This document shows positions 1 to 41,036 of a DNA stretch of 41,036 bases, piece after piece. Under the pieces are notes generated by a model. It saw nothing but the letters and a program-made list of their open reading frames with translations. It had not been told where the DNA came from and searched no databases. The stretch comes from a virus: IMG/VR virus record IMGVR_UViG_3300046167_000725, positions 1 through 41,036 of that record. One strand, given 5' to 3'. How positions within the stretch are numbered: the first letter of the stretch is position 1; the number at the start of each line of letters is the position of its first letter. The position numbers and the translations under genes were made by a program.

Positions 1-83
1 GCCCATGTATCTCCTGACTTCTTCATCTCCTCACCACAAATGTCACAGCTAACCTCAATCTTATTGCTTGTTACTAGCTCCAT
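1..83 (-). CDS. Small CxxC zinc-ribbon protein, truncated at window edge
   Basis: The start codon is at 83 and the reading frame runs off the left edge. The complete 52-aa version is at 37060-37218 in the right copy. The visible part contains the first CDIC knuckle. A GGAG sequence lies just upstream of the start, and the gene follows the ArdC-like gene in the leftward operon. Function is unknown. Confidence 0.7.
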   Translation of the reverse strand, partial: MELVTSNKIEVSCDICGEEMKKSGDTW

Positions 84-107
84 TTCTATCTCCTTGGCTG
101 AACCGGA

Positions 108-132
108 TGCGCCCCCGAAGAATGAGGGCGCA
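108..132 (-). promoter_or_regulatory. Intercistronic hairpin between ArdC-like gene and zinc-ribbon gene
   Basis: Perfect 7-bp inverted repeat (TGCGCCC at 108-114, GGGCGCA at 126-132) with an 11-nt loop, in the only sizeable gap of the leftward operon. No T-run follows on the minus strand, so it is more likely an mRNA processing or stability hairpin or a weak attenuator than a full terminator. The right copy (37243-37267) is identical. Confidence 0.5.
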
Positions 133-138
133 ACGGAT

Positions 139-996
139 TCAGGCTGCCTCCTTCATCTTCACTGCTACTGCCTCACTGCAATACCTAAGCACCTTGTTAG
201 CCGCAGTACTGGCCTTGATGAACTTGTTACTGTCATCCTTCAACAGCTTGGCCCAATGCCCTAAGTAACTAGCATGATGCTCAATGTCATAGTCAATGCC
301 ATGCTCAGCACACAAGAACACTGCGGATAACTCTGCTACTAGCTCCTCAAAAGCATACTCAGGTGTGCCAAACCTACCTGTCATGTCACGCTTGAGCCTC
401 TTCTCATGCCCAGTACTGTGTGCTAATTCATGGAACATGGTGGATAGGTAACCCTTCACTGTCTTGAACTGGCACAGGTCAGGCATTGCCACCTCATCTG
501 TTAGCGGCCTGTAACTAGGCTCGCCTTCCCGCATCTTCACACCCAGTGCTACCTGTAACTGAGTAGCTGGTGTTAGATCAGCACCATCATGTACAAACAC
601 AGGCTCCTTAACATCTTCAATGCCATCGAACTGCTCAATGCTGGCGTTGTTAGTAACAATCATGAACGGATGCCGGGTAATATCACCTGCATCATTGCGT
701 TCCATCTTGCTAAAAAAATAAATGGGAAATGTTTTCCTTACATCATCTCCCTTCTCACCCTTGAACTTGAACCCAAGACTGATTGCCTTCTTGACTGAGA
801 TGTATCGGTTAGATGTATACCCATACTTCTCGTTGTGTACCCAACAGTTAACAGCATTACCAATGCCATACTTGTAATCACTGAGATGGTTCATTGGCAT
901 ACCACCCTTAGATACCCACCCCTTTTGCCAAGGGGCAGTACCATTTTCAATGGCTTCTAGTATTGGCCTAACAACTAGGTCTGACTTAGCTGACAT
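139..996 (-). CDS. ArdC-like anti-restriction protein (ssDNA-binding domain plus zincin metallopeptidase domain)
   Basis: 285 aa. The N-terminal half (about residues 5-130) has the ArdC-type ssDNA-binding domain pattern: GTAPWQKGW near the start, a short NAVN motif, then a Y-rich strand region. The C-terminal half carries a zinc-peptidase motif HELAH (189-193), followed by STGH, RL and an EELVAEL helix (217-223) supplying the likely third ligand. This is the two-domain order and usual size of plasmid and phage ArdC proteins, which protect incoming DNA from restriction. It sits in an operon of small early-type genes, ending 55 nt before the zinc-ribbon gene start and overlapping the preceding gene by 11 nt. 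The left copy is intact; the right copy carries several frameshifts. Family assignment is firm; the anti-restriction role is inferred from the family. Confidence 0.88.
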   Translation of the reverse strand: MSAKSDLVVRPILEAIENGTAPWQKGWVSKGGMPMNHLSDYKYGIGNAVNCWVHNEKYGYTSNRYISVKKAISLGFKFKGEKGDDVRKTFPIYFFSKMERNDAGDITRHPFMIVTNNASIEQFDGIEDVKEPVFVHDGADLTPATQLQVALGVKMREGEPSYRPLTDEVAMPDLCQFKTVKGYLSTMFHELAHSTGHEKRLKRDMTGRFGTPEYAFEELVAELSAVFLCAEHGIDYDIEHHASYLGHWAKLLKDDSNKFIKASTAANKVLRYCSEAVAVKMKEAA

Positions 997-1330
997 AAGA
1001 TGTACCTCCCATTGCTACTTGAGTCTGTGCCTGACGTATCCGCTGAGCATCAAACTGCTGATGCACATTGGTATAGTCCTGCTGAATCCTCTCGAACGAG
1101 GCCATCGCTATCTGATATAGCTGTGAATGATCTGCATCTTCAGATATAAACTTCAGCACATCATCCATATCAAGGCCGTCACTTGCATCTAGATACTGCA
1201 TCACCTCATCACTGCTAATGTCATTGTGTTCCATCAATTCAAGGATGCCCCTCACATCTGTGTGTACTTCTATCTCGCCACAATAATCTTCAGCATCAAT
1301 CGTTAGATAACCTTTCACTTCGTATGTCAT
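986..1330 (-). CDS. Hypothetical acidic protein, 114 aa
   Basis: No family recognised. The start at 1330 has a GAGGAG ribosome-binding site 8 nt upstream. The protein is acidic in its first two-thirds (a run rich in D and E around residues 35-70, including the sequence SSDEVMQYLDASDG) and Q-rich near the C terminus, suggesting mostly helical structure. Its 3' end overlaps the ArdC-like gene by 11 nt and its 5' end overlaps the upstream 56-aa zinc-ribbon gene by 35 nt, so translation is probably coupled along the operon. The right copy at 38125-38471 is broken by two one-base insertions. Confidence 0.7.
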   Translation of the reverse strand: MTYEVKGYLTIDAEDYCGEIEVHTDVRGILELMEHNDISSDEVMQYLDASDGLDMDDVLKFISEDADHSQLYQIAMASFERIQQDYTNVHQQFDAQRIRQAQTQVAMGGTSYVS

Positions 1331-1466
1331 TTAAACTCTCCTCATTAATAGTCAATGGCACGTCATCACAAATAAAACATGCCTCATCTGGTTGCCATAA
1401 CGCACCACACCCAGTGCATGGCACCAACATTACAGGTGTGAGTTCTACCCAATCGCTAGTCTCCAT
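1296..1466 (-). CDS. Small zinc-ribbon protein, 56 aa
   Basis: The frame opens with METSDWVELTPVMLVPCTGC and contains two CxxC knuckles, CTGC (17-20) and CFIC (30-33), ten residues apart, typical of a mini zinc ribbon. The ATG at 1466 lies close to the end of the preceding gene. The frame is open in both terminal copies; differences between them include TTG to TTA (synonymous) and one I to T change, as expected for a real gene. It overlaps the next gene by 35 nt in another frame, which is unusual. Function unknown; such proteins in phages are often nucleic-acid or protein-binding adaptors. Confidence 0.6.
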   Translation of the reverse strand: METSDWVELTPVMLVPCTGCGALWQPDEACFICDDVPLTINEESLNDIRSERLSND

Positions 1467-1473
1467 CAGAATC

Positions 1474-1690
1474 TCAATACAAAATCAGAGGCTTAGCCTT
1501 CTTCAACTTGCCATCCACCCCATAATAAATAGGGACAGTCAATGCTCAGATCCTTCTCCTTCTTGCCTTTAAACACACGGTACTTCTTGCCATCCTCTGC
1601 TTTGAAATCCTTTAGTCGCTTAACAACACGGTAAATAACAACATCACCCAACATTAAGGTGTCACTCTGTGGTGCTATGTAATAACTCAT
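1474..1690 (-). pseudogene. Hypothetical basic protein, frameshifted in this copy
   Basis: The start at 1690 has a strong AAAGGAGG site and overlaps the previous stop as ATGA. The intact version is the 73-aa gene at 38607-38828, starting MSYYIAPQSDTLMLGDVVIY. Here one extra A at about 1541-1542 shifts the frame after the KEKDLS sequence. Removing it restores the reading to a stop at 1474-1476. The last residues also differ from the right copy because of a separate 2-nt net deletion there. Either a sequencing error or a natural null allele; the lysine-rich body suggests nucleic-acid or RNA contact, but no family is recognised. Confidence 0.65.
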
Positions 1691-1839
1691 GCCGCCTCCT
1701 TTACTGGTGCATATCCCATGGCACCTACACACTCACACATGTCCTGTAGGTACACTGCTATCAAGTCATCATGGATACTGCTATTGAACTTAACCTCTGC
1801 TATTAAATGCCCACTCTCATCTATCAATTTATACTTCAT
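1687..1839 (-). CDS. Hypothetical protein, 50 aa
   Basis: The start was chosen at 1839 (MKYKLIDESG...) because this ATG and the purine-rich GGAGGAT/GGAGAG sequence before it are kept in both terminal copies, while the region upstream is altered by a 5-nt indel. The stop overlaps the next start as ATGA. The sequence has a beta-strand-like opening followed by a helix containing the CEC motif. No family recognised. Right copy: 38825-38977. Confidence 0.65.
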   Translation of the reverse strand: MKYKLIDESGHLIAEVKFNSSIHDDLIAVYLQDMCECVGAMGYAPVKEAA

Positions 1840-1866
1840 CATCTCTCCATCCTCCGAGTTGGTTGA

Positions 1867-1894
1867 GTGATCCCGCACTTGGGCGGGGGATCAC
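1867..1894 (-). promoter_or_regulatory. Leader hairpin in the leftward operon
   Basis: Inverted repeat GTGATCCC (1867-1874) and GGGATCAC (1887-1894), extendable with a small bulge, in the transcript between the 24-aa peptide gene and the first 50-aa gene. One arm overlaps the stop codon of the 24-aa gene. Conserved in the right copy. A translation-linked attenuator or a stability hairpin are both possible. Confidence 0.5.
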
Positions 1895-1965
1895 GAAACC
1901 AGCGAGTAAATTATTATTAATACACTCAGCACTATCAGTGCCTGCAAATGTTCATCCTTCCACAT
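1891..1965 (-). CDS. 24-aa single-span membrane micropeptide
   Basis: The peptide starts MWKDEHLQAL and continues with one hydrophobic span rich in I, L and V (about residues 9-23), giving a short charged N terminus and one membrane helix. A consensus GAGGAGG site precedes the ATG at the right distance, and the gene is the first in the leftward operon, about 25 nt downstream of the predicted transcription start. The right copy at 39024-39098 has one difference, a synonymous GTG to GTA. This supports real coding despite the length. Its role is unknown; small phage membrane peptides can act as toxins, holin-like proteins or superinfection-exclusion factors, none of which can be claimed here. 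Confidence 0.6.
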   Translation of the reverse strand: MWKDEHLQALIVLSVLIIIYSLVS

Positions 1966-1994
1966 GTCTACCTCCTCACTATTGATTAATCCAC

Positions 1995-2022
1995 ATTGTA
2001 ACACATTGAGTTAGATAATCAA
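1995..2022 (-). promoter_or_regulatory. Sigma70-type promoter for the leftward early operon
   Basis: Read on the minus strand: -35 TTGATT (2022-2017), 16-bp spacer, -10 TACAAT (2000-1995). The predicted start is near 1988, just before the GAGGAGG site of the 24-aa gene. The site is unchanged in the right copy (39128-39155). Confidence 0.7.
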
Positions 2023-2039
2023 ACTTTATTTAAGCGAGG

Positions 2040-2081
2040 AAACTTTGTGGCCCCGCGTAAGCAATGGGGGCCACACAGTTT
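2040..2081. repeat. Long interrupted inverted repeat upstream of the leftward promoter
   Basis: AAACT (2040-2044) and GTGGCCCC (2047-2054) pair with GGGGCCAC (2067-2074) and AGTTT (2077-2081), a 13-bp stem with one 2-nt mismatch. It lies 18 bp upstream of the -35 box. No T-run on either strand, so an operator or a transcription-insulating element fits better than a terminator. Identical in the right copy. Confidence 0.55.
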
Positions 2082-2535
2082 CTGAGTGTCTTCCTTTATG
2101 TTTGCTTCTCCAGCATCCCCCACTGGTGTCTGCTCAGTGGTTCCTCATCTCCAGCATCCCACGGTGTCTGCTATGTCTTCCTCATCTCCAGCATCCCAGA
2201 ACCTAGCCTGTGTGTTGTGTGTGTAATTCCAAAGTCAAAAGCAAAGTCAAAAGCTTGGATGCCTTCGCAAGCTCAGATACTGCACTCTTTATGACGGTGG
2301 ATGCTACGGCTGGGCTGGTGCTATCCGAACCGGCTCCAGTCGGCTTGGGGACGCCTCCTTCACCTGACATCTAACAACCAGCTAGACATGGGAGGGGTCA
2401 ATTCTGGTTATTAGCACCATGCCATTATGCTTATTTAGTCTGATCAATCAGTAACAATCTGTTGCGATCTTGCCCAATCCATGAGAGAATCTGTTTTGTA
2501 GCAATGAGGCTACAATTATATTTGAGGCTATTCAT
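2082..2535. other. Non-coding spacer with tandem repeats; poor coding signal
   Basis: This 454-nt stretch separates the leftward and rightward early genes. Three copies of TCTCCAGCATCCC occur at 2107, 2148 and 2185, within imperfect 37-41-bp repeats that also share GGTGTCTGCT. A GTCAAA tandem repeat follows at 2231-2254. The part from 2160 to 2250 is the most variable stretch between the two terminal copies. A minus-strand frame (2203-2370, 55 aa) stays open in shorter form in the right copy but lacks a ribosome-binding site. Upstream of 2536 there is a TACAAT (2509-2514) that could be a -10 box, with no convincing -35, and GAGGCTA occurs twice just before the next gene. Confidence 0.6.
2231..2254. 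repeat. GTCAAA tandem repeat, REP-like element A
   Basis: Two perfect units of AAAGTCAAAAGC (2231-2242, 2243-2254), followed by GGATGCC and GCAAGCTC. The same order of parts (AARGTCAAARGC twice, then ATGCC, then GCAAGCT) recurs at 3345-3386. The right copy has only one unit at this site, preceded by a GC-rich hairpin segment. Confidence 0.75.
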
Positions 2536-2985
2536 ATGACTAAGTTATACACACCACGCGACATCAAACTTGCCCTTCTTGATATGTATTCTTATGGGTT
2601 GTTCGGTCGGGCTGGTCGAGCAAGCGGTGAAATGAAAATGACGCTATGCCCTGACACCGCCAACGAGTTGAGAATTTGCTTCAACGTCTGGGGCTACAAG
2701 CTCACCGAAGAGAAGGCTATTCAATGGGCGGCCAAAGAACACCGGAAGGCCCAAGGTAAGAAACCCGACGACGCGCCCACTTTTTATTTTGGTGTAGAGG
2801 ACAAGCAGAGCAAAGCGTTTTTTATTGATCCCGTCGAAAGCCTGATGGGAGAGGATGAGATCGACAGCGGCAACGGACCGCAGGATGACGGGGCTATAGT
2901 GGCTCGCGATACTCAGAACCGAGCGAATGCCAAGACCCGCGCCAAGATGAACCAAGCCGAGCGTGACACGGAGGTAGCGGCATGA
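2536..2985 (+). CDS. Hypothetical early protein, 149 aa
   Basis: No family recognised. Starts MTKLYTPRDIKLALLDMYSY; the middle has WAAKEHRKAQGKKPDD and aromatic-rich strands, and the last 30 residues are charged and helix-prone (NRANAKTRAKMNQAERDTE). A TGAGG sequence lies about 10 nt upstream of the start. It is the first of three overlapping rightward genes, with ATGA coupling to the next. The right copy (39717-40166) differs by few residues but by many synonymous codons, for example six codons in a row within AGRASGE, so purifying selection acts on the protein. Confidence 0.75.
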   Translation: MTKLYTPRDIKLALLDMYSYGLFGRAGRASGEMKMTLCPDTANELRICFNVWGYKLTEEKAIQWAAKEHRKAQGKKPDDAPTFYFGVEDKQSKAFFIDPVESLMGEDEIDSGNGPQDDGAIVARDTQNRANAKTRAKMNQAERDTEVAA

Positions 2986-3152
2986 ACCAGACAGCGAGCG
3001 AGTATCTCACAGCCGAGTATGGCGAGACCCAGCGAGCGATTCAGCTTGAGTTTGATTGGCTTGAGTCTGTGCTACTGGGAGGACCGGCGGAAGTCTACTG
3101 TGAAGTCTGCGGCATTCACTATGATGAGGAGGACCCATGCACCCAGCACTAG
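2982..3152 (+). CDS. Small CxxC protein, 56 aa
   Basis: Starts MNQTASEYLTAEYGETQRAI at the ATGA overlap with the previous gene. It contains one CEVC knuckle (40-43) and a further C and H close to the end (CTQH), which could together form a zinc site. Acidic overall. It overlaps the next gene by 16 nt in another frame, and both frames are kept in the right copy (40163-40333). Function unknown. Confidence 0.65.
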   Translation: MNQTASEYLTAEYGETQRAIQLEFDWLESVLLGGPAEVYCEVCGIHYDEEDPCTQH

Positions 3153-3247
3153 AGGATGAGGAGGAGATTCAGGTTTGCACAGAGTGTCAGGGTTCCAACC
3201 AGATCACACTCCCTGACGGCTCAACCCAGTGTGGAAACTGTGACTAA
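3137..3247 (+). CDS. Mini zinc-ribbon protein, 36 aa
   Basis: Starts MHPALEDEEEIQ and then holds two knuckles, CTEC (14-17) and CGNC (32-35), in the classic CxxC-x14-CxxC zinc-ribbon arrangement. A GAGGAGGA purine tract just upstream serves as ribosome-binding site. It is the last gene before a strong terminator. In the right copy (40318-40428) the cysteines are unchanged. Very small zinc ribbons of this kind are common in phage early regions; targets unknown. Confidence 0.65.
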   Translation: MHPALEDEEEIQVCTECQGSNQITLPDGSTQCGNCD

Positions 3248-3265
3248 GCTGCCGAAACGTAATGA

Positions 3266-3289
3266 CCCCCAGCAATGGGGGTTTTTTTT
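3266..3289 (+). terminator. Rho-independent terminator
   Basis: CCCCC (3266-3270), six-base loop, GGGGG (3277-3281), then eight T. It ends the three-gene rightward operon 2536-3247 and is kept at 40447-40470. Confidence 0.85.
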
Positions 3290-3321
3290 GAAAATCGCCT
3301 CGCTTCGCTCGGGTAGAATGT

Positions 3322-3368
3322 CGCGGCAAGCCGCGTCGTTTATTAAGGTCAAAGGCAAGGTCAAAGGC
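3322..3368. repeat. REP-like element B: AA-centred palindrome plus GTCAAA repeats
   Basis: CGCGGC-AA-GCCGCG (3322-3335) is followed by two units of AAGGTCAAAGGC (3345-3356, 3357-3368) and then ATGCC and GCAAGCT as in element A. Arms are perfect. Unchanged in the right copy. Confidence 0.75.
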
Positions 3369-3683
3369 ATAAATGCCCCAGCAAGCTGGGAGAAGCAACT
3401 GCGCTTTTGCTATGACCTAGCACTGATAGGTGTATAGCTTTGATTAACTTTTACTTTATGGGGACTAGATGTGTGGCAACCAACCTGCCGGTTCCAACGT
3501 TTTTGCTAAGAGAAGTCACTGAAACGTGAGGGAGTGGTACATAGACCAACCTATTATCACTGATCACCTTCGGGAGTAACCGAGGGCTTAGTGGTTCCCA
3601 GCGGTTTGATCGTACTAATAGTTAATCTTGGGTGCCATCTTGACACTCACTGGTACGCATCCATCGGGTCAACTGCCACGGCG

Positions 3684-3718
3684 GGTCAAGGTCAAGGGCT
3701 ACGTTGGCGCAAGCGCCA
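3684..3718. repeat. REP-like element C: GTCAAG repeats plus AA-centred palindrome
   Basis: GGTCAAGGTCAAGG (3684-3697) precedes TGGCGC-AA-GCGCCA (3705-3718). Same two components as element B in reversed order. Confidence 0.7.
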
Positions 3719-3728
3719 GCCGTCTTTT

Positions 3729-3745
3729 CGAGGGGGTACCCCTCG
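3729..3745. repeat. Perfect palindrome with GTA centre
   Basis: CGAGGGG-GTA-CCCCTCG, extendable by one T/A pair on each side. It lies between elements C and D, about 175 bp before the terS start. Confidence 0.7.
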
Positions 3746-3753
3746 AGCTCCCC

Positions 3754-3832
3754 AAGGTCAAAGTCAAAGTCAAAGGCGAAGCCGCGGCGGAGCCGCACCT
3801 TCCTTACCCCCCCATACCCCCCCAAGGGGGGG
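3754..3832. repeat. REP-like element D: four GTCAAA hexamers and a C7-AA-G7 palindrome
   Basis: Four hexamers (AAGGTC, AAAGTC, AAAGTC, AAAGGC) at 3754-3777, then a GC-rich GCCGCGGCGG segment, two C7 runs, and C7 (3817-3823), AA, G7 (3826-3832). Runs like these are prone to length errors in sequencing, yet both copies agree. Confidence 0.7.
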
Positions 3833-3919
3833 CAACGGCAACGTCAGGACCGGAGGTGCCGCTCTAACTTACTAGAAAAACGTATGCTAGACTTTACCGA
3901 AAGGTCAGGATTCTTATCT

Positions 3920-4315
3920 ATGGGGTATGTACAGGAAAGATCAAAGGAATTGAAAGAGACCAAGAGGCAGTTAGCTCATAAGGCTAAGTATTCTACTAGG
4001 CAGGAGATGTCTGTTAGGGAACAGAAAGCAAAGTTGCATGATCTGAAGGCTCAGTTCCTCAATCATAATAAGCTTGGGCCTTTTGTTAACAAGATCTTTG
4101 ATATTGCTATGGATGATGATCACAAGGATCAGATGTCTGCTGTTAGGTTGATTGCTGACAGGGTATTACCCAATCAGTCATTTGCTCATACTTCTAAAGG
4201 TTCTTCAGCCATTCAAATTAATATCAGTGGTCTCAATGTTGAGGTAGCTCAAAAGGAGATAGCTGATAGGGATGCTGAATCTGAGATGATGTGGTGGATG
4301 AGCAGTGATCTGTAG
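3920..4315 (+). CDS. terS: Terminase small subunit
   Basis: 131 aa from the ATG at 3920, which has AGGA 9 nt upstream; an in-frame ATG at 3884 has no comparable site. The N-terminal part is strongly basic and helical (ERSKELKETKRQLAHKAKY), suited to DNA binding. The middle (KLGPFVNKIFDIAMDD, then RLIADRVLP) matches small terminase subunits of marine podoviruses, and the C-terminal part is beta-rich. It recognises phage DNA and loads the large subunit. Evidence also comes from position: it overlaps an HNH gene that overlaps terL. The next start (GTG at 4305) is inside its 3' end. Confidence 0.7.
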   Translation: MGYVQERSKELKETKRQLAHKAKYSTRQEMSVREQKAKLHDLKAQFLNHNKLGPFVNKIFDIAMDDDHKDQMSAVRLIADRVLPNQSFAHTSKGSSAIQINISGLNVEVAQKEIADRDAESEMMWWMSSDL

Positions 4316-4829
4316 ATCTTGCCAATCTGATAAACCCCTATCTGACTTCTTTAAGAACAAGACGTACTCCTGTGGGTATGACACTAAGTGCAAGACCTGC
4401 GTTAAGGCTTACTACACTGAGCTAAACAAGAAGCCAGAGATACGGGCAAAGAGGAATAAGCAGAAGAAGGCGTGGGTAGACCAGAATAAAGAAAAGAGCC
4501 TAGAGATTAAGGCCAAGTATCGTGCCGCTAACAAAGAGGCCATGAATGAATACAGCAGGAAGTGGGCAAAAGAGAACCGAGACCTGAAGAATGCTAACTG
4601 GCAACGCTATAGGGCTAGGAAGCTTCAAGCCACTCTGAAGGATGATCCAGCCATTAACTATATCTACTATGCGGCTGAAGTGATTAAGAAGGTGTTTGGT
4701 GGTAGACCTGATGTTGACCACATTATCCCACTCCACCATGACCTAGTGTGTGGACTTCATGTCCCCCAGAACCTACAGCTAATGAACCCCTCTGCTAATT
4801 ACTCTAAGGGAAACACATGGCGACCCTAG
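4305..4829 (+). CDS. HNH endonuclease between the terminase genes
   Basis: 174 aa, GTG start with GGTGG 8 nt upstream. N-terminal zinc-binding cysteines C3, C6, C29 and C32; a long lysine-rich helical linker (about 45-110); then the HNH core DVDHIIPLHH (136-145), LHVPQNLQLMN (151-161) and a final N-x4-KGN segment (165-170). The cysteine knuckle plus C-terminal HNH order is common in phage nucleases. Overlaps of 11 nt with terS and 13 nt with terL argue for a fixed part of the packaging cassette rather than a recent homing insertion. HNH proteins next to terminases are known packaging cofactors in cos-type phages. Confidence 0.85.
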   Translation: MICRSCQSDKPLSDFFKNKTYSCGYDTKCKTCVKAYYTELNKKPEIRAKRNKQKKAWVDQNKEKSLEIKAKYRAANKEAMNEYSRKWAKENRDLKNANWQRYRARKLQATLKDDPAINYIYYAAEVIKKVFGGRPDVDHIIPLHHDLVCGLHVPQNLQLMNPSANYSKGNTWRP

Positions 4830-6064
4830 ATCTGAAATTGCTTCCTTGGCAGGAAGAAGTGATGGCGAGTAAAGCTCGCTTTAAGTGCATAGCGGCTGGC
4901 AGACGTACCGGAAAGTCCTATCTGGCGGCAATATCCCTGATCCTTAACGCCCTAGACGCCAAAGAGGGAAAGGTCTTCTACGTCAGTCCAACACAAGGGC
5001 AGAGTAGAGATGTCATGTGGCACTCTATCTTTGACATAGCTGGGGACATCATAGAAAGATCCCATGTTAATAACCTTGAAATCACCCTAGCTGGCGGGAA
5101 CACCATTTTCCTAAAGGGGGCTGATAGACCAGATACATTAAGAGGGGTATCTCTTAAACACTTGGTCTTGGATGAATATGCCTTTATGAAGCCAGATGTC
5201 TGGGAGGCCATCCTAAGACCTGCACTGGCTGATAGGAAAGGTTCCATGATGGCTATAGGAACCCCAGAAGGCCGTAACCACTTCTATGAGCTATTTACTG
5301 GTGCTGACGAGTGGCCTGATTGGGATAACTTCCACTACACCTCTTTTGATAACCCATTAGTAGATCCAGCAGAAATAGAACATGCTAGACAAACCCTACC
5401 CGCCTTTGCCTTCCAACAGGAATTCATGGCTAGCTTTGATGCCAGAACATCAGGCAACTTCAATCCTGACAACTTTGATTACTACGATAAGAAGCCCCCA
5501 GAAGGTCAACACTATATAGCGGTGGATCTGGCCGGTTTTAAGATGCAGGGTCAAAGAAGGGCCAAGAAAAGAGATAACTCCGCTATCGCCTGCGTCAATG
5601 TTTGTAATGATGGTAACTGGTATGTAGAAGAAATCATCTATGGACAGTGGAGCCTTGAGGAGACCGTACAACGCATTTTCAGCGCCGTTGAGAAGTACCG
5701 CCCCTATCGCATAGGGATAGAGAGAGGCATTGCTCAGCAGGCCGTTATGAGTCCCCTACAGGATGTGATGAGAAGAACCTCAAGAATGTTCCATGTGGAA
5801 CTGTTGACTCATGGCAATAAAAACAAAGAGAATAGGATACTGTGGGCATTGGCTGGACGCTTTGAAAATGGTTTAATCCATTTAAAGAAGGCTGATTGGA
5901 ATGATGCCTTTGTGGATGAGGCCGCTAATTTCCCTAGCACCTTAGTCCATGATGATCTATTAGATGCGCTGTCTTATATCGATCAGATAGCACAGGTGGC
6001 TTACTTGGATGGTATTGAGTTAGCTGACGAATGGGAACCGCTAGAAGATGCAGTAGGATTCTAA
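4817..6064 (+). CDS. terL: Terminase large subunit (packaging ATPase and nuclease)
   Basis: 415 aa, full length for the family. ATPase: Walker A GRRTGKS (28-34), Walker B LVLDE (116-120), coupling motif AIGTPEG (146-152). RNase H-like nuclease: D237 in YIAVDLAG, E302 in RIGIERG, and the D379, D380, D383 cluster in VHDDLLDALSYI. The protein pumps DNA into the prohead through the portal and cuts the concatemer. Start overlaps the HNH gene; the portal gene follows after two small genes. Confidence 0.95.
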   Translation: MATLDLKLLPWQEEVMASKARFKCIAAGRRTGKSYLAAISLILNALDAKEGKVFYVSPTQGQSRDVMWHSIFDIAGDIIERSHVNNLEITLAGGNTIFLKGADRPDTLRGVSLKHLVLDEYAFMKPDVWEAILRPALADRKGSMMAIGTPEGRNHFYELFTGADEWPDWDNFHYTSFDNPLVDPAEIEHARQTLPAFAFQQEFMASFDARTSGNFNPDNFDYYDKKPPEGQHYIAVDLAGFKMQGQRRAKKRDNSAIACVNVCNDGNWYVEEIIYGQWSLEETVQRIFSAVEKYRPYRIGIERGIAQQAVMSPLQDVMRRTSRMFHVELLTHGNKNKENRILWALAGRFENGLIHLKKADWNDAFVDEAANFPSTLVHDDLLDALSYIDQIAQVAYLDGIELADEWEPLEDAVGF

Positions 6065-6065
6065 T

Positions 6066-6200
6066 ATGCCAAAATATTATCTCAAAGACAGCCCTAAAAA
6101 AAAGGCAAAGACATCTTCCAAGGTAAAAATGCGCCCTAAACCGCCGGGACAAGGGCCGGGTGGCTATGACTATAGCATTGAGAATTCCCTATACTCCTGA
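6066..6200 (+). CDS. Small basic protein, 44 aa
   Basis: Starts MPKYYLKDSPKKKAKTSSKV two bases after the terL stop. Lysine-rich first half, then a PPGQGPGG stretch and a short acidic-aromatic tail. No ribosome-binding site is clear, so it would rely on coupling to terL. It overlaps the next frame (6166) by 35 nt. Function unknown; a structural or DNA-binding role is possible but not shown. Confidence 0.5.
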   Translation: MPKYYLKDSPKKKAKTSSKVKMRPKPPGQGPGGYDYSIENSLYS

Positions 6201-6285
6201 AAGCAAGGGTGGGTTTGTACAGAAGCCTAAGCCCAAGCCGAAAAAGAAAAAGCCCAGCAAAACCTACCACTACGAGTATAAGTAA
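6166..6285 (+). CDS. Small lysine/proline-rich protein, 39 aa
   Basis: Starts MTIALRIPYTPES and contains a KPKPKPKKKKPSK tract before an aromatic end (YHYEYK). GGGTGG lies upstream of the start. Its stop overlaps the portal start (TAATG). Both this and the previous frame end in a Lys-Pro-rich/tyrosine pattern, so they may be one gene split by an indel, or two overlapping genes. No family recognised. Confidence 0.45.
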   Translation: MTIALRIPYTPESKGGFVQKPKPKPKKKKPSKTYHYEYK

Positions 6286-8414
6286 TGGCTGACTTAGAGC
6301 ATATCGGAATAGATCATGGGCTTTGTGAGTGGGTTGAAGAGCTTACTCAAGAGTGGCGAGACCACTATGAGTCTAACTATGAAGCTAAGCAGGATGAGTA
6401 TTACAGACTCTGGCGTGGGATTTGGGCTGAAGATGACAAAACCCGCCAATCAGAGCGTTCTAAGATCATTGCTCCCGCCTTACAGCAGGCAGTTGAAAGT
6501 GCTGTAGCGGAAATAGAGACAGCTTCATTCAGTCAATCCTTTTTCTTTGACATTGATGACGCTAAAAAGACTCCACCCCCGCCCCCTCAAGGTCAACCTC
6601 CTCAGATGATGCCCCCCGAGGCCATGCAGGGGATGGGTGGTGGTCAACAAATGCCCCAAATGCCACCTCAAATGGCTCAAGGCCCACAAAATCAGCCAAC
6701 AATGGAAGAATCTTTGGCTGTCAGAGACCAATTACACAAGGATATAGAGCGCGCTAACTACCGAGCGGCTATTGGGGAGATATTAATCAATGCCGCAGTG
6801 TATGGTACGGGCATTGGTGAGATTTCTATAGAAGATTCTAAGGAATATGTGCCAAGTACCCAGCCATTAGACGGTATGCCGGTAGAGGCAAGCCTTGTTG
6901 AGTATGGTGTAGAGACAAAAAACAGGCCATTGGTCAAGCTGACCCCTATACAGCCTAAAAACTTCCTCATTGACCCCAATGCCACCTGTGTAAGCAGTGC
7001 TATGGGTGTTTGTATTGAAGAGTTTGTTGGAATACACACGGTTGAACAGCTACAAGAGTCTGGTGTGTACCGTGATATAGACGTTACAGAAGACCCTAGT
7101 GACCCAGACATTGATGCTGACTCAGAATTAACCAATCAGCCTGTTAGAAAGGTAAGGGTTAAGCGGTATTACGGGTTAGTGCCTACTAACTTATTAAAGG
7201 AAGAGGGCGTTGACTCTGAATTGCTAGAAGATGGCAAGTACACAGAGGCAGTGGTTGTTGTTGCTAACGGGGAGATCCTCAAAGCACAGGCCAATCCCTA
7301 TATGTGCCAAGATCGGCCTATTGCGGCCTTCCCTTGGGACGTAGTACCTAGTCGGTTCTGGGGTCGTGGTGTCTGTGAGAAGGGTTACATGTCTCAGAAG
7401 GCATTAGACGCCGAAATGAGAGCAAGGATTGATGCACTAGCACTAACTACCCACCCAATGATGGCGGTAGACGCTACCCGAATCCCAAGAGGGGATAAAT
7501 TCGAGGTTCGTCCCGGCAAGATGATCCTAACTAACGGCGCACCACAAGAGTCAATCATGCCGTTTAAGTTTGGGCAGGTAGATCAGATCAGTTTCAGCCA
7601 AGCTCAGAACCTACAGATGATGGTACAGCAGGCTACAGGCTCACAGGACGCCGCTGAGATGGCGAAAGGACCATCAAGCGACACAACGTCCGCTGGTATT
7701 TCAATGAGCATGGGCGCGGTTATGAAGCGTCAGAGAAGGACACTGGTCAACTTTCAAGAGTCCTTCTTCAAGCCATTAATCAAGAAGACTGCTTGGCGTT
7801 ACATGCAGTTTGATCCAGAGAAGTATCCATCAAAGGATTATCACTTCTCAGTTATATCTAGCTTGGGTGTTATTGCTAGGGAGTATGAGGTTCAGCAGTT
7901 AGCCCAAATCTTACAGGTGGTGCCACCACAGTCTCCTATTCATGGAGCTATGGTTAAGGCCATCATTGAACACATGAATGTCACCAGCAAAGAGAAACTG
8001 CTGGAAGTTGTAGATCAGGCTGGTCAGCCCAACCCCCAAGCAGAGCAAATGCAACAGCAACAGATGCAAGCGCAGATGCAATTACAGCAAGCCCAGACTG
8101 CTGTACTCATGGCGCAAGCCAAAGAAGCTGAAGCACGGGCGGCTAAGTACATGGTTGAGATGGATGTCATGCCTAAAGAAATGGCATTGAAGTACTCTGA
8201 CATGGACAAAGACGGCAAGGTTGATGATGACTTTGAGAAGAAGATTCAGCTAGCCAACATGCTGATGCAAGAAGACAAATGGCAAGTCGAGAAAGAAGAG
8301 CGTCAGCAGAACATGCAGAACAAGATGGGCGAGCAGGAAATGCTCCAACAGATGCTACAGCCACAACAACCTCAACAGATGCCACCGATGGCTGAGGAAC
8401 AACCTCTGCAATGA
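6285..8414 (+). CDS. Portal protein
   Basis: 709 aa. The N-terminal part (about 1-90: WVEELTQEWRDHYES, then SKIIAPALQQAVESAVAE) and the central WGRGVCEKGYMSQKALDAEM and MAKGPSSDTTSAGIS segments fit podovirus portal proteins. It forms the dodecameric channel at the head vertex. Two low-complexity insertions are odd: a Pro/Gln/Met-rich loop (about 100-145) and a Gln/Met-rich C terminus (about 585-709) with a long helix between. Follows terL and precedes the fibre and scaffold genes, the standard order. The stop overlaps the next start as ATGA. Confidence 0.85.
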   Translation: MADLEHIGIDHGLCEWVEELTQEWRDHYESNYEAKQDEYYRLWRGIWAEDDKTRQSERSKIIAPALQQAVESAVAEIETASFSQSFFFDIDDAKKTPPPPPQGQPPQMMPPEAMQGMGGGQQMPQMPPQMAQGPQNQPTMEESLAVRDQLHKDIERANYRAAIGEILINAAVYGTGIGEISIEDSKEYVPSTQPLDGMPVEASLVEYGVETKNRPLVKLTPIQPKNFLIDPNATCVSSAMGVCIEEFVGIHTVEQLQESGVYRDIDVTEDPSDPDIDADSELTNQPVRKVRVKRYYGLVPTNLLKEEGVDSELLEDGKYTEAVVVVANGEILKAQANPYMCQDRPIAAFPWDVVPSRFWGRGVCEKGYMSQKALDAEMRARIDALALTTHPMMAVDATRIPRGDKFEVRPGKMILTNGAPQESIMPFKFGQVDQISFSQAQNLQMMVQQATGSQDAAEMAKGPSSDTTSAGISMSMGAVMKRQRRTLVNFQESFFKPLIKKTAWRYMQFDPEKYPSKDYHFSVISSLGVIAREYEVQQLAQILQVVPPQSPIHGAMVKAIIEHMNVTSKEKLLEVVDQAGQPNPQAEQMQQQQMQAQMQLQQAQTAVLMAQAKEAEARAAKYMVEMDVMPKEMALKYSDMDKDGKVDDDFEKKIQLANMLMQEDKWQVEKEERQQNMQNKMGEQEMLQQMLQPQQPQQMPPMAEEQPLQ

Positions 8415-10081
8415 GTACTGACGCTATTAGCTTAGTCACGATCATTGCGTTAATTCGCAAGGAGATTGCTGAGTCTCGCGTTGAGGGTAAGGCAGGCAAG
8501 GATGGTAAGCAGGGTGGTACAGGTGAGCGCGGTGCAAAAGGTGACACCGGCCCACAAGGTAAGGCTGGCCCTAAAGGTGGTGACGGCAAGCAGGGTAAAG
8601 CTGGTAAAGATGGCAAGGACGGCAAGGACGGTAAGGATGCTGAAGAAGCTGTAGGCATTGCTAACATTGAGCAGGATGTTGATAACGCCATTGTCGTGAC
8701 CATGACTGATGGCACGACCTACACCATTGAAATGCCTTTAGGCCAGAACACAGAGGTTCACTACAAGGTAAGTGGTGGTGGCAGTGGTGGTGGATCAGGC
8801 ACTGTAGACTTATCTGGTTATGTAGAAAAGCCCACCAGCAACACAGCTTGGATGGTGTACAAGAAGGGCGCGCCAAACAAAGGCTGGTCACCTGTTACCA
8901 CTGACCTAGTAGCTACTAACTCCGATGTTGTGTTTAGAGATTCTAAGGGGCGATTTAAGTCCACCAATAATGTTCCTGAGCTTAACAATCAGCTTGAGGT
9001 AAACCGCTGGTTCCTTGAGCAGATTGAAGGCATTGAAGAGTTAGAAACTACGCAAGAGGCCATCATTGATCAGATTGACAAAAGCCTTGATGACCAAGCA
9101 AAGATTGTTGCCAAGGTAGAAGAGCTTTCTGTCACTAAGGGCGCAGTGGCCCGATACACGGTCAAGGGCATACAGGTTAATGTAGCCACTAGAAATGGTG
9201 AGCTATATGTCGACAGTCCTAATGCGGCAGATGTTACCTTCATTAGCTTTGCGCCATTTGACTCAAGCGGACAGGCCACTAAGCCTGCAAACCCTGATGA
9301 CATAGTTGAGTTCGTCGAAGCGGTTGGCTCTAGGAATGCTGGTGAGATTACTCGGTACAAGGTAGTCAGCGGAGATTATAACGCGCTGGCAGTTGAGTAT
9401 TTGTCAGGCACTAACAACTTTGAGGTGGATGAGGCTGAAGAAGTTTATGTCTACCCACAGAATGAGGCAGGCGTCAGCCAAGAGTATGTAGACCAAGGGC
9501 TTTTATCTAAGCTAGATAACTCAGGAGCTAACCAGCTACCTGATGACACTGATTGGAAGATTAGGCAACACACCTCAGAAGGCAAGAACAAGACACTGAT
9601 ACACGGCGTTGGTGGTCGGCTTGGCGTTTATAACTTAAAGGAGCCTACCGAGTCACATCATGCGGCCACTAAGAGCTATGTAGATTCTAGGTCTAATGCT
9701 GGCGATGGTGTCTCTGCCTCTAGACCACCCGGCCTCAAGTTCATGTGCAGTATCGTTAACTTACCGAATGGGTATTTCCAGTGGTGGGTAAAGGAAAGCA
9801 CGGGTAATCAGCACCTAGAGCTTGCCACTACAGATAGAGATGGCATTGCTTGGGGAACTAATACGCCGCGTGAAGACGTTCGCTATAGCGATAACGTACC
9901 CTTCACTATCTGGGAAGTATCAGGTGGTGGGTGGAAGATGAAAGTAACAGGCACTATCAGCAGGATTGATTTCCATCCTGACCACGCTCTTTGCTATGTC
10001 TCCAGCAAGACTGCCCTGAATGGAGGCAACTTTGCTAATGGGTCTGGGCCTTACTACATAACCATCTCAGGAATTTTTTGA
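8411..10081 (+). CDS. Collagen-like fibre protein
   Basis: 556 aa. An N-terminal hydrophobic helix (about 5-20) is followed by 17 Gly-X-Y triplets (26-76, Lys/Asp-rich), a beta region, a GGGSGGGSG linker (about 120-130), and a long C-terminal part with a coiled-coil-like stretch (about 205-245: EELETTQEAIIDQIDKSLDD) and a beta-rich end. Such trimeric collagen-like proteins decorate phage heads or form fibres. Its place between portal and scaffold, not with the other fibre-like genes, leaves head fibre and tail fibre both possible. ATGA overlap with the portal gene. Confidence 0.75.
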   Translation: MSTDAISLVTIIALIRKEIAESRVEGKAGKDGKQGGTGERGAKGDTGPQGKAGPKGGDGKQGKAGKDGKDGKDGKDAEEAVGIANIEQDVDNAIVVTMTDGTTYTIEMPLGQNTEVHYKVSGGGSGGGSGTVDLSGYVEKPTSNTAWMVYKKGAPNKGWSPVTTDLVATNSDVVFRDSKGRFKSTNNVPELNNQLEVNRWFLEQIEGIEELETTQEAIIDQIDKSLDDQAKIVAKVEELSVTKGAVARYTVKGIQVNVATRNGELYVDSPNAADVTFISFAPFDSSGQATKPANPDDIVEFVEAVGSRNAGEITRYKVVSGDYNALAVEYLSGTNNFEVDEAEEVYVYPQNEAGVSQEYVDQGLLSKLDNSGANQLPDDTDWKIRQHTSEGKNKTLIHGVGGRLGVYNLKEPTESHHAATKSYVDSRSNAGDGVSASRPPGLKFMCSIVNLPNGYFQWWVKESTGNQHLELATTDRDGIAWGTNTPREDVRYSDNVPFTIWEVSGGGWKMKVTGTISRIDFHPDHALCYVSSKTALNGGNFANGSGPYYITISGIF

Positions 10082-10102
10082 TGAAGCTGGAGGCTTTGTG
10101 AG

Positions 10103-10327
10103 TTGGCAACAGACCCTATACAGATTGGGGGCATCACTTGGCCCAACCAATTCCAGAAACCTACAGGCATTGTTGCAGGCGCGGCCAATCCAGCTATGGA
10201 CCCGCAGAACCTTAACAACAGCCAGATCCCTGCTGACTCATCAAAGATCCCCTATGCCGCCAAAGGCATTGACACAGTACCTAGCACTGATTCAACCAAG
10301 GGGCGCGTCATTGACGTGCGAGTGTGA
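10103..10327 (+). CDS. Hypothetical virion-region protein, 74 aa
   Basis: TTG start with GGAGG 9 nt upstream. Begins MATDPIQIGGITWPNQFQKP and is rich in P, N and T with no clear helix or membrane span. The overlapping frame from the GTG at 10098 has unlikely composition and was set aside. Lies between fibre and scaffold genes, so a minor structural role is likely. No family recognised. Confidence 0.65.
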   Translation: MATDPIQIGGITWPNQFQKPTGIVAGAANPAMDPQNLNNSQIPADSSKIPYAAKGIDTVPSTDSTKGRVIDVRV

Positions 10328-10330
10328 GAT

Positions 10331-10501
10331 ATGAAGCCAGTAGATCAGAACACATTTGATGAACTCCGCTCTAATGCTGAGCGTTTGTTTACAGAGATGA
10401 AGGTGAGGCTAGACAAGGCTGATCAGAAGCTACTGAAGACAGAGAAGAAGCTGAAGGAGCTAGAGAAGTTTATAGCTTCACTGGCAGAGGAGGCCGCTTG
10501 A
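10331..10501 (+). CDS. Small coiled-coil protein, 56 aa
   Basis: Starts MKPVDQNTFDELRSN; residues 15-50 form one charged helix with heptad-like leucines (DKADQKLLKTEKKLKELEKF). Lies three bases after the previous stop, and its end overlaps the next start by 4 nt (TTGA). Possibly a chaperone or assembly helper for the adjacent head genes. No family recognised. Confidence 0.6.
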   Translation: MKPVDQNTFDELRSNAERLFTEMKVRLDKADQKLLKTEKKLKELEKFIASLAEEAA

Positions 10502-10734
10502 TTTCAGAAAGAGAAGAAGAGCAGGCAAGAGATCTATTCAATATGCCGGGTTGGAAGAACTTGGTAGATGAGTGGGAAGAGCAGATACAGATGTGTAATC
10601 TGGATTCATGCAACACCCTTGAAGATCTGCACTTTCAAAAGGGTAGGTTAGCTGTCCTTAGAATGATGCTGAACTTTGAAAACTATATTAAGAATATTAC
10701 GGAAGATGACGATGAAGATCCCACCTTCCAATAA
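10498..10734 (+). CDS. Hypothetical acidic protein, 78 aa
   Basis: TTG start with AGGAGG 5 nt upstream. Opens MISEREEEQARDLFNMPGWK and ends in a run of D and E; mainly helical, with two cysteines in the middle (MCNLDSCN). Similar short acidic helical proteins often sit between portal and scaffold genes in marine podoviruses. No specific function can be given. Confidence 0.65.
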   Translation: MISEREEEQARDLFNMPGWKNLVDEWEEQIQMCNLDSCNTLEDLHFQKGRLAVLRMMLNFENYIKNITEDDDEDPTFQ

Positions 10735-10760
10735 GAACTCGCCTCATCCGGGGGCGATAG

Positions 10761-10787
10761 CAGGGGAACCTTATGGAAAACCCCCTG
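10761..10787 (+). promoter_or_regulatory. Hairpin before the scaffold gene
   Basis: CAGGGG (10761-10766) pairs with CCCCTG (10782-10787), followed by TTCAATTTT, inside a 92-nt gap, the longest in the early part of the late block. It could be a weak terminator or an RNA-processing site that separates packaging genes from the highly expressed head genes. Confidence 0.4.
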
Positions 10788-10826
10788 TTCAATTTTCCGA
10801 CAACCCTTTAAAGGAACGGAGATAGC

Positions 10827-11645
10827 ATGGCAGAACTACTTGACGTTGAGCAACAGCCAGAAATGGAACTTGAAGAAGGCGAAACTCTTGGCAATTTAGA
10901 GGAGGAGAACCCCTCAGATTATGAGTCTGTAGAGGAACCACCTGAACAGCAAGAAGAGCCTGAGCAAGATAACCCAGATAGGTTTAGTGGTAAGTCACAT
11001 GATGAACTATTGGAGATGGTGCGCGAGCAGGATCGACGAATAGGCCAACAAGGAAACGAGTTAGGCAACATGAGACAAACCTTTGAAGCTATGGCTAGAA
11101 CTCAGTCTGTTCCAGAGCAACCGGAACCAGAGCCAGTTGAAGAAGCAGACTTTTTTGTTGATCCTCAGAGAGCAGTAGATCAGAGAATTGACAATCATCC
11201 TGCTTTGAAGCAAGCCAGAGAGACAGCTCAGAAACTGAACTATGCTCAAGGCTTGGCTACTCTGCAACAACGGCATCCTGATGTAAAAGAAGTATTACAA
11301 AGCCCAGAGTTTGGTCAATGGGTTCAAGGTAATGCGGCGCGTGTACGGAGGTTTCAGTACGCGGATCAGTCAGGTGATGTTGATGAAGCTGATGATCTTA
11401 TTTCAACCTTCAAACAGTTGAATAAGTCAGTAGCTACCGCGAAAGCGGCAGAGAAGACTGCTCAGAAGAAAGCCGTAAGAGCCGCCGCAGTTGGTGGCCC
11501 TCGCGGTAATGCAGACGCGGCATCGTCAAAGCGGGTTTACCGCCGTGCCGACATTCGACAACTAATGCAGTCAGACCCCGACCGCTATGAAGCCCTCCAA
11601 CCGGAGATCATGGCGGCTTACGCAGAGGGGAGAGTGCGAGATTAA
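10827..11645 (+). CDS. Capsid scaffold protein
   Basis: 272 aa, directly before the capsid gene. The first 60 residues are extremely acidic (runs of E, Q and P), then DRFSGKSHDELLEMVREQDR starts a charged helical middle with Q-rich segments, and the C terminus is basic (KRVYRRADIRQLM), the usual contact to coat protein. This acidic-to-basic, helical design and gene order are typical for scaffold proteins that shape the prohead and are later lost. GGAACGGAGA precedes the start. Confidence 0.8.
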   Translation: MAELLDVEQQPEMELEEGETLGNLEEENPSDYESVEEPPEQQEEPEQDNPDRFSGKSHDELLEMVREQDRRIGQQGNELGNMRQTFEAMARTQSVPEQPEPEPVEEADFFVDPQRAVDQRIDNHPALKQARETAQKLNYAQGLATLQQRHPDVKEVLQSPEFGQWVQGNAARVRRFQYADQSGDVDEADDLISTFKQLNKSVATAKAAEKTAQKKAVRAAAVGGPRGNADAASSKRVYRRADIRQLMQSDPDRYEALQPEIMAAYAEGRVRD

Positions 11646-11664
11646 TCCTTAAAGGAGAGTCATA

Positions 11665-12558
11665 ATGGCTTTAGATGGAACATACGCTACTGGTTCAAGC
11701 GTTAATAACACGAACCACGCAACATTCATTCCTAAGTTATGGAGTGATGAGATCATTGCTGAGTACGAGAAGTCCTTGGTAATGAAGCCACTCGTTAAGT
11801 CGCTGAAGATGGCTGGCAAGAAGGGAGATACCATCAATATCCCCATGCCACTGCGCGGATCGGCTAATCAGAAGGTAACAGAGACTCAGGTAACACTGGT
11901 TGCTGACACTTCTGGTAACAAGGCGATCGTTGTAGATCAGCATTGGGAGTACAGCCGCTTGATTGAGGACATTACCTCAGTGCAGGCACTGGCTTCTATG
12001 CGTAAGTTCTACACGCAGGACGCTGGCTACGCATTAGCAAGCAAGGTTGATGCTGATCTTGTTGCTACTGCCATTGCTAACTTTGACACTGTAGGCATGT
12101 CATCAGATACAGGGCTTGTTGACCCTGCTGTTGCTGGCTCTGCTGGTGACTTTAGTGATGCGGCCTTCCGAGATGCTATTCAAATCTTGGATGATGCAGA
12201 TGTACCAATGGATAACCGTAAGTTAGTTATCCCACCAGCCGCCCGTAACCACATCATGGGCATTGATCGCTATGTATCTAGTGACTTTGTTAATGGTAAG
12301 GGCGTAGTTAACGGCAAGATCGGTGAGCTATACGGCATCAATGTATATGTTTCTACCAACCTGCCTGCTAACGCTGACGGTGAGAAGCCTTGCTTGTTGT
12401 TCCACACAGATGCTTTGGTAATTGCTGAGCAGATGGCTGTGCGAACACAGACCCAATACAAGCAAGAATACCTTGCAGACTTGATGACTGCTGATACCCT
12501 GTACGGTGAAGACGTATACCGTCCAGAGTCAGGTGTAGTTATCTACGTTGCTGGTTAA
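11665..12558 (+). CDS. Major capsid protein
   Basis: 297 aa. Resembles HK97-fold coat proteins of marine podoviruses: N-terminal SLVMKPLVKSLKMAGKKGDT, the strand INIPMPLRG, the long helix region HWEYSRLIEDITSVQALASM, RNHIMGIDRYVSSDF in the A-domain-like part, and a late DTLYGEDVYRPESGVV end. A strong AAAGGAGAG site precedes it, and a hairpin follows, both suited to high expression. It builds the icosahedral shell with the scaffold encoded upstream. Confidence 0.9.
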   Translation: MALDGTYATGSSVNNTNHATFIPKLWSDEIIAEYEKSLVMKPLVKSLKMAGKKGDTINIPMPLRGSANQKVTETQVTLVADTSGNKAIVVDQHWEYSRLIEDITSVQALASMRKFYTQDAGYALASKVDADLVATAIANFDTVGMSSDTGLVDPAVAGSAGDFSDAAFRDAIQILDDADVPMDNRKLVIPPAARNHIMGIDRYVSSDFVNGKGVVNGKIGELYGINVYVSTNLPANADGEKPCLLFHTDALVIAEQMAVRTQTQYKQEYLADLMTADTLYGEDVYRPESGVVIYVAG

Positions 12559-12567
12559 GTAAGTACC

Positions 12568-12592
12568 GCTCCCCTTCGGGGGAGCATTTATT
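12568..12592 (+). terminator. Hairpin after the capsid gene, UUCG loop
   Basis: GCTCCCC (12568-12574), TTCG loop, GGGGAGC (12579-12585), then ATTTATTA. Very stable stem with a weak T-rich tail. Probably a partial terminator or 3' stabiliser giving more capsid mRNA than downstream tail mRNA. Confidence 0.7.
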
Positions 12593-12604
12593 AAGGATTC
12601 TGAT

Positions 12605-13096
12605 ATGGCAAATTACACTCCTATACATGATTTTAGATCAAAGGACACTGCACCTGCTGGTTCGCAAGAGCGGCTAATAGTGGGTGGGCAATTGTCTGAT
12701 GAGTTTGAGGCTATATCAGAGCATTTAAGCAAGCGAGTTGTAGCAAGTCTCAAATGGAATGGAGAAGAAGAGAAGTACGGCCAGAACATTGGTGATGTTT
12801 ATAACATGCAAGGGTCTTTTGATGATGGTCAGGACATGACATCAGGCTGGGGCATGTGCAGAGTTTATTTTGAGAACCTTATTCCAGAGTTTGATCTGCA
12901 TTACGCAGTTCTCATTCAGCCTTACGCCACTCCGCAAGTGAATTCCCATGTTATAGCAACGGTTAACTGGCAGGCGGCTAACTTTGTTCAGTGGGCATGG
13001 GGATACTTAGTTAATGGTGGCGAGAAGTTTCAAAAACCACCTGCTCCACCAGCTTTCTCTTTGCTTATTGTTGATGCTTATCAAGGAGAAACTTGA
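12605..13096 (+). CDS. Virion-associated protein, 163 aa, with a shared N-terminal module
   Basis: Begins MANYTPIHDFRSKDTAPAGS. Residues 1-45 match the opening of the next gene's product (Y-x-P-x-H, then R-x-KD, a G-x-L-x-D-x-F-EAI core), suggesting a common virion-attachment domain. The rest (about 46-163) is a separate beta-rich domain with many aromatic residues, ending in a PPAPPAF segment. The stop overlaps the next start (TGATG). Probably a head-decoration or tail protein; no exact family. Confidence 0.65.
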   Translation: MANYTPIHDFRSKDTAPAGSQERLIVGGQLSDEFEAISEHLSKRVVASLKWNGEEEKYGQNIGDVYNMQGSFDDGQDMTSGWGMCRVYFENLIPEFDLHYAVLIQPYATPQVNSHVIATVNWQAANFVQWAWGYLVNGGEKFQKPPAPPAFSLLIVDAYQGET

Positions 13097-13599
13097 TGGC
13101 TTATGTTCCACAGCATAATTACAGGATAAAGGACGGTCTTGAGACAGGTGATCCAGACAAGGTTATCTATGGCTCAGATCTACAAGATGACTTTGAGGCC
13201 ATTGCCAGAGATCTATCTACTTTAGATACAGATAATGTAGCAGACCAAGCTGACTTAGATAAAGAAATCCAAGACAGGAAGGATGCTGACAGCGCCTTGC
13301 AAGCTCAGATTAATGCTATTGATACTGGCGGTGGTAATGGCGATAACAACGGTGGCGGCGGTTCATCTGATTGGGCTGACATAGAGAATAAGCCTACAGA
13401 ATTCCCACCATCTGCTCACACTCATGAGATTGCAGAGGTCAACGGACTTCAGGACGCGCTAGATAACGCGGGTGGCGTTACTTACACCCTGCCAGTTGTT
13501 TTGCGGTCTGGTGACGCACAGCTTCCCTTAACAGTAGACGGCAAAAAGTTAGCCGTAATGACACGCGGTGGTGAGCTTGAATTGCCACTGGCCGCATAG
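13096..13599 (+). CDS. Tail-fibre-like protein, 167 aa
   Basis: The ATG at 13096 is used rather than the TTG three bases before; AAGGAGAA lies upstream. N-terminal module as in the previous gene (MAYVPQHNYRIKDG, GSDLQDDFEAIARDLS), then a coiled-coil-like stretch (about 50-75), a glycine/asparagine linker, and a DWADIENKPTEFPP-type motif with HTH, widely found in phage fibre proteins. A short C-terminal beta domain ends the protein. Likely a short fibre or adaptor. Confidence 0.7.
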   Translation: MAYVPQHNYRIKDGLETGDPDKVIYGSDLQDDFEAIARDLSTLDTDNVADQADLDKEIQDRKDADSALQAQINAIDTGGGNGDNNGGGGSSDWADIENKPTEFPPSAHTHEIAEVNGLQDALDNAGGVTYTLPVVLRSGDAQLPLTVDGKKLAVMTRGGELELPLAA

Positions 13600-13609
13600 G
13601 AGATAACAC

Positions 13610-14026
13610 ATGGCTAACAGAATCCCAACATACGTTGATGCTACTTCAGAGAAGATTTCAGAGGTTCCTGCTGGGGACTTTTTGTCTATTGAGGGCAGTG
13701 GATTGGCAGAAGGCTACACAGTTCTTACAGGAGCAACACCATCTGTTTCATTGAGTGCAGGAGGGAGCTTCTCATTAGTCCTTTCTGAGAATACAACTAT
13801 CAGCTTTGCAGATGCTCCTGCTACTGGCTCCTCTGGTTTCAGCCTGAAGGTCAAGCAGGATGTTAGTGGTAGTGGCTTTACTGTCACATGGCCTGCCTCA
13901 GTCCAGTGGCCGGGAGGGGTGGCACCTGCTCTTACAGCTACAGCAGACAGGTCAGATGTATTTGTATTCACCACTGATGACGGCGGCTCTTCTTTTGTTG
14001 GATTGGTTGCTGGCAAGGACATCTAA
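13610..14026 (+). CDS. Virion protein, small beta-rich, 138 aa
   Basis: Starts MANRIPTYVDATSEKISEVP with AGGAGAT upstream. Rich in S, G, T and V, with repeated short strands, and contains a SFADAPATGSSGFSLKVKQD segment resembling the small beta domains found in phage receptor-binding and fibre proteins. Two bases separate it from the large repeat protein downstream. Probably part of the same fibre complex; no exact family. Confidence 0.6.
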   Translation: MANRIPTYVDATSEKISEVPAGDFLSIEGSGLAEGYTVLTGATPSVSLSAGGSFSLVLSENTTISFADAPATGSSGFSLKVKQDVSGSGFTVTWPASVQWPGGVAPALTATADRSDVFVFTTDDGGSSFVGLVAGKDI

Positions 14027-14028
14027 GT

Positions 14029-16977
14029 ATGGCTACTAGACGACTCAGTGGGATGACCACATCCTCATCGGTGCCTGATAACGGTGGCGATCACTCTGGT
14101 GGCGGCGGTGAGCCAGAGGGAACCTATACGGACGACGTGTTCTCTACTTACTTGTACGACGGCAGAAACGGTCCTTTCCGAATCCGTAACGGCGTTGACC
14201 TCGACGGTGAGGGCGGTCTGGTTTGGATTAAGTGTAGGAATCAGTCTGTAACGCATCAGCTAGTAGATACGGAGAGGGGGCAGTCTTCCTACTTGGCATC
14301 TCAGAGTGGTAATCAGGAGATAATAGACGCCGACAGCCGCGTCACATACTTCAACAACGATGGGTTTTCATTAGGTACGGGCGGTGAAGTCAACAACGCC
14401 ACTAGAACCTACGCCTCATGGACATTTGGTAAAGCCAAGAAGTTCTTCGACATCGTAACGTACACGGGTGATGGCGTAGCAGGGCGTGAGATACTACATA
14501 ACCTTGGCGTTAAGCCGGGGATGGTTATTGTTAAGAAGACGAACGCTCCATCTGATTGGCCTGTATGGCATAGGGATCTAGGCGAGGCTAATAGCGGATC
14601 TACACATAGTTTAACGCTCAACGATTCAAACTCACAGGCTGGTAGGGCAGAGTTTGCAACAACCCAGACTGCCACCCATATTGTAATTGGATCAACCCCA
14701 GGTGGGATAAACGCCAATGGCGATGAATACGTCGCCTACCTCTTCGCCCATGATGAGACTGACTCTGGTCAAATTCAGTGCGGTGTCTACACGGGTACTG
14801 GTGCTGACCAAGATATAGAGCTTGGTTGGGAACCCCAGCTTGTAATGATTAAGTCTGCAAACGCATCAGGTAACTGGGAGTTATTTGATTGCATGCGAGG
14901 CATAAGCACCAGCAACGCGTATACGTTGAGGCCTAACTCAGACCAAATAGAATCAGATTATGCGGGCGGCTCTCTGACTCTAAATCCAAATGGGTTTAGC
15001 GTAAACGTTGATTTTGGGGTTAGCGGTAGAGAGTACATCTACATGGCGATCCGCAAGCCTAACAAGCCACGACCTCCTGTTGGCTACTACGTTGACGACG
15101 TGTTCTCTACTTACTTGTACGAGGGCGATCAGTCAAGCTCATCTAGAGCCATCGTTAATGGCATAGACCTAGACGGTGAAGGTGGCATGGTCTGGATCAA
15201 AGAAAGAAGCCGAGATCGCCCTCATTATTTATACGACACCGAAAGGGGCGCAGGGACGCATCTTGAGACTAACAGGAATCAACCGGAATCCCCAGTCAGC
15301 AATCAAAACCTGAATTCATTCAACTCTGACGGTTTTACTCTCGGCGACTTCTACGGAATCAGTGAAACGGGAGAAGACTTCACCTCATGGACATTCCGCA
15401 AGGCCCGTTCGTTCTTCGACGTGGTGACGTACACGGGGAATGGCGTTCAGAATAGAGCCGTGCCACACGGACTCGGATGCACTCCCGGCATGGTTATCAT
15501 TAAGTCTGTATCCGTAAGTAGAGACTGGCATGTGTGGCATAACAGCTTCCCTGAGTGGACGGGCGGCACAACAGAGGGGGACATTTCTGGCTCGAATGAC
15601 GTAGGAAGACTCCAGTTAAGCAACGACACCGCATTCCTTTCTGGCTATGGCGGGTTTACTTATGCCAACGACACCGCCTTTGGTCTTTACAGGAGTAACC
15701 TTGACGAGAACGTCGTCGGTGAGGAATACGTCGCCTACGTCTTCGCCCACGACGACAGTGACGAGGGCATGATCCAGTGCGGGAGCTACGCGGCTACCCT
15801 CACAACGCCTTTAAATGTCTCTCTTGGGTGGGAACCTCAGTGGGTACTCATTAAGGCCGCAGAAGGCACAGGGGATTGGCTCTTGTTTGATGCCTTTAGG
15901 GGAATAGTTACCGGTGGGGATGACAGGTATTTGGTCGCAAACTCAAGCGCGGCCGAAGCGGGAGGAGCTAACTTTCTATCGGTCAACCCAGACGGGTTTT
16001 CTATCGACTTGGTAAACGCTGGGATAAACGGAGGTACGGCAGGCGACGAATACATCTACATGGCGATACGCCGCCCGAACAAGCCTGCGGAAGAGTTCGA
16101 GCCTGAGGAGTTGTTTAATACTGTTCAGGGGGAATCCACAATTACAACTCCCTCCTTTAACTTAGGGCTTTCTCCAGATATGGCGTGGGAGGTGAACCCG
16201 TCAGCGGGAAGTGAAAATTATATAGGCAGTAGATTGCAAGGTGCTGAACACATGTTTGCAAACAACTCTAGCGCCGCAGTGCCAAATACTAATATAACTT
16301 GGGATCACATGAATGGGTGGGTCGAAGGTTTCAATGGTTCTAGCGATTATAACGCATGGGGCTTCAAGCGCGCACCCGGCTTCTTCGATGTGGTGACTTA
16401 TGAGGGCGACGGTCAGGCAGGGCGTGAGGTTGCTCATAACTTAGGCGTAGCGCCTGAGATGATGTGGGTTAGAAGGAGGACTAACAGTAATTGGGCGGTA
16501 TACGTCAGTGAGGTGGGCGCTACTAAAAGCTTGTGGCTTGATCTTCCTAACGAAGCACAAGATTCCCCAGACACATGGAATAGCACAAGCCCAAGCGACA
16601 CATCTTTCACGCTGGGAACGTATGTCTCGGTAAATACAGGCGGGACTTCACACATAGCCTACCTATTCGCCTCAGTCCCCGGCATCTGTGACATCGGTAC
16701 TTACACAGGGAATGGTGGTTCCGCGACAGAGATCGACTGCGGCTTCACCAACGGCGCTAGGTTCGTTCTGATTAAGCGCACTGATGACGCTAGCGATTGG
16801 ATGTACTTCGATACTCTGAGAGGCATTACCGACAACGATAGTCCAAAGCTGGCGCTAAATAATACTGAAAAGTCAAGGGCAGGGGCTAGGATTTCTCCCG
16901 CAAGCGTGGGTTTCAAAACGAGAAGCTCAGAAGTTAGTGTCGCTGGCGGTACATACATCTACATGGCAATAGCATAA
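14029..16977 (+). CDS. Large adsorption-type virion protein with three tandem DUF7483-like units
   Basis: 982 aa. After a flexible Ser/Gly-rich start it consists of three related units, at about 33-350, 355-688 and 689-982. Each has a GGLVWIK- or W-rich opening, an FFDVVTYTG core, a G-x-x-PGM-x-x-K segment, an EYVAYLFAHD or similar strand, a second C-G-x-Y-TG block and an end like EYIYMAIR. Units 1 and 2 share a 29-nt identical stretch (14131-14159 and 15094-15122). Proteins made of such units are frequent in marine phages and are thought to bind the cell surface. Unit 3 has lost the shared N-terminal DDVFSTYLY sequence. ATG at the gene start has weak AAGTATGG context. Confidence 0.75.
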   Translation: MATRRLSGMTTSSSVPDNGGDHSGGGGEPEGTYTDDVFSTYLYDGRNGPFRIRNGVDLDGEGGLVWIKCRNQSVTHQLVDTERGQSSYLASQSGNQEIIDADSRVTYFNNDGFSLGTGGEVNNATRTYASWTFGKAKKFFDIVTYTGDGVAGREILHNLGVKPGMVIVKKTNAPSDWPVWHRDLGEANSGSTHSLTLNDSNSQAGRAEFATTQTATHIVIGSTPGGINANGDEYVAYLFAHDETDSGQIQCGVYTGTGADQDIELGWEPQLVMIKSANASGNWELFDCMRGISTSNAYTLRPNSDQIESDYAGGSLTLNPNGFSVNVDFGVSGREYIYMAIRKPNKPRPPVGYYVDDVFSTYLYEGDQSSSSRAIVNGIDLDGEGGMVWIKERSRDRPHYLYDTERGAGTHLETNRNQPESPVSNQNLNSFNSDGFTLGDFYGISETGEDFTSWTFRKARSFFDVVTYTGNGVQNRAVPHGLGCTPGMVIIKSVSVSRDWHVWHNSFPEWTGGTTEGDISGSNDVGRLQLSNDTAFLSGYGGFTYANDTAFGLYRSNLDENVVGEEYVAYVFAHDDSDEGMIQCGSYAATLTTPLNVSLGWEPQWVLIKAAEGTGDWLLFDAFRGIVTGGDDRYLVANSSAAEAGGANFLSVNPDGFSIDLVNAGINGGTAGDEYIYMAIRRPNKPAEEFEPEELFNTVQGESTITTPSFNLGLSPDMAWEVNPSAGSENYIGSRLQGAEHMFANNSSAAVPNTNITWDHMNGWVEGFNGSSDYNAWGFKRAPGFFDVVTYEGDGQAGREVAHNLGVAPEMMWVRRRTNSNWAVYVSEVGATKSLWLDLPNEAQDSPDTWNSTSPSDTSFTLGTYVSVNTGGTSHIAYLFASVPGICDIGTYTGNGGSATEIDCGFTNGARFVLIKRTDDASDWMYFDTLRGITDNDSPKLALNNTEKSRAGARISPASVGFKTRSSEVSVAGGTYIYMAIA

Positions 16978-16987
16978 GGAGCAACAC

Positions 16988-17552
16988 ATGAAATACAGGA
17001 AGAGAACAGACGGCTCCTTGGCTACCAAGTCAGAGCTAAAGGCACAGAACACCAACACCAGCTTACCCAAGGTATGGACTGTCAATACCCTAGAGTTCTT
17101 AGGCGTTGACCCCGTCCTCGCTAGTCCTAAGCCTGACGTAGGGTGACTACGAGGTAGCTGTAGGTGATGGCGCTGTGAAGGATAAGGAAGGCAACTGGGT
17201 GGAGGCGTGGAAGGTACAGCCTATGTTCACTGCCACTAAAGAGGCCACAGTAGAACAGCAGATAGCTGACTACGAGGCTCAGAAGCTCCTCAAGAAGCGT
17301 CAGGGACTCTCGGCCACTAACGAGAACCTCAGACTACAGCTAGATCAGATAGGCGTGTACGGCGTTATGAGCGCGGCTGTAGCCACTCTGGATGCTACTG
17401 CTGAAGCTGAAGGCGTTGATGTCACTCCCTATTCTATTCACTGGGGATATGCCACCAAGATTAACAGGCTAGATGAGTGGGTAATTGAGGTGGCTCAGGC
17501 CGCTAATATCACAGATGAACAGCTTGATGACTTGTTTGAGGCCGCATCATGA
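16988..17552 (+). pseudogene. Tail-fibre-assembly-like protein, interrupted by a +1 frameshift
   Basis: The start at 16988 has AAGGAGCAAC upstream. The first frame runs MKYRKRTDGSLATKSELKAQ ... and stops at TGA 17144-17146. The sequence continues in the +1 frame through DYEVAVGDGAVKDKEGNWVE to 17552, with conserved-looking composition. Deleting one G from GGG at 17141-17143 yields an unbroken 187-aa protein with the arrangement of short tail-assembly/DUF4376-like proteins that follow fibre genes. A sequencing error is the simplest explanation; natural decay or +1 recoding at GGG-TGA are alternatives. The downstream lipoprotein gene overlaps by 4 nt. Confidence 0.6.
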
Positions 17553-18370
17553 GGGTCTTGGCATTAGCCACAGTCTTGGCTGTAACAGGCTGTGCCACAG
17601 AAAAGGGTAATGTCAGACATGCACAACATGCCAGTGACCAAGTAAGGATAGTGGCTGTACAGAGAGAGGCAATGGTGCAGGAAGCCAAGGCTGAAGCAAG
17701 CACCCAGCTAGCCCTCATGGAAGCTCTTGCACGGGTCGCTGAAGCTAACCCACAGGAAGCATCAAGTGTGGCTGTAGCGTTGGCTGTGATAGGAACCAGA
17801 GCCTCTCAGCAGGACAAGTCAAATACTCCTGTAATTGGGCTACAGAGACAGACCAATGAGGCTCTGGAATGGACTAAAGCACTGGCTCCAACAGTAGGTG
17901 GATTAATAACTGGCGTAGGGATCGCGGCTATCAATGCAGAAACACAAAGGAACGCATCGGATAACAACAGAGAAATCCTCTTGGGCGACCAAGTTGCGGA
18001 CAGGGGGATTGTCGAAGCGGTTGCAGGATTGGGTAGTGTTGCGGCGGCTCAAACTGGAATTGAAGTTAGTGGTGATTACTATGATCTTGAAGATTCGGCT
18101 TCTGTTGATAACAGCATTGTTACGACAACAAGCGAAGACACTGCGACTACAACTACTACATCTTATTCGATGAATACCACTCTTGATTATCAAGGGCAGG
18201 CAATGACTCTGAGTGAGCTAGTAACTCAATTAAAAGCCGCAGGCGCTACTTATTCGATTGATGTAGATGGTGACGGCACTGCTGATGTATCTGGCGGTGA
18301 CGGCACAACTGCCGTAGTAGATGTGAGTTGTGCGGTCACGTTTGGCCCCACACCACCACAGTGTCAATAG
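17549..18370 (+). CDS. Predicted lipoprotein, 273 aa
   Basis: An N-terminal signal ending in AVTGC (cysteine 15) fits a lipobox, so the mature protein should be lipid-anchored in the envelope. Then a helical, Ala/Glu-rich part (about 20-110), a possible membrane segment (PTVGGLITGVGIAAI, about 114-128), a helical stretch, a Thr-rich linker and a C-terminal domain with DVDGDGTADVSGGDG, which resembles a calcium-binding loop. Two cysteines near the end. Placed among tail genes. Could be a lysis protein (spanin-like), a superinfection-exclusion lipoprotein or an injected virion protein. Confidence 0.6.
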   Translation: MRVLALATVLAVTGCATEKGNVRHAQHASDQVRIVAVQREAMVQEAKAEASTQLALMEALARVAEANPQEASSVAVALAVIGTRASQQDKSNTPVIGLQRQTNEALEWTKALAPTVGGLITGVGIAAINAETQRNASDNNREILLGDQVADRGIVEAVAGLGSVAAAQTGIEVSGDYYDLEDSASVDNSIVTTTSEDTATTTTTSYSMNTTLDYQGQAMTLSELVTQLKAAGATYSIDVDGDGTADVSGGDGTTAVVDVSCAVTFGPTPPQCQ

Positions 18371-18379
18371 GAGATATTC

Positions 18380-19162
18380 ATGTCTGGTTATTACTCTTCA
18401 GCCCAATATCAGCAAGACAAAGCAAATGGGGTAGGCCCACCACCTGCAAGTCAGGGCGGCCCTACTGCCTTTGAGATCTATAGACATGAAGGGCTGGTAG
18501 ATGAAAAGGGTTTCATGCTGAGCAACCCTAATGTTCATATGACAACAGCCGCACTATATGGAGGCGGCCCTCAGAAGATCACTAACAACCAATCATTAAA
18601 CCCAGACTATGCGGCAGGCACTAGCGGTAATACTGTTGGTGGGATTGGTAATACTGATGGCTGGGGCGGTGAGGTAGATTGGGACAGCCCAATTTCTGGC
18701 ACGGCAGAGGAAGGACAGATCTTTCAAACAGGTGCTGGTGATTACCTAGTTAAGAAAAACCCTTGGGGTCAGTTTGTATTAGAGCCAATGGAAGGGGCCA
18801 TAAAAGGGCCAAATGCTTATTTCACAAACTTCACTAGCGGCGGTCACCACTTAGGTGTTAATCCAGAGACAGGTCAGGTGTGGTATCAGCAAGCACTAGG
18901 GAACAATGCCCCTTACACAAATCCTAACGGCGCTGGTCAGCCTCAAAGCCAGCAACTTTCCCAAGCAAGGCCAGCACAGCAAGTGAGCAAGGGTGTTGCT
19001 CCCAAGAATCAGGCAGTACAGCAGGCTGTAGCTCAGAGAGCGCGTCAGGAAGGAATGCTGTCTGGGGATAACCCTGAGTGGAGCGCACTTGCTAACACAG
19101 GGATGTCGCTGTCAGGTGGCATGGGGCCATTCATGCTTGGGCAACTAGCTAAGAGGCGTTGA
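18380..19162 (+). CDS. Hypothetical virion protein, 260 aa
   Basis: Starts MSGYYSSAQYQQDKANGVGP with AGGAGAT upstream. Gly, Asn, Pro and Gln-rich with no predicted membrane span; residues 185-230 are Gln/Ala-rich and helical. Position between lipoprotein and the 913-aa protein suggests a tail or ejected protein. Low-complexity composition limits family recognition. Confidence 0.6.
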   Translation: MSGYYSSAQYQQDKANGVGPPPASQGGPTAFEIYRHEGLVDEKGFMLSNPNVHMTTAALYGGGPQKITNNQSLNPDYAAGTSGNTVGGIGNTDGWGGEVDWDSPISGTAEEGQIFQTGAGDYLVKKNPWGQFVLEPMEGAIKGPNAYFTNFTSGGHHLGVNPETGQVWYQQALGNNAPYTNPNGAGQPQSQQLSQARPAQQVSKGVAPKNQAVQQAVAQRARQEGMLSGDNPEWSALANTGMSLSGGMGPFMLGQLAKRR

Positions 19163-19163
19163 T

Positions 19164-21905
19164 ATGGGGCCGTATAAATCACCTTTTATAACTGATGATG
19201 TAGTTCAAAGCAGTGCATTTCAGAGTGTATTTGATATGCCCAGCAATCAGTTTCTTGGCCTTAATAGCGGTTATATACAGGAGGCTAGGGACGCTAGACC
19301 CGGCCCTGTTGTAGAGGGAGAGGATGGGGAGATGTATGCCCAAGACTCTACTTATACACTTGAGGGGTGGGAGACAGAGCAGACGGGTAATGTCCCCCTT
19401 TACTACTATGCAAACTCCCAAGAGCTTGGTGATGTCTATGAGGGTAATTACTTCAATAGACAGGAGAATGGCACTATATCTGTGCGGGGCAGGTATCAAT
19501 CAGAAGAAGACATTAGGGCAGAGTGGAACGCAGATCAGGGCATGGGCTACTTTAAAGAGGCCAACCCTGACCTTGATGAAGACACCTATGTTTCATTTAT
19601 TAAAGATACTTCCAGCCTAGTTAATCAAGGGCTGAATAGGGATGAAGACCCAGATCCATTCAATGCTCTAGCTGACCAGTATGGCATTAACACTAGTTTC
19701 CAGAACGGTGATGGGGACGTGTTTGAGTTTAATGGAAGCAACTTCACCAAGACATTTAAGACCCCTAACCCTGAATACGGCAGGATGCTAGTAGCCGCTG
19801 GTGCTGGTGCGATGCTGGCTCCTCTTGCTACACAGTTTGCGGCAGGGGCTTTAGGTAGTGCTGGAGCTACTACAGGTGTAGCCGCTAGCGCAAATCCCCT
19901 TTTAGCTTCAGCCGCAACTACTGCTAGCACCGTACCTACTGGGCTTGCTACAGGCATAGGTGCTGGCGTTGCTAATGCGGCGGGACAGGCTCTGGTCACA
20001 GGTAAAGTTAATCCCAAGTCTGTTCTTGTTAGCGCGGCGATGGCAGGGATAGGAAACCCCGGTCGATGGGTAGCTGATGAGCTAATGCCTCAGACCTCTG
20101 TTAAAACTCTGGCTGGCACACTGGGTGGTAGTAACCCTGACTCTTTCCTTTCTGGTGTTGTAGAAGGTGGAGTAAACACAACTATTTCAGATGGCATTGT
20201 TACTGGGAATATAGATTTACAAAACTCTTTAGTGGGTGGGCTTATAAAGGGTGCCAAGAATGTAGGCCAAGACATCATAGATGACTACAAATTCAGCAAT
20301 CCGGAGCAAGAAGCATTAAGAAGAATGACCTTAAATCCGGAACTCGACTACCAAAAAACATTAGAGGCAGTACTAGCAGAAGGGTATGGGCGCTCAACTG
20401 ATGCCGGTGCTTTGCTAGGTGAGCATGGCCTGCTGTCTCCTATTCTTGGCAAGTCTGAGCTAAACCTCCAGCCGGTAGCTGACTTCTTAGACAAGATGGG
20501 ATCTATTAAGGACGGCGTTGTTCATGGCTTCCGACTTGGCGATGTAATAGAGCTAGAAGACGGTACGAGAATTCAAGCTAGTAGTCTCTCTCAGGCAGAG
20601 CAAGATGACTTAATAGACAATCAAGGTGCAACGCTTTTTGGAAGGGGAACTATGGGGCTAGCTAATAACCCCATTACTAACACTCTTGCCAAAGGGTTTG
20701 GCAAAGTAGAAGACGGAATTAACTGGGTCCAAGACAAGATCTCTCAAGGGGTTGATTTCATAACTGGATCAACAGGTAAAGATGGAGATCAGATAGCCAG
20801 CCCTTCCGGTGGAGAATGGGATCAGAAAGAGTGGGATAACTTAATAGATGAGTATGTTGGCAGTAAAGTAGATCCAAGCACTGCTGGAGCAACAAGAGTC
20901 GTCTGGAGGGATCAGGGGGATGGGACATCTAAAAAGTATATAGAAAGCGCCGACTACTCTACATATGAGCTTGCATATAAGAACATGACATGGGATGAGA
21001 GAGTCGCAATGACCGACAGGGCTAAGGTGCTATACGACGAGAATCCTTGGTTTCATGGTGATGACGGGCTTGATGAGAAGTACACCTTTAGCGACAACCC
21101 AAGGGGTGATAGCGAAAAGTATGGTGTAGCCAGAGGGATAGATACTCTTTATGACCCATCAACAGGGAACATTGCTCATCCGTATTCACAAGGTACGGCG
21201 TTTAGGGCTAACGAATCTATAACTGTACCTAATGATGCCGTTGGTAATGCTGATCGAAGTCATTACGAAAACCTGCAAATAATGTTCCCCTACTCAGGCG
21301 CTGACACTATGGGCATTCCTTCTGCAAGCGTAACTCCCGGCGAGGTAGATACGCTTATGGATGTAATCATTCAGGGCGCTATTGAAGGAGCTATGACTAA
21401 GAAGGATAAGGAGAATAACAACAAGGTTGCCTCTAGCGACACTGACAAGATTCCCACTGAGAAAACCAATATTGTTGAGAAGAATGGCGACGTAGTAGAT
21501 ACAAAAACCAGCGACGTAGTAGATACAAAAACCAGCGACGTAGTAGCAACCACGGCTAGTGACGATGTAGTGAATAACACTGTTGTGCTTTCTGGGGCAA
21601 ACGATGACGTTGTTACATATGTAAGCACTGAGCAGTTGCCTAGCGGCCCACCGGGGCCAGTTGTATTGCCAGAAGAGCCAGTAGACCTACGCAACCCAAG
21701 AAGCAGTGACCCTGTGCTGTGGACTGATCTTGCGTGGAGGGACTATGACATTGGCTACAGAGGCAAGGGAGCTAAGTCTGCTGAGTACCAAAAGAACATG
21801 GGAATGTTAAAGCAGGCCATGGCACAGCAGGCGCTAGGCATAGACTTCTCTGGTGATAAGCCATTAACCGATCTTGAATTATATGAAGCAGGAAGACTTA
21901 CATGA
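19164..21905 (+). CDS. Large virion protein with a Gly/Ala hydrophobic core, 913 aa
   Basis: Acidic N-terminal domain (about 1-205), a long Gly/Ala-rich hydrophobic region (about 210-300, with LVAAGAGAMLAPLATQFAAG), a mixed central part, and a C-terminal region with short tandem repeats of DTKTSDVV (about 775-800). The hydrophobic glycine-rich zone resembles those in phage ejection proteins that insert into membranes. The stop overlaps the start of the connector gene (ATGA). No named family; ejected/internal protein is the best guess. Confidence 0.6.
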   Translation: MGPYKSPFITDDVVQSSAFQSVFDMPSNQFLGLNSGYIQEARDARPGPVVEGEDGEMYAQDSTYTLEGWETEQTGNVPLYYYANSQELGDVYEGNYFNRQENGTISVRGRYQSEEDIRAEWNADQGMGYFKEANPDLDEDTYVSFIKDTSSLVNQGLNRDEDPDPFNALADQYGINTSFQNGDGDVFEFNGSNFTKTFKTPNPEYGRMLVAAGAGAMLAPLATQFAAGALGSAGATTGVAASANPLLASAATTASTVPTGLATGIGAGVANAAGQALVTGKVNPKSVLVSAAMAGIGNPGRWVADELMPQTSVKTLAGTLGGSNPDSFLSGVVEGGVNTTISDGIVTGNIDLQNSLVGGLIKGAKNVGQDIIDDYKFSNPEQEALRRMTLNPELDYQKTLEAVLAEGYGRSTDAGALLGEHGLLSPILGKSELNLQPVADFLDKMGSIKDGVVHGFRLGDVIELEDGTRIQASSLSQAEQDDLIDNQGATLFGRGTMGLANNPITNTLAKGFGKVEDGINWVQDKISQGVDFITGSTGKDGDQIASPSGGEWDQKEWDNLIDEYVGSKVDPSTAGATRVVWRDQGDGTSKKYIESADYSTYELAYKNMTWDERVAMTDRAKVLYDENPWFHGDDGLDEKYTFSDNPRGDSEKYGVARGIDTLYDPSTGNIAHPYSQGTAFRANESITVPNDAVGNADRSHYENLQIMFPYSGADTMGIPSASVTPGEVDTLMDVIIQGAIEGAMTKKDKENNNKVASSDTDKIPTEKTNIVEKNGDVVDTKTSDVVDTKTSDVVATTASDDVVNNTVVLSGANDDVVTYVSTEQLPSGPPGPVVLPEEPVDLRNPRSSDPVLWTDLAWRDYDIGYRGKGAKSAEYQKNMGMLKQAMAQQALGIDFSGDKPLTDLELYEAGRLT
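21487..21546 (+). repeat. 24-bp tandem repeat inside the 913-aa gene
   Basis: Two perfect 24-nt units (21487-21510, 21511-21534) plus the first 12 nt of a third (21535-21546). In frame, encoding repeats of the octapeptide DVVDTKTS. Length variation between strains would not shift the frame. Confidence 0.8.
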
Positions 21906-22612
21906 ATTATTTAGAGATGGTCAATGAAGTCCTCGTCCGTATGCGGGAAGAGGAGGTCACAGATGTTAATGACCCAGAGAATGACCCAGAGCAACGGATG
22001 GTATGTAAGTTTGTTAATGATGCTCGCTCTTTTGTAGAGCGGTCACATGCTTGGAATGCCTTGAAGAAACTGTGGATAGTTGATCTAGCTCATGAGAAGT
22101 ATAAGTACAGGCTTGGTGGCTCTGCTGAGCAATCTTCTATTTATCTAGTTAAATACAATAACGGAATGCCTTTACAAGAAGTGCCTAGCAAATGGATTGA
22201 GTCTAAGGGCAGGGAGATGGGGTCTCCTTCTTGGTTTGCTCCCTCTCATGTAGAGCAACATGCCGTGCAGATTAATGTATATCCAAGGCCAAGTAATAAA
22301 TACACAGGCACCGGCAATGTATTTGAATATGCCTCCTCTGAGTTTGGTTCTGCAACATTCCCTAATCCGGGCAACCAGCTATATGTGTATGGACATGGGC
22401 AGGGAGTACGACTTGTTCAAAATAGCGATCAGATTCTAGTGCCTGATGATCCAGTTATGAATTACGCATTAGCTTTTTCTCAGAGAGAAAGAGGAGAGGC
22501 AGGAGGTCAGAACAGTGCCGAGATATTTCAACTAGCTAAGCAGTATCTCTCTGACGCTATTTCTTGGGATGTGACCAACTCATCTGGTGAATATGTGTGG
22601 GAGGCTAATTAA
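21902..22612 (+). CDS. Head-tail connector / tail tubular protein A-like, 236 aa
   Basis: Opens MNYLEMVNEVLVRMREEEV, then DPENDPEQRMVCKFVNDARS and the HAWNALKK helix, the signature of T7 gp11-like and P22 gp4-like connector proteins of podoviruses. The middle is beta-rich with aromatic residues and the C terminus helical (FQLAKQYLSDAISWD). It should form the ring between portal and tail nozzle. It overlaps the 913-aa gene by 4 nt and the next gene by 1 nt. Assignment is by motif and neighbour. Confidence 0.75.
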   Translation: MNYLEMVNEVLVRMREEEVTDVNDPENDPEQRMVCKFVNDARSFVERSHAWNALKKLWIVDLAHEKYKYRLGGSAEQSSIYLVKYNNGMPLQEVPSKWIESKGREMGSPSWFAPSHVEQHAVQINVYPRPSNKYTGTGNVFEYASSEFGSATFPNPGNQLYVYGHGQGVRLVQNSDQILVPDDPVMNYALAFSQRERGEAGGQNSAEIFQLAKQYLSDAISWDVTNSSGEYVWEAN

Positions 22613-24318
22613 TGGCTCAAGCATTACAACAGCTAAGCATACCGGGGCCGGGAGTACAGGGTCTTAACTCTGAGATCAGTCCATTTCAGCAGGGGCTAGA
22701 TTTTGCTCTGAGAGCAGACAACGCAGTCATTGATAGGATTGGCAGGATAGCGGCCAGAGAAGCATTTGCTGATTACATTAGCTCTCATGAGATAACTCTC
22801 GCTGAGGGAGAGACCTTTGAGATTGTCAGGCTTGAGTACGTTGTTGTTGATGAGCAGGATCTAGATGCCAAAAATGTAGCAGAGTATTCCGTTAGCTTTT
22901 ATAGCTCTGCTGACTACAGTGAGGTGCGGTCTGCTGGCGTACCCGGCACTACAATCTTTGGTATAGCCGGTATCGGAAGAGTAGGCCAGATGGACTATGA
23001 CAGATACATTGGCATCACTATTGATGAGGGGACTATCAAGGAAGTCTCGAACGTCACACCAACCTACGGTGTTAACAGGGCGCAGTTAGTTCCATTCAAG
23101 AATGCTATATACAGCTTCTCTAAGGGCGATCCTGTAATGGTCTATGAGGGTGGTGTTGCTTCTAAGCTATCTGATGATCCTGATTATGTCCCGCCCACAG
23201 ATCAGCAAGGGGTAATCTACAATGAAATTGATGGGGATATTGCTTGCGCCGCTTATGGTCGCTTGTGGGTTAGTGGCATTAATGGTGACTATGACACTGT
23301 TTATTGGTCTGATCTTCTGCGCCCTACTCGTTGGTATGACGCAACAACTGATGGCTCAAATACAGCGGGCCTTATTAACGTCAGGGAATACTGGCCGAAC
23401 GGCAATGACAAGATACAGGGAATAGCCGCACACAACGGGTTCCTTATTATCTTTGGCAACCATTCAATTCTTATTTACTCAGGGCCGCAGGGTGATCCTG
23501 CTGGCGACAACGGTTTAAGACTACAGGATGCAATCAGGGATGTGGGCCTCGCTAATCAGGACGCTATGTGCAACGTTGGTAGCGATCTTCTTTTCGTTGA
23601 CTCTCTGGGAGTACGCTCGCTTGGTAGGGTAGTGCAGGAGAAATCAACTCCCATTTCAGAGCCGTCCCTTAATGTTGCCACCCTTATTAGGGCAGACATA
23701 GCTAACAACAGAGACACTGTTAGGCTGTCTCACCTATCCTCTAAGACCATTGCTATCTGCCTGTTCCCTAAGCTTAGAGAGGCATACTGCTTTCAGCTAG
23801 GACAGCCGGGAGCCACTGGTGGTTTAAGAACTACCAGATGGACAGGCTGTGACTTCTACACTGGTGTCACCTTGCAGACAGACAACAGAGAAACAGAGCT
23901 GTTAGGAGGCAGGGATGGTAGGGGGGTGCTTGCTTACAGTGGCTATACACAGCCAGAGAAATACACACTAAGCTACGAGTCTAGCGTGTTGTTATCTGGT
24001 GATGCCTTAATGCAAACCCTTGTGCCTAAGTCTATTAGCTTTAGTTACCACAGAGATCTTGTTGGATCTAATCCACCCAATCCACCACAGAATCTATTTT
24101 GCAGGTGGGGGTTTTCTACAAATCTCATGCCTTATTTAGGAAAGATCAAGACTCAGGAAACAAGGATTGGCAAAGTCAGTCAGTTTCGTACAGGCAAGTG
24201 CAACGTCAAAGGATCGGGCGACATGATGCGCGTTGGGTTTGATTTCGACATAGACGGCAGACCATTTGCCATGCAACAGATTTCTATTAATACGCTCTCA
24301 GGGCGCATACTAGTTTAG
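22612..24318 (+). CDS. Tail nozzle / tail tubular protein B-like, 568 aa
   Basis: Starts MAQALQQLSIPGPGVQGLNS with an N-terminal segment (FQQGLDFALRADNAVIDRIG) common in marine podovirus tail proteins. Later motifs ARLWVSG-like (AAYGRLWVSG), FLIIFGNHSILIYSGPQ, and DLLFVDSLGVRSLGR indicate a beta-propeller-like body like T7 gp12 and P22 gp10. It should form the distal tail tube or nozzle. Directly follows the connector gene, as in podoviruses. Confidence 0.8.
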   Translation: MAQALQQLSIPGPGVQGLNSEISPFQQGLDFALRADNAVIDRIGRIAAREAFADYISSHEITLAEGETFEIVRLEYVVVDEQDLDAKNVAEYSVSFYSSADYSEVRSAGVPGTTIFGIAGIGRVGQMDYDRYIGITIDEGTIKEVSNVTPTYGVNRAQLVPFKNAIYSFSKGDPVMVYEGGVASKLSDDPDYVPPTDQQGVIYNEIDGDIACAAYGRLWVSGINGDYDTVYWSDLLRPTRWYDATTDGSNTAGLINVREYWPNGNDKIQGIAAHNGFLIIFGNHSILIYSGPQGDPAGDNGLRLQDAIRDVGLANQDAMCNVGSDLLFVDSLGVRSLGRVVQEKSTPISEPSLNVATLIRADIANNRDTVRLSHLSSKTIAICLFPKLREAYCFQLGQPGATGGLRTTRWTGCDFYTGVTLQTDNRETELLGGRDGRGVLAYSGYTQPEKYTLSYESSVLLSGDALMQTLVPKSISFSYHRDLVGSNPPNPPQNLFCRWGFSTNLMPYLGKIKTQETRIGKVSQFRTGKCNVKGSGDMMRVGFDFDIDGRPFAMQQISINTLSGRILV

Positions 24319-24327
24319 GAGATTTAA

Positions 24328-25182
24328 ATGAGCCTTCCCGGATTTCTTTCAGCTTTAAGTGGACTGTATTCAGCAGATCGCGGTTTTTCAATGGCCGATG
24401 ACGTAAGGGATTACGGCAAGGGGCTTTACAACTATCAGGATGGGGTAGCCACTGGCGCTATGCCAGAGCTTGGCAATCAGCTTGCAGAGGGCAGTCAGTT
24501 CCAAGGCTATGGGGTTAGTAGTGGCTTAGGTAGCACTACTATTGGCACTGGCCCTAATGGCAGACCTCAAGTTGATCTTGGTGTAGGTCAGAATCAAGCG
24601 TATAACGGCTACGCTAATAACTACATGGATGCCGCTAACGGCTTTATGAATCAATCAATGGTTGATCCAGCGGCACGGCAACAGCAGTTATATGAGCAGA
24701 ACATGGCTGTTCAAAACCCCATGCTAAATCAGATGCAGGCCCAACAGCAGGCTGATGAGTATGCTATGGGTCGTGGTGGTATCAGAGGCTCTCAGTTTGG
24801 CGGCACAGCAGAAGATGCGGCTATGGCTAGGGCGAGGGTACAGGGTAGCAATCAAGCCTACCAGATGGCTCAACAGCAGGGTCTAGCAGAGCAGGCACAG
24901 CAGGCAGGAATGGCTAACCAGTATGGTCAGATGGGTCAGTCGGCATATCAAACTAGCTTCTTGCCTATGCAACAACAGATGCAGTTATTGCAGTTGGCTG
25001 GTGCTGATGCTGATAGATACCAAACTGGTCAGCTAACAGGTCAAGGCTACCTTGGTCAGCTTAACCTTGGCGGCATACAGGCAGGTGTTAACTCAATGAA
25101 GGCGGCTAGTGAGCTTGAAGGTAATCTTTACGATTCGATATTCGATAATGTCGGTGGTTTACTAAGCGGCATATTTGACTAG
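24328..25182 (+). CDS. Internal virion / DNA-ejection protein, Gln/Ala-rich, 284 aa
   Basis: AGGAGATTTAA precedes the start. N-terminal amphipathic SLPGFLSALSGLYSA, a Gly/Asn-rich segment, then a long Gln/Met/Ala-rich helical region (about 115-235: NQMQAQQQADEYAMGRGG and others) and a C-terminal LLSGIF hydrophobic end. Size, composition and location before two larger internal proteins fit the smallest of the three ejection proteins of podoviruses (T7 gp14 or P22 gp7 type). Assignment is positional. Confidence 0.6.
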   Translation: MSLPGFLSALSGLYSADRGFSMADDVRDYGKGLYNYQDGVATGAMPELGNQLAEGSQFQGYGVSSGLGSTTIGTGPNGRPQVDLGVGQNQAYNGYANNYMDAANGFMNQSMVDPAARQQQLYEQNMAVQNPMLNQMQAQQQADEYAMGRGGIRGSQFGGTAEDAAMARARVQGSNQAYQMAQQQGLAEQAQQAGMANQYGQMGQSAYQTSFLPMQQQMQLLQLAGADADRYQTGQLTGQGYLGQLNLGGIQAGVNSMKAASELEGNLYDSIFDNVGGLLSGIFD

Positions 25183-25193
25183 GAGCATTTAAC

Positions 25194-26702
25194 ATGGCAG
25201 GACAAGACCAATCAGCACGGCTACAGGGACTCCTATCTGGTATTGCAGGCGATGTAGGCGAGCTAGGCAAGGGTGGTGAGTGGACAAGTAACGCTATCAG
25301 AACTGTAGCAAGACCAGACTTTATGGCTGGGTCAGACAAGGTGCTGGGCAAATATGGCAGACCAGAGTTTGACATGAACAATGTAGACAACCTGAATGCT
25401 ATGGCTAACTGGGCCAGCAGGAATGGCTATGAAGATCAGGCTAAAAACTACATGTTGATGAGTCAAACCCTTGATGCCGAGCAACAAAAAAAGAAGTATG
25501 AGACAGCCACCGCACAAGACACTCAGAAACTTAGGGACATAAACTCCACAATTGCAGGCATGAACACCACGCATTCGGAGATGACAGCCCGAGATGTTAG
25601 GGATAGCAATGTTGGCCCGATGCCTAACGCCCAGCTTGAAAACCTAAATGTTGCTTTGCTTAATGCAGACAGGCAGAGGTCTAGTCTTGTTCAGTCCATG
25701 AATGATCGCGGTAGTGCTAGTAGATACGGCAATGGAGTGGAAGGTGACGACGCTTTAAGGTTGATAGCAAAGGAAGATGCAGTCTTGCGAAAGCAGCAGG
25801 GAGAAGAAGCTGATGCGGCAATAGCACGAAGAGATGCAACGGCTAAGTGGGCCGAGCTAATACAGCAGTCTAAGCAAGTACCGTGGGAAACCTTTCAGAC
25901 TCTCGGTTTAAGTAAGCGAGACCATGATACTTATAAAGAGGGCTATGCCAATCTTGTAAATACTTTGTCTGAGCAGTATGGACCTGACCATCCTACTTAT
26001 ATTGGTAGGTTAGCCGAGTACTCTAGCGCAAAGCTAGAAGCATATAAGGGGCAGGGTGAGCGTAATATAACGGCAGTAAAGGCTGTGGCTCCTACTGTTG
26101 GCGCTAGGGCGCTTACAGGCTTAGTCAAGAGCTTAGACACACAGAAAGGAATGGGGTGGTTTGGTAAGCTAGCAACAGATCAGGCAGATGCCCTGACTTG
26201 GTTGCAAGACTCAGACAATTCTGCCCTTATTAATCAAGTCATGACCAGTGCCGCATCAACTGTTCTACTCATGAATCCAGAGCTAAAAGGCCAGCCTGCC
26301 GAGCTAGACAAAGCAGTGCGGGACGAGTTTATCAATCAGATGTCCACTGTTAGCGCAGAGTTTGCAGAAGAATACACAGAAGACGTAGTTAAACGGGCAG
26401 AGAACAGAGCGGGTGCAGACGCAAGAACCGCAATAGAAAATATGGATGATGGGTACGGTAAGGAATCAGGCAGAGCAGAGTTCTTAGATTCTCAGGTCGC
26501 TAGGTTTGCTCAAGATCTACCTAATGCAGACCCGTCTGAAGTTACAGCAGATTGGGTAAGGGAGAACCACAACGATCTGTGGCAGGAATGGAATGATACC
26601 TTTACTAAAGTATGGCGAGAGAGATACCCAAGGGCTGTGAAAGAAACTTTTAATGCAGACCCAACAGAAGGTACGGTCAATGCAATAATCCCAACTCTTT
26701 AA
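25194..26702 (+). CDS. Internal virion / DNA-ejection protein, 502 aa
   Basis: Starts MAGQDQSARLQGLLSGIAGD with AGGAGC upstream. Nearly all helical and charged, with long stretches suitable for coiled coils (about 90-230), no predicted signal peptide. Position between the Q-rich 284-aa protein and the very large transglycosylase-like protein mirrors the second ejection protein of podoviruses (T7 gp15 or P22 gp20 type). No direct family match claimed. Confidence 0.6.
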   Translation: MAGQDQSARLQGLLSGIAGDVGELGKGGEWTSNAIRTVARPDFMAGSDKVLGKYGRPEFDMNNVDNLNAMANWASRNGYEDQAKNYMLMSQTLDAEQQKKKYETATAQDTQKLRDINSTIAGMNTTHSEMTARDVRDSNVGPMPNAQLENLNVALLNADRQRSSLVQSMNDRGSASRYGNGVEGDDALRLIAKEDAVLRKQQGEEADAAIARRDATAKWAELIQQSKQVPWETFQTLGLSKRDHDTYKEGYANLVNTLSEQYGPDHPTYIGRLAEYSSAKLEAYKGQGERNITAVKAVAPTVGARALTGLVKSLDTQKGMGWFGKLATDQADALTWLQDSDNSALINQVMTSAASTVLLMNPELKGQPAELDKAVRDEFINQMSTVSAEFAEEYTEDVVKRAENRAGADARTAIENMDDGYGKESGRAEFLDSQVARFAQDLPNADPSEVTADWVRENHNDLWQEWNDTFTKVWRERYPRAVKETFNADPTEGTVNAIIPTL

Positions 26703-26753
26703 AACGTAACTCTAATATCCATACAGACAATAGCATCAGCAAGGTAGATCAAC

Positions 26754-29700
26754 ATGACAAACGTTAGTTTATCGGATAGAGATACGCGAGCGGCGGCATC
26801 TGATCCAATCATGCAAGAACCTGTTGTTCTTTGGATGGTTGATAACTTAACTGATTTAGAATCCACAGACGCCGCCCCTTATATTAGATGGTCTCTTGAT
26901 TCTATCAAGGATATTGAGAGTTCTGGCGGCTGGAATACGTCAGGAGTAGTCAACAAAGATACTGGCAACAGGGCGTTAGGTAACTATCAGTGGTTTCCTC
27001 AGCCGTTTAAAGAAGATCTGGACGCTCTTAATACATACCTGCGAAAAGCCGCAGGTAAAAAGACATCAGAGTGGGAGACCCCTGCTTGGATTGAGGAGGC
27101 AACAGAACATCTAGACCCTAGAAAGTTAAGCAATCATAAGCAAGATCTTGTGATGATGGCTAGAGTCACTCGTCTTGCAGATAACAAAGACATTGAAAGG
27201 ATGTGGTCTGGTGACATTGGGGCTACTAGAGATTTCTTTGCCATTAAACACCACAGTAAAGGTTATAAAGACAAAGCCACTCTTAGGGAAATGAACAAGT
27301 ACCTCCCATTACCCGAAGAGATAGATCAGCCTGTAGCAAAAGCTCCCGAGTCAGAGTCAAACTTATTATCTGGCCTGTTATCTAGCCAAGATCAGGCAAT
27401 GCAACCCACCCCTGATGGCCCAATAGAACCACAGCCCTCATTAGCAGGGACTAACTTTGGCATTGAGGATAGGCTAGAGCGTAAGCGTCAAGGCATGATG
27501 GCTGGTCTAGGTGTAGACATACCAGCTACAGATACAGCACCTGTCAGTATTGGTAGGGAGCCAGCCGCTTCACAGCTAGCACGTCAGACACTAGACAGAT
27601 ATGCAGTACCTGACACATCTTTCACACCTCCTCCTCCTGTACAGCTAGAAGAAATTATCCCCACACAGAGAGGGCAGGTGCCTATACCACAAAAGAGACA
27701 GCCTCCACCGGCCCCAACCGCTCCACTGAGACCGGAATCACAGCCCAACATAGAGGCAATGCTAGCTTCACAGCAGGATCAAGCAATGAACCCTGTTGTA
27801 AGGCCACCAGAGCCTGTCCCTGAGCCAGTACTAGAGGAGATAGTACCAACGCAGAGGGGTCAGGTTCCTATTCCCCAGCGCCCTCCTGTAGAACCTGAGA
27901 GGGTGGTAGGTTCAGAGCCTAGATTGGAGTCAGAGCTAGCGTCACAGATGGCGACAGTTGTTCCTGCCCAGCCTACGCCAGAGGTAGGTGCCGAGCCTAA
28001 CCTTGAGTCTGACCTAGCATCTAGTGTGTGGGCTTCGCCTGCATCTCCACAGACTGTTCTTTCTTCTCCTGAAGAAGTCACCATGGGTATTGGTGTTGTT
28101 ACTCCTGTTGTCAGAAGGGAGTCTATTGAAAGCTTTCCTCCTCCTAAATACACAGTGGATTCAGAGTCATTGATACCACCTGACGCTATGTCTACTGAGA
28201 AGCTATTACCTACACAGTTTGAGAAGCCTGCAACACAACCACCGGCAGTGATACAAGAAGCCAGAAGAGAGGATGCGGCAGAGGAAGCAAGAAGAATAAT
28301 AGAGGCTAATGCCCCTGCACCAGCACTAGTCATGACTGATGAGCAACGACTTAATGCTGAGTCAGAAGCTAGGAAGTACATGCCTGAAGAAAGGGAGAGT
28401 GGCGCTTCGTTCTTGTTAAGAAACTCTGCAAGAAATGTAGCTAATGCACTAACCTTAAATTCCTATGACTATGCAGAGTCAGGGCTTCGCTCTGTTATGG
28501 GTGAAGAGTATGACGATGTATTTAAAGAGATCAGGCAAGAGCGTAGCCTTCTCAACAGAGCCTACCCCAAGACTCAATTAGCTGGAGAACTAGGAGGGGC
28601 AGGACTTTCAGGCGGTGTCATAGCAGGGCTAGCCAAGAGGTCAGGGAAGATAGGCGGTGTTCAGATAGCAAATGAAAGAGGGGCTTACGGAGCAGAGGGT
28701 CTGATATACGGAACGCTGTCAGGTAACAACGCAGAAGAAAGAATAGCAGGCGGTGTAGTGGGTGGTCTGTTTGGCTTATCAGCAGGGCAGGTAGTTCATT
28801 GGGCTACAGGTGCTGGCAGAAATGGAAAGGCTGGTGCCACCGGAGCTAGGACAGATGCTGATGATGTTGCTGATGATGACATCCTGATACAAAACATTAA
28901 CCAAGCACAAAAGACAGGTGAGTCTGTCTTGTACAGGACTAATAAGGGCGAGCTTAAAAGAGTAACAATCGTCCGTGGTGTTAAGAAGAACAACAAGAAA
29001 GCCCCAGATAAAAGATACCAAAGCCAAGAGCGAGAGGTCTTAGTTAAAGACGAGAGGGGCAATCAGTTTGTTGTGCCATCAGCCAAGATAGAGAGAGTTA
29101 AATTAACTGGCGTTGACTCTACTAAGTTTGAGCAAACCATGAAGTTTGAGAACTCTAACTACCAATACAAGCCAGCACGTCAGGTTATCAAGGAGAAGTA
29201 TAACGAAGATGGGTCTATCGCCCTGACTAAGGAAGGAGAAGAGGCAGTAGCAAACGGAGATCCGCTTAATTCCAGCATGATTCAAATGGAACTACGGGAT
29301 GCTACATGGCGTGACGCTAGGAATGCTGGGGAACTATGGGACTCATTAGTGCTAGGCGGCAGAAAACTGTATGACGATTTTGTCAGGGGCAGTGAAGACA
29401 CCCTGTATCAAAGAGTATCCAAGCAGGTTGGTGGCTACTATCAGATAGCATCTACTAATGCAGGCAGGGTGACCACTAAGGACTTTGTTGAGATAGGTCA
29501 GCCACTAACCCCCCTGTCAAAAGCCATTGACTCAGACAAATACCTCAAGGGTTTGATTGGTGATGTAACCAATAGATATAACCTGCTCACATATAAGTAC
29601 ACCAAAGGTACTGAAAGCTGGAACCGAATAAATAAAGAAGCCACGATGGAAAACCTACAGGCTTACATCAAGACCAAGTATGGCGATGATGCGCTTGTGG

Positions 29701-31378
29701 CTTGGGATAATTACGTTGAGTGGAACAGGAAAAAGAAGGTTGCTCATGTAGATATATTGAGTGGCATGAAGCAGTTCACAGAAGGTAAGGCGTCAAAAGA
29801 TGTACACATTCACATGCACCTTACTAAGGAAGCAAAAGAAGCGCGCATCAAAAAGTCTGAAGTTAAGCGTAGAGAGAAGGTTGATTATGATCCGCTAAGC
29901 AGAGAAGACTCGGCGCTTGAAAAGAGAAGTCGCAATTCATTTATATTAGGTGACTCGAATATAGATGAGTACATGAACCCTCTGTTCACTGACTTCAGAA
30001 GAACTGCAAACCTTGAGCAGTTGTATCAGTTAGGTAAGAAGTTTGGCTTAAAGATGCCAGAGATAGACAGCGGAGAAGACGCTTATAAGGTCTTTCAACG
30101 GCTGGAGCAGTCCTTTATAGATCGTGGCATCAACCCAGAGGCCGCTAAGTTTGCGGCTAAAACTATGTCGGATGACTTTGTTGGTAGCACCAGATCTCCT
30201 AATGGGTGGCTACAAGCACTGAACTCTGTTGGCTACCTTGGCTCACTAGCTGGCTTTAAGTCTGCTGTCCTCAACCTGCATGACATACCAATGGCGGCTG
30301 TGTTGTATGGCCCTAGTAGCTTTAGAGGTATAGCAAACGTCAAGGGTGTGAACATAACAGACCAAGGTATACGCCAGAACGTAGGTGAGTTTAGAGACTT
30401 GATGATTGATGGCATGAGGTCAGGGGACTTTACTCCTGCACAGCTTGCCGCTTATGTAACCCGTAAGGGTACAGACATAGCAATGAATGCATCAGGCTTC
30501 TCTTGGTTTGATACTGTAGGCAAGAACTCCTATCAGCAAGATGATTATTCAAAGCACAGTAGATGAGGTGGACAACCTCAAAGCTAGGTGGGGATTCTAT
30601 TTTAATGAGAAGCAGTTAGGCATCCTGCAATCCCAGATTAAAAAGCACGGCACTGACCTTACTAAGTACAGTAAGGAAGGCTCTGATTTAATGGAAGAGT
30701 TATTCTTTGCTGGGCTTGGGCAACAACAACTAATCTCTGGGTCAGGAAGACCGGCGGCATGGGCAAGGCACCCTAACTTTAGAATGATGTGGGCATTGCG
30801 TGGCTTTGCAATCAAGCAGTTAGCTCTTGTTGAGAAGAACATCGTTGACAACATACTAGAAGGTAACACTAAGGCCGCTGTTGATTACATGAAACGGTAC
30901 GTTATCTTCGCCGCTGGTTCATTTGGCTTACTGAATGAGTCTAGGCAGTGGATGTTTGGGGATGGCAACTTCACAGCCGGTGGTGTCTTGATGGGTATGG
31001 GAGATCAGATCATCTCCACTGCATCTCTAAACACCATAGGTATTAATGATTACCAATGGGGTCGCATGATGCGTAACGGCATCTTCCTTACTTGGCTTGA
31101 GTCTTTGATACCCATTGGCATAGACATACCTAAAGACATGGTGTTTGATATTAAGGATGCTATTGATGGTGACGTTAAAGGGCAATGAAGACATGACTCC
31201 GGGACAACGTGCCATGTATCCATTAGCACAGCTACCAATTGTTAAGCAGACAGGTAGATTCTTTGATAATTTATCTGATACAAACATTGCAGGAGTCCCA
31301 ATCAGAGCGCCCTTGCCAGCACCAATTGAAGATATAAATAGAAAGTACTTGTTGTCTGAGACAGGAGCGCGTGAGTAA
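26754..31378 (+). CDS. Very large internal virion protein with N-terminal lytic-transglycosylase-like domain; two frameshifts in this sequence
   Basis: As written, three frames follow one another: 26754-30566, 30541-31188 and 31145-31378. Removing one base near 30540 (CAAGATG to CAAATG) and one G near 31180 (AAAGGGC to AAAGGC) gives a single protein of about 1,540 aa. Residues 45-90 look like a lytic transglycosylase: catalytic Glu candidate E55 in DIESSGGW, then ALGNYQWFP. A Pro-rich linker contains LEEI(I/V)PTQRGQVPIPQ twice (298-313, 360-375) and several ESDLAS-like repeats. Around 610-690 is a Gly-rich hydrophobic zone, then a long helical body. This layout suits a gp16-like ejected protein that opens the cell wall and forms a DNA channel. 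Same size class and last place in the late block. Confidence 0.7.
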
Positions 31379-31599
31379 TGGCTAAGCTGTACTTCTTTGA
31401 GGGCAGGAACACTGGCATCTATGCTGAGTCTGCCGCCGCCGCTAGAGCTAAGTGTAAGCGTGGATGTGGCAAGCTAGTCAAGACACTGAACAAGTCTCCC
31501 CCCAAGGGTGGTGGCTGGGATAGAACTAGGTCTGACGGTCGAAGCCCAGCCAAGTCATCAGTAGGTAAGGGTCGTGGTAAAGGCCCACCTAGGAAATAG
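31378..31599 (+). CDS. Small basic Gly/Lys-rich protein, 73 aa
   Basis: Begins MAKLYFFEGRNTGIYAESAA; two cysteines in KCKRGCGK (26-30) and a very basic C terminus rich in S, P, G, K and R (SPAKSSVGKGRGKGPPRK). Starts in the stop of the large virion gene (TAATG). Last rightward late gene; its end overlaps the convergent gene by 11 nt. Perhaps a DNA-binding or packaged minor protein; no family recognised. Confidence 0.6.
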   Translation: MAKLYFFEGRNTGIYAESAAAARAKCKRGCGKLVKTLNKSPPKGGGWDRTRSDGRSPAKSSVGKGRGKGPPRK

Positions 31600-31789
31600 A
31601 TTTAACTCTAAAACCTATGGCGTGTAACTTAATCAGCCGCTCAAGGTTCTTGTCGGTGTGTCCATCTTTATAGTTAATGGTCAGTGTCATGAGCGCATCT
31701 CCATCAGCGTTATAGAAATGCCATGTCTTTATAGTTTCATCTGGTTCATAGGTCAGTTCGCTAAGGTTATCCACTAGACAACTCCCCAT
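31589..31789 (-). CDS. Hypothetical protein, 66 aa
   Basis: Last gene of the leftward replication operon. Starts MGSCLVDNLSELTYEPDETI, with alternating hydrophobic strands (LMTLTINY) and a C-terminal helix. It overlaps the upstream gene by 16 nt and the convergent rightward late gene by 11 nt, so opposing transcripts meet here with no room for a terminator. No family recognised. Confidence 0.55.
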   Translation of the reverse strand: MGSCLVDNLSELTYEPDETIKTWHFYNADGDALMTLTINYKDGHTDKNLERLIKLHAIGFRVKSIS

Positions 31790-32061
31790 AAGATGCAGGC
31801 TTTACCCCACTGAGTCTTGCCTCTCTTGCCGCTGTCACAAATCCTCCCGTCATTACAAAGCTCTGACGTCCTTGGCTGTACAGATGCAAAGGGTTTGCCT
31901 ATCTTCTCAGCCAACTCTTCAGTGCTGAGTGGTAGAGGAGAGCTAGCAAGTGCCTCATAAACCTGATCTCTTATTGTCTGCCTACCCTTTACGTTACTGT
32001 TAGCCGCATCCATGCTGGTGTCTCGGCCTTGGTATCCAATCCCTTCTCTTGTGTAAGGCAT
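31774..32061 (-). CDS. Winged-helix-like DNA-binding protein, 95 aa
   Basis: AGGAG lies 7 nt before the start. Residues 29-75 form a plausible winged helix: TIRDQVYEALASSPLPLSTE, then ELAEKIGKPFASVQPRTSEL as helix-turn-helix, and a wing with RICDSGKRGKTQWGKA. Such a small regulator in a replication operon could control early or late transcription. It is the only clear candidate transcription regulator in this operon. No close family name. Confidence 0.65.
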   Translation of the reverse strand: MPYTREGIGYQGRDTSMDAANSNVKGRQTIRDQVYEALASSPLPLSTEELAEKIGKPFASVQPRTSELCNDGRICDSGKRGKTQWGKACILWGVV

Positions 32062-32070
32062 AGTAATCTC

Positions 32071-32454
32071 CTAGTTATATGAAATGATTGTGTAGTTAGG
32101 GTCTGCTTCTGCGGCCCTGACTTCCTCTCTGTAATGCTTACTAATCTCTGCTCTTAGTTCCTTATTAGTCTTCATGATTGCACTCGCCTTCTCTCTTAGT
32201 ATGTCCAAATGACCTTCCCCCCATAACTTCAATAGAAAATCATGGAAGGCTACTGGGTTCTCAGTAAAGTACCTATGGTGGTATCGGCACAGACACAGAG
32301 CATTGTCCATTGACCAGCGTGTTGATTTCCTAGCTCGTCCATAGATGTGTGCGCTATCAGTCCCATCTTGTCCGCAGTATTGACAGAGATGTTTATCCCT
32401 GTGGCGCACAGCTTTACTAAACCAGACATCAGCTTGATCTCTCTTGATACCCAT
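32071..32454 (-). CDS. HNH endonuclease, 127 aa
   Basis: Zinc knuckle CQYC (24-27), then DSAHIYGR (33-40), RWSMDNALCLCRYHH (46-60) and YFTENP (62-67), a clear zinc-finger HNH core; the C-terminal part is a charged helix. It overlaps the stop of the NinB-like gene by one base (TGATG). Placement beside NinB is like lambda nin-region nucleases, so processing of recombination or replication intermediates is likely, not packaging. Confidence 0.8.
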   Translation of the reverse strand: MGIKRDQADVWFSKAVRHRDKHLCQYCGQDGTDSAHIYGRARKSTRWSMDNALCLCRYHHRYFTENPVAFHDFLLKLWGEGHLDILREKASAIMKTNKELRAEISKHYREEVRAAEADPNYTIISYN

Positions 32455-32867
32455 CAGAGGTGTTCTCCCATACTTGGAAAAGGAACAAAGACTCCCAGCT
32501 TCATATTGATGGAGTCAATCATGGCGTTGGCACTATCAGATAATTGAGTGGTCGATAAGCTCCGAGTGCTTTTGATGCCGTACATGCTTGTTATTATAGG
32601 CTTGAAGAACAGTTCTTTAATGGAGTTCTCTGACCACGGCACCTCAAACTCCTCATTGAATGGGTGCTTCTGCATAAACCCTGCATCATTTAAAGCACTA
32701 GCCATGTTCCTAAAGAAAAGGTGAAGGGCATTAGACTGCCTGCTAGATCTATTAGACCTGACCACACTGTATGTCCTGTCTATCCCTTCCTCTGCTTGCT
32801 CAGATACATACTGGCAAAACATCTTGGCCTTGTGCTTATCAGTTACATCCCAAGTAATCGCACTCAT
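32454..32867 (-). CDS. NinB-like recombination protein
   Basis: 137 aa from the ATG at 32867, chosen because it overlaps the upstream stop (ATGA) and has AAAGGTGG before it; a longer frame to 32918 lacks this. Motifs fit NinB (lambda Orf family): RSNRSSRQSNALHLFFRNMA, VPWSENSIKELFFKPI, KSTRSLSTTQLSDSANAMID and the ending KLGVFVPFPS. NinB/Orf binds ssDNA and supports annealing-based recombination, replacing RecFOR functions. Found with an annealing protein gene on the other side of the control region. Confidence 0.8.
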   Translation of the reverse strand: MSAITWDVTDKHKAKMFCQYVSEQAEEGIDRTYSVVRSNRSSRQSNALHLFFRNMASALNDAGFMQKHPFNEEFEVPWSENSIKELFFKPIITSMYGIKSTRSLSTTQLSDSANAMIDSINMKLGVFVPFPSMGEHL

Positions 32868-33112
32868 GGTGTCCACCTTTGAGTTATCCACTTCTTTCTC
32901 CAAGCTACGTTCTCCCACCTCATATCATTGGTAGCATTAGTGAACCTAGCCGCAGGCATGAGCCTGTCTTGAGATGTCCCCATTATGATTGCCTGCCTTA
33001 CCTTACCCTTGTCCCAGCCTGTGCTTTGAACAGCCATCTTCATATCAAATACTCTAGGTAAAACCTCCAGCAATTCACCTAAGTCTTTCTCTGCGGTACC
33101 CACAAAAGTCAT
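32864..33112 (-). CDS. Hypothetical basic protein, 82 aa
   Basis: Starts MTFVGTAEKDLGELLEVLPR; a short helical N terminus followed by a basic, Trp-rich C-terminal part (NDMRWENVAWRKKWITQRW). Overlaps both neighbours by 4 nt, indicating coupled translation within the replication operon. Nucleic-acid binding is plausible by charge. No family recognised. Confidence 0.6.
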   Translation of the reverse strand: MTFVGTAEKDLGELLEVLPRVFDMKMAVQSTGWDKGKVRQAIIMGTSQDRLMPAARFTNATNDMRWENVAWRKKWITQRWTP

Positions 33113-33513
33113 ACGATCTCTCCTCTCTGGTATTTGTTGTATGGAAGTTCTTTTGTTTGTGCCTCTGCCAGCATCTTTTTTACTGACTCAAGCGTGGCAC
33201 CAGCATGTTCAGCTATATCCTCTGCTGTTAGTGTTGATGGTGTTGGTCTGTTCGGCATTGGCTCACATTCGGAGCAATACTCCAGCCATCCTTCATGCTG
33301 TAGCCCTGTTCTTAACTCTATCCTCTTCCAGTTAGGCTCTGATCCTGACTGCCATCCCATCAGCACGTTGTGAGGATAGGCGGCTTTCCATGTTTGGCCC
33401 TGCCTAGCTATCTTTATCATCCTCCATGTTGAGTTGTTCCCGCATCCCTGACACTTGCCTTCGGGTGGAGGGAAGCCATTACCCACATCTGATTGGTCAC
33501 CACCAAACTTCAT
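33109..33513 (-). CDS. Zinc-finger protein of the replication operon, 134 aa
   Basis: GAGGAG lies 6 nt upstream of the start, which overlaps the initiator stop. Two CxxC pairs, CQGC (21-24) and CSEC (80-83), enclose a Trp-rich domain; the C-terminal third is a helical segment (LTAEDIAEHAGATLESVKKM) resembling a helix-turn-helix. Directly downstream of the replication initiator, where lambda has its helicase loader, but no loader motif (Walker A) is present. Function unknown; DNA binding likely. Confidence 0.65.
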   Translation of the reverse strand: MKFGGDQSDVGNGFPPPEGKCQGCGNNSTWRMIKIARQGQTWKAAYPHNVLMGWQSGSEPNWKRIELRTGLQHEGWLEYCSECEPMPNRPTPSTLTAEDIAEHAGATLESVKKMLAEAQTKELPYNKYQRGEIV

Positions 33514-34238
33514 GCCTTGCTCCTCTGGTTGTATGTGCCTTCAAGACACTTGATTACTGTTGATTCTCTAAGCAGAAAGTCTATGTCTGCTACCCAGTTC
33601 TTGTTGTTTGATCCGTGCATCCATTCTGTATTGGCTACATAAGTGAAGTACTCAGACCAAGCAGTGAGATCTGAATTGAATAGATCCTTGTTTCTATGGA
33701 GTGTTCTAATTCTTCCTTTGCGCTGTTTGTTTAGCACTCGGCAAGCGGGAAGATTAGGTAGAAGAGAGTGATATAAATCCACCACCTCCTGAAAAGGTAT
33801 AGAGGTGTTCTTATTAAGGGGTTCCTTATTAAGGGGATTGTGTGACACTGTGTCACCCTCCCCTATGACTGTGTGACACCCCCGTGTATGACTGTGTGTC
33901 ACCCCTAGGGATGACTCTGTGTCACCCTCACTGGCATCTCCAAATATTTTAGGTGCGTGTAGCCAGTAGATGTTTGCTGTCTGCCTACCATTGGTATCGT
34001 ATTGTTCTGCTATGGTCAGCAGTTCAGCCTCTGCTAGATCCTTCATGCACCTGACTACCTGCCTTCTAGATAGCCCTGCCATTCGAGCGATGCGCTCTTG
34101 ACTTGGAAACACACGCCAATCACCATGCCTGCCCATTGCTGTATGCTCATTGAGGCACAGCAACACAAGTCTTGTGCTGGTAGTGAGGTTCTTATCTTGC
34201 ATTTGCTGGAAACACCAGCCTAGATTTGATGCGGACAC
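33510..34238 (-). CDS. Replication initiator protein (lambda O-like arrangement)
   Basis: 242 aa, GTG start with AGGAGG 4 nt upstream. Residues about 14-95 form a winged helix-turn-helix of the HTH_36 type: STRLVLLCLNEHT, then SQERIARMAGLSRRQVVRCM and a wing ending in ANIYWLH. The middle (about 100-142) is low complexity (THSHTRGCHT, GDTVSHNPLNKEPLN) because the DNA beneath it holds origin-type iterons. The C-terminal domain (about 150-242) is helical with WADIDFLLRE-like sequence common in O-type proteins. First gene of the leftward operon. It should bind the iterons and bring in host DnaB or other replisome proteins. No helicase or loader gene was seen. Confidence 0.75.
   Translation of the reverse strand: MSASNLGWCFQQMQDKNLTTSTRLVLLCLNEHTAMGRHGDWRVFPSQERIARMAGLSRRQVVRCMKDLAEAELLTIAEQYDTNGRQTANIYWLHAPKIFGDASEGDTESSLGVTHSHTRGCHTVIGEGDTVSHNPLNKEPLNKNTSIPFQEVVDLYHSLLPNLPACRVLNKQRKGRIRTLHRNKDLFNSDLTAWSEYFTYVANTEWMHGSNNKNWVADIDFLLRESTVIKCLEGTYNQRSKA
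33811..33935. other. Candidate replication origin (iterons inside the initiator gene)
   Basis: Four consecutive iterons of 21-23 bp start with ACTGTGTCAC-type sequence at 33847, 33868 and 33891 and ACTCTGTGTC at 33914, with a partial unit at 33837. Three end in ATG on the plus strand. The first lies in a perfect palindrome GTGACAC-T-GTGTCAC (33842-33856). Next to them is an 11-bp A/T-rich direct repeat TTATTAAGGGG (33811-33821, 33826-33836). Iterons plus an adjacent repeat inside the initiator gene are the lambda-type origin design. Confidence 0.7.
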
Positions 34239-34315
34239 GTTGCCTCCTATTTGCTAGGGGGCTGTGCTACCATCCCAGTGGGTGGTTAGATAACACAGCA
34301 TTCTCCTTTATCTTC

Positions 34316-34346
34316 GTTGACTAGTCCTGCCATAGAGCTAGTCAAC
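34316..34346. promoter_or_regulatory. Perfect 9-bp inverted repeat, candidate operator
   Basis: GTTGACTAG (34316-34324) and CTAGTCAAC (34338-34346) with a 13-bp spacer. The sequence TTGAC also forms part of the -35 box of the leftward promoter (34381-34386), so the same protein could recognise both. Lies a few bases downstream of the predicted leftward start point. A leader hairpin is the alternative. Confidence 0.6.
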
Positions 34347-34358
34347 AGCCACCTTTCT

Positions 34359-34386
34359 ACTTTACTCCTCTCTCTTTACTTGTCAA
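34359..34386 (-). promoter_or_regulatory. Promoter for the leftward replication operon
   Basis: Minus strand: -35 TTGACA (34386-34381, perfect consensus), 16-bp spacer, -10 TAAAGT (34364-34359, 4 of 6). Transcription would start near 34352, leaving a leader of about 115 nt before the initiator gene, containing the inverted repeat. Confidence 0.6.
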
Positions 34387-34451
34387 CTACCACACAAACA
34401 ATGTGCATTTTCACACTGGCATTGTGCGCCTGCTTACCCTATGATCCCTAA

Positions 34452-34467
34452 TGTACTGTGAAGTACA
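34452..34467. promoter_or_regulatory. Inverted repeat before the annealing-protein gene
   Basis: TGTACT-GTGA-AGTACA, perfect 6-bp arms, ending 2 nt before the AAGGAG ribosome-binding site (34470-34475). Either an operator or a hairpin that affects translation of the annealing protein. No good rightward -35/-10 pair was found in 34380-34470. Confidence 0.55.
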
Positions 34468-34484
34468 ACAAAGGAGAATGTAAT

Positions 34485-35102
34485 ATGAGTCAGGACACTG
34501 GGATAGTATCTATCCACGGTAAAAACTACCGCACTGTAGCTTTGCGGGTTAATGAGTTCCGATCTGCTTACCAAGATTGGGGCATCCACACTGAAGTTGT
34601 TAGTGTTAGTGATCAGTCTGTTGTTATGAAGGCATGGATCACTGATCCTGATGGCAGGGTTAGAGGTGTTGGTCACGCTGAAGAATGGCGAGCCGCATCT
34701 AAGATTAACTCTACCTCTGCTCTCGAAAACTGTGAGACCTCTGCACTGGGCAGGGCGCTTGCCGCTATTGGCTTGGCTGGTACTGAGTATGCCTCTGCTG
34801 ATGAGGTAGCTGGTGCTATCCACCAACAGAAAGTGGCTGAGTCTACTGACTACCTGCTTGACCACATGGAAGCAGTCCGCAACAACTGGGAATCTATCAC
34901 TGCTATCAAGCAATCTATTGCTGATAACGATATGACCTATGGTTGCCAACTGTACTCTGAGCTTAGCCATGAGACACAGGAGAGACTGTACAAAGCACCT
35001 ACCAAAGGTGGCATCTTCACTACTGAAGAGCGCACCTACATGAGATCCAATGAATGGAACACCACTATGAAAGAAGTCATCAAGGAGACTGCTAATGGAT
35101 AA
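34485..35102 (+). CDS. Single-strand annealing protein (ERF/Rad52-like)
   Basis: 205 aa from the ATG at 34485, preceded by AAGGAG at 9 nt; a longer frame from 34458 would pass through that site. The first 75 residues form a beta-rich domain (TVALRVNEFRSAYQDWG, then VVMKAWITDPDGRVRGVGHA), followed by the family hallmark STSALENCETSALGRALAAI (76-95) and EYASADEVAGA (101-111). C-terminal half helical and charged. Promotes annealing of complementary ssDNA in phage recombination and concatemer formation. No exonuclease partner gene was seen. Overlaps the next gene by 8 nt. Confidence 0.75.
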   Translation: MSQDTGIVSIHGKNYRTVALRVNEFRSAYQDWGIHTEVVSVSDQSVVMKAWITDPDGRVRGVGHAEEWRAASKINSTSALENCETSALGRALAAIGLAGTEYASADEVAGAIHQQKVAESTDYLLDHMEAVRNNWESITAIKQSIADNDMTYGCQLYSELSHETQERLYKAPTKGGIFTTEERTYMRSNEWNTTMKEVIKETANG

Positions 35103-35415
35103 GGTATATGACAAGCCACTGCCCGAGACAGGCATCCGAACCTTCGTACCTAGTGACCAAGTGTATGCCTTTGCTGGCACACCACAGCAGGAAGGGAAGT
35201 CAATCATTGCTAACATGGTCGTACACCCTAAAGAGTTATGGGAATTTGTTAAGACCTACAAGGCCCAGTACGGTGCTGAAGTAGAGAAGGTTCATCTCAA
35301 CATAAAGCTTAGTCGTGGTGGTAAGTACTACATCACTGTTGATGAGCGCATGTCAGAGCGTGAAGGTGGCGCACCTCAAGCCCCAGCTAAATCAACACTG
35401 CCTTGGGAGAATTGA
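35095..35415 (+). CDS. Possible ssDNA-binding protein, 106 aa
   Basis: Starts MDKVYDKPLPETGIRTFVPS and is coupled to the annealing gene. It has a mixed alpha/beta core with VEKVHLNIKLSRGGKYYITV, then a flexible Gly/Pro/Ala tail ending in LPWEN, an aromatic-acidic tip reminiscent of SSB C-terminal tips that recruit partner proteins. The SSB idea is inference from tail, size and operon; no OB-fold motif was proven. Confidence 0.5.
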   Translation: MDKVYDKPLPETGIRTFVPSDQVYAFAGTPQQEGKSIIANMVVHPKELWEFVKTYKAQYGAEVEKVHLNIKLSRGGKYYITVDERMSEREGGAPQAPAKSTLPWEN

Positions 35416-35418
35416 TAC

Positions 35419-35616
35419 ATGTTTGACTTTGTAAAGTATGAAGAGCTAAAAGAAATCTTCCAGTGTCGCAAGATCAATATCCTCTGCGACATACTGGATA
35501 AGGAGAACATTCCTTACATGATGAATAGCAAGAACAGACCAATGGTGTCACGTCAGGAGCTAGCTAAACGGCTGTCACAGACAAAGCCTGTAGACCCTAC
35601 CATACCTACCTCTTAG
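35419..35616 (+). CDS. DUF4224-like small protein, 65 aa
   Basis: Residues 6-52 resemble DUF4224 (a short helical domain with a GI-P-x-x-x-N-x-x-NRP-x-V core; here ENIPYMMNSKNRPMVSRQEL). In other phages and prophages this domain often sits beside integrase or excision genes, but no integrase is present here. Last gene of the rightward recombination operon. It may be a small DNA-binding accessory protein. Confidence 0.55.
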   Translation: MFDFVKYEELKEIFQCRKINILCDILDKENIPYMMNSKNRPMVSRQELAKRLSQTKPVDPTIPTS

Positions 35617-35861
35617 TCCTGTTCGTTGCTCTCCGTGGCGCATGTGGCTCGTAGTAGCTACCTCTGTGCCACATCCCCCTCTCTCTGTCCTAGTAATTAG
35701 GCTGTCGCCTCTCTCTTTTCCACGTTGTGTGCTAGCCCCGACACTTTCCCCTTATTCTCTGATTCCACCTACAGAACCAGTGCGCGGCAGGGTTTATACA
35801 TTGTGCAGTGCCGGTAAGTGATGACAGCTAGCGGTGCCATCCGAGGAGCCGCGCCTATGAA
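35617..35861. other. Intergenic region between convergent operons
   Basis: 245 nt without a gene. A two-part hairpin lies at 35642-35674: ATGTGGC pairs with GCCACAT, with GTAG and CTAC pairing inside. No T-run follows, so termination here would be weak or Rho-dependent. The right part contains several GC-rich stretches and no other clear signal. Confidence 0.5.
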
Positions 35862-36059
35862 TTAGCTAAATGCCTCTCCATGCAAGAACTCTAGGTGTTC
35901 AAGTGCATCATCTTCAATCTTGAAGTCAATGACCTGACCCTGATACTTGCAGTCATCTAGGTAATAGTCATACAAACCATTGCCTACTGGAGTGATAGAG
36001 GATTTACCCCAATCAATATCATCTGTGCTTACCTTCATAACAATCCGGATCTCTCTCAT
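35862..36059 (-). CDS. Hypothetical acidic protein, 65 aa
   Basis: Last gene of the leftward early operon. Starts MREIRIVMKVSTDDIDWGKS, strand-rich N terminus and acidic C-terminal helix (IEDDALEHLEFLHGEA). Start overlaps the upstream stop by 4 nt. No family recognised. Confidence 0.6.
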   Translation of the reverse strand: MREIRIVMKVSTDDIDWGKSSITPVGNGLYDYYLDDCKYQGQVIDFKIEDDALEHLEFLHGEAFS

Positions 36060-36259
36060 TTGTCCTTCTCCTCTAATGCAGTCCTTATCATGTGACTAAT
36101 AGCTTGCCTGTTATTGACAGTAAACTTTAGCTCGTCACTCAGCCTGTCCTTATATATCTTCAGCATATCTAGTATCTCGTTGGTTACTCCTATTGTTGTT
36201 AGCTTTTCACCACGGGCTGTCGCAGAGAATATTGATTCTGAATCTATTTCGTCGCTCAT
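36056..36259 (-). CDS. Possible ribbon-helix-helix protein, 67 aa
   Basis: After an acidic tail, residues 20-64 read as a ribbon-helix-helix: strand LTTIGV, helix NEILDMLKIYKDRLSDELKF, then NNRQAISHMIRTALEEK as second helix. This is the layout of small phage repressors such as Arc, although the inter-helix part is long. In operon position it could regulate the early operon itself. Overlaps of 4 nt on both sides. Confidence 0.5.
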   Translation of the reverse strand: MSDEIDSESIFSATARGEKLTTIGVTNEILDMLKIYKDRLSDELKFTVNNRQAISHMIRTALEEKDK

Positions 36260-36474
36260 GTATTTGATACCCCTGTAATGTCAGTGTATGTAGTGCCTTT
36301 GCTAGTCAGTATCTCTGTCATTAGCTCCATGTCTTCATCATCTAATGTGCGGAGTACCATGCTCTTAGCATCAGCCTCCCCACTAGCTATGACTGTTGCC
36401 ACATAAGAAGTAGACCTGTTAAAAGACACCTTGTATGTACTCCATACTTTAAGTTGTACAACATTACTGCTCAT
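36256..36474 (-). CDS. Hypothetical protein, 72 aa
   Basis: Starts MSSNVVQLKVWSTYKVSFNR. Two beta-strand-like segments (residues 5-29) followed by a helix (GEADAKSMVLRTLDDEDMEL) and a Thr-rich C terminus; the overall pattern is a small alpha/beta domain. Overlaps of 4 nt with neighbours indicate coupling. No family recognised. Confidence 0.6.
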   Translation of the reverse strand: MSSNVVQLKVWSTYKVSFNRSTSYVATVIASGEADAKSMVLRTLDDEDMELMTEILTSKGTTYTDITGVSNT

Positions 36475-36650
36475 GCTCGCTCCTTAGCTAACTGCAACTC
36501 TTCATCTGCTATGACCTCATCCCAACACCACTTATGATAGGTCATCTCGTCCGTTTTATCTGGCACAGGTATGTGACTAGGCAAGTCATCAGGCCAGTAC
36601 TTAGTATCTTCATCGCTAGTGATAGCTTCACAACACCACTCACATTTCAT
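36471..36650 (-). CDS. Small cysteine-rich protein, 59 aa
   Basis: The ATG at 36650 was chosen over the upstream GTG at 36659 because it overlaps the preceding stop (ATGA) and has GAGG 8 nt upstream. Opens MKCEWCCEAIT and later has HKWCWDEV, giving a CxxCC pair and a distant H/C pair, a likely zinc site. C-terminal end is a charged helix. Third CxxC-type protein of this operon. Function unknown. Confidence 0.6.
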   Translation of the reverse strand: MKCEWCCEAITSDEDTKYWPDDLPSHIPVPDKTDEMTYHKWCWDEVIADEELQLAKERA

Positions 36651-36832
36651 GATGAACACCTCGCTCTTGCTATTGCCATACTCTCCTCATACATCTGATC
36701 TAGCTTGCCCCATCTATCACTGTTGCCAAGCCACTCATCAAATGACTTGGGTGGAGTGTCATCAGTACAGGACAAGTAGATGTCATACTCATCTTCATTA
36801 GACCCACGGGTTTGTGTCTGCCAATCACTCAT
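36647..36832 (-). CDS. Hypothetical acidic protein, 61 aa
   Basis: Starts MSDWQTQTRGSNEDEYDIYL; acidic and aromatic, with a WLGNSDRWGKLDQMY centre and a helical end. The start overlaps the upstream gene end by 8 nt. Small acidic proteins in early operons can mimic DNA or bind host enzymes, but nothing in the sequence proves it. No family recognised. Confidence 0.6.
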   Translation of the reverse strand: MSDWQTQTRGSNEDEYDIYLSCTDDTPPKSFDEWLGNSDRWGKLDQMYEESMAIARARCSS

Positions 36833-37058
36833 CTTCTGTCTCCTTCTGAAACACTGGCACGTATTTGTAGAGTTCAGTACCTACTGTTGTCCTTACCAAT
36901 CGGCACTGCTCCTTGCCGTAGGTAGATATATGCCGAGCATACATATCTAATGCGTCAGCTTTCTCTGGGTCAGAGTAGTAATGTCTCCAGCCTTCACTCA
37001 TCTCATGCCGGTACTCCACTCTGTATATAACCTGATTTGAATTGTAGTCTTCGCTCAT
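36825..37058 (-). CDS. Hypothetical protein, 77 aa
   Basis: The start at 37058 has GAGGAG 7-8 nt upstream; a longer frame to 37073 lacks one. Begins MSEDYNSNQVIYRVEYRHEM; aromatic and charged, with a helix (DPEKADALDMYARHISTYGK) between strand regions, consistent with a small alpha/beta fold. The previous gene ends one base before this start. No family recognised. Confidence 0.6.
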   Translation of the reverse strand: MSEDYNSNQVIYRVEYRHEMSEGWRHYYSDPEKADALDMYARHISTYGKEQCRLVRTTVGTELYKYVPVFQKETEDE

Positions 37059-37059
37059 A

Positions 37060-37218
37060 TTAAATCTCCTCAATGATTGTTACTTGATGGTCTGATACTT
37101 CTGACTCATACAGCATGTGCTTACATGGATAACAGGCCCATGTATCTCCTGACTTCTTCATCTCCTCACCACAAATGTCACAGCTAACCTCAATCTTATT
37201 GCTTGTTACTAGCTCCAT
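37060..37218 (-). CDS. Zinc-ribbon protein, 52 aa
   Basis: Complete version of the gene cut at position 1. Starts MELVTSNKIEVSCDICGEEM with GGAG upstream. Knuckles CDIC (13-16) and CYPC (29-32) with 12 residues between, then a short helix. Links the ArdC-like gene to the small-gene run further left, showing that the operon is continuous in the circular genome. Function unknown. Confidence 0.65.
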   Translation of the reverse strand: MELVTSNKIEVSCDICGEEMKKSGDTWACYPCKHMLYESEVSDHQVTIIEEI

Positions 37219-37273
37219 TTCTATCTCCTTGGCTGAACCGGATGCGCCCCCGAAGAATGAGGGCGCAACGGAT

Positions 37274-38135
37274 TCAGGCTGCCTCCTTCATCTTCACTGC
37301 TACTGCCTCACTGCAATACCTAAGCACCTTGTTAGCCGCAGTACTGGCCTTGATGAACTTGTTACTGTCATCCTTCAACAGCTTGGCCCAATGCCCTAAG
37401 TAACTAGCATGATGCTCAATGTCATAGTCAATGCCATGCTCAGCACACAAGAACACTGCGGATAACTCTGCTACTAGCTCCTCAAAAGCATACTCAGGTG
37501 TACCAAACCTACCTGTCATGTCACGCTTGAGTCTCTTCTCATGCCCAGTACTGTGTGCTAATTCATGGAACATGGTGGATAGGTAACCCTTCACTGTCTT
37601 GAACTGGCACAGGTCAGGCATTGCCACCTCATCTGTTAGTGGCCTGTAACTAGGCTCGCCTTCCCGCATCTTCACACCCAGTGCTACCTTGTAACTGAGT
37701 AGCTGGTGTTAGATCAGCACCATCATGTACAAACACAGGCTCCTTTAACATCTTCAATGCCATCGAACTGCTCAATGCTGGCGTTGTTAGTAACAATCAT
37801 GAACGGATGCCGGGTAATATCACCTGCATCATTGCGTTCCATCTTGCTAAAAAAGTAAATGGGAAATGACTTACGCTACATCATCTCCCTTCTCACCCTT
37901 GAACTTGAACCCAAGACTGATTGCCTTCTTGACTGAGATGTATCGGTTAGATGTATACCCATACTTCTCGTTGTGTACCCAACAGTTAACAGCATTACCA
38001 ATGCCATACTTGTAATCACTGAGATGGTTCATTGGCATACCACCCTTAGATACCCACCCCTTTTGCCAAGGGGCAGTACCATTTTCAATGGCCTTCTAGT
38101 ATTGGCCTAACAACTAGGTCTGACTTAGCTGACAT
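37274..38135 (-). pseudogene. ArdC-like gene, frameshifted right copy
   Basis: Corresponds to 139-996. Single-base insertions at about 37688, 37747, 37870 and 38093 break the frame; only the C-terminal 133 residues with HELAH and EELVAEL stay open (37274-37675). Four +1 insertions within 450 nt, some beside substitutions, suggest low-quality consensus at the end of the assembly more than natural decay. Confidence 0.7.
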
Positions 38136-38471
38136 AAGATGTACCTCCCATTGCTACTTGAGTCTGTGCCTGACGTATCCGCTGAGCATCAAACTGCTGA
38201 TGCACATTGGTATAGTCCTGTTGAATCCTCTCGAAAGAGGCCATCACTATCTGGTATAGCTGTGAATGATCTGCATCTTCAGATATAAACTTCAGCACAT
38301 CATCCATATCAAGGCCGTCACTTGCATCTAGATACTGCATCACCTCATCACTGCTAATGTCATTGTGTTCCATCAATTCAAGGATGCCCTCTTACATCTG
38401 TATGTACCTCTATCTCACCAGCAATAATCTTCAGCATCAATCGTTAGATAACCTTTCACTTCGTATGTCAT
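38125..38471 (-). pseudogene. 114-aa hypothetical gene, frameshifted right copy
   Basis: Corresponds to 986-1330. Start codon and ribosome-binding site at 38471 are kept, but one-base insertions near 38390 and 38421 break the N-terminal part. The last 83 codons remain open with one A to V replacement. Confidence 0.65.
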
Positions 38472-38607
38472 TTAAACTCTCCTCATTAGTAGTTAATGGC
38501 ACGTCATCACAAATAAAACATGCCTCATCTGGTTGCCATAACGCACCACACCCAGTGCATGGCACCAACATTACAGGTGTGAGTTCTACCCAATCGCTAG
38601 TCTCCAT
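38437..38607 (-). CDS. Small zinc-ribbon protein, right copy
   Basis: Corresponds to 1296-1466. Same 56-codon length, same four cysteines. Nucleotide changes include synonymous and conservative ones. The start overlaps the stop of the upstream gene (TGATG), a coupling that is lost in the left copy. Confidence 0.6.
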   Translation of the reverse strand: METSDWVELTPVMLVPCTGCGALWQPDEACFICDDVPLTTNEESLNDIRSERLSND

Positions 38608-38828
38608 CAGAATCTCAATACAAATTCAGACTTAGCCTTCTTCAACTTGCCATCCACCCCATAATAAATAGGGACAGTCATGCTCAGATCCTTCTCCTTC
38701 TTGCCTTTAAACACACGGTACTTCTTGCCATCCTCTGCTTTGAAATCCTTTAGTCGTTTAACAACACGGTAAATAACAACATCACCCAACATTAAGGTGT
38801 CACTCTGTGGTGCTATGTAATAACTCAT
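38607..38828 (-). CDS. Hypothetical basic protein, 73 aa (intact copy)
   Basis: Start at 38828 with AAAGGAGG and ATGA overlap. Strand-rich first half (MLGDVVIYRVVKRLKDF), then a Lys-rich middle (KKYRVFKGKKEKDLSM) and the ending VDGKLKKAKSEFVLRF, missing in the frameshifted left copy. The intact frame here shows that the left copy, not this one, carries the disabling indel. No family recognised. Confidence 0.65.
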   Translation of the reverse strand: MSYYIAPQSDTLMLGDVVIYRVVKRLKDFKAEDGKKYRVFKGKKEKDLSMTVPIYYGVDGKLKKAKSEFVLRF

Positions 38829-38977
38829 GCCGCCTCCTTTACTGGTGCATATCCCATGGCACCTACACACTCACACATATCCTGTAGGTACACTGCTATC
38901 AAGTCATCATGGATACTGCTATTAAACTTAACCTCTGCTATTAAATGCCCACTCTCATCTATCAATTGATACTTCAT
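38825..38977 (-). CDS. Hypothetical protein, 50 aa, right copy
   Basis: Corresponds to 1687-1839, with K to Q at residue 4. The start is preceded by GGAGGATAGAG. The 5-nt difference from the left copy falls just before the start codon, which helps fix the start. Confidence 0.65.
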   Translation of the reverse strand: MKYQLIDESGHLIAEVKFNSSIHDDLIAVYLQDMCECVGAMGYAPVKEAA

Positions 38978-39023
38978 CTCTATCCTCCGAGTTGGTTGAG
39001 TGATCCCGCACTTGGGCGGGGGA

Positions 39024-39098
39024 TCACGAAACCAGCGAGTAAATTATTATTAATACACTCAGTACTATCAGTGCCTGCAAATGTTCATCCTTCCACAT
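39024..39098 (-). CDS. 24-aa membrane micropeptide, right copy
   Basis: Corresponds to 1891-1965, same peptide with one synonymous change. GAGGAGG site and promoter spacing unchanged. Confidence 0.6.
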   Translation of the reverse strand: MWKDEHLQALIVLSVLIIIYSLVS

Positions 39099-39127
39099 GT
39101 CTACCTCCTCACTATTGATTAATCCAC

Positions 39128-39155
39128 ATTGTAACACATTGAGTTAGATAATCAA
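39128..39155 (-). promoter_or_regulatory. Leftward early promoter, right copy
   Basis: TTGATT, 16-bp spacer, TACAAT on the minus strand, as at 1995-2022. Confidence 0.7.
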
Positions 39156-39716
39156 ACTTTATTTAAGCGAGGAAACTTTGTGGCCCCGCGTAAGCAATGG
39201 GGGCCACACAGTTTCTGAGTGTCTTCCTTTATGTTTGCTTCTCCAGCATCCCCCACTGGTGTCTGCTCAGTGGTTCCTCATCTCCAGCATCCCCCCACTC
39301 TGTCTGTGTCTTCCTCATCTCCAGCCTCCCACAACCTAGCCTGTCTGTTGAGCGCGTTGTTCCGCGCATAAGCGAGCCGTCAGGATCGCGAAAAAAACGC
39401 GAGCTACGCTCGCCGCCTACGGCAAAGTCAAAAGCTTAGATGCCTTCGCAAGCTCAGATACTGCACTCTTTATGACGGTGGATGCTACGGCTAGGCTGGT
39501 GCTATCCGAACCGGCTCCAGTCGGCTTGGGGACGCCTCCTTCACCTAACATCTAACAACCAGCTAGACATGGGAGGGGTCAATTCTGGTTATTAGCACCA
39601 TGCCATTATGCTTATTTAGTCTGATCAATCAGCATTAATCTGTTGTGATCTTGCCCAATCCATGAGAGAATCTGTTTTGTAGCAATGAGGCTACAATTAT
39701 ATTTGAGGCTATTCAT
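39156..39716. other. Non-coding spacer, right copy, with REP-like insertion
   Basis: Corresponds to 2023-2535. Between about 39290 and 39425 it differs strongly: a GC-rich segment with GCGAG-CTACG-CTCGC and other palindromic pieces, and a poly-A7, stands where the left copy has GT-repeats and a GTCAAA unit. Only one AAAGTCAAAAGC unit remains (near 39424). Flanks are nearly identical. Confidence 0.65.
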
Positions 39717-40166
39717 ATGACTAAGTTATACACACCACGCGACATCAAACTTGCCCTTCTTGATATGTATTCTTATGGGTTGTTCGGTCGGGCTGGCCGC
39801 GCTAGTGGCGAGATGAAAATGACGCTCTGCCCTGACACCGCCAACGAATTAGAAATTTGCTTTAATGTCTGGGGCTACAAGCTCACCGAAGAGAAGGCTA
39901 TTCAATGGGCGGCCAAAGAACACCGGAAGGCCCAAGGTAAGAAACCCGACGACGCGCCCACTTTTTATTTTGGTGTAGAGGACAAGCAGAGCAAAGCGTT
40001 TTTTATTGATCCCGTCGAGAGCCTGATGGGAGAGGATGAGATCGACAGCGGCAAAGGACCGCAGGAGGACGGGGCTATAGTGGCTCGCGATACTCAGAAC
40101 CGAGCGAATGCCAAGACCCGCGCCAAGATGAACCAAGCCGAGCGTGACACGGAGGAGGCGGCATGA
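39717..40166 (+). CDS. Hypothetical early protein, 149 aa, right copy
   Basis: Corresponds to 2536-2985. Amino-acid changes are few (R to E at 47, N to K and D to E near 112-116, V to E near the end), while codon changes are many and mostly synonymous. The reading frame has no indel. Confidence 0.75.
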   Translation: MTKLYTPRDIKLALLDMYSYGLFGRAGRASGEMKMTLCPDTANELEICFNVWGYKLTEEKAIQWAAKEHRKAQGKKPDDAPTFYFGVEDKQSKAFFIDPVESLMGEDEIDSGKGPQEDGAIVARDTQNRANAKTRAKMNQAERDTEEAA

Positions 40167-40333
40167 ACCAGACAGCGAGCGAGTATCTCACAGCCGAGTA
40201 TGGCGAGACCCAGCGAGCGATTCAGCTTGAGTTTGATTGGCTTGAGTCTGTGCTACTGGGAGGACCGGCGGAAGTCTACTGTGAAGTCTGCGGCATTCAC
40301 TATGATGAGGAGGACCCATGCACCCAGCACTAG
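40163..40333 (+). CDS. Small CxxC protein, 56 aa, right copy
   Basis: Corresponds to 2982-3152; sequence unchanged in the coding part compared. Confidence 0.65.
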   Translation: MNQTASEYLTAEYGETQRAIQLEFDWLESVLLGGPAEVYCEVCGIHYDEEDPCTQH

Positions 40334-40428
40334 AGGATGAGGAGGAGATTCAGGTTTGCACAGAGTGTCAGGGTTCCAACCAGATCACACTACCTGACGG
40401 CTCCACCCAGTGTGGAAACTGTGACTAA
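40318..40428 (+). CDS. Mini zinc-ribbon protein, 36 aa, right copy
   Basis: Corresponds to 3137-3247; two nucleotide changes, one of them synonymous (TCA to TCC), cysteines kept. Confidence 0.65.
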   Translation: MHPALEDEEEIQVCTECQGSNQITLPDGSTQCGNCD

Positions 40429-40446
40429 GCTGCCGAAACGTAATGA

Positions 40447-40470
40447 CCCCCAGCAATGGGGGTTTTTTTT
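40447..40470 (+). terminator. Rho-independent terminator, right copy
   Basis: Same C5-loop-G5-T8 structure as at 3266-3289. Confidence 0.85.
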
Positions 40471-41036
40471 GGAAATCGCCTCGCTTCGCTCGGGTAGAAT
40501 GTCGCGGCAAGCCGCGTCGTTTATTAAGGTCAAAGGCAAGGTCAAAGGCATAAATGCCCCAGCAAGCTGGGAGAAGCAACTGCGCTTTTGCTATGACCTA
40601 GCACTGATAGGTGTATAGCTTTGATTAACTTTTACTTTATGGGGACTAGATGTGTGGCAACCAACCTGCCGGTTCCAACGTTTTTGCTAAGAGAAGTCAC
40701 TGAAACGTGAGGGAGTGGTACATAGACCAACCTATTATCACTGATCACCTTCGGGAGTAACCGAGGGCTTAGTGGTTCCCAGCGGTTTGATCGTACTAAT
40801 AGTTAATCTTGGGTGCCATATTGACACTCACTGGTACGCATCCATCGGGTCAACTGCCACGGCGGGTCAAGGTCAAGGGCTACGTTGGCGCAAGCGCCAG
40901 CCGTCTTTTCGAGGGGGTACCCCTCGAGCTCCCCAAGGTCAAAGTCAAAGTCAAAGGCGAAGCCGCGGCGGAGCCGCACCTTCCTTACCCCCCCATACCC
41001 CCCCAAGGGGGGGCAACGGCAACGTCAGGACCGGAG
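40471..41036. other. Non-coding hairpin-rich region, right copy, cut at window end
   Basis: Corresponds to 3290-3855 with two substitutions only (near 40472 and 40820). All REP-like elements B, C and D and the GTA-centred palindrome are present. The window ends about 65 nt before the terS start position of the left copy. Confidence 0.7.

Follow-up and report, generated by a model that had tools for sequence, protein, structure and literature searches.

A block of short repeats lies within the gene for an O-type replication initiator in the virus record analyzed here (41,036 bases, referred to throughout as the window), and this raises the question of whether the block serves as the replication origin and, if it does, how a replicative helicase is brought to it. 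Origins inside O-type genes are textbook knowledge. We consider it likely that the segment is a replication origin placed in the linker-coding part of its own initiator gene, and that host DnaB is recruited to it either directly or through P0002, the protein encoded immediately after the initiator.

Genome map and the replication region

Positions 37136 onward of the record were found to be ~98% identical to positions 1-3855, with small gaps, such that coordinates above 37136 denote a second copy of the record start. As the two ends overlap, the record probably represents a whole circular genome of about 37.1 kb. The overlap of ~3.9 kb (1-3855 and 37136-41036) displayed small insertions and deletions, in keeping with a circularly permuted genome, and its mismatches may perhaps stem from uncorrected long reads. 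An ArdC-like antirestriction gene (PHROG 7245) was whole at 139-996 and shortened in the overlap copy at 37274-37675. The terminase, portal and tail genes were located on the + strand, while the early block ran leftward; no RNA families or tRNAs were detected in the window.

The initiator gene, encoding P0001 (242 aa; 33510-34238, − strand), was assigned by PHROG 345, Pfam HTH_36 and an AlphaFold2 model, and starts at a divergent intergenic region (34239-34457). Four ORFs of the − strand were examined after it: (i) P0002 (134 aa, 33109-33513), which is zinc-type by sequence and occupies the helicase/loader slot; (ii) P0003 (82 aa, 32864-33112), whose homologues were found by tblastn to adjoin the replication module in the sister phage L013 (96% identity) and in the viral contig L113 (35% identity); (iii) P0004 (32454-32918), which is NinB-like by position and by a 44% tblastn match to the viral contig L023, where its relative matched PF05772 weakly and below the cut-off (E 0.0024); and (iv) P0006 (32071-32454), a NinG/Rap-like HNH protein (PHROG 5034, E 2.7e-16). 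On the other side of the intergenic region, a gene divergent from that of the initiator (34458-35102) encodes a conserved early protein (PHROG 11717, function unknown, E 1.1e-26) with 95% identity in L013. A 65-aa excisionase-like ORF at 35419-35616 (PHROG 4764, E 1.3e-6) hints at a temperate life style.

Repeats within the initiator gene

A repeat search identified the core TGACNNTGTGNCACCC at 33843, 33866, 33889 and 33912, in steps of exactly 23 bp. As read on the + strand, the core search placed iteron cores 1 to 4 at 33843-33858 (TGACACTGTGTCACCC, the closest to the A/T-rich words), 33866-33881 (TGACTGTGTGACACCC), 33889-33904 (TGACTGTGTGTCACCC) and 33912-33927 (TGACTCTGTGTCACCC), respectively. 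Iteron 1 was found to contain a 15-bp palindrome of 7+1+7 form (GTGACAC-T-GTGTCAC, 33842-33856), iterons 3 and 4 shared the symmetry TGAC...GTCA, and iteron 2 was less symmetric. Adjoining the array on its C-terminal side is an A/T-rich word that we predict to be the unwinding region, and the repeat search detected it twice: copy 1 at 33825-33836 (CTTATTAAGGGG on the + strand, CCCCTTAATAAG in the coding direction), which is kept in L113 and L023, and copy 2 at 33810-33821, a candidate unwinding element 15 bp from copy 1. The sequence-only reading had described four iterons, a 15-bp palindrome and a duplicated A/T-rich word, and all of these were recovered; its spacing of 21-23 bp was replaced by exactly 23 bp, and its word of 11 bp by one of 12 bp.

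When the whole 41,036 bases were scanned with up to three mismatches, the core matched four times, always within the initiator gene, compared with a mean of 0.56 and a maximum of 2 matches in 100 shuffles. Autocorrelation over the first 400 nt of the gene reached its maximum at lag 23 with a score of 36, which was equalled by none of 200 codon shuffles. Because a step of 23 bp is not divisible by 3, each iteron is read in another frame than the one before it, and the array does not encode a peptide repeat. GC skew was also considered as an origin test; its cumulative curve turned near 2 kb and at 31.5-32 kb, where gene orientation switches, and because the skew tracks gene orientation it was uninformative on the origin.

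Conservation of the proposed origin plan in relatives

The N-terminal half of the initiator matched the viral contigs L113 (54%) and L023 (52%), and another search with this half returned the same two contigs plus one weak match (L121); the conservation of the origin plan is accordingly that of three sequences, namely the window, L113 and L023. A 23-bp-phased array was found at the same place in both relatives, with different iteron letters, and the L023 array when scored by autocorrelation gave lag 23, with none of 200 shuffles scoring as high. The sequence GAACCCCTTAATAA was identical in the three, the A/T word was equally far from the last iteron in each, and the iteron adjoining the word formed a 15-bp dyad in all three (GTGACACAGTGTCAC, GTGAAAATTCTTCAC and GTAAAGAAACTTTAC in the coding direction). 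The spacing from word to word was 15 bp in the window versus 14 bp in L113 and L023, so that the second copy falls in different frames; its occurrence in another frame in L023 argues that the DNA was kept rather than the peptide. The two-word score was reached by none of 1,000 codon shuffles of the L113 gene or of the L023 gene. Thus, where iterons conserved in relatives of the same initiator had been proposed as a check, the array, its 23-bp spacing and the A/T word were retained and the iteron letters were not. In the coding direction, the winged-helix domain is followed by the four iterons, the A/T-rich word and the C-terminal module; this order is that of lambda O, in support of the proposed lambda plan, and its geometry is kept in L113 and L023.

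Two broader uses of the repeats were tried and set aside. As a sole diagnostic, the A/T-word pattern gave 22 matches in viral contigs, of which only L113 was homologous. The second was to treat linker repeats as iterons across the 195 loci described below that carry the C-terminal module: 163 of 184 loci beat codon shuffles at p<=0.01, with 11 of the 195 left aside for insufficient length. This count was not used as iteron evidence because many best lags were 12 or 14 (54 and 49 loci) and many of the repeats that were inspected were low-complexity. Other O-like phage genes displayed different in-gene repeats, and such repeats are reported to differ among lambda, P22 and L (PMC8022706). In the linkers of the L128, L163, L209, L232 and L263 initiators, which are of another N-terminal type, 7/14-bp repeats of the AACCAATAACCAA type were observed, and these perhaps represent another kind of in-gene origin. 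We take the N-terminus of these five initiators to be DUF1376-like.

The initiator protein

P0001 matched PHROG 345 'replication initiation O-like' (E 7.2e-29) along almost all of its length (residues 8-240) and Pfam HTH_36 at residues 16-74 (E 2.2e-8). Pfam Phage_rep_O gave no match to P0001 at E values up to 1, and its matches to two relatives were below the cut-off (E 0.019-0.048). The suggestion that the initiator family differs from that of lambda is therefore in line with the absent Phage_rep_O match and at odds with the O-like PHROG match. The AlphaFold2 model of P0001, based on 43 sequences (mean pLDDT 78.5), comprised a confident winged helix with helices and strands at residues 5-93, a disordered linker with pLDDT <50 at residues 109-143, and a helical C-terminal end (147-242) with pLDDT of about 84-98 over most of its length. 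On the − strand, the N-terminal winged-helix domain (residues 1-97, supported by HTH_36, the model and structural matches spanning 1-97) is encoded at 33948-34238 and the C-terminal module (residues 147-242, supported by tblastn and the model), a candidate for the helicase-recruiting part, at 33513-33800. The array and A/T words encode about residues 104-143, which coincides with the disordered stretch, so the putative origin falls where the protein sequence can vary freely.

By Foldseek, the winged helix resembled the DnaD N-domain, structures of plasmid initiators and Rep-DNA complexes and many other winged helices, all at E >0.001; the match lists were dominated by the N-terminal domain and gave little on how the C-terminal module folds. 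Searches of PDB sequences with P0001 and with its C-terminal module returned nothing usable, no nucleotide relatives were found in annotated phages, and no close protein relatives of the initiator were found in viral contigs with P0001 alone or in genome contigs with query A3.

C-terminal module and the missing helicase

The C-terminal part of P0001 matched 114 phage records by tblastn and was identified as the module of P22 gp18 and HK022 O. Of 17 reference loci carrying this module, 16 had a DnaB-like gene next, directly or past one small gene (L002-L012, 11/11 by tblastn; L122-L127, 5/6 by annotation), the exception, within 3 kb, being the Ruminococcus phage L125. Similarly, of 80 viral contigs that an alignment of such modules retrieved, 66 had a DnaB in the flank. 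No DnaB_C domain (PF03796) was detected in the window record, compared with control matches in 14/14 genomes; tblastn of the window revealed no homologue of two P-like loaders (L013 and L113) or of three helicases, and P0002 had no match to loader families in Pfam or PHROG. As far as these searches reach, the earlier remark that no helicase loader follows the initiator is upheld. No P-type loader gene was found next to O, and the window does not have a complete lambda O-P module, though it may work similarly.

Given that no DnaB was found in the record, the helicase is most likely that of the host. The module usually adjoins a phage DnaB, and its binding of host DnaB would therefore be an extrapolation from its relatives. 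In P335 phages, initiators are described as acting alone or with a loader (PMC8965321), so going by that account a helicase-less module is in itself not new.

A zinc-type ORF in the helicase slot

P0002 carries Cys pairs at residues 21/24 and 80/83 and an HTH-like end, and its gene overlaps the initiator stop by 4 bp. It matched HTH_Crp_2 weakly (E 0.0067), had no homologues in phages or viral contigs, and gave nothing usable in a PDB sequence search, in which a match to 8vd6 'CAP REPEAT' spanned only residues 95-123. A single-sequence model had a mean pLDDT of 42 and was discarded.

Two sets of loci with the C-terminal module, 195 in total and sampled with a bias since the second query was built from five helicase-less contigs, were divided into 90 with a helicase in the flank and 105 with none. 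A small zinc ORF (C-x2-4-C-x8-30-C-x2-C/H) starting 3-13 bp before the end of the initiator stop was found in 86 of the 105 helicase-less loci versus 0 of the 90 with a helicase; these 86 loci fell mostly into one cluster, and at ~62% identity the zinc-carrying, helicase-less kind made up 5 of 56 clusters and the helicase kind 34. DnaB_C was absent from all 11 zinc-slot records that were searched whole, with both controls positive (2/2). Among the 14 helicase-less contigs of the first set were P-like ORFs (L162, L182 and L184), a DnaC-like AAA+ ORF (L132) and small zinc-type ORFs (L163, L181, L192, L198 and L207, and L140 with a wider spacing). The L162 P-like ORF matched PHROG 10105 (unknown function), as did the L113 and L013 ORFs weakly, and two of the DnaC-like AAA+ ORFs in the slot (L132 and L317) had CxxC motifs near the N-terminus. 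Three zinc ORFs from other loci matched no Pfam or PHROG family, and zinc binding by the slot ORFs is suggested by their Cys/His motifs. In addition, 47 of the 86 zinc ORFs (L163-L306) were observed to end in Phe with at least two acidic residues among the five preceding. Acidic tails of single-strand binding proteins resemble these ends. A search of titles and the starts of abstracts in open-licence literature with limited terms returned no description of an O-type initiator coupled to a small zinc protein.

P0002 shares with this group the C-terminal module, the absence of DnaB and a zinc-type ORF overlapping the initiator stop; it differs in having 55 residues between its Cys pairs versus the 8-30 of the pattern. 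Because of this spacing and the lack of a homologue, P0002 is only a putative member. It may nonetheless be a helicase loader or adaptor that links the C-terminal module to host DnaB, as a zinc-domain equivalent of lambda P or of the N-domain of B. subtilis DnaI, a tentative proposal that refines the main explanation and is compatible with it. Its place in the helicase slot with a stop/start overlap speaks for such a role, as do the recurrence of the slot at helicase-less loci only, the missing DnaB_C in the whole records and the use of the same slot by DnaC-like AAA+ or P-like ORFs elsewhere; a precedent is the N-domain of DnaI, which is described as a zinc fold that binds DnaB (PMC3791466). 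Counter to it are the misfit in Cys spacing, the lack of homologues and the poor model of P0002, the concentration of the zinc loci in few clusters gathered with a query made from helicase-less loci, and the fact that position is not function. More doubtful is the wider idea that these loci represent an undescribed kind of module, in which an initiator with a P22/HK022-type C-terminal part and no phage DnaB is paired with a zinc protein of very small size, either loading the host helicase or forming a bridge to it, with the window as a diverged member that has a lambda-plan origin.

Module exchange in a sister phage

The sister phage L013 was compared with the window by blastn and found to be 96.6% identical over 34356-39155 and 86.2% identical over 32099-33124, with its main aligned pieces being 86-100% identical. 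Between these, the segment at 33125-34355 was exchanged for another cassette in L013, homology resuming at 33124 and 34356. The L013 cassette (3960-4656) carries a zinc-type ORF of 79 aa and a P-like ORF with 37% identity to its L113 counterpart; two 17-bp repeats are located upstream of it (4709 and 4761), and neither the O N-terminal domain nor the 23-bp array was detected in the 35.3-kb record. The array is thus dispensable in that lineage. Furthermore, three C-terminal modules, each with different neighbours, were observed on one origin/winged-helix unit: (i) in the window, the module of P22-type gp18 and HK022-type O; (ii) in L023, another module with a 302-aa ORF after it, whose sequence looks like that of a DnaB-like or RecA-fold helicase; and (iii) in L113, a third module with a 156-aa ORF after it that weakly matched PHROG 2289 'helicase loader' (E 1.4e-4). 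The replacement of the cassette in L013 and the three modules on one unit suggest that origin, initiator and partner move as a block, and this carriage of three modules with different neighbours is part of what is added to the known picture.

The same exchange could mean that the window's cassette is a decayed relic or an import and that replication starts by another route, as it may in L013, which has P-like and zinc-type ORFs and no O domain, while the window has O and no P-like gene. We regard this as improbable given the open frame of 242 aa, the confident fold at both ends of the protein, the regular and intact array, and the retention of the same design in L113 and L023. Still less probable is that the repeats serve the early operon as operators, bound by a regulator or by the initiator in autoregulation, with the origin elsewhere: dyad-symmetric repeats would also fit repressors and the gene does begin at a divergent intergenic region, but the repeats lie some 310-400 bp into the gene, are phased as iterons beside a conserved A/T word and occur in the initiator gene only. 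That they merely encode a repetitive peptide linker with no DNA function is very improbable, for although the linker is disordered in the model and repeated linkers are known in other initiators, the 23-bp phase shifts the frame at each repeat, the repeats are dyads and the A/T word is conserved in two frames.

Proposed mechanism and significance

For an in-gene origin that recruits host DnaB, the explanation we favor, binding, melting, helicase recruitment and any role of P0002 are what we infer, as follows. The winged-helix half of the initiator, probably dimeric, would bind the four iterons at their 23-bp phase, and the iteron-bound initiators would form an O-some, which may strain and melt the adjoining CCCCTTAATAAG words. 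The helical C-terminal module would then bring in a DnaB-family helicase, most likely that of the host, which could be contacted directly or through P0002, placed where relatives keep DnaB or a loader. Any bridging by P0002 would resemble the action of the zinc N-domain of DnaI, by analogy and not by homology.

What is new in these loci is that they can lack the usual phage DnaB and that in many viral contigs a small zinc ORF is present in its slot. If the zinc proteins do act as loaders of host DnaB, their size would be unusually small for such a role, and they would offer a simple system for studying the delivery of a helicase ring to an origin. We consider the helicase-less, zinc-ORF-carrying arrangement a variant worth testing.

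Comparison with known systems

In Pseudomonas, the RK2 initiator TrfA is described as loading the host helicase without a loader (PMC4980987), and by analogy the initiator of the window would bring host DnaB without DnaC; this likeness is one of working only, and kinship of initiator or origin is not claimed. P0002 may be likened to the N-domain of B. subtilis DnaI as a proposed zinc-binding, helicase-contacting domain, with the differences that P0002 lacks the AAA+ part and that the likeness is without sequence or structural homology. Compared with gp18-gp12 of P22 and L and with O of HK022, HK620 and Sf6, the window has a homologous C-terminal module and in-gene repeats that are likewise phage-specific; in those phages the next gene is a DnaB-like helicase, whereas none was found in the window.

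Relative to lambda, the window differs in its P22/HK022-type C-terminal module and in having a zinc-type ORF instead of a P gene, of which none was found; its iteron letters presumably also differ from those of lambda. It resembles lambda in the O-like PHROG family of its initiator and in the nin-region-like genes that come after it. The lambda O gene is described as having four dyad-symmetric iterons in mid-gene and then an A/T-rich region (PMC7466680), and the window similarly has four iterons in the middle of its initiator gene with an A/T-rich region after them. The origin itself would be of the ordinary lambda plan with iterons of its own, and it is the swap of its partner that is new.

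What the first reader, a model, noticed from the sequence alone, without database searches (positions are those of the whole stretch)
35862..37218. Leftward early operon of small genes around an ArdC protein: candidate anti-defence and takeover island
Joined through the circle (35862-37218 plus 83-1965), one promoter drives about 13 tightly overlapping genes: a membrane micropeptide, an ArdC-type anti-restriction protein, several zinc ribbons, acidic proteins and a possible ribbon-helix-helix regulator. Most have no recognised family. Unknown small genes beside a known anti-restriction gene often counter other host defences.
Basis: partly seen in the sequence, partly recalled or inferred. Interest (0 to 1): 0.65.

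Follow-up and report, generated by a model that had tools for sequence, protein, structure and literature searches.

The report
Phage early operon carrying anti-restriction ArdC
A marine phage, probably of Luminiphilus-type bacteria, carries a leftward operon of 13 small genes, one of which clearly encodes the known DNA-protecting protein ArdC; the other twelve are real, fast-changing genes, but nothing shows that they counter host defences.

Summary
Joining the contig's overlapping ends (1-3855 and 37136-41036, 98% identical) gives one leftward run of 13 tightly packed genes, g01-g13, behind a plausible sigma-70 promoter. All 13 occur in the same order in a relative (L003), with four times more synonymous than non-synonymous change per site. 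One gene is a genuine ArdC: both Pfam domains, HEXXH, full-length similarity to the solved R388 ArdC. The other twelve match no family convincingly.

Related phages keep a leftward gene block in the same place, between recombination/integrase genes and terminase, and refill it. A relative with 97% identical TerL shares only ArdC (74%) of these genes. About 11 of 14 such blocks carry an ArdC, from two divergent lineages. Several relatives have an integrase and an attP copied from tRNA-Arg(ACG); that sequence occurs exactly in 20 GTDB contigs, all Halieaceae/Luminiphilus. The window lacks both.

Best reading: an immediate-early accessory operon in which ArdC shields incoming DNA from restriction, plus lineage-specific takeover genes. 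'Anti-defence island' is only partly supported: one known anti-defence gene, no second. The ribbon-helix-helix call was not confirmed. ArdC is a known kind; the small families are new.

The parts
1995..2022 (-). sigma-70-like promoter TTGATT-16-TACAAT in front of g01, followed by the palindrome GATTAATC (possible operator)
   Evidence: a similar TTGATT-17-TACGAT site stands before g01 in L003
1891..1965 (-). g01, 24-aa predicted membrane micropeptide
   Evidence: 96% identical in L003, 7 of 8 differences synonymous; good Shine-Dalgarno
1687..1839 (-). g02, 50 aa, no family
   Evidence: 84% identical in L003
38607..38828 (-). g03, 73 aa, basic (pI 9.8); intact in the second terminal copy, frameshifted in the first (about 1493-1693)
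   Evidence: 84% identical and intact in L003
1296..1466 (-). g04, 56 aa, zinc-ribbon-like (CTGC...CFIC)
   Evidence: 98% in L003, 73% over 37 aa in L004
986..1330 (-). g05, 114 aa, acidic (pI 4.1); weak match to phrog_6638 (unknown function, E 0.002)
   Evidence: found only in L003 in the viral contig scan
139..996 (-). g06, ArdC, 285 aa: ArdcN + MPTase-PolyVal, HELAH...FEEL
   Evidence: Pfam 2.5e-14 and 8.3e-37; phrog_7245 anti-restriction 3.9e-54; R388 ArdC structure 6i89/6sna 1e-31 over residues 10-284
37060..37218 (-). g07, 52 aa, zinc-ribbon-like; its start is also at 83 in the first copy
   Evidence: a ribbon-like gene follows ArdC in all five relatives, 24-94% identity
36825..37058 (-). 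g08, 77 aa, no family
   Evidence: identical in L003
36647..36832 (-). g09, 61 aa, acidic; last 25 aa shared with a ribbon-fusion protein of L005
36471..36659 (-). g10, 62 aa, CxxC...HxxC zinc-binding type
   Evidence: 75% in L004; relatives in the L049 and L057 blocks
36256..36474 (-). g11, 72 aa, no family
   Evidence: 68% in L004
36056..36259 (-). g12, 67 aa; proposed ribbon-helix-helix regulator, not confirmed
35862..36059 (-). g13, 65 aa, beta-hairpin plus C-terminal helix; with the ribbon g07 the most widespread of the small genes
   Evidence: relatives in L003, L004, L007, L054, L058; AlphaFold pLDDT 86.5; no fold match
35419..35616 (+). excisionase-like gene at the convergent border of the operon; an integrase follows it in relatives but is absent here
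   Evidence: phrog_4764 1.3e-6
34485..35102 (+). gene of the block converging on the operon (phrog_11717, unknown function); the label SSAP in my scripts is only a guess
37136..41036 (.). second copy of 1-3855 (terminal overlap), containing broken ArdC and g05

Best explanation
This is the immediate-early accessory operon of a marine phage from an integrase-bearing lineage (host clade inferred as Halieaceae/Luminiphilus). Host RNA polymerase starts at the promoter at 2022-1995 on incoming DNA and reads leftward through 13 overlapping genes to the convergent border at 35862. ArdC (g06) binds DNA through its ArdcN domain and shields the unmodified genome from restriction, above all type I, until it is modified or replicated. 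The other twelve are lineage-specific small proteins whose likeliest collective job is host takeover and regulation; each individual function is unknown. Shown: the genes, ArdC identity, conserved position, rapid turnover of content, tRNA-Arg integration in relatives. Inferred: early timing, one transcript, anti-restriction activity, host of the window itself.
For: ArdC domains and full-length match to R388 ArdC, a protein with demonstrated activity against HsdRMS (PMC7213743). All 13 genes conserved in order in L003 under purifying selection. Same leftward location in relatives, with two ArdC lineages found in about 11 of 14 blocks examined. The leftward block of more distant relatives contains primase-helicase and DNA polymerase. 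Integrase beside the block in L005, L057, L060, L061, L065, L069 and L084; att sequence exactly matched in 20 contigs, all Halieaceae/Luminiphilus. Type I HsdR in 35 of 140 genomes of that family, including G028 and G030, which carry the att tRNA.
Against: No expression data. Promoter-like sites are no more frequent than chance in this region. The ArdcN match stops at profile position 97 of 123. Twelve of 13 genes have no functional assignment. Three blocks of relatives (L057, L060, L084) lack ArdC, so it is not essential. The window itself lacks the att core and integrase, so its host is inferred from relatives.
Confidence: 0.6

Rival explanations
1. True anti-defence island: several of the twelve small genes each counter a different host defence, like the leading regions of conjugative plasmids.
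For: Known anti-restriction gene in the operon; fast turnover of content at a fixed place; several very acidic small proteins (g04, g05, g10, g13), as in DNA-mimic inhibitors. Plasmid leading regions cluster anti-defence genes and uncharacterised genes (PMC11541004).
Against: No second anti-defence gene in the window by Pfam, PHROGs, NCBIfam or PADLOC, and no second anti-defence family among the top families of 83 proteins, most of them from relatives' blocks, apart from single methyltransferase hits. The acidity shift against late genes is not significant (p = 0.095).
Confidence: 0.2
2. Ordinary early region without a special defence role: ArdC acts in the phage's own DNA metabolism (single-strand DNA binding, or protease on DNA-bound proteins), and the rest are regulators and takeover proteins.
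For: R388 ArdC is a ssDNA-binding protein resembling the Spartan and IrrE proteases (PMC7213743); a replication gene lies close to the operon; SutA-type RNA-polymerase-binding domains occur in leftward blocks of relatives.
Against: ArdC is absent from some relatives' blocks and comes in two divergent lineages, unlike a core replication factor; R388 ArdC was needed only when the recipient had HsdRMS.
Confidence: 0.15
3. The apparent operon is partly an artefact of the contig join.
For: The two terminal copies differ by about 2%, including 16 indel columns in the operon part.
Against: L003 carries the same 13 genes contiguously, and the second copy in the window is itself contiguous with 35862-37218.
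Confidence: 0.02

Closest known systems
ArdC of plasmids R388/pSa (PDB 6I89, 6SNA)
   Same: ArdcN + C-terminal zincin (MPTase-PolyVal), HEXXH and FEEL motifs, similar over residues 10-284
   Different: Phage-borne; best phage and plasmid hits only about 32-39% identical; ArdcN match stops short of the profile's end; sits in an operon of unknown small genes; activity untested
phrog_7245 phage anti-restriction protein (relatives in Caulobacter phiCbK, Brevundimonas jumbo phages and others)
   Same: Same family, E 3.9e-54; 56 phage records carry relatives
   Different: All under 60% identity; many of those phages are far larger, and g05 and g12 have no match in that collection
Anti-defence islands in the leading region of conjugative plasmids (PMC11541004)
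   Same: Clustered, accessory, proposed to act on entry, contains an anti-restriction gene
   Different: Only one recognisable anti-defence gene; a phage, not a conjugating plasmid
Polyvalent-protein ArdC-N/MPTase conflict proteins (PMC5512222)
   Same: Same two domains; that study calls ArdC-N rare in the phage type
   Different: Here a stand-alone two-domain protein, not a large multidomain polyvalent protein

Membership tests
ArdC anti-restriction family | ArdcN domain (PF08401) over its curated cut-off | tested here: met
   54 bits against 22.6, profile 7-97 of 123
ArdC anti-restriction family | MPTase-PolyVal zincin domain with HEXXH and downstream Glu | tested here: met
   126.5 bits against 27.5; HELAH and FEEL invariant in the five aligned proteins; E218 aligns with R388 E229
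ArdC anti-restriction family | Full-length similarity to a solved ArdC | tested here: met
   6i89/6sna, E 1e-31, residues 10-284
ArdC anti-restriction family | Protects unmodified DNA from restriction in vivo | not testable with these tools
   needs an experiment
Anti-defence island | Two or more recognisable anti-defence genes clustered | tested here: not met
   only ArdC found
Anti-defence island | Accessory content at a fixed genomic place | tested here: met
Phage early operon | Transcribed opposite to late virion genes and sharing direction and place with replication genes in relatives | tested here: met
Phage early operon | Expressed before late genes | not testable with these tools
   no RNA data
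Ribbon-helix-helix regulator (g12) | Sequence or fold match to the RHH family | tested here: inconclusive
   no Pfam, NCBIfam or PDB hit; single-sequence model is one long helix
Temperate phage | Integrase and attP | tested here: not met
   present in several relatives, absent in the window; PF00589 alone is insensitive here, the L005 integrase was found by homology and phrog_1

The most novel reading that the evidence does not exclude
The block is a phage counterpart of the plasmid leading-region anti-defence island: a fixed exchange slot, anchored by one of two ArdC lineages, in which several unrelated micro-proteins each disarm a different defence of marine Halieaceae.
Probability: 0.2. Interest if true: 0.65.

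Novelty: new member of a known kind. Interest (0 to 1): 0.4.

Why it matters
It gives a defined, testable set of twelve small gene families with no relatives found outside this phage lineage, sitting beside a genuine anti-restriction gene. It also links an uncultured phage group to a probable host clade (Halieaceae/Luminiphilus) through its attachment site, so the genes could be tried against restriction systems of a real host. If several proved to be counter-defence genes, the variable early slots of marine phages would be a good place to look for more.

Tried and rejected
Known defence or anti-defence families for the small genes: none. Host by terminase homology in GTDB genomes: none by scan, hits in only 5 of 140 family genomes, mostly weak. 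g12 relative L036: rejected, the match lies inside an unrelated 441-aa protein. Fold searches of g13 and g12: no match better than E 0.4. No near DNA match of the first 20 kb among 50,697 phage records, no tRNA or Rfam RNA in the window. DNA-mimic idea from acidity: difference from late genes not significant. Contig-join artefact: rejected because L003 carries the operon whole. Intrinsic terminator at the operon end: none found by the scan. The labels NinB, HNH, SSAP, gp11 and gp12 in my scripts are guesses, not tool results.

Full report
What is there. The window is a viral contig (a virus record of 41,036 bases) whose ends overlap: 1-3855 repeats at 37136-41036 with 97.8-98.3% identity, so the genome is a circle or terminally redundant molecule of about 37.1 kb. 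Joined, a leftward run of 13 genes extends from 1965 to 35862. The two terminal copies each carry errors: the second breaks ArdC and g05, the first breaks g03. Compared with L003, 16 indel columns separate the copies in this part, eight agreeing with each copy.

Are the genes real. All 13 occur in L003 in the same order at 83-100% identity. Over the 12 small genes there are 33.5 synonymous changes in 458 sites and 34.5 non-synonymous in 1861 sites. Against L004, where six of the genes remain, dN/dS is 0.08-0.24 for five of them; g04 is saturated at synonymous sites. Eight neighbouring pairs are separated by 1 nt or overlap by 4-35 nt. A mosaic break is visible: the part 35600-37218 is 99.5% identical to L003, the rest 92.9%.

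ArdC. g06 passes both Pfam cut-offs, belongs to phrog_7245 anti-restriction protein and aligns over its whole length with the solved R388 ArdC. R388 ArdC was needed for conjugation only when the recipient had HsdRMS; its protease activity was not required, and DNA binding was proposed as the mechanism (PMC7213743). The window protein keeps HELAH and the glutamate aligned with R388 E229. Relatives exist in 56 phage and 3026 plasmid records, all below 60% identity.

The other twelve. None has a convincing family. g04, g07 and g10 have paired Cys/His motifs. g05 and g12 were found in the viral contig collection only in L003 (the L036 hit is spurious). g13 has relatives in L003, L004, L007, L054 and L058, and its model (pLDDT 86.5) matches no known fold. 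g12 could not be confirmed as ribbon-helix-helix.

The slot. A TerL profile found 54 related contigs. Where they reach far enough, a leftward block lies between the recombination genes and the terminase. In the near group about 11 of 14 blocks carry an ArdC-type protein: six close to the window's or the window's own (74-95% among relatives), the rest a divergent lineage (34-38% to the L006 ArdC). L057, L060 and L084 have blocks without it. The contig of L006 has 97% identical TerL and 91% identical major head protein (half covered), yet shares only ArdC (74%) among the 13 genes at the threshold used. So the block is exchanged independently of the backbone. In more distant relatives (TerL 60-67%) the same leftward block contains primase-helicase, DNA polymerase and proteins with a SutA RNA-polymerase-binding domain, which supports an early assignment.

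Integration and host. L005, L057, L060, L061, L065, L069 and L084 have an integrase converging on the block (phrog_1 2.3e-29 for L005). In the five regions read, the sequence beyond the integrase holds a 45-nt segment that I read as the 3' half of tRNA-Arg(ACG) (ARAGORN finds no complete tRNA, as expected for half a gene). A degenerate pattern covering these segments matches 20 contigs in the GTDB genome collection, all titled Halieaceae or Luminiphilus. The window keeps an excisionase-like gene but no integrase or att core was found. Its host is therefore inferred from relatives. HsdR of type I systems is found in 35 of 140 genomes of that family.

Conclusion. Early timing is supported by architecture but not measured. 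The step from 'beside ArdC' to 'anti-defence' for the other genes is not supported by any test here, nor excluded.

Noticed in passing
L005 about 9840-9900; L057, L060, L061, L084 near the integrase: attP cores equal to the 3' half of a tRNA-Arg(ACG), matched exactly only in Halieaceae/Luminiphilus genomes, giving a host clade for this uncultured phage group.
   Followed up: yes
L070 4141-4422, L074 3938-4309, L091 1414-1698, L081 3959-4198, L005 4361-4558: Small proteins of relatives with a SutA-type RNA-polymerase-binding domain (PF20661, E 2e-8 to 1e-5; the L081 and L005 ones are below the curated cut-off): candidate phage modifiers of host RNA polymerase.
   Followed up: partly
L058 7051-7518, L070 7306-7755, L081 6971-7402, L085 1972-2391, L091 3432-3827, L092 7671-8063: A family recurrent in these blocks (phrog_3754, unknown function) with a conserved Cys-containing N-terminal motif; perhaps papain-like, by eye only.
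   Followed up: no
window 2217-2241 versus 39350-39422: The two terminal copies differ by a block of about 25 versus 72 nt in addition to 2% divergence, so the ends may come from different population variants.
   Followed up: partly
window 2107-2198 and 39240-39330: Tandem 37-nt repeat (2.4 copies, TCTCCAGCATCCC...) upstream of the operon promoter.
   Followed up: no
window 3345-3775 and 40526-40956: Clustered AAGGTCAAAG-type repeats before and at the start of the terS frame; 16 matches in the window against 3 expected.
   Followed up: no
L006 4206-5456: The block corresponding to the window's 34485-35616 (phrog_11717-type and xis-like genes) is inverted relative to the operon in this relative.
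   Followed up: no
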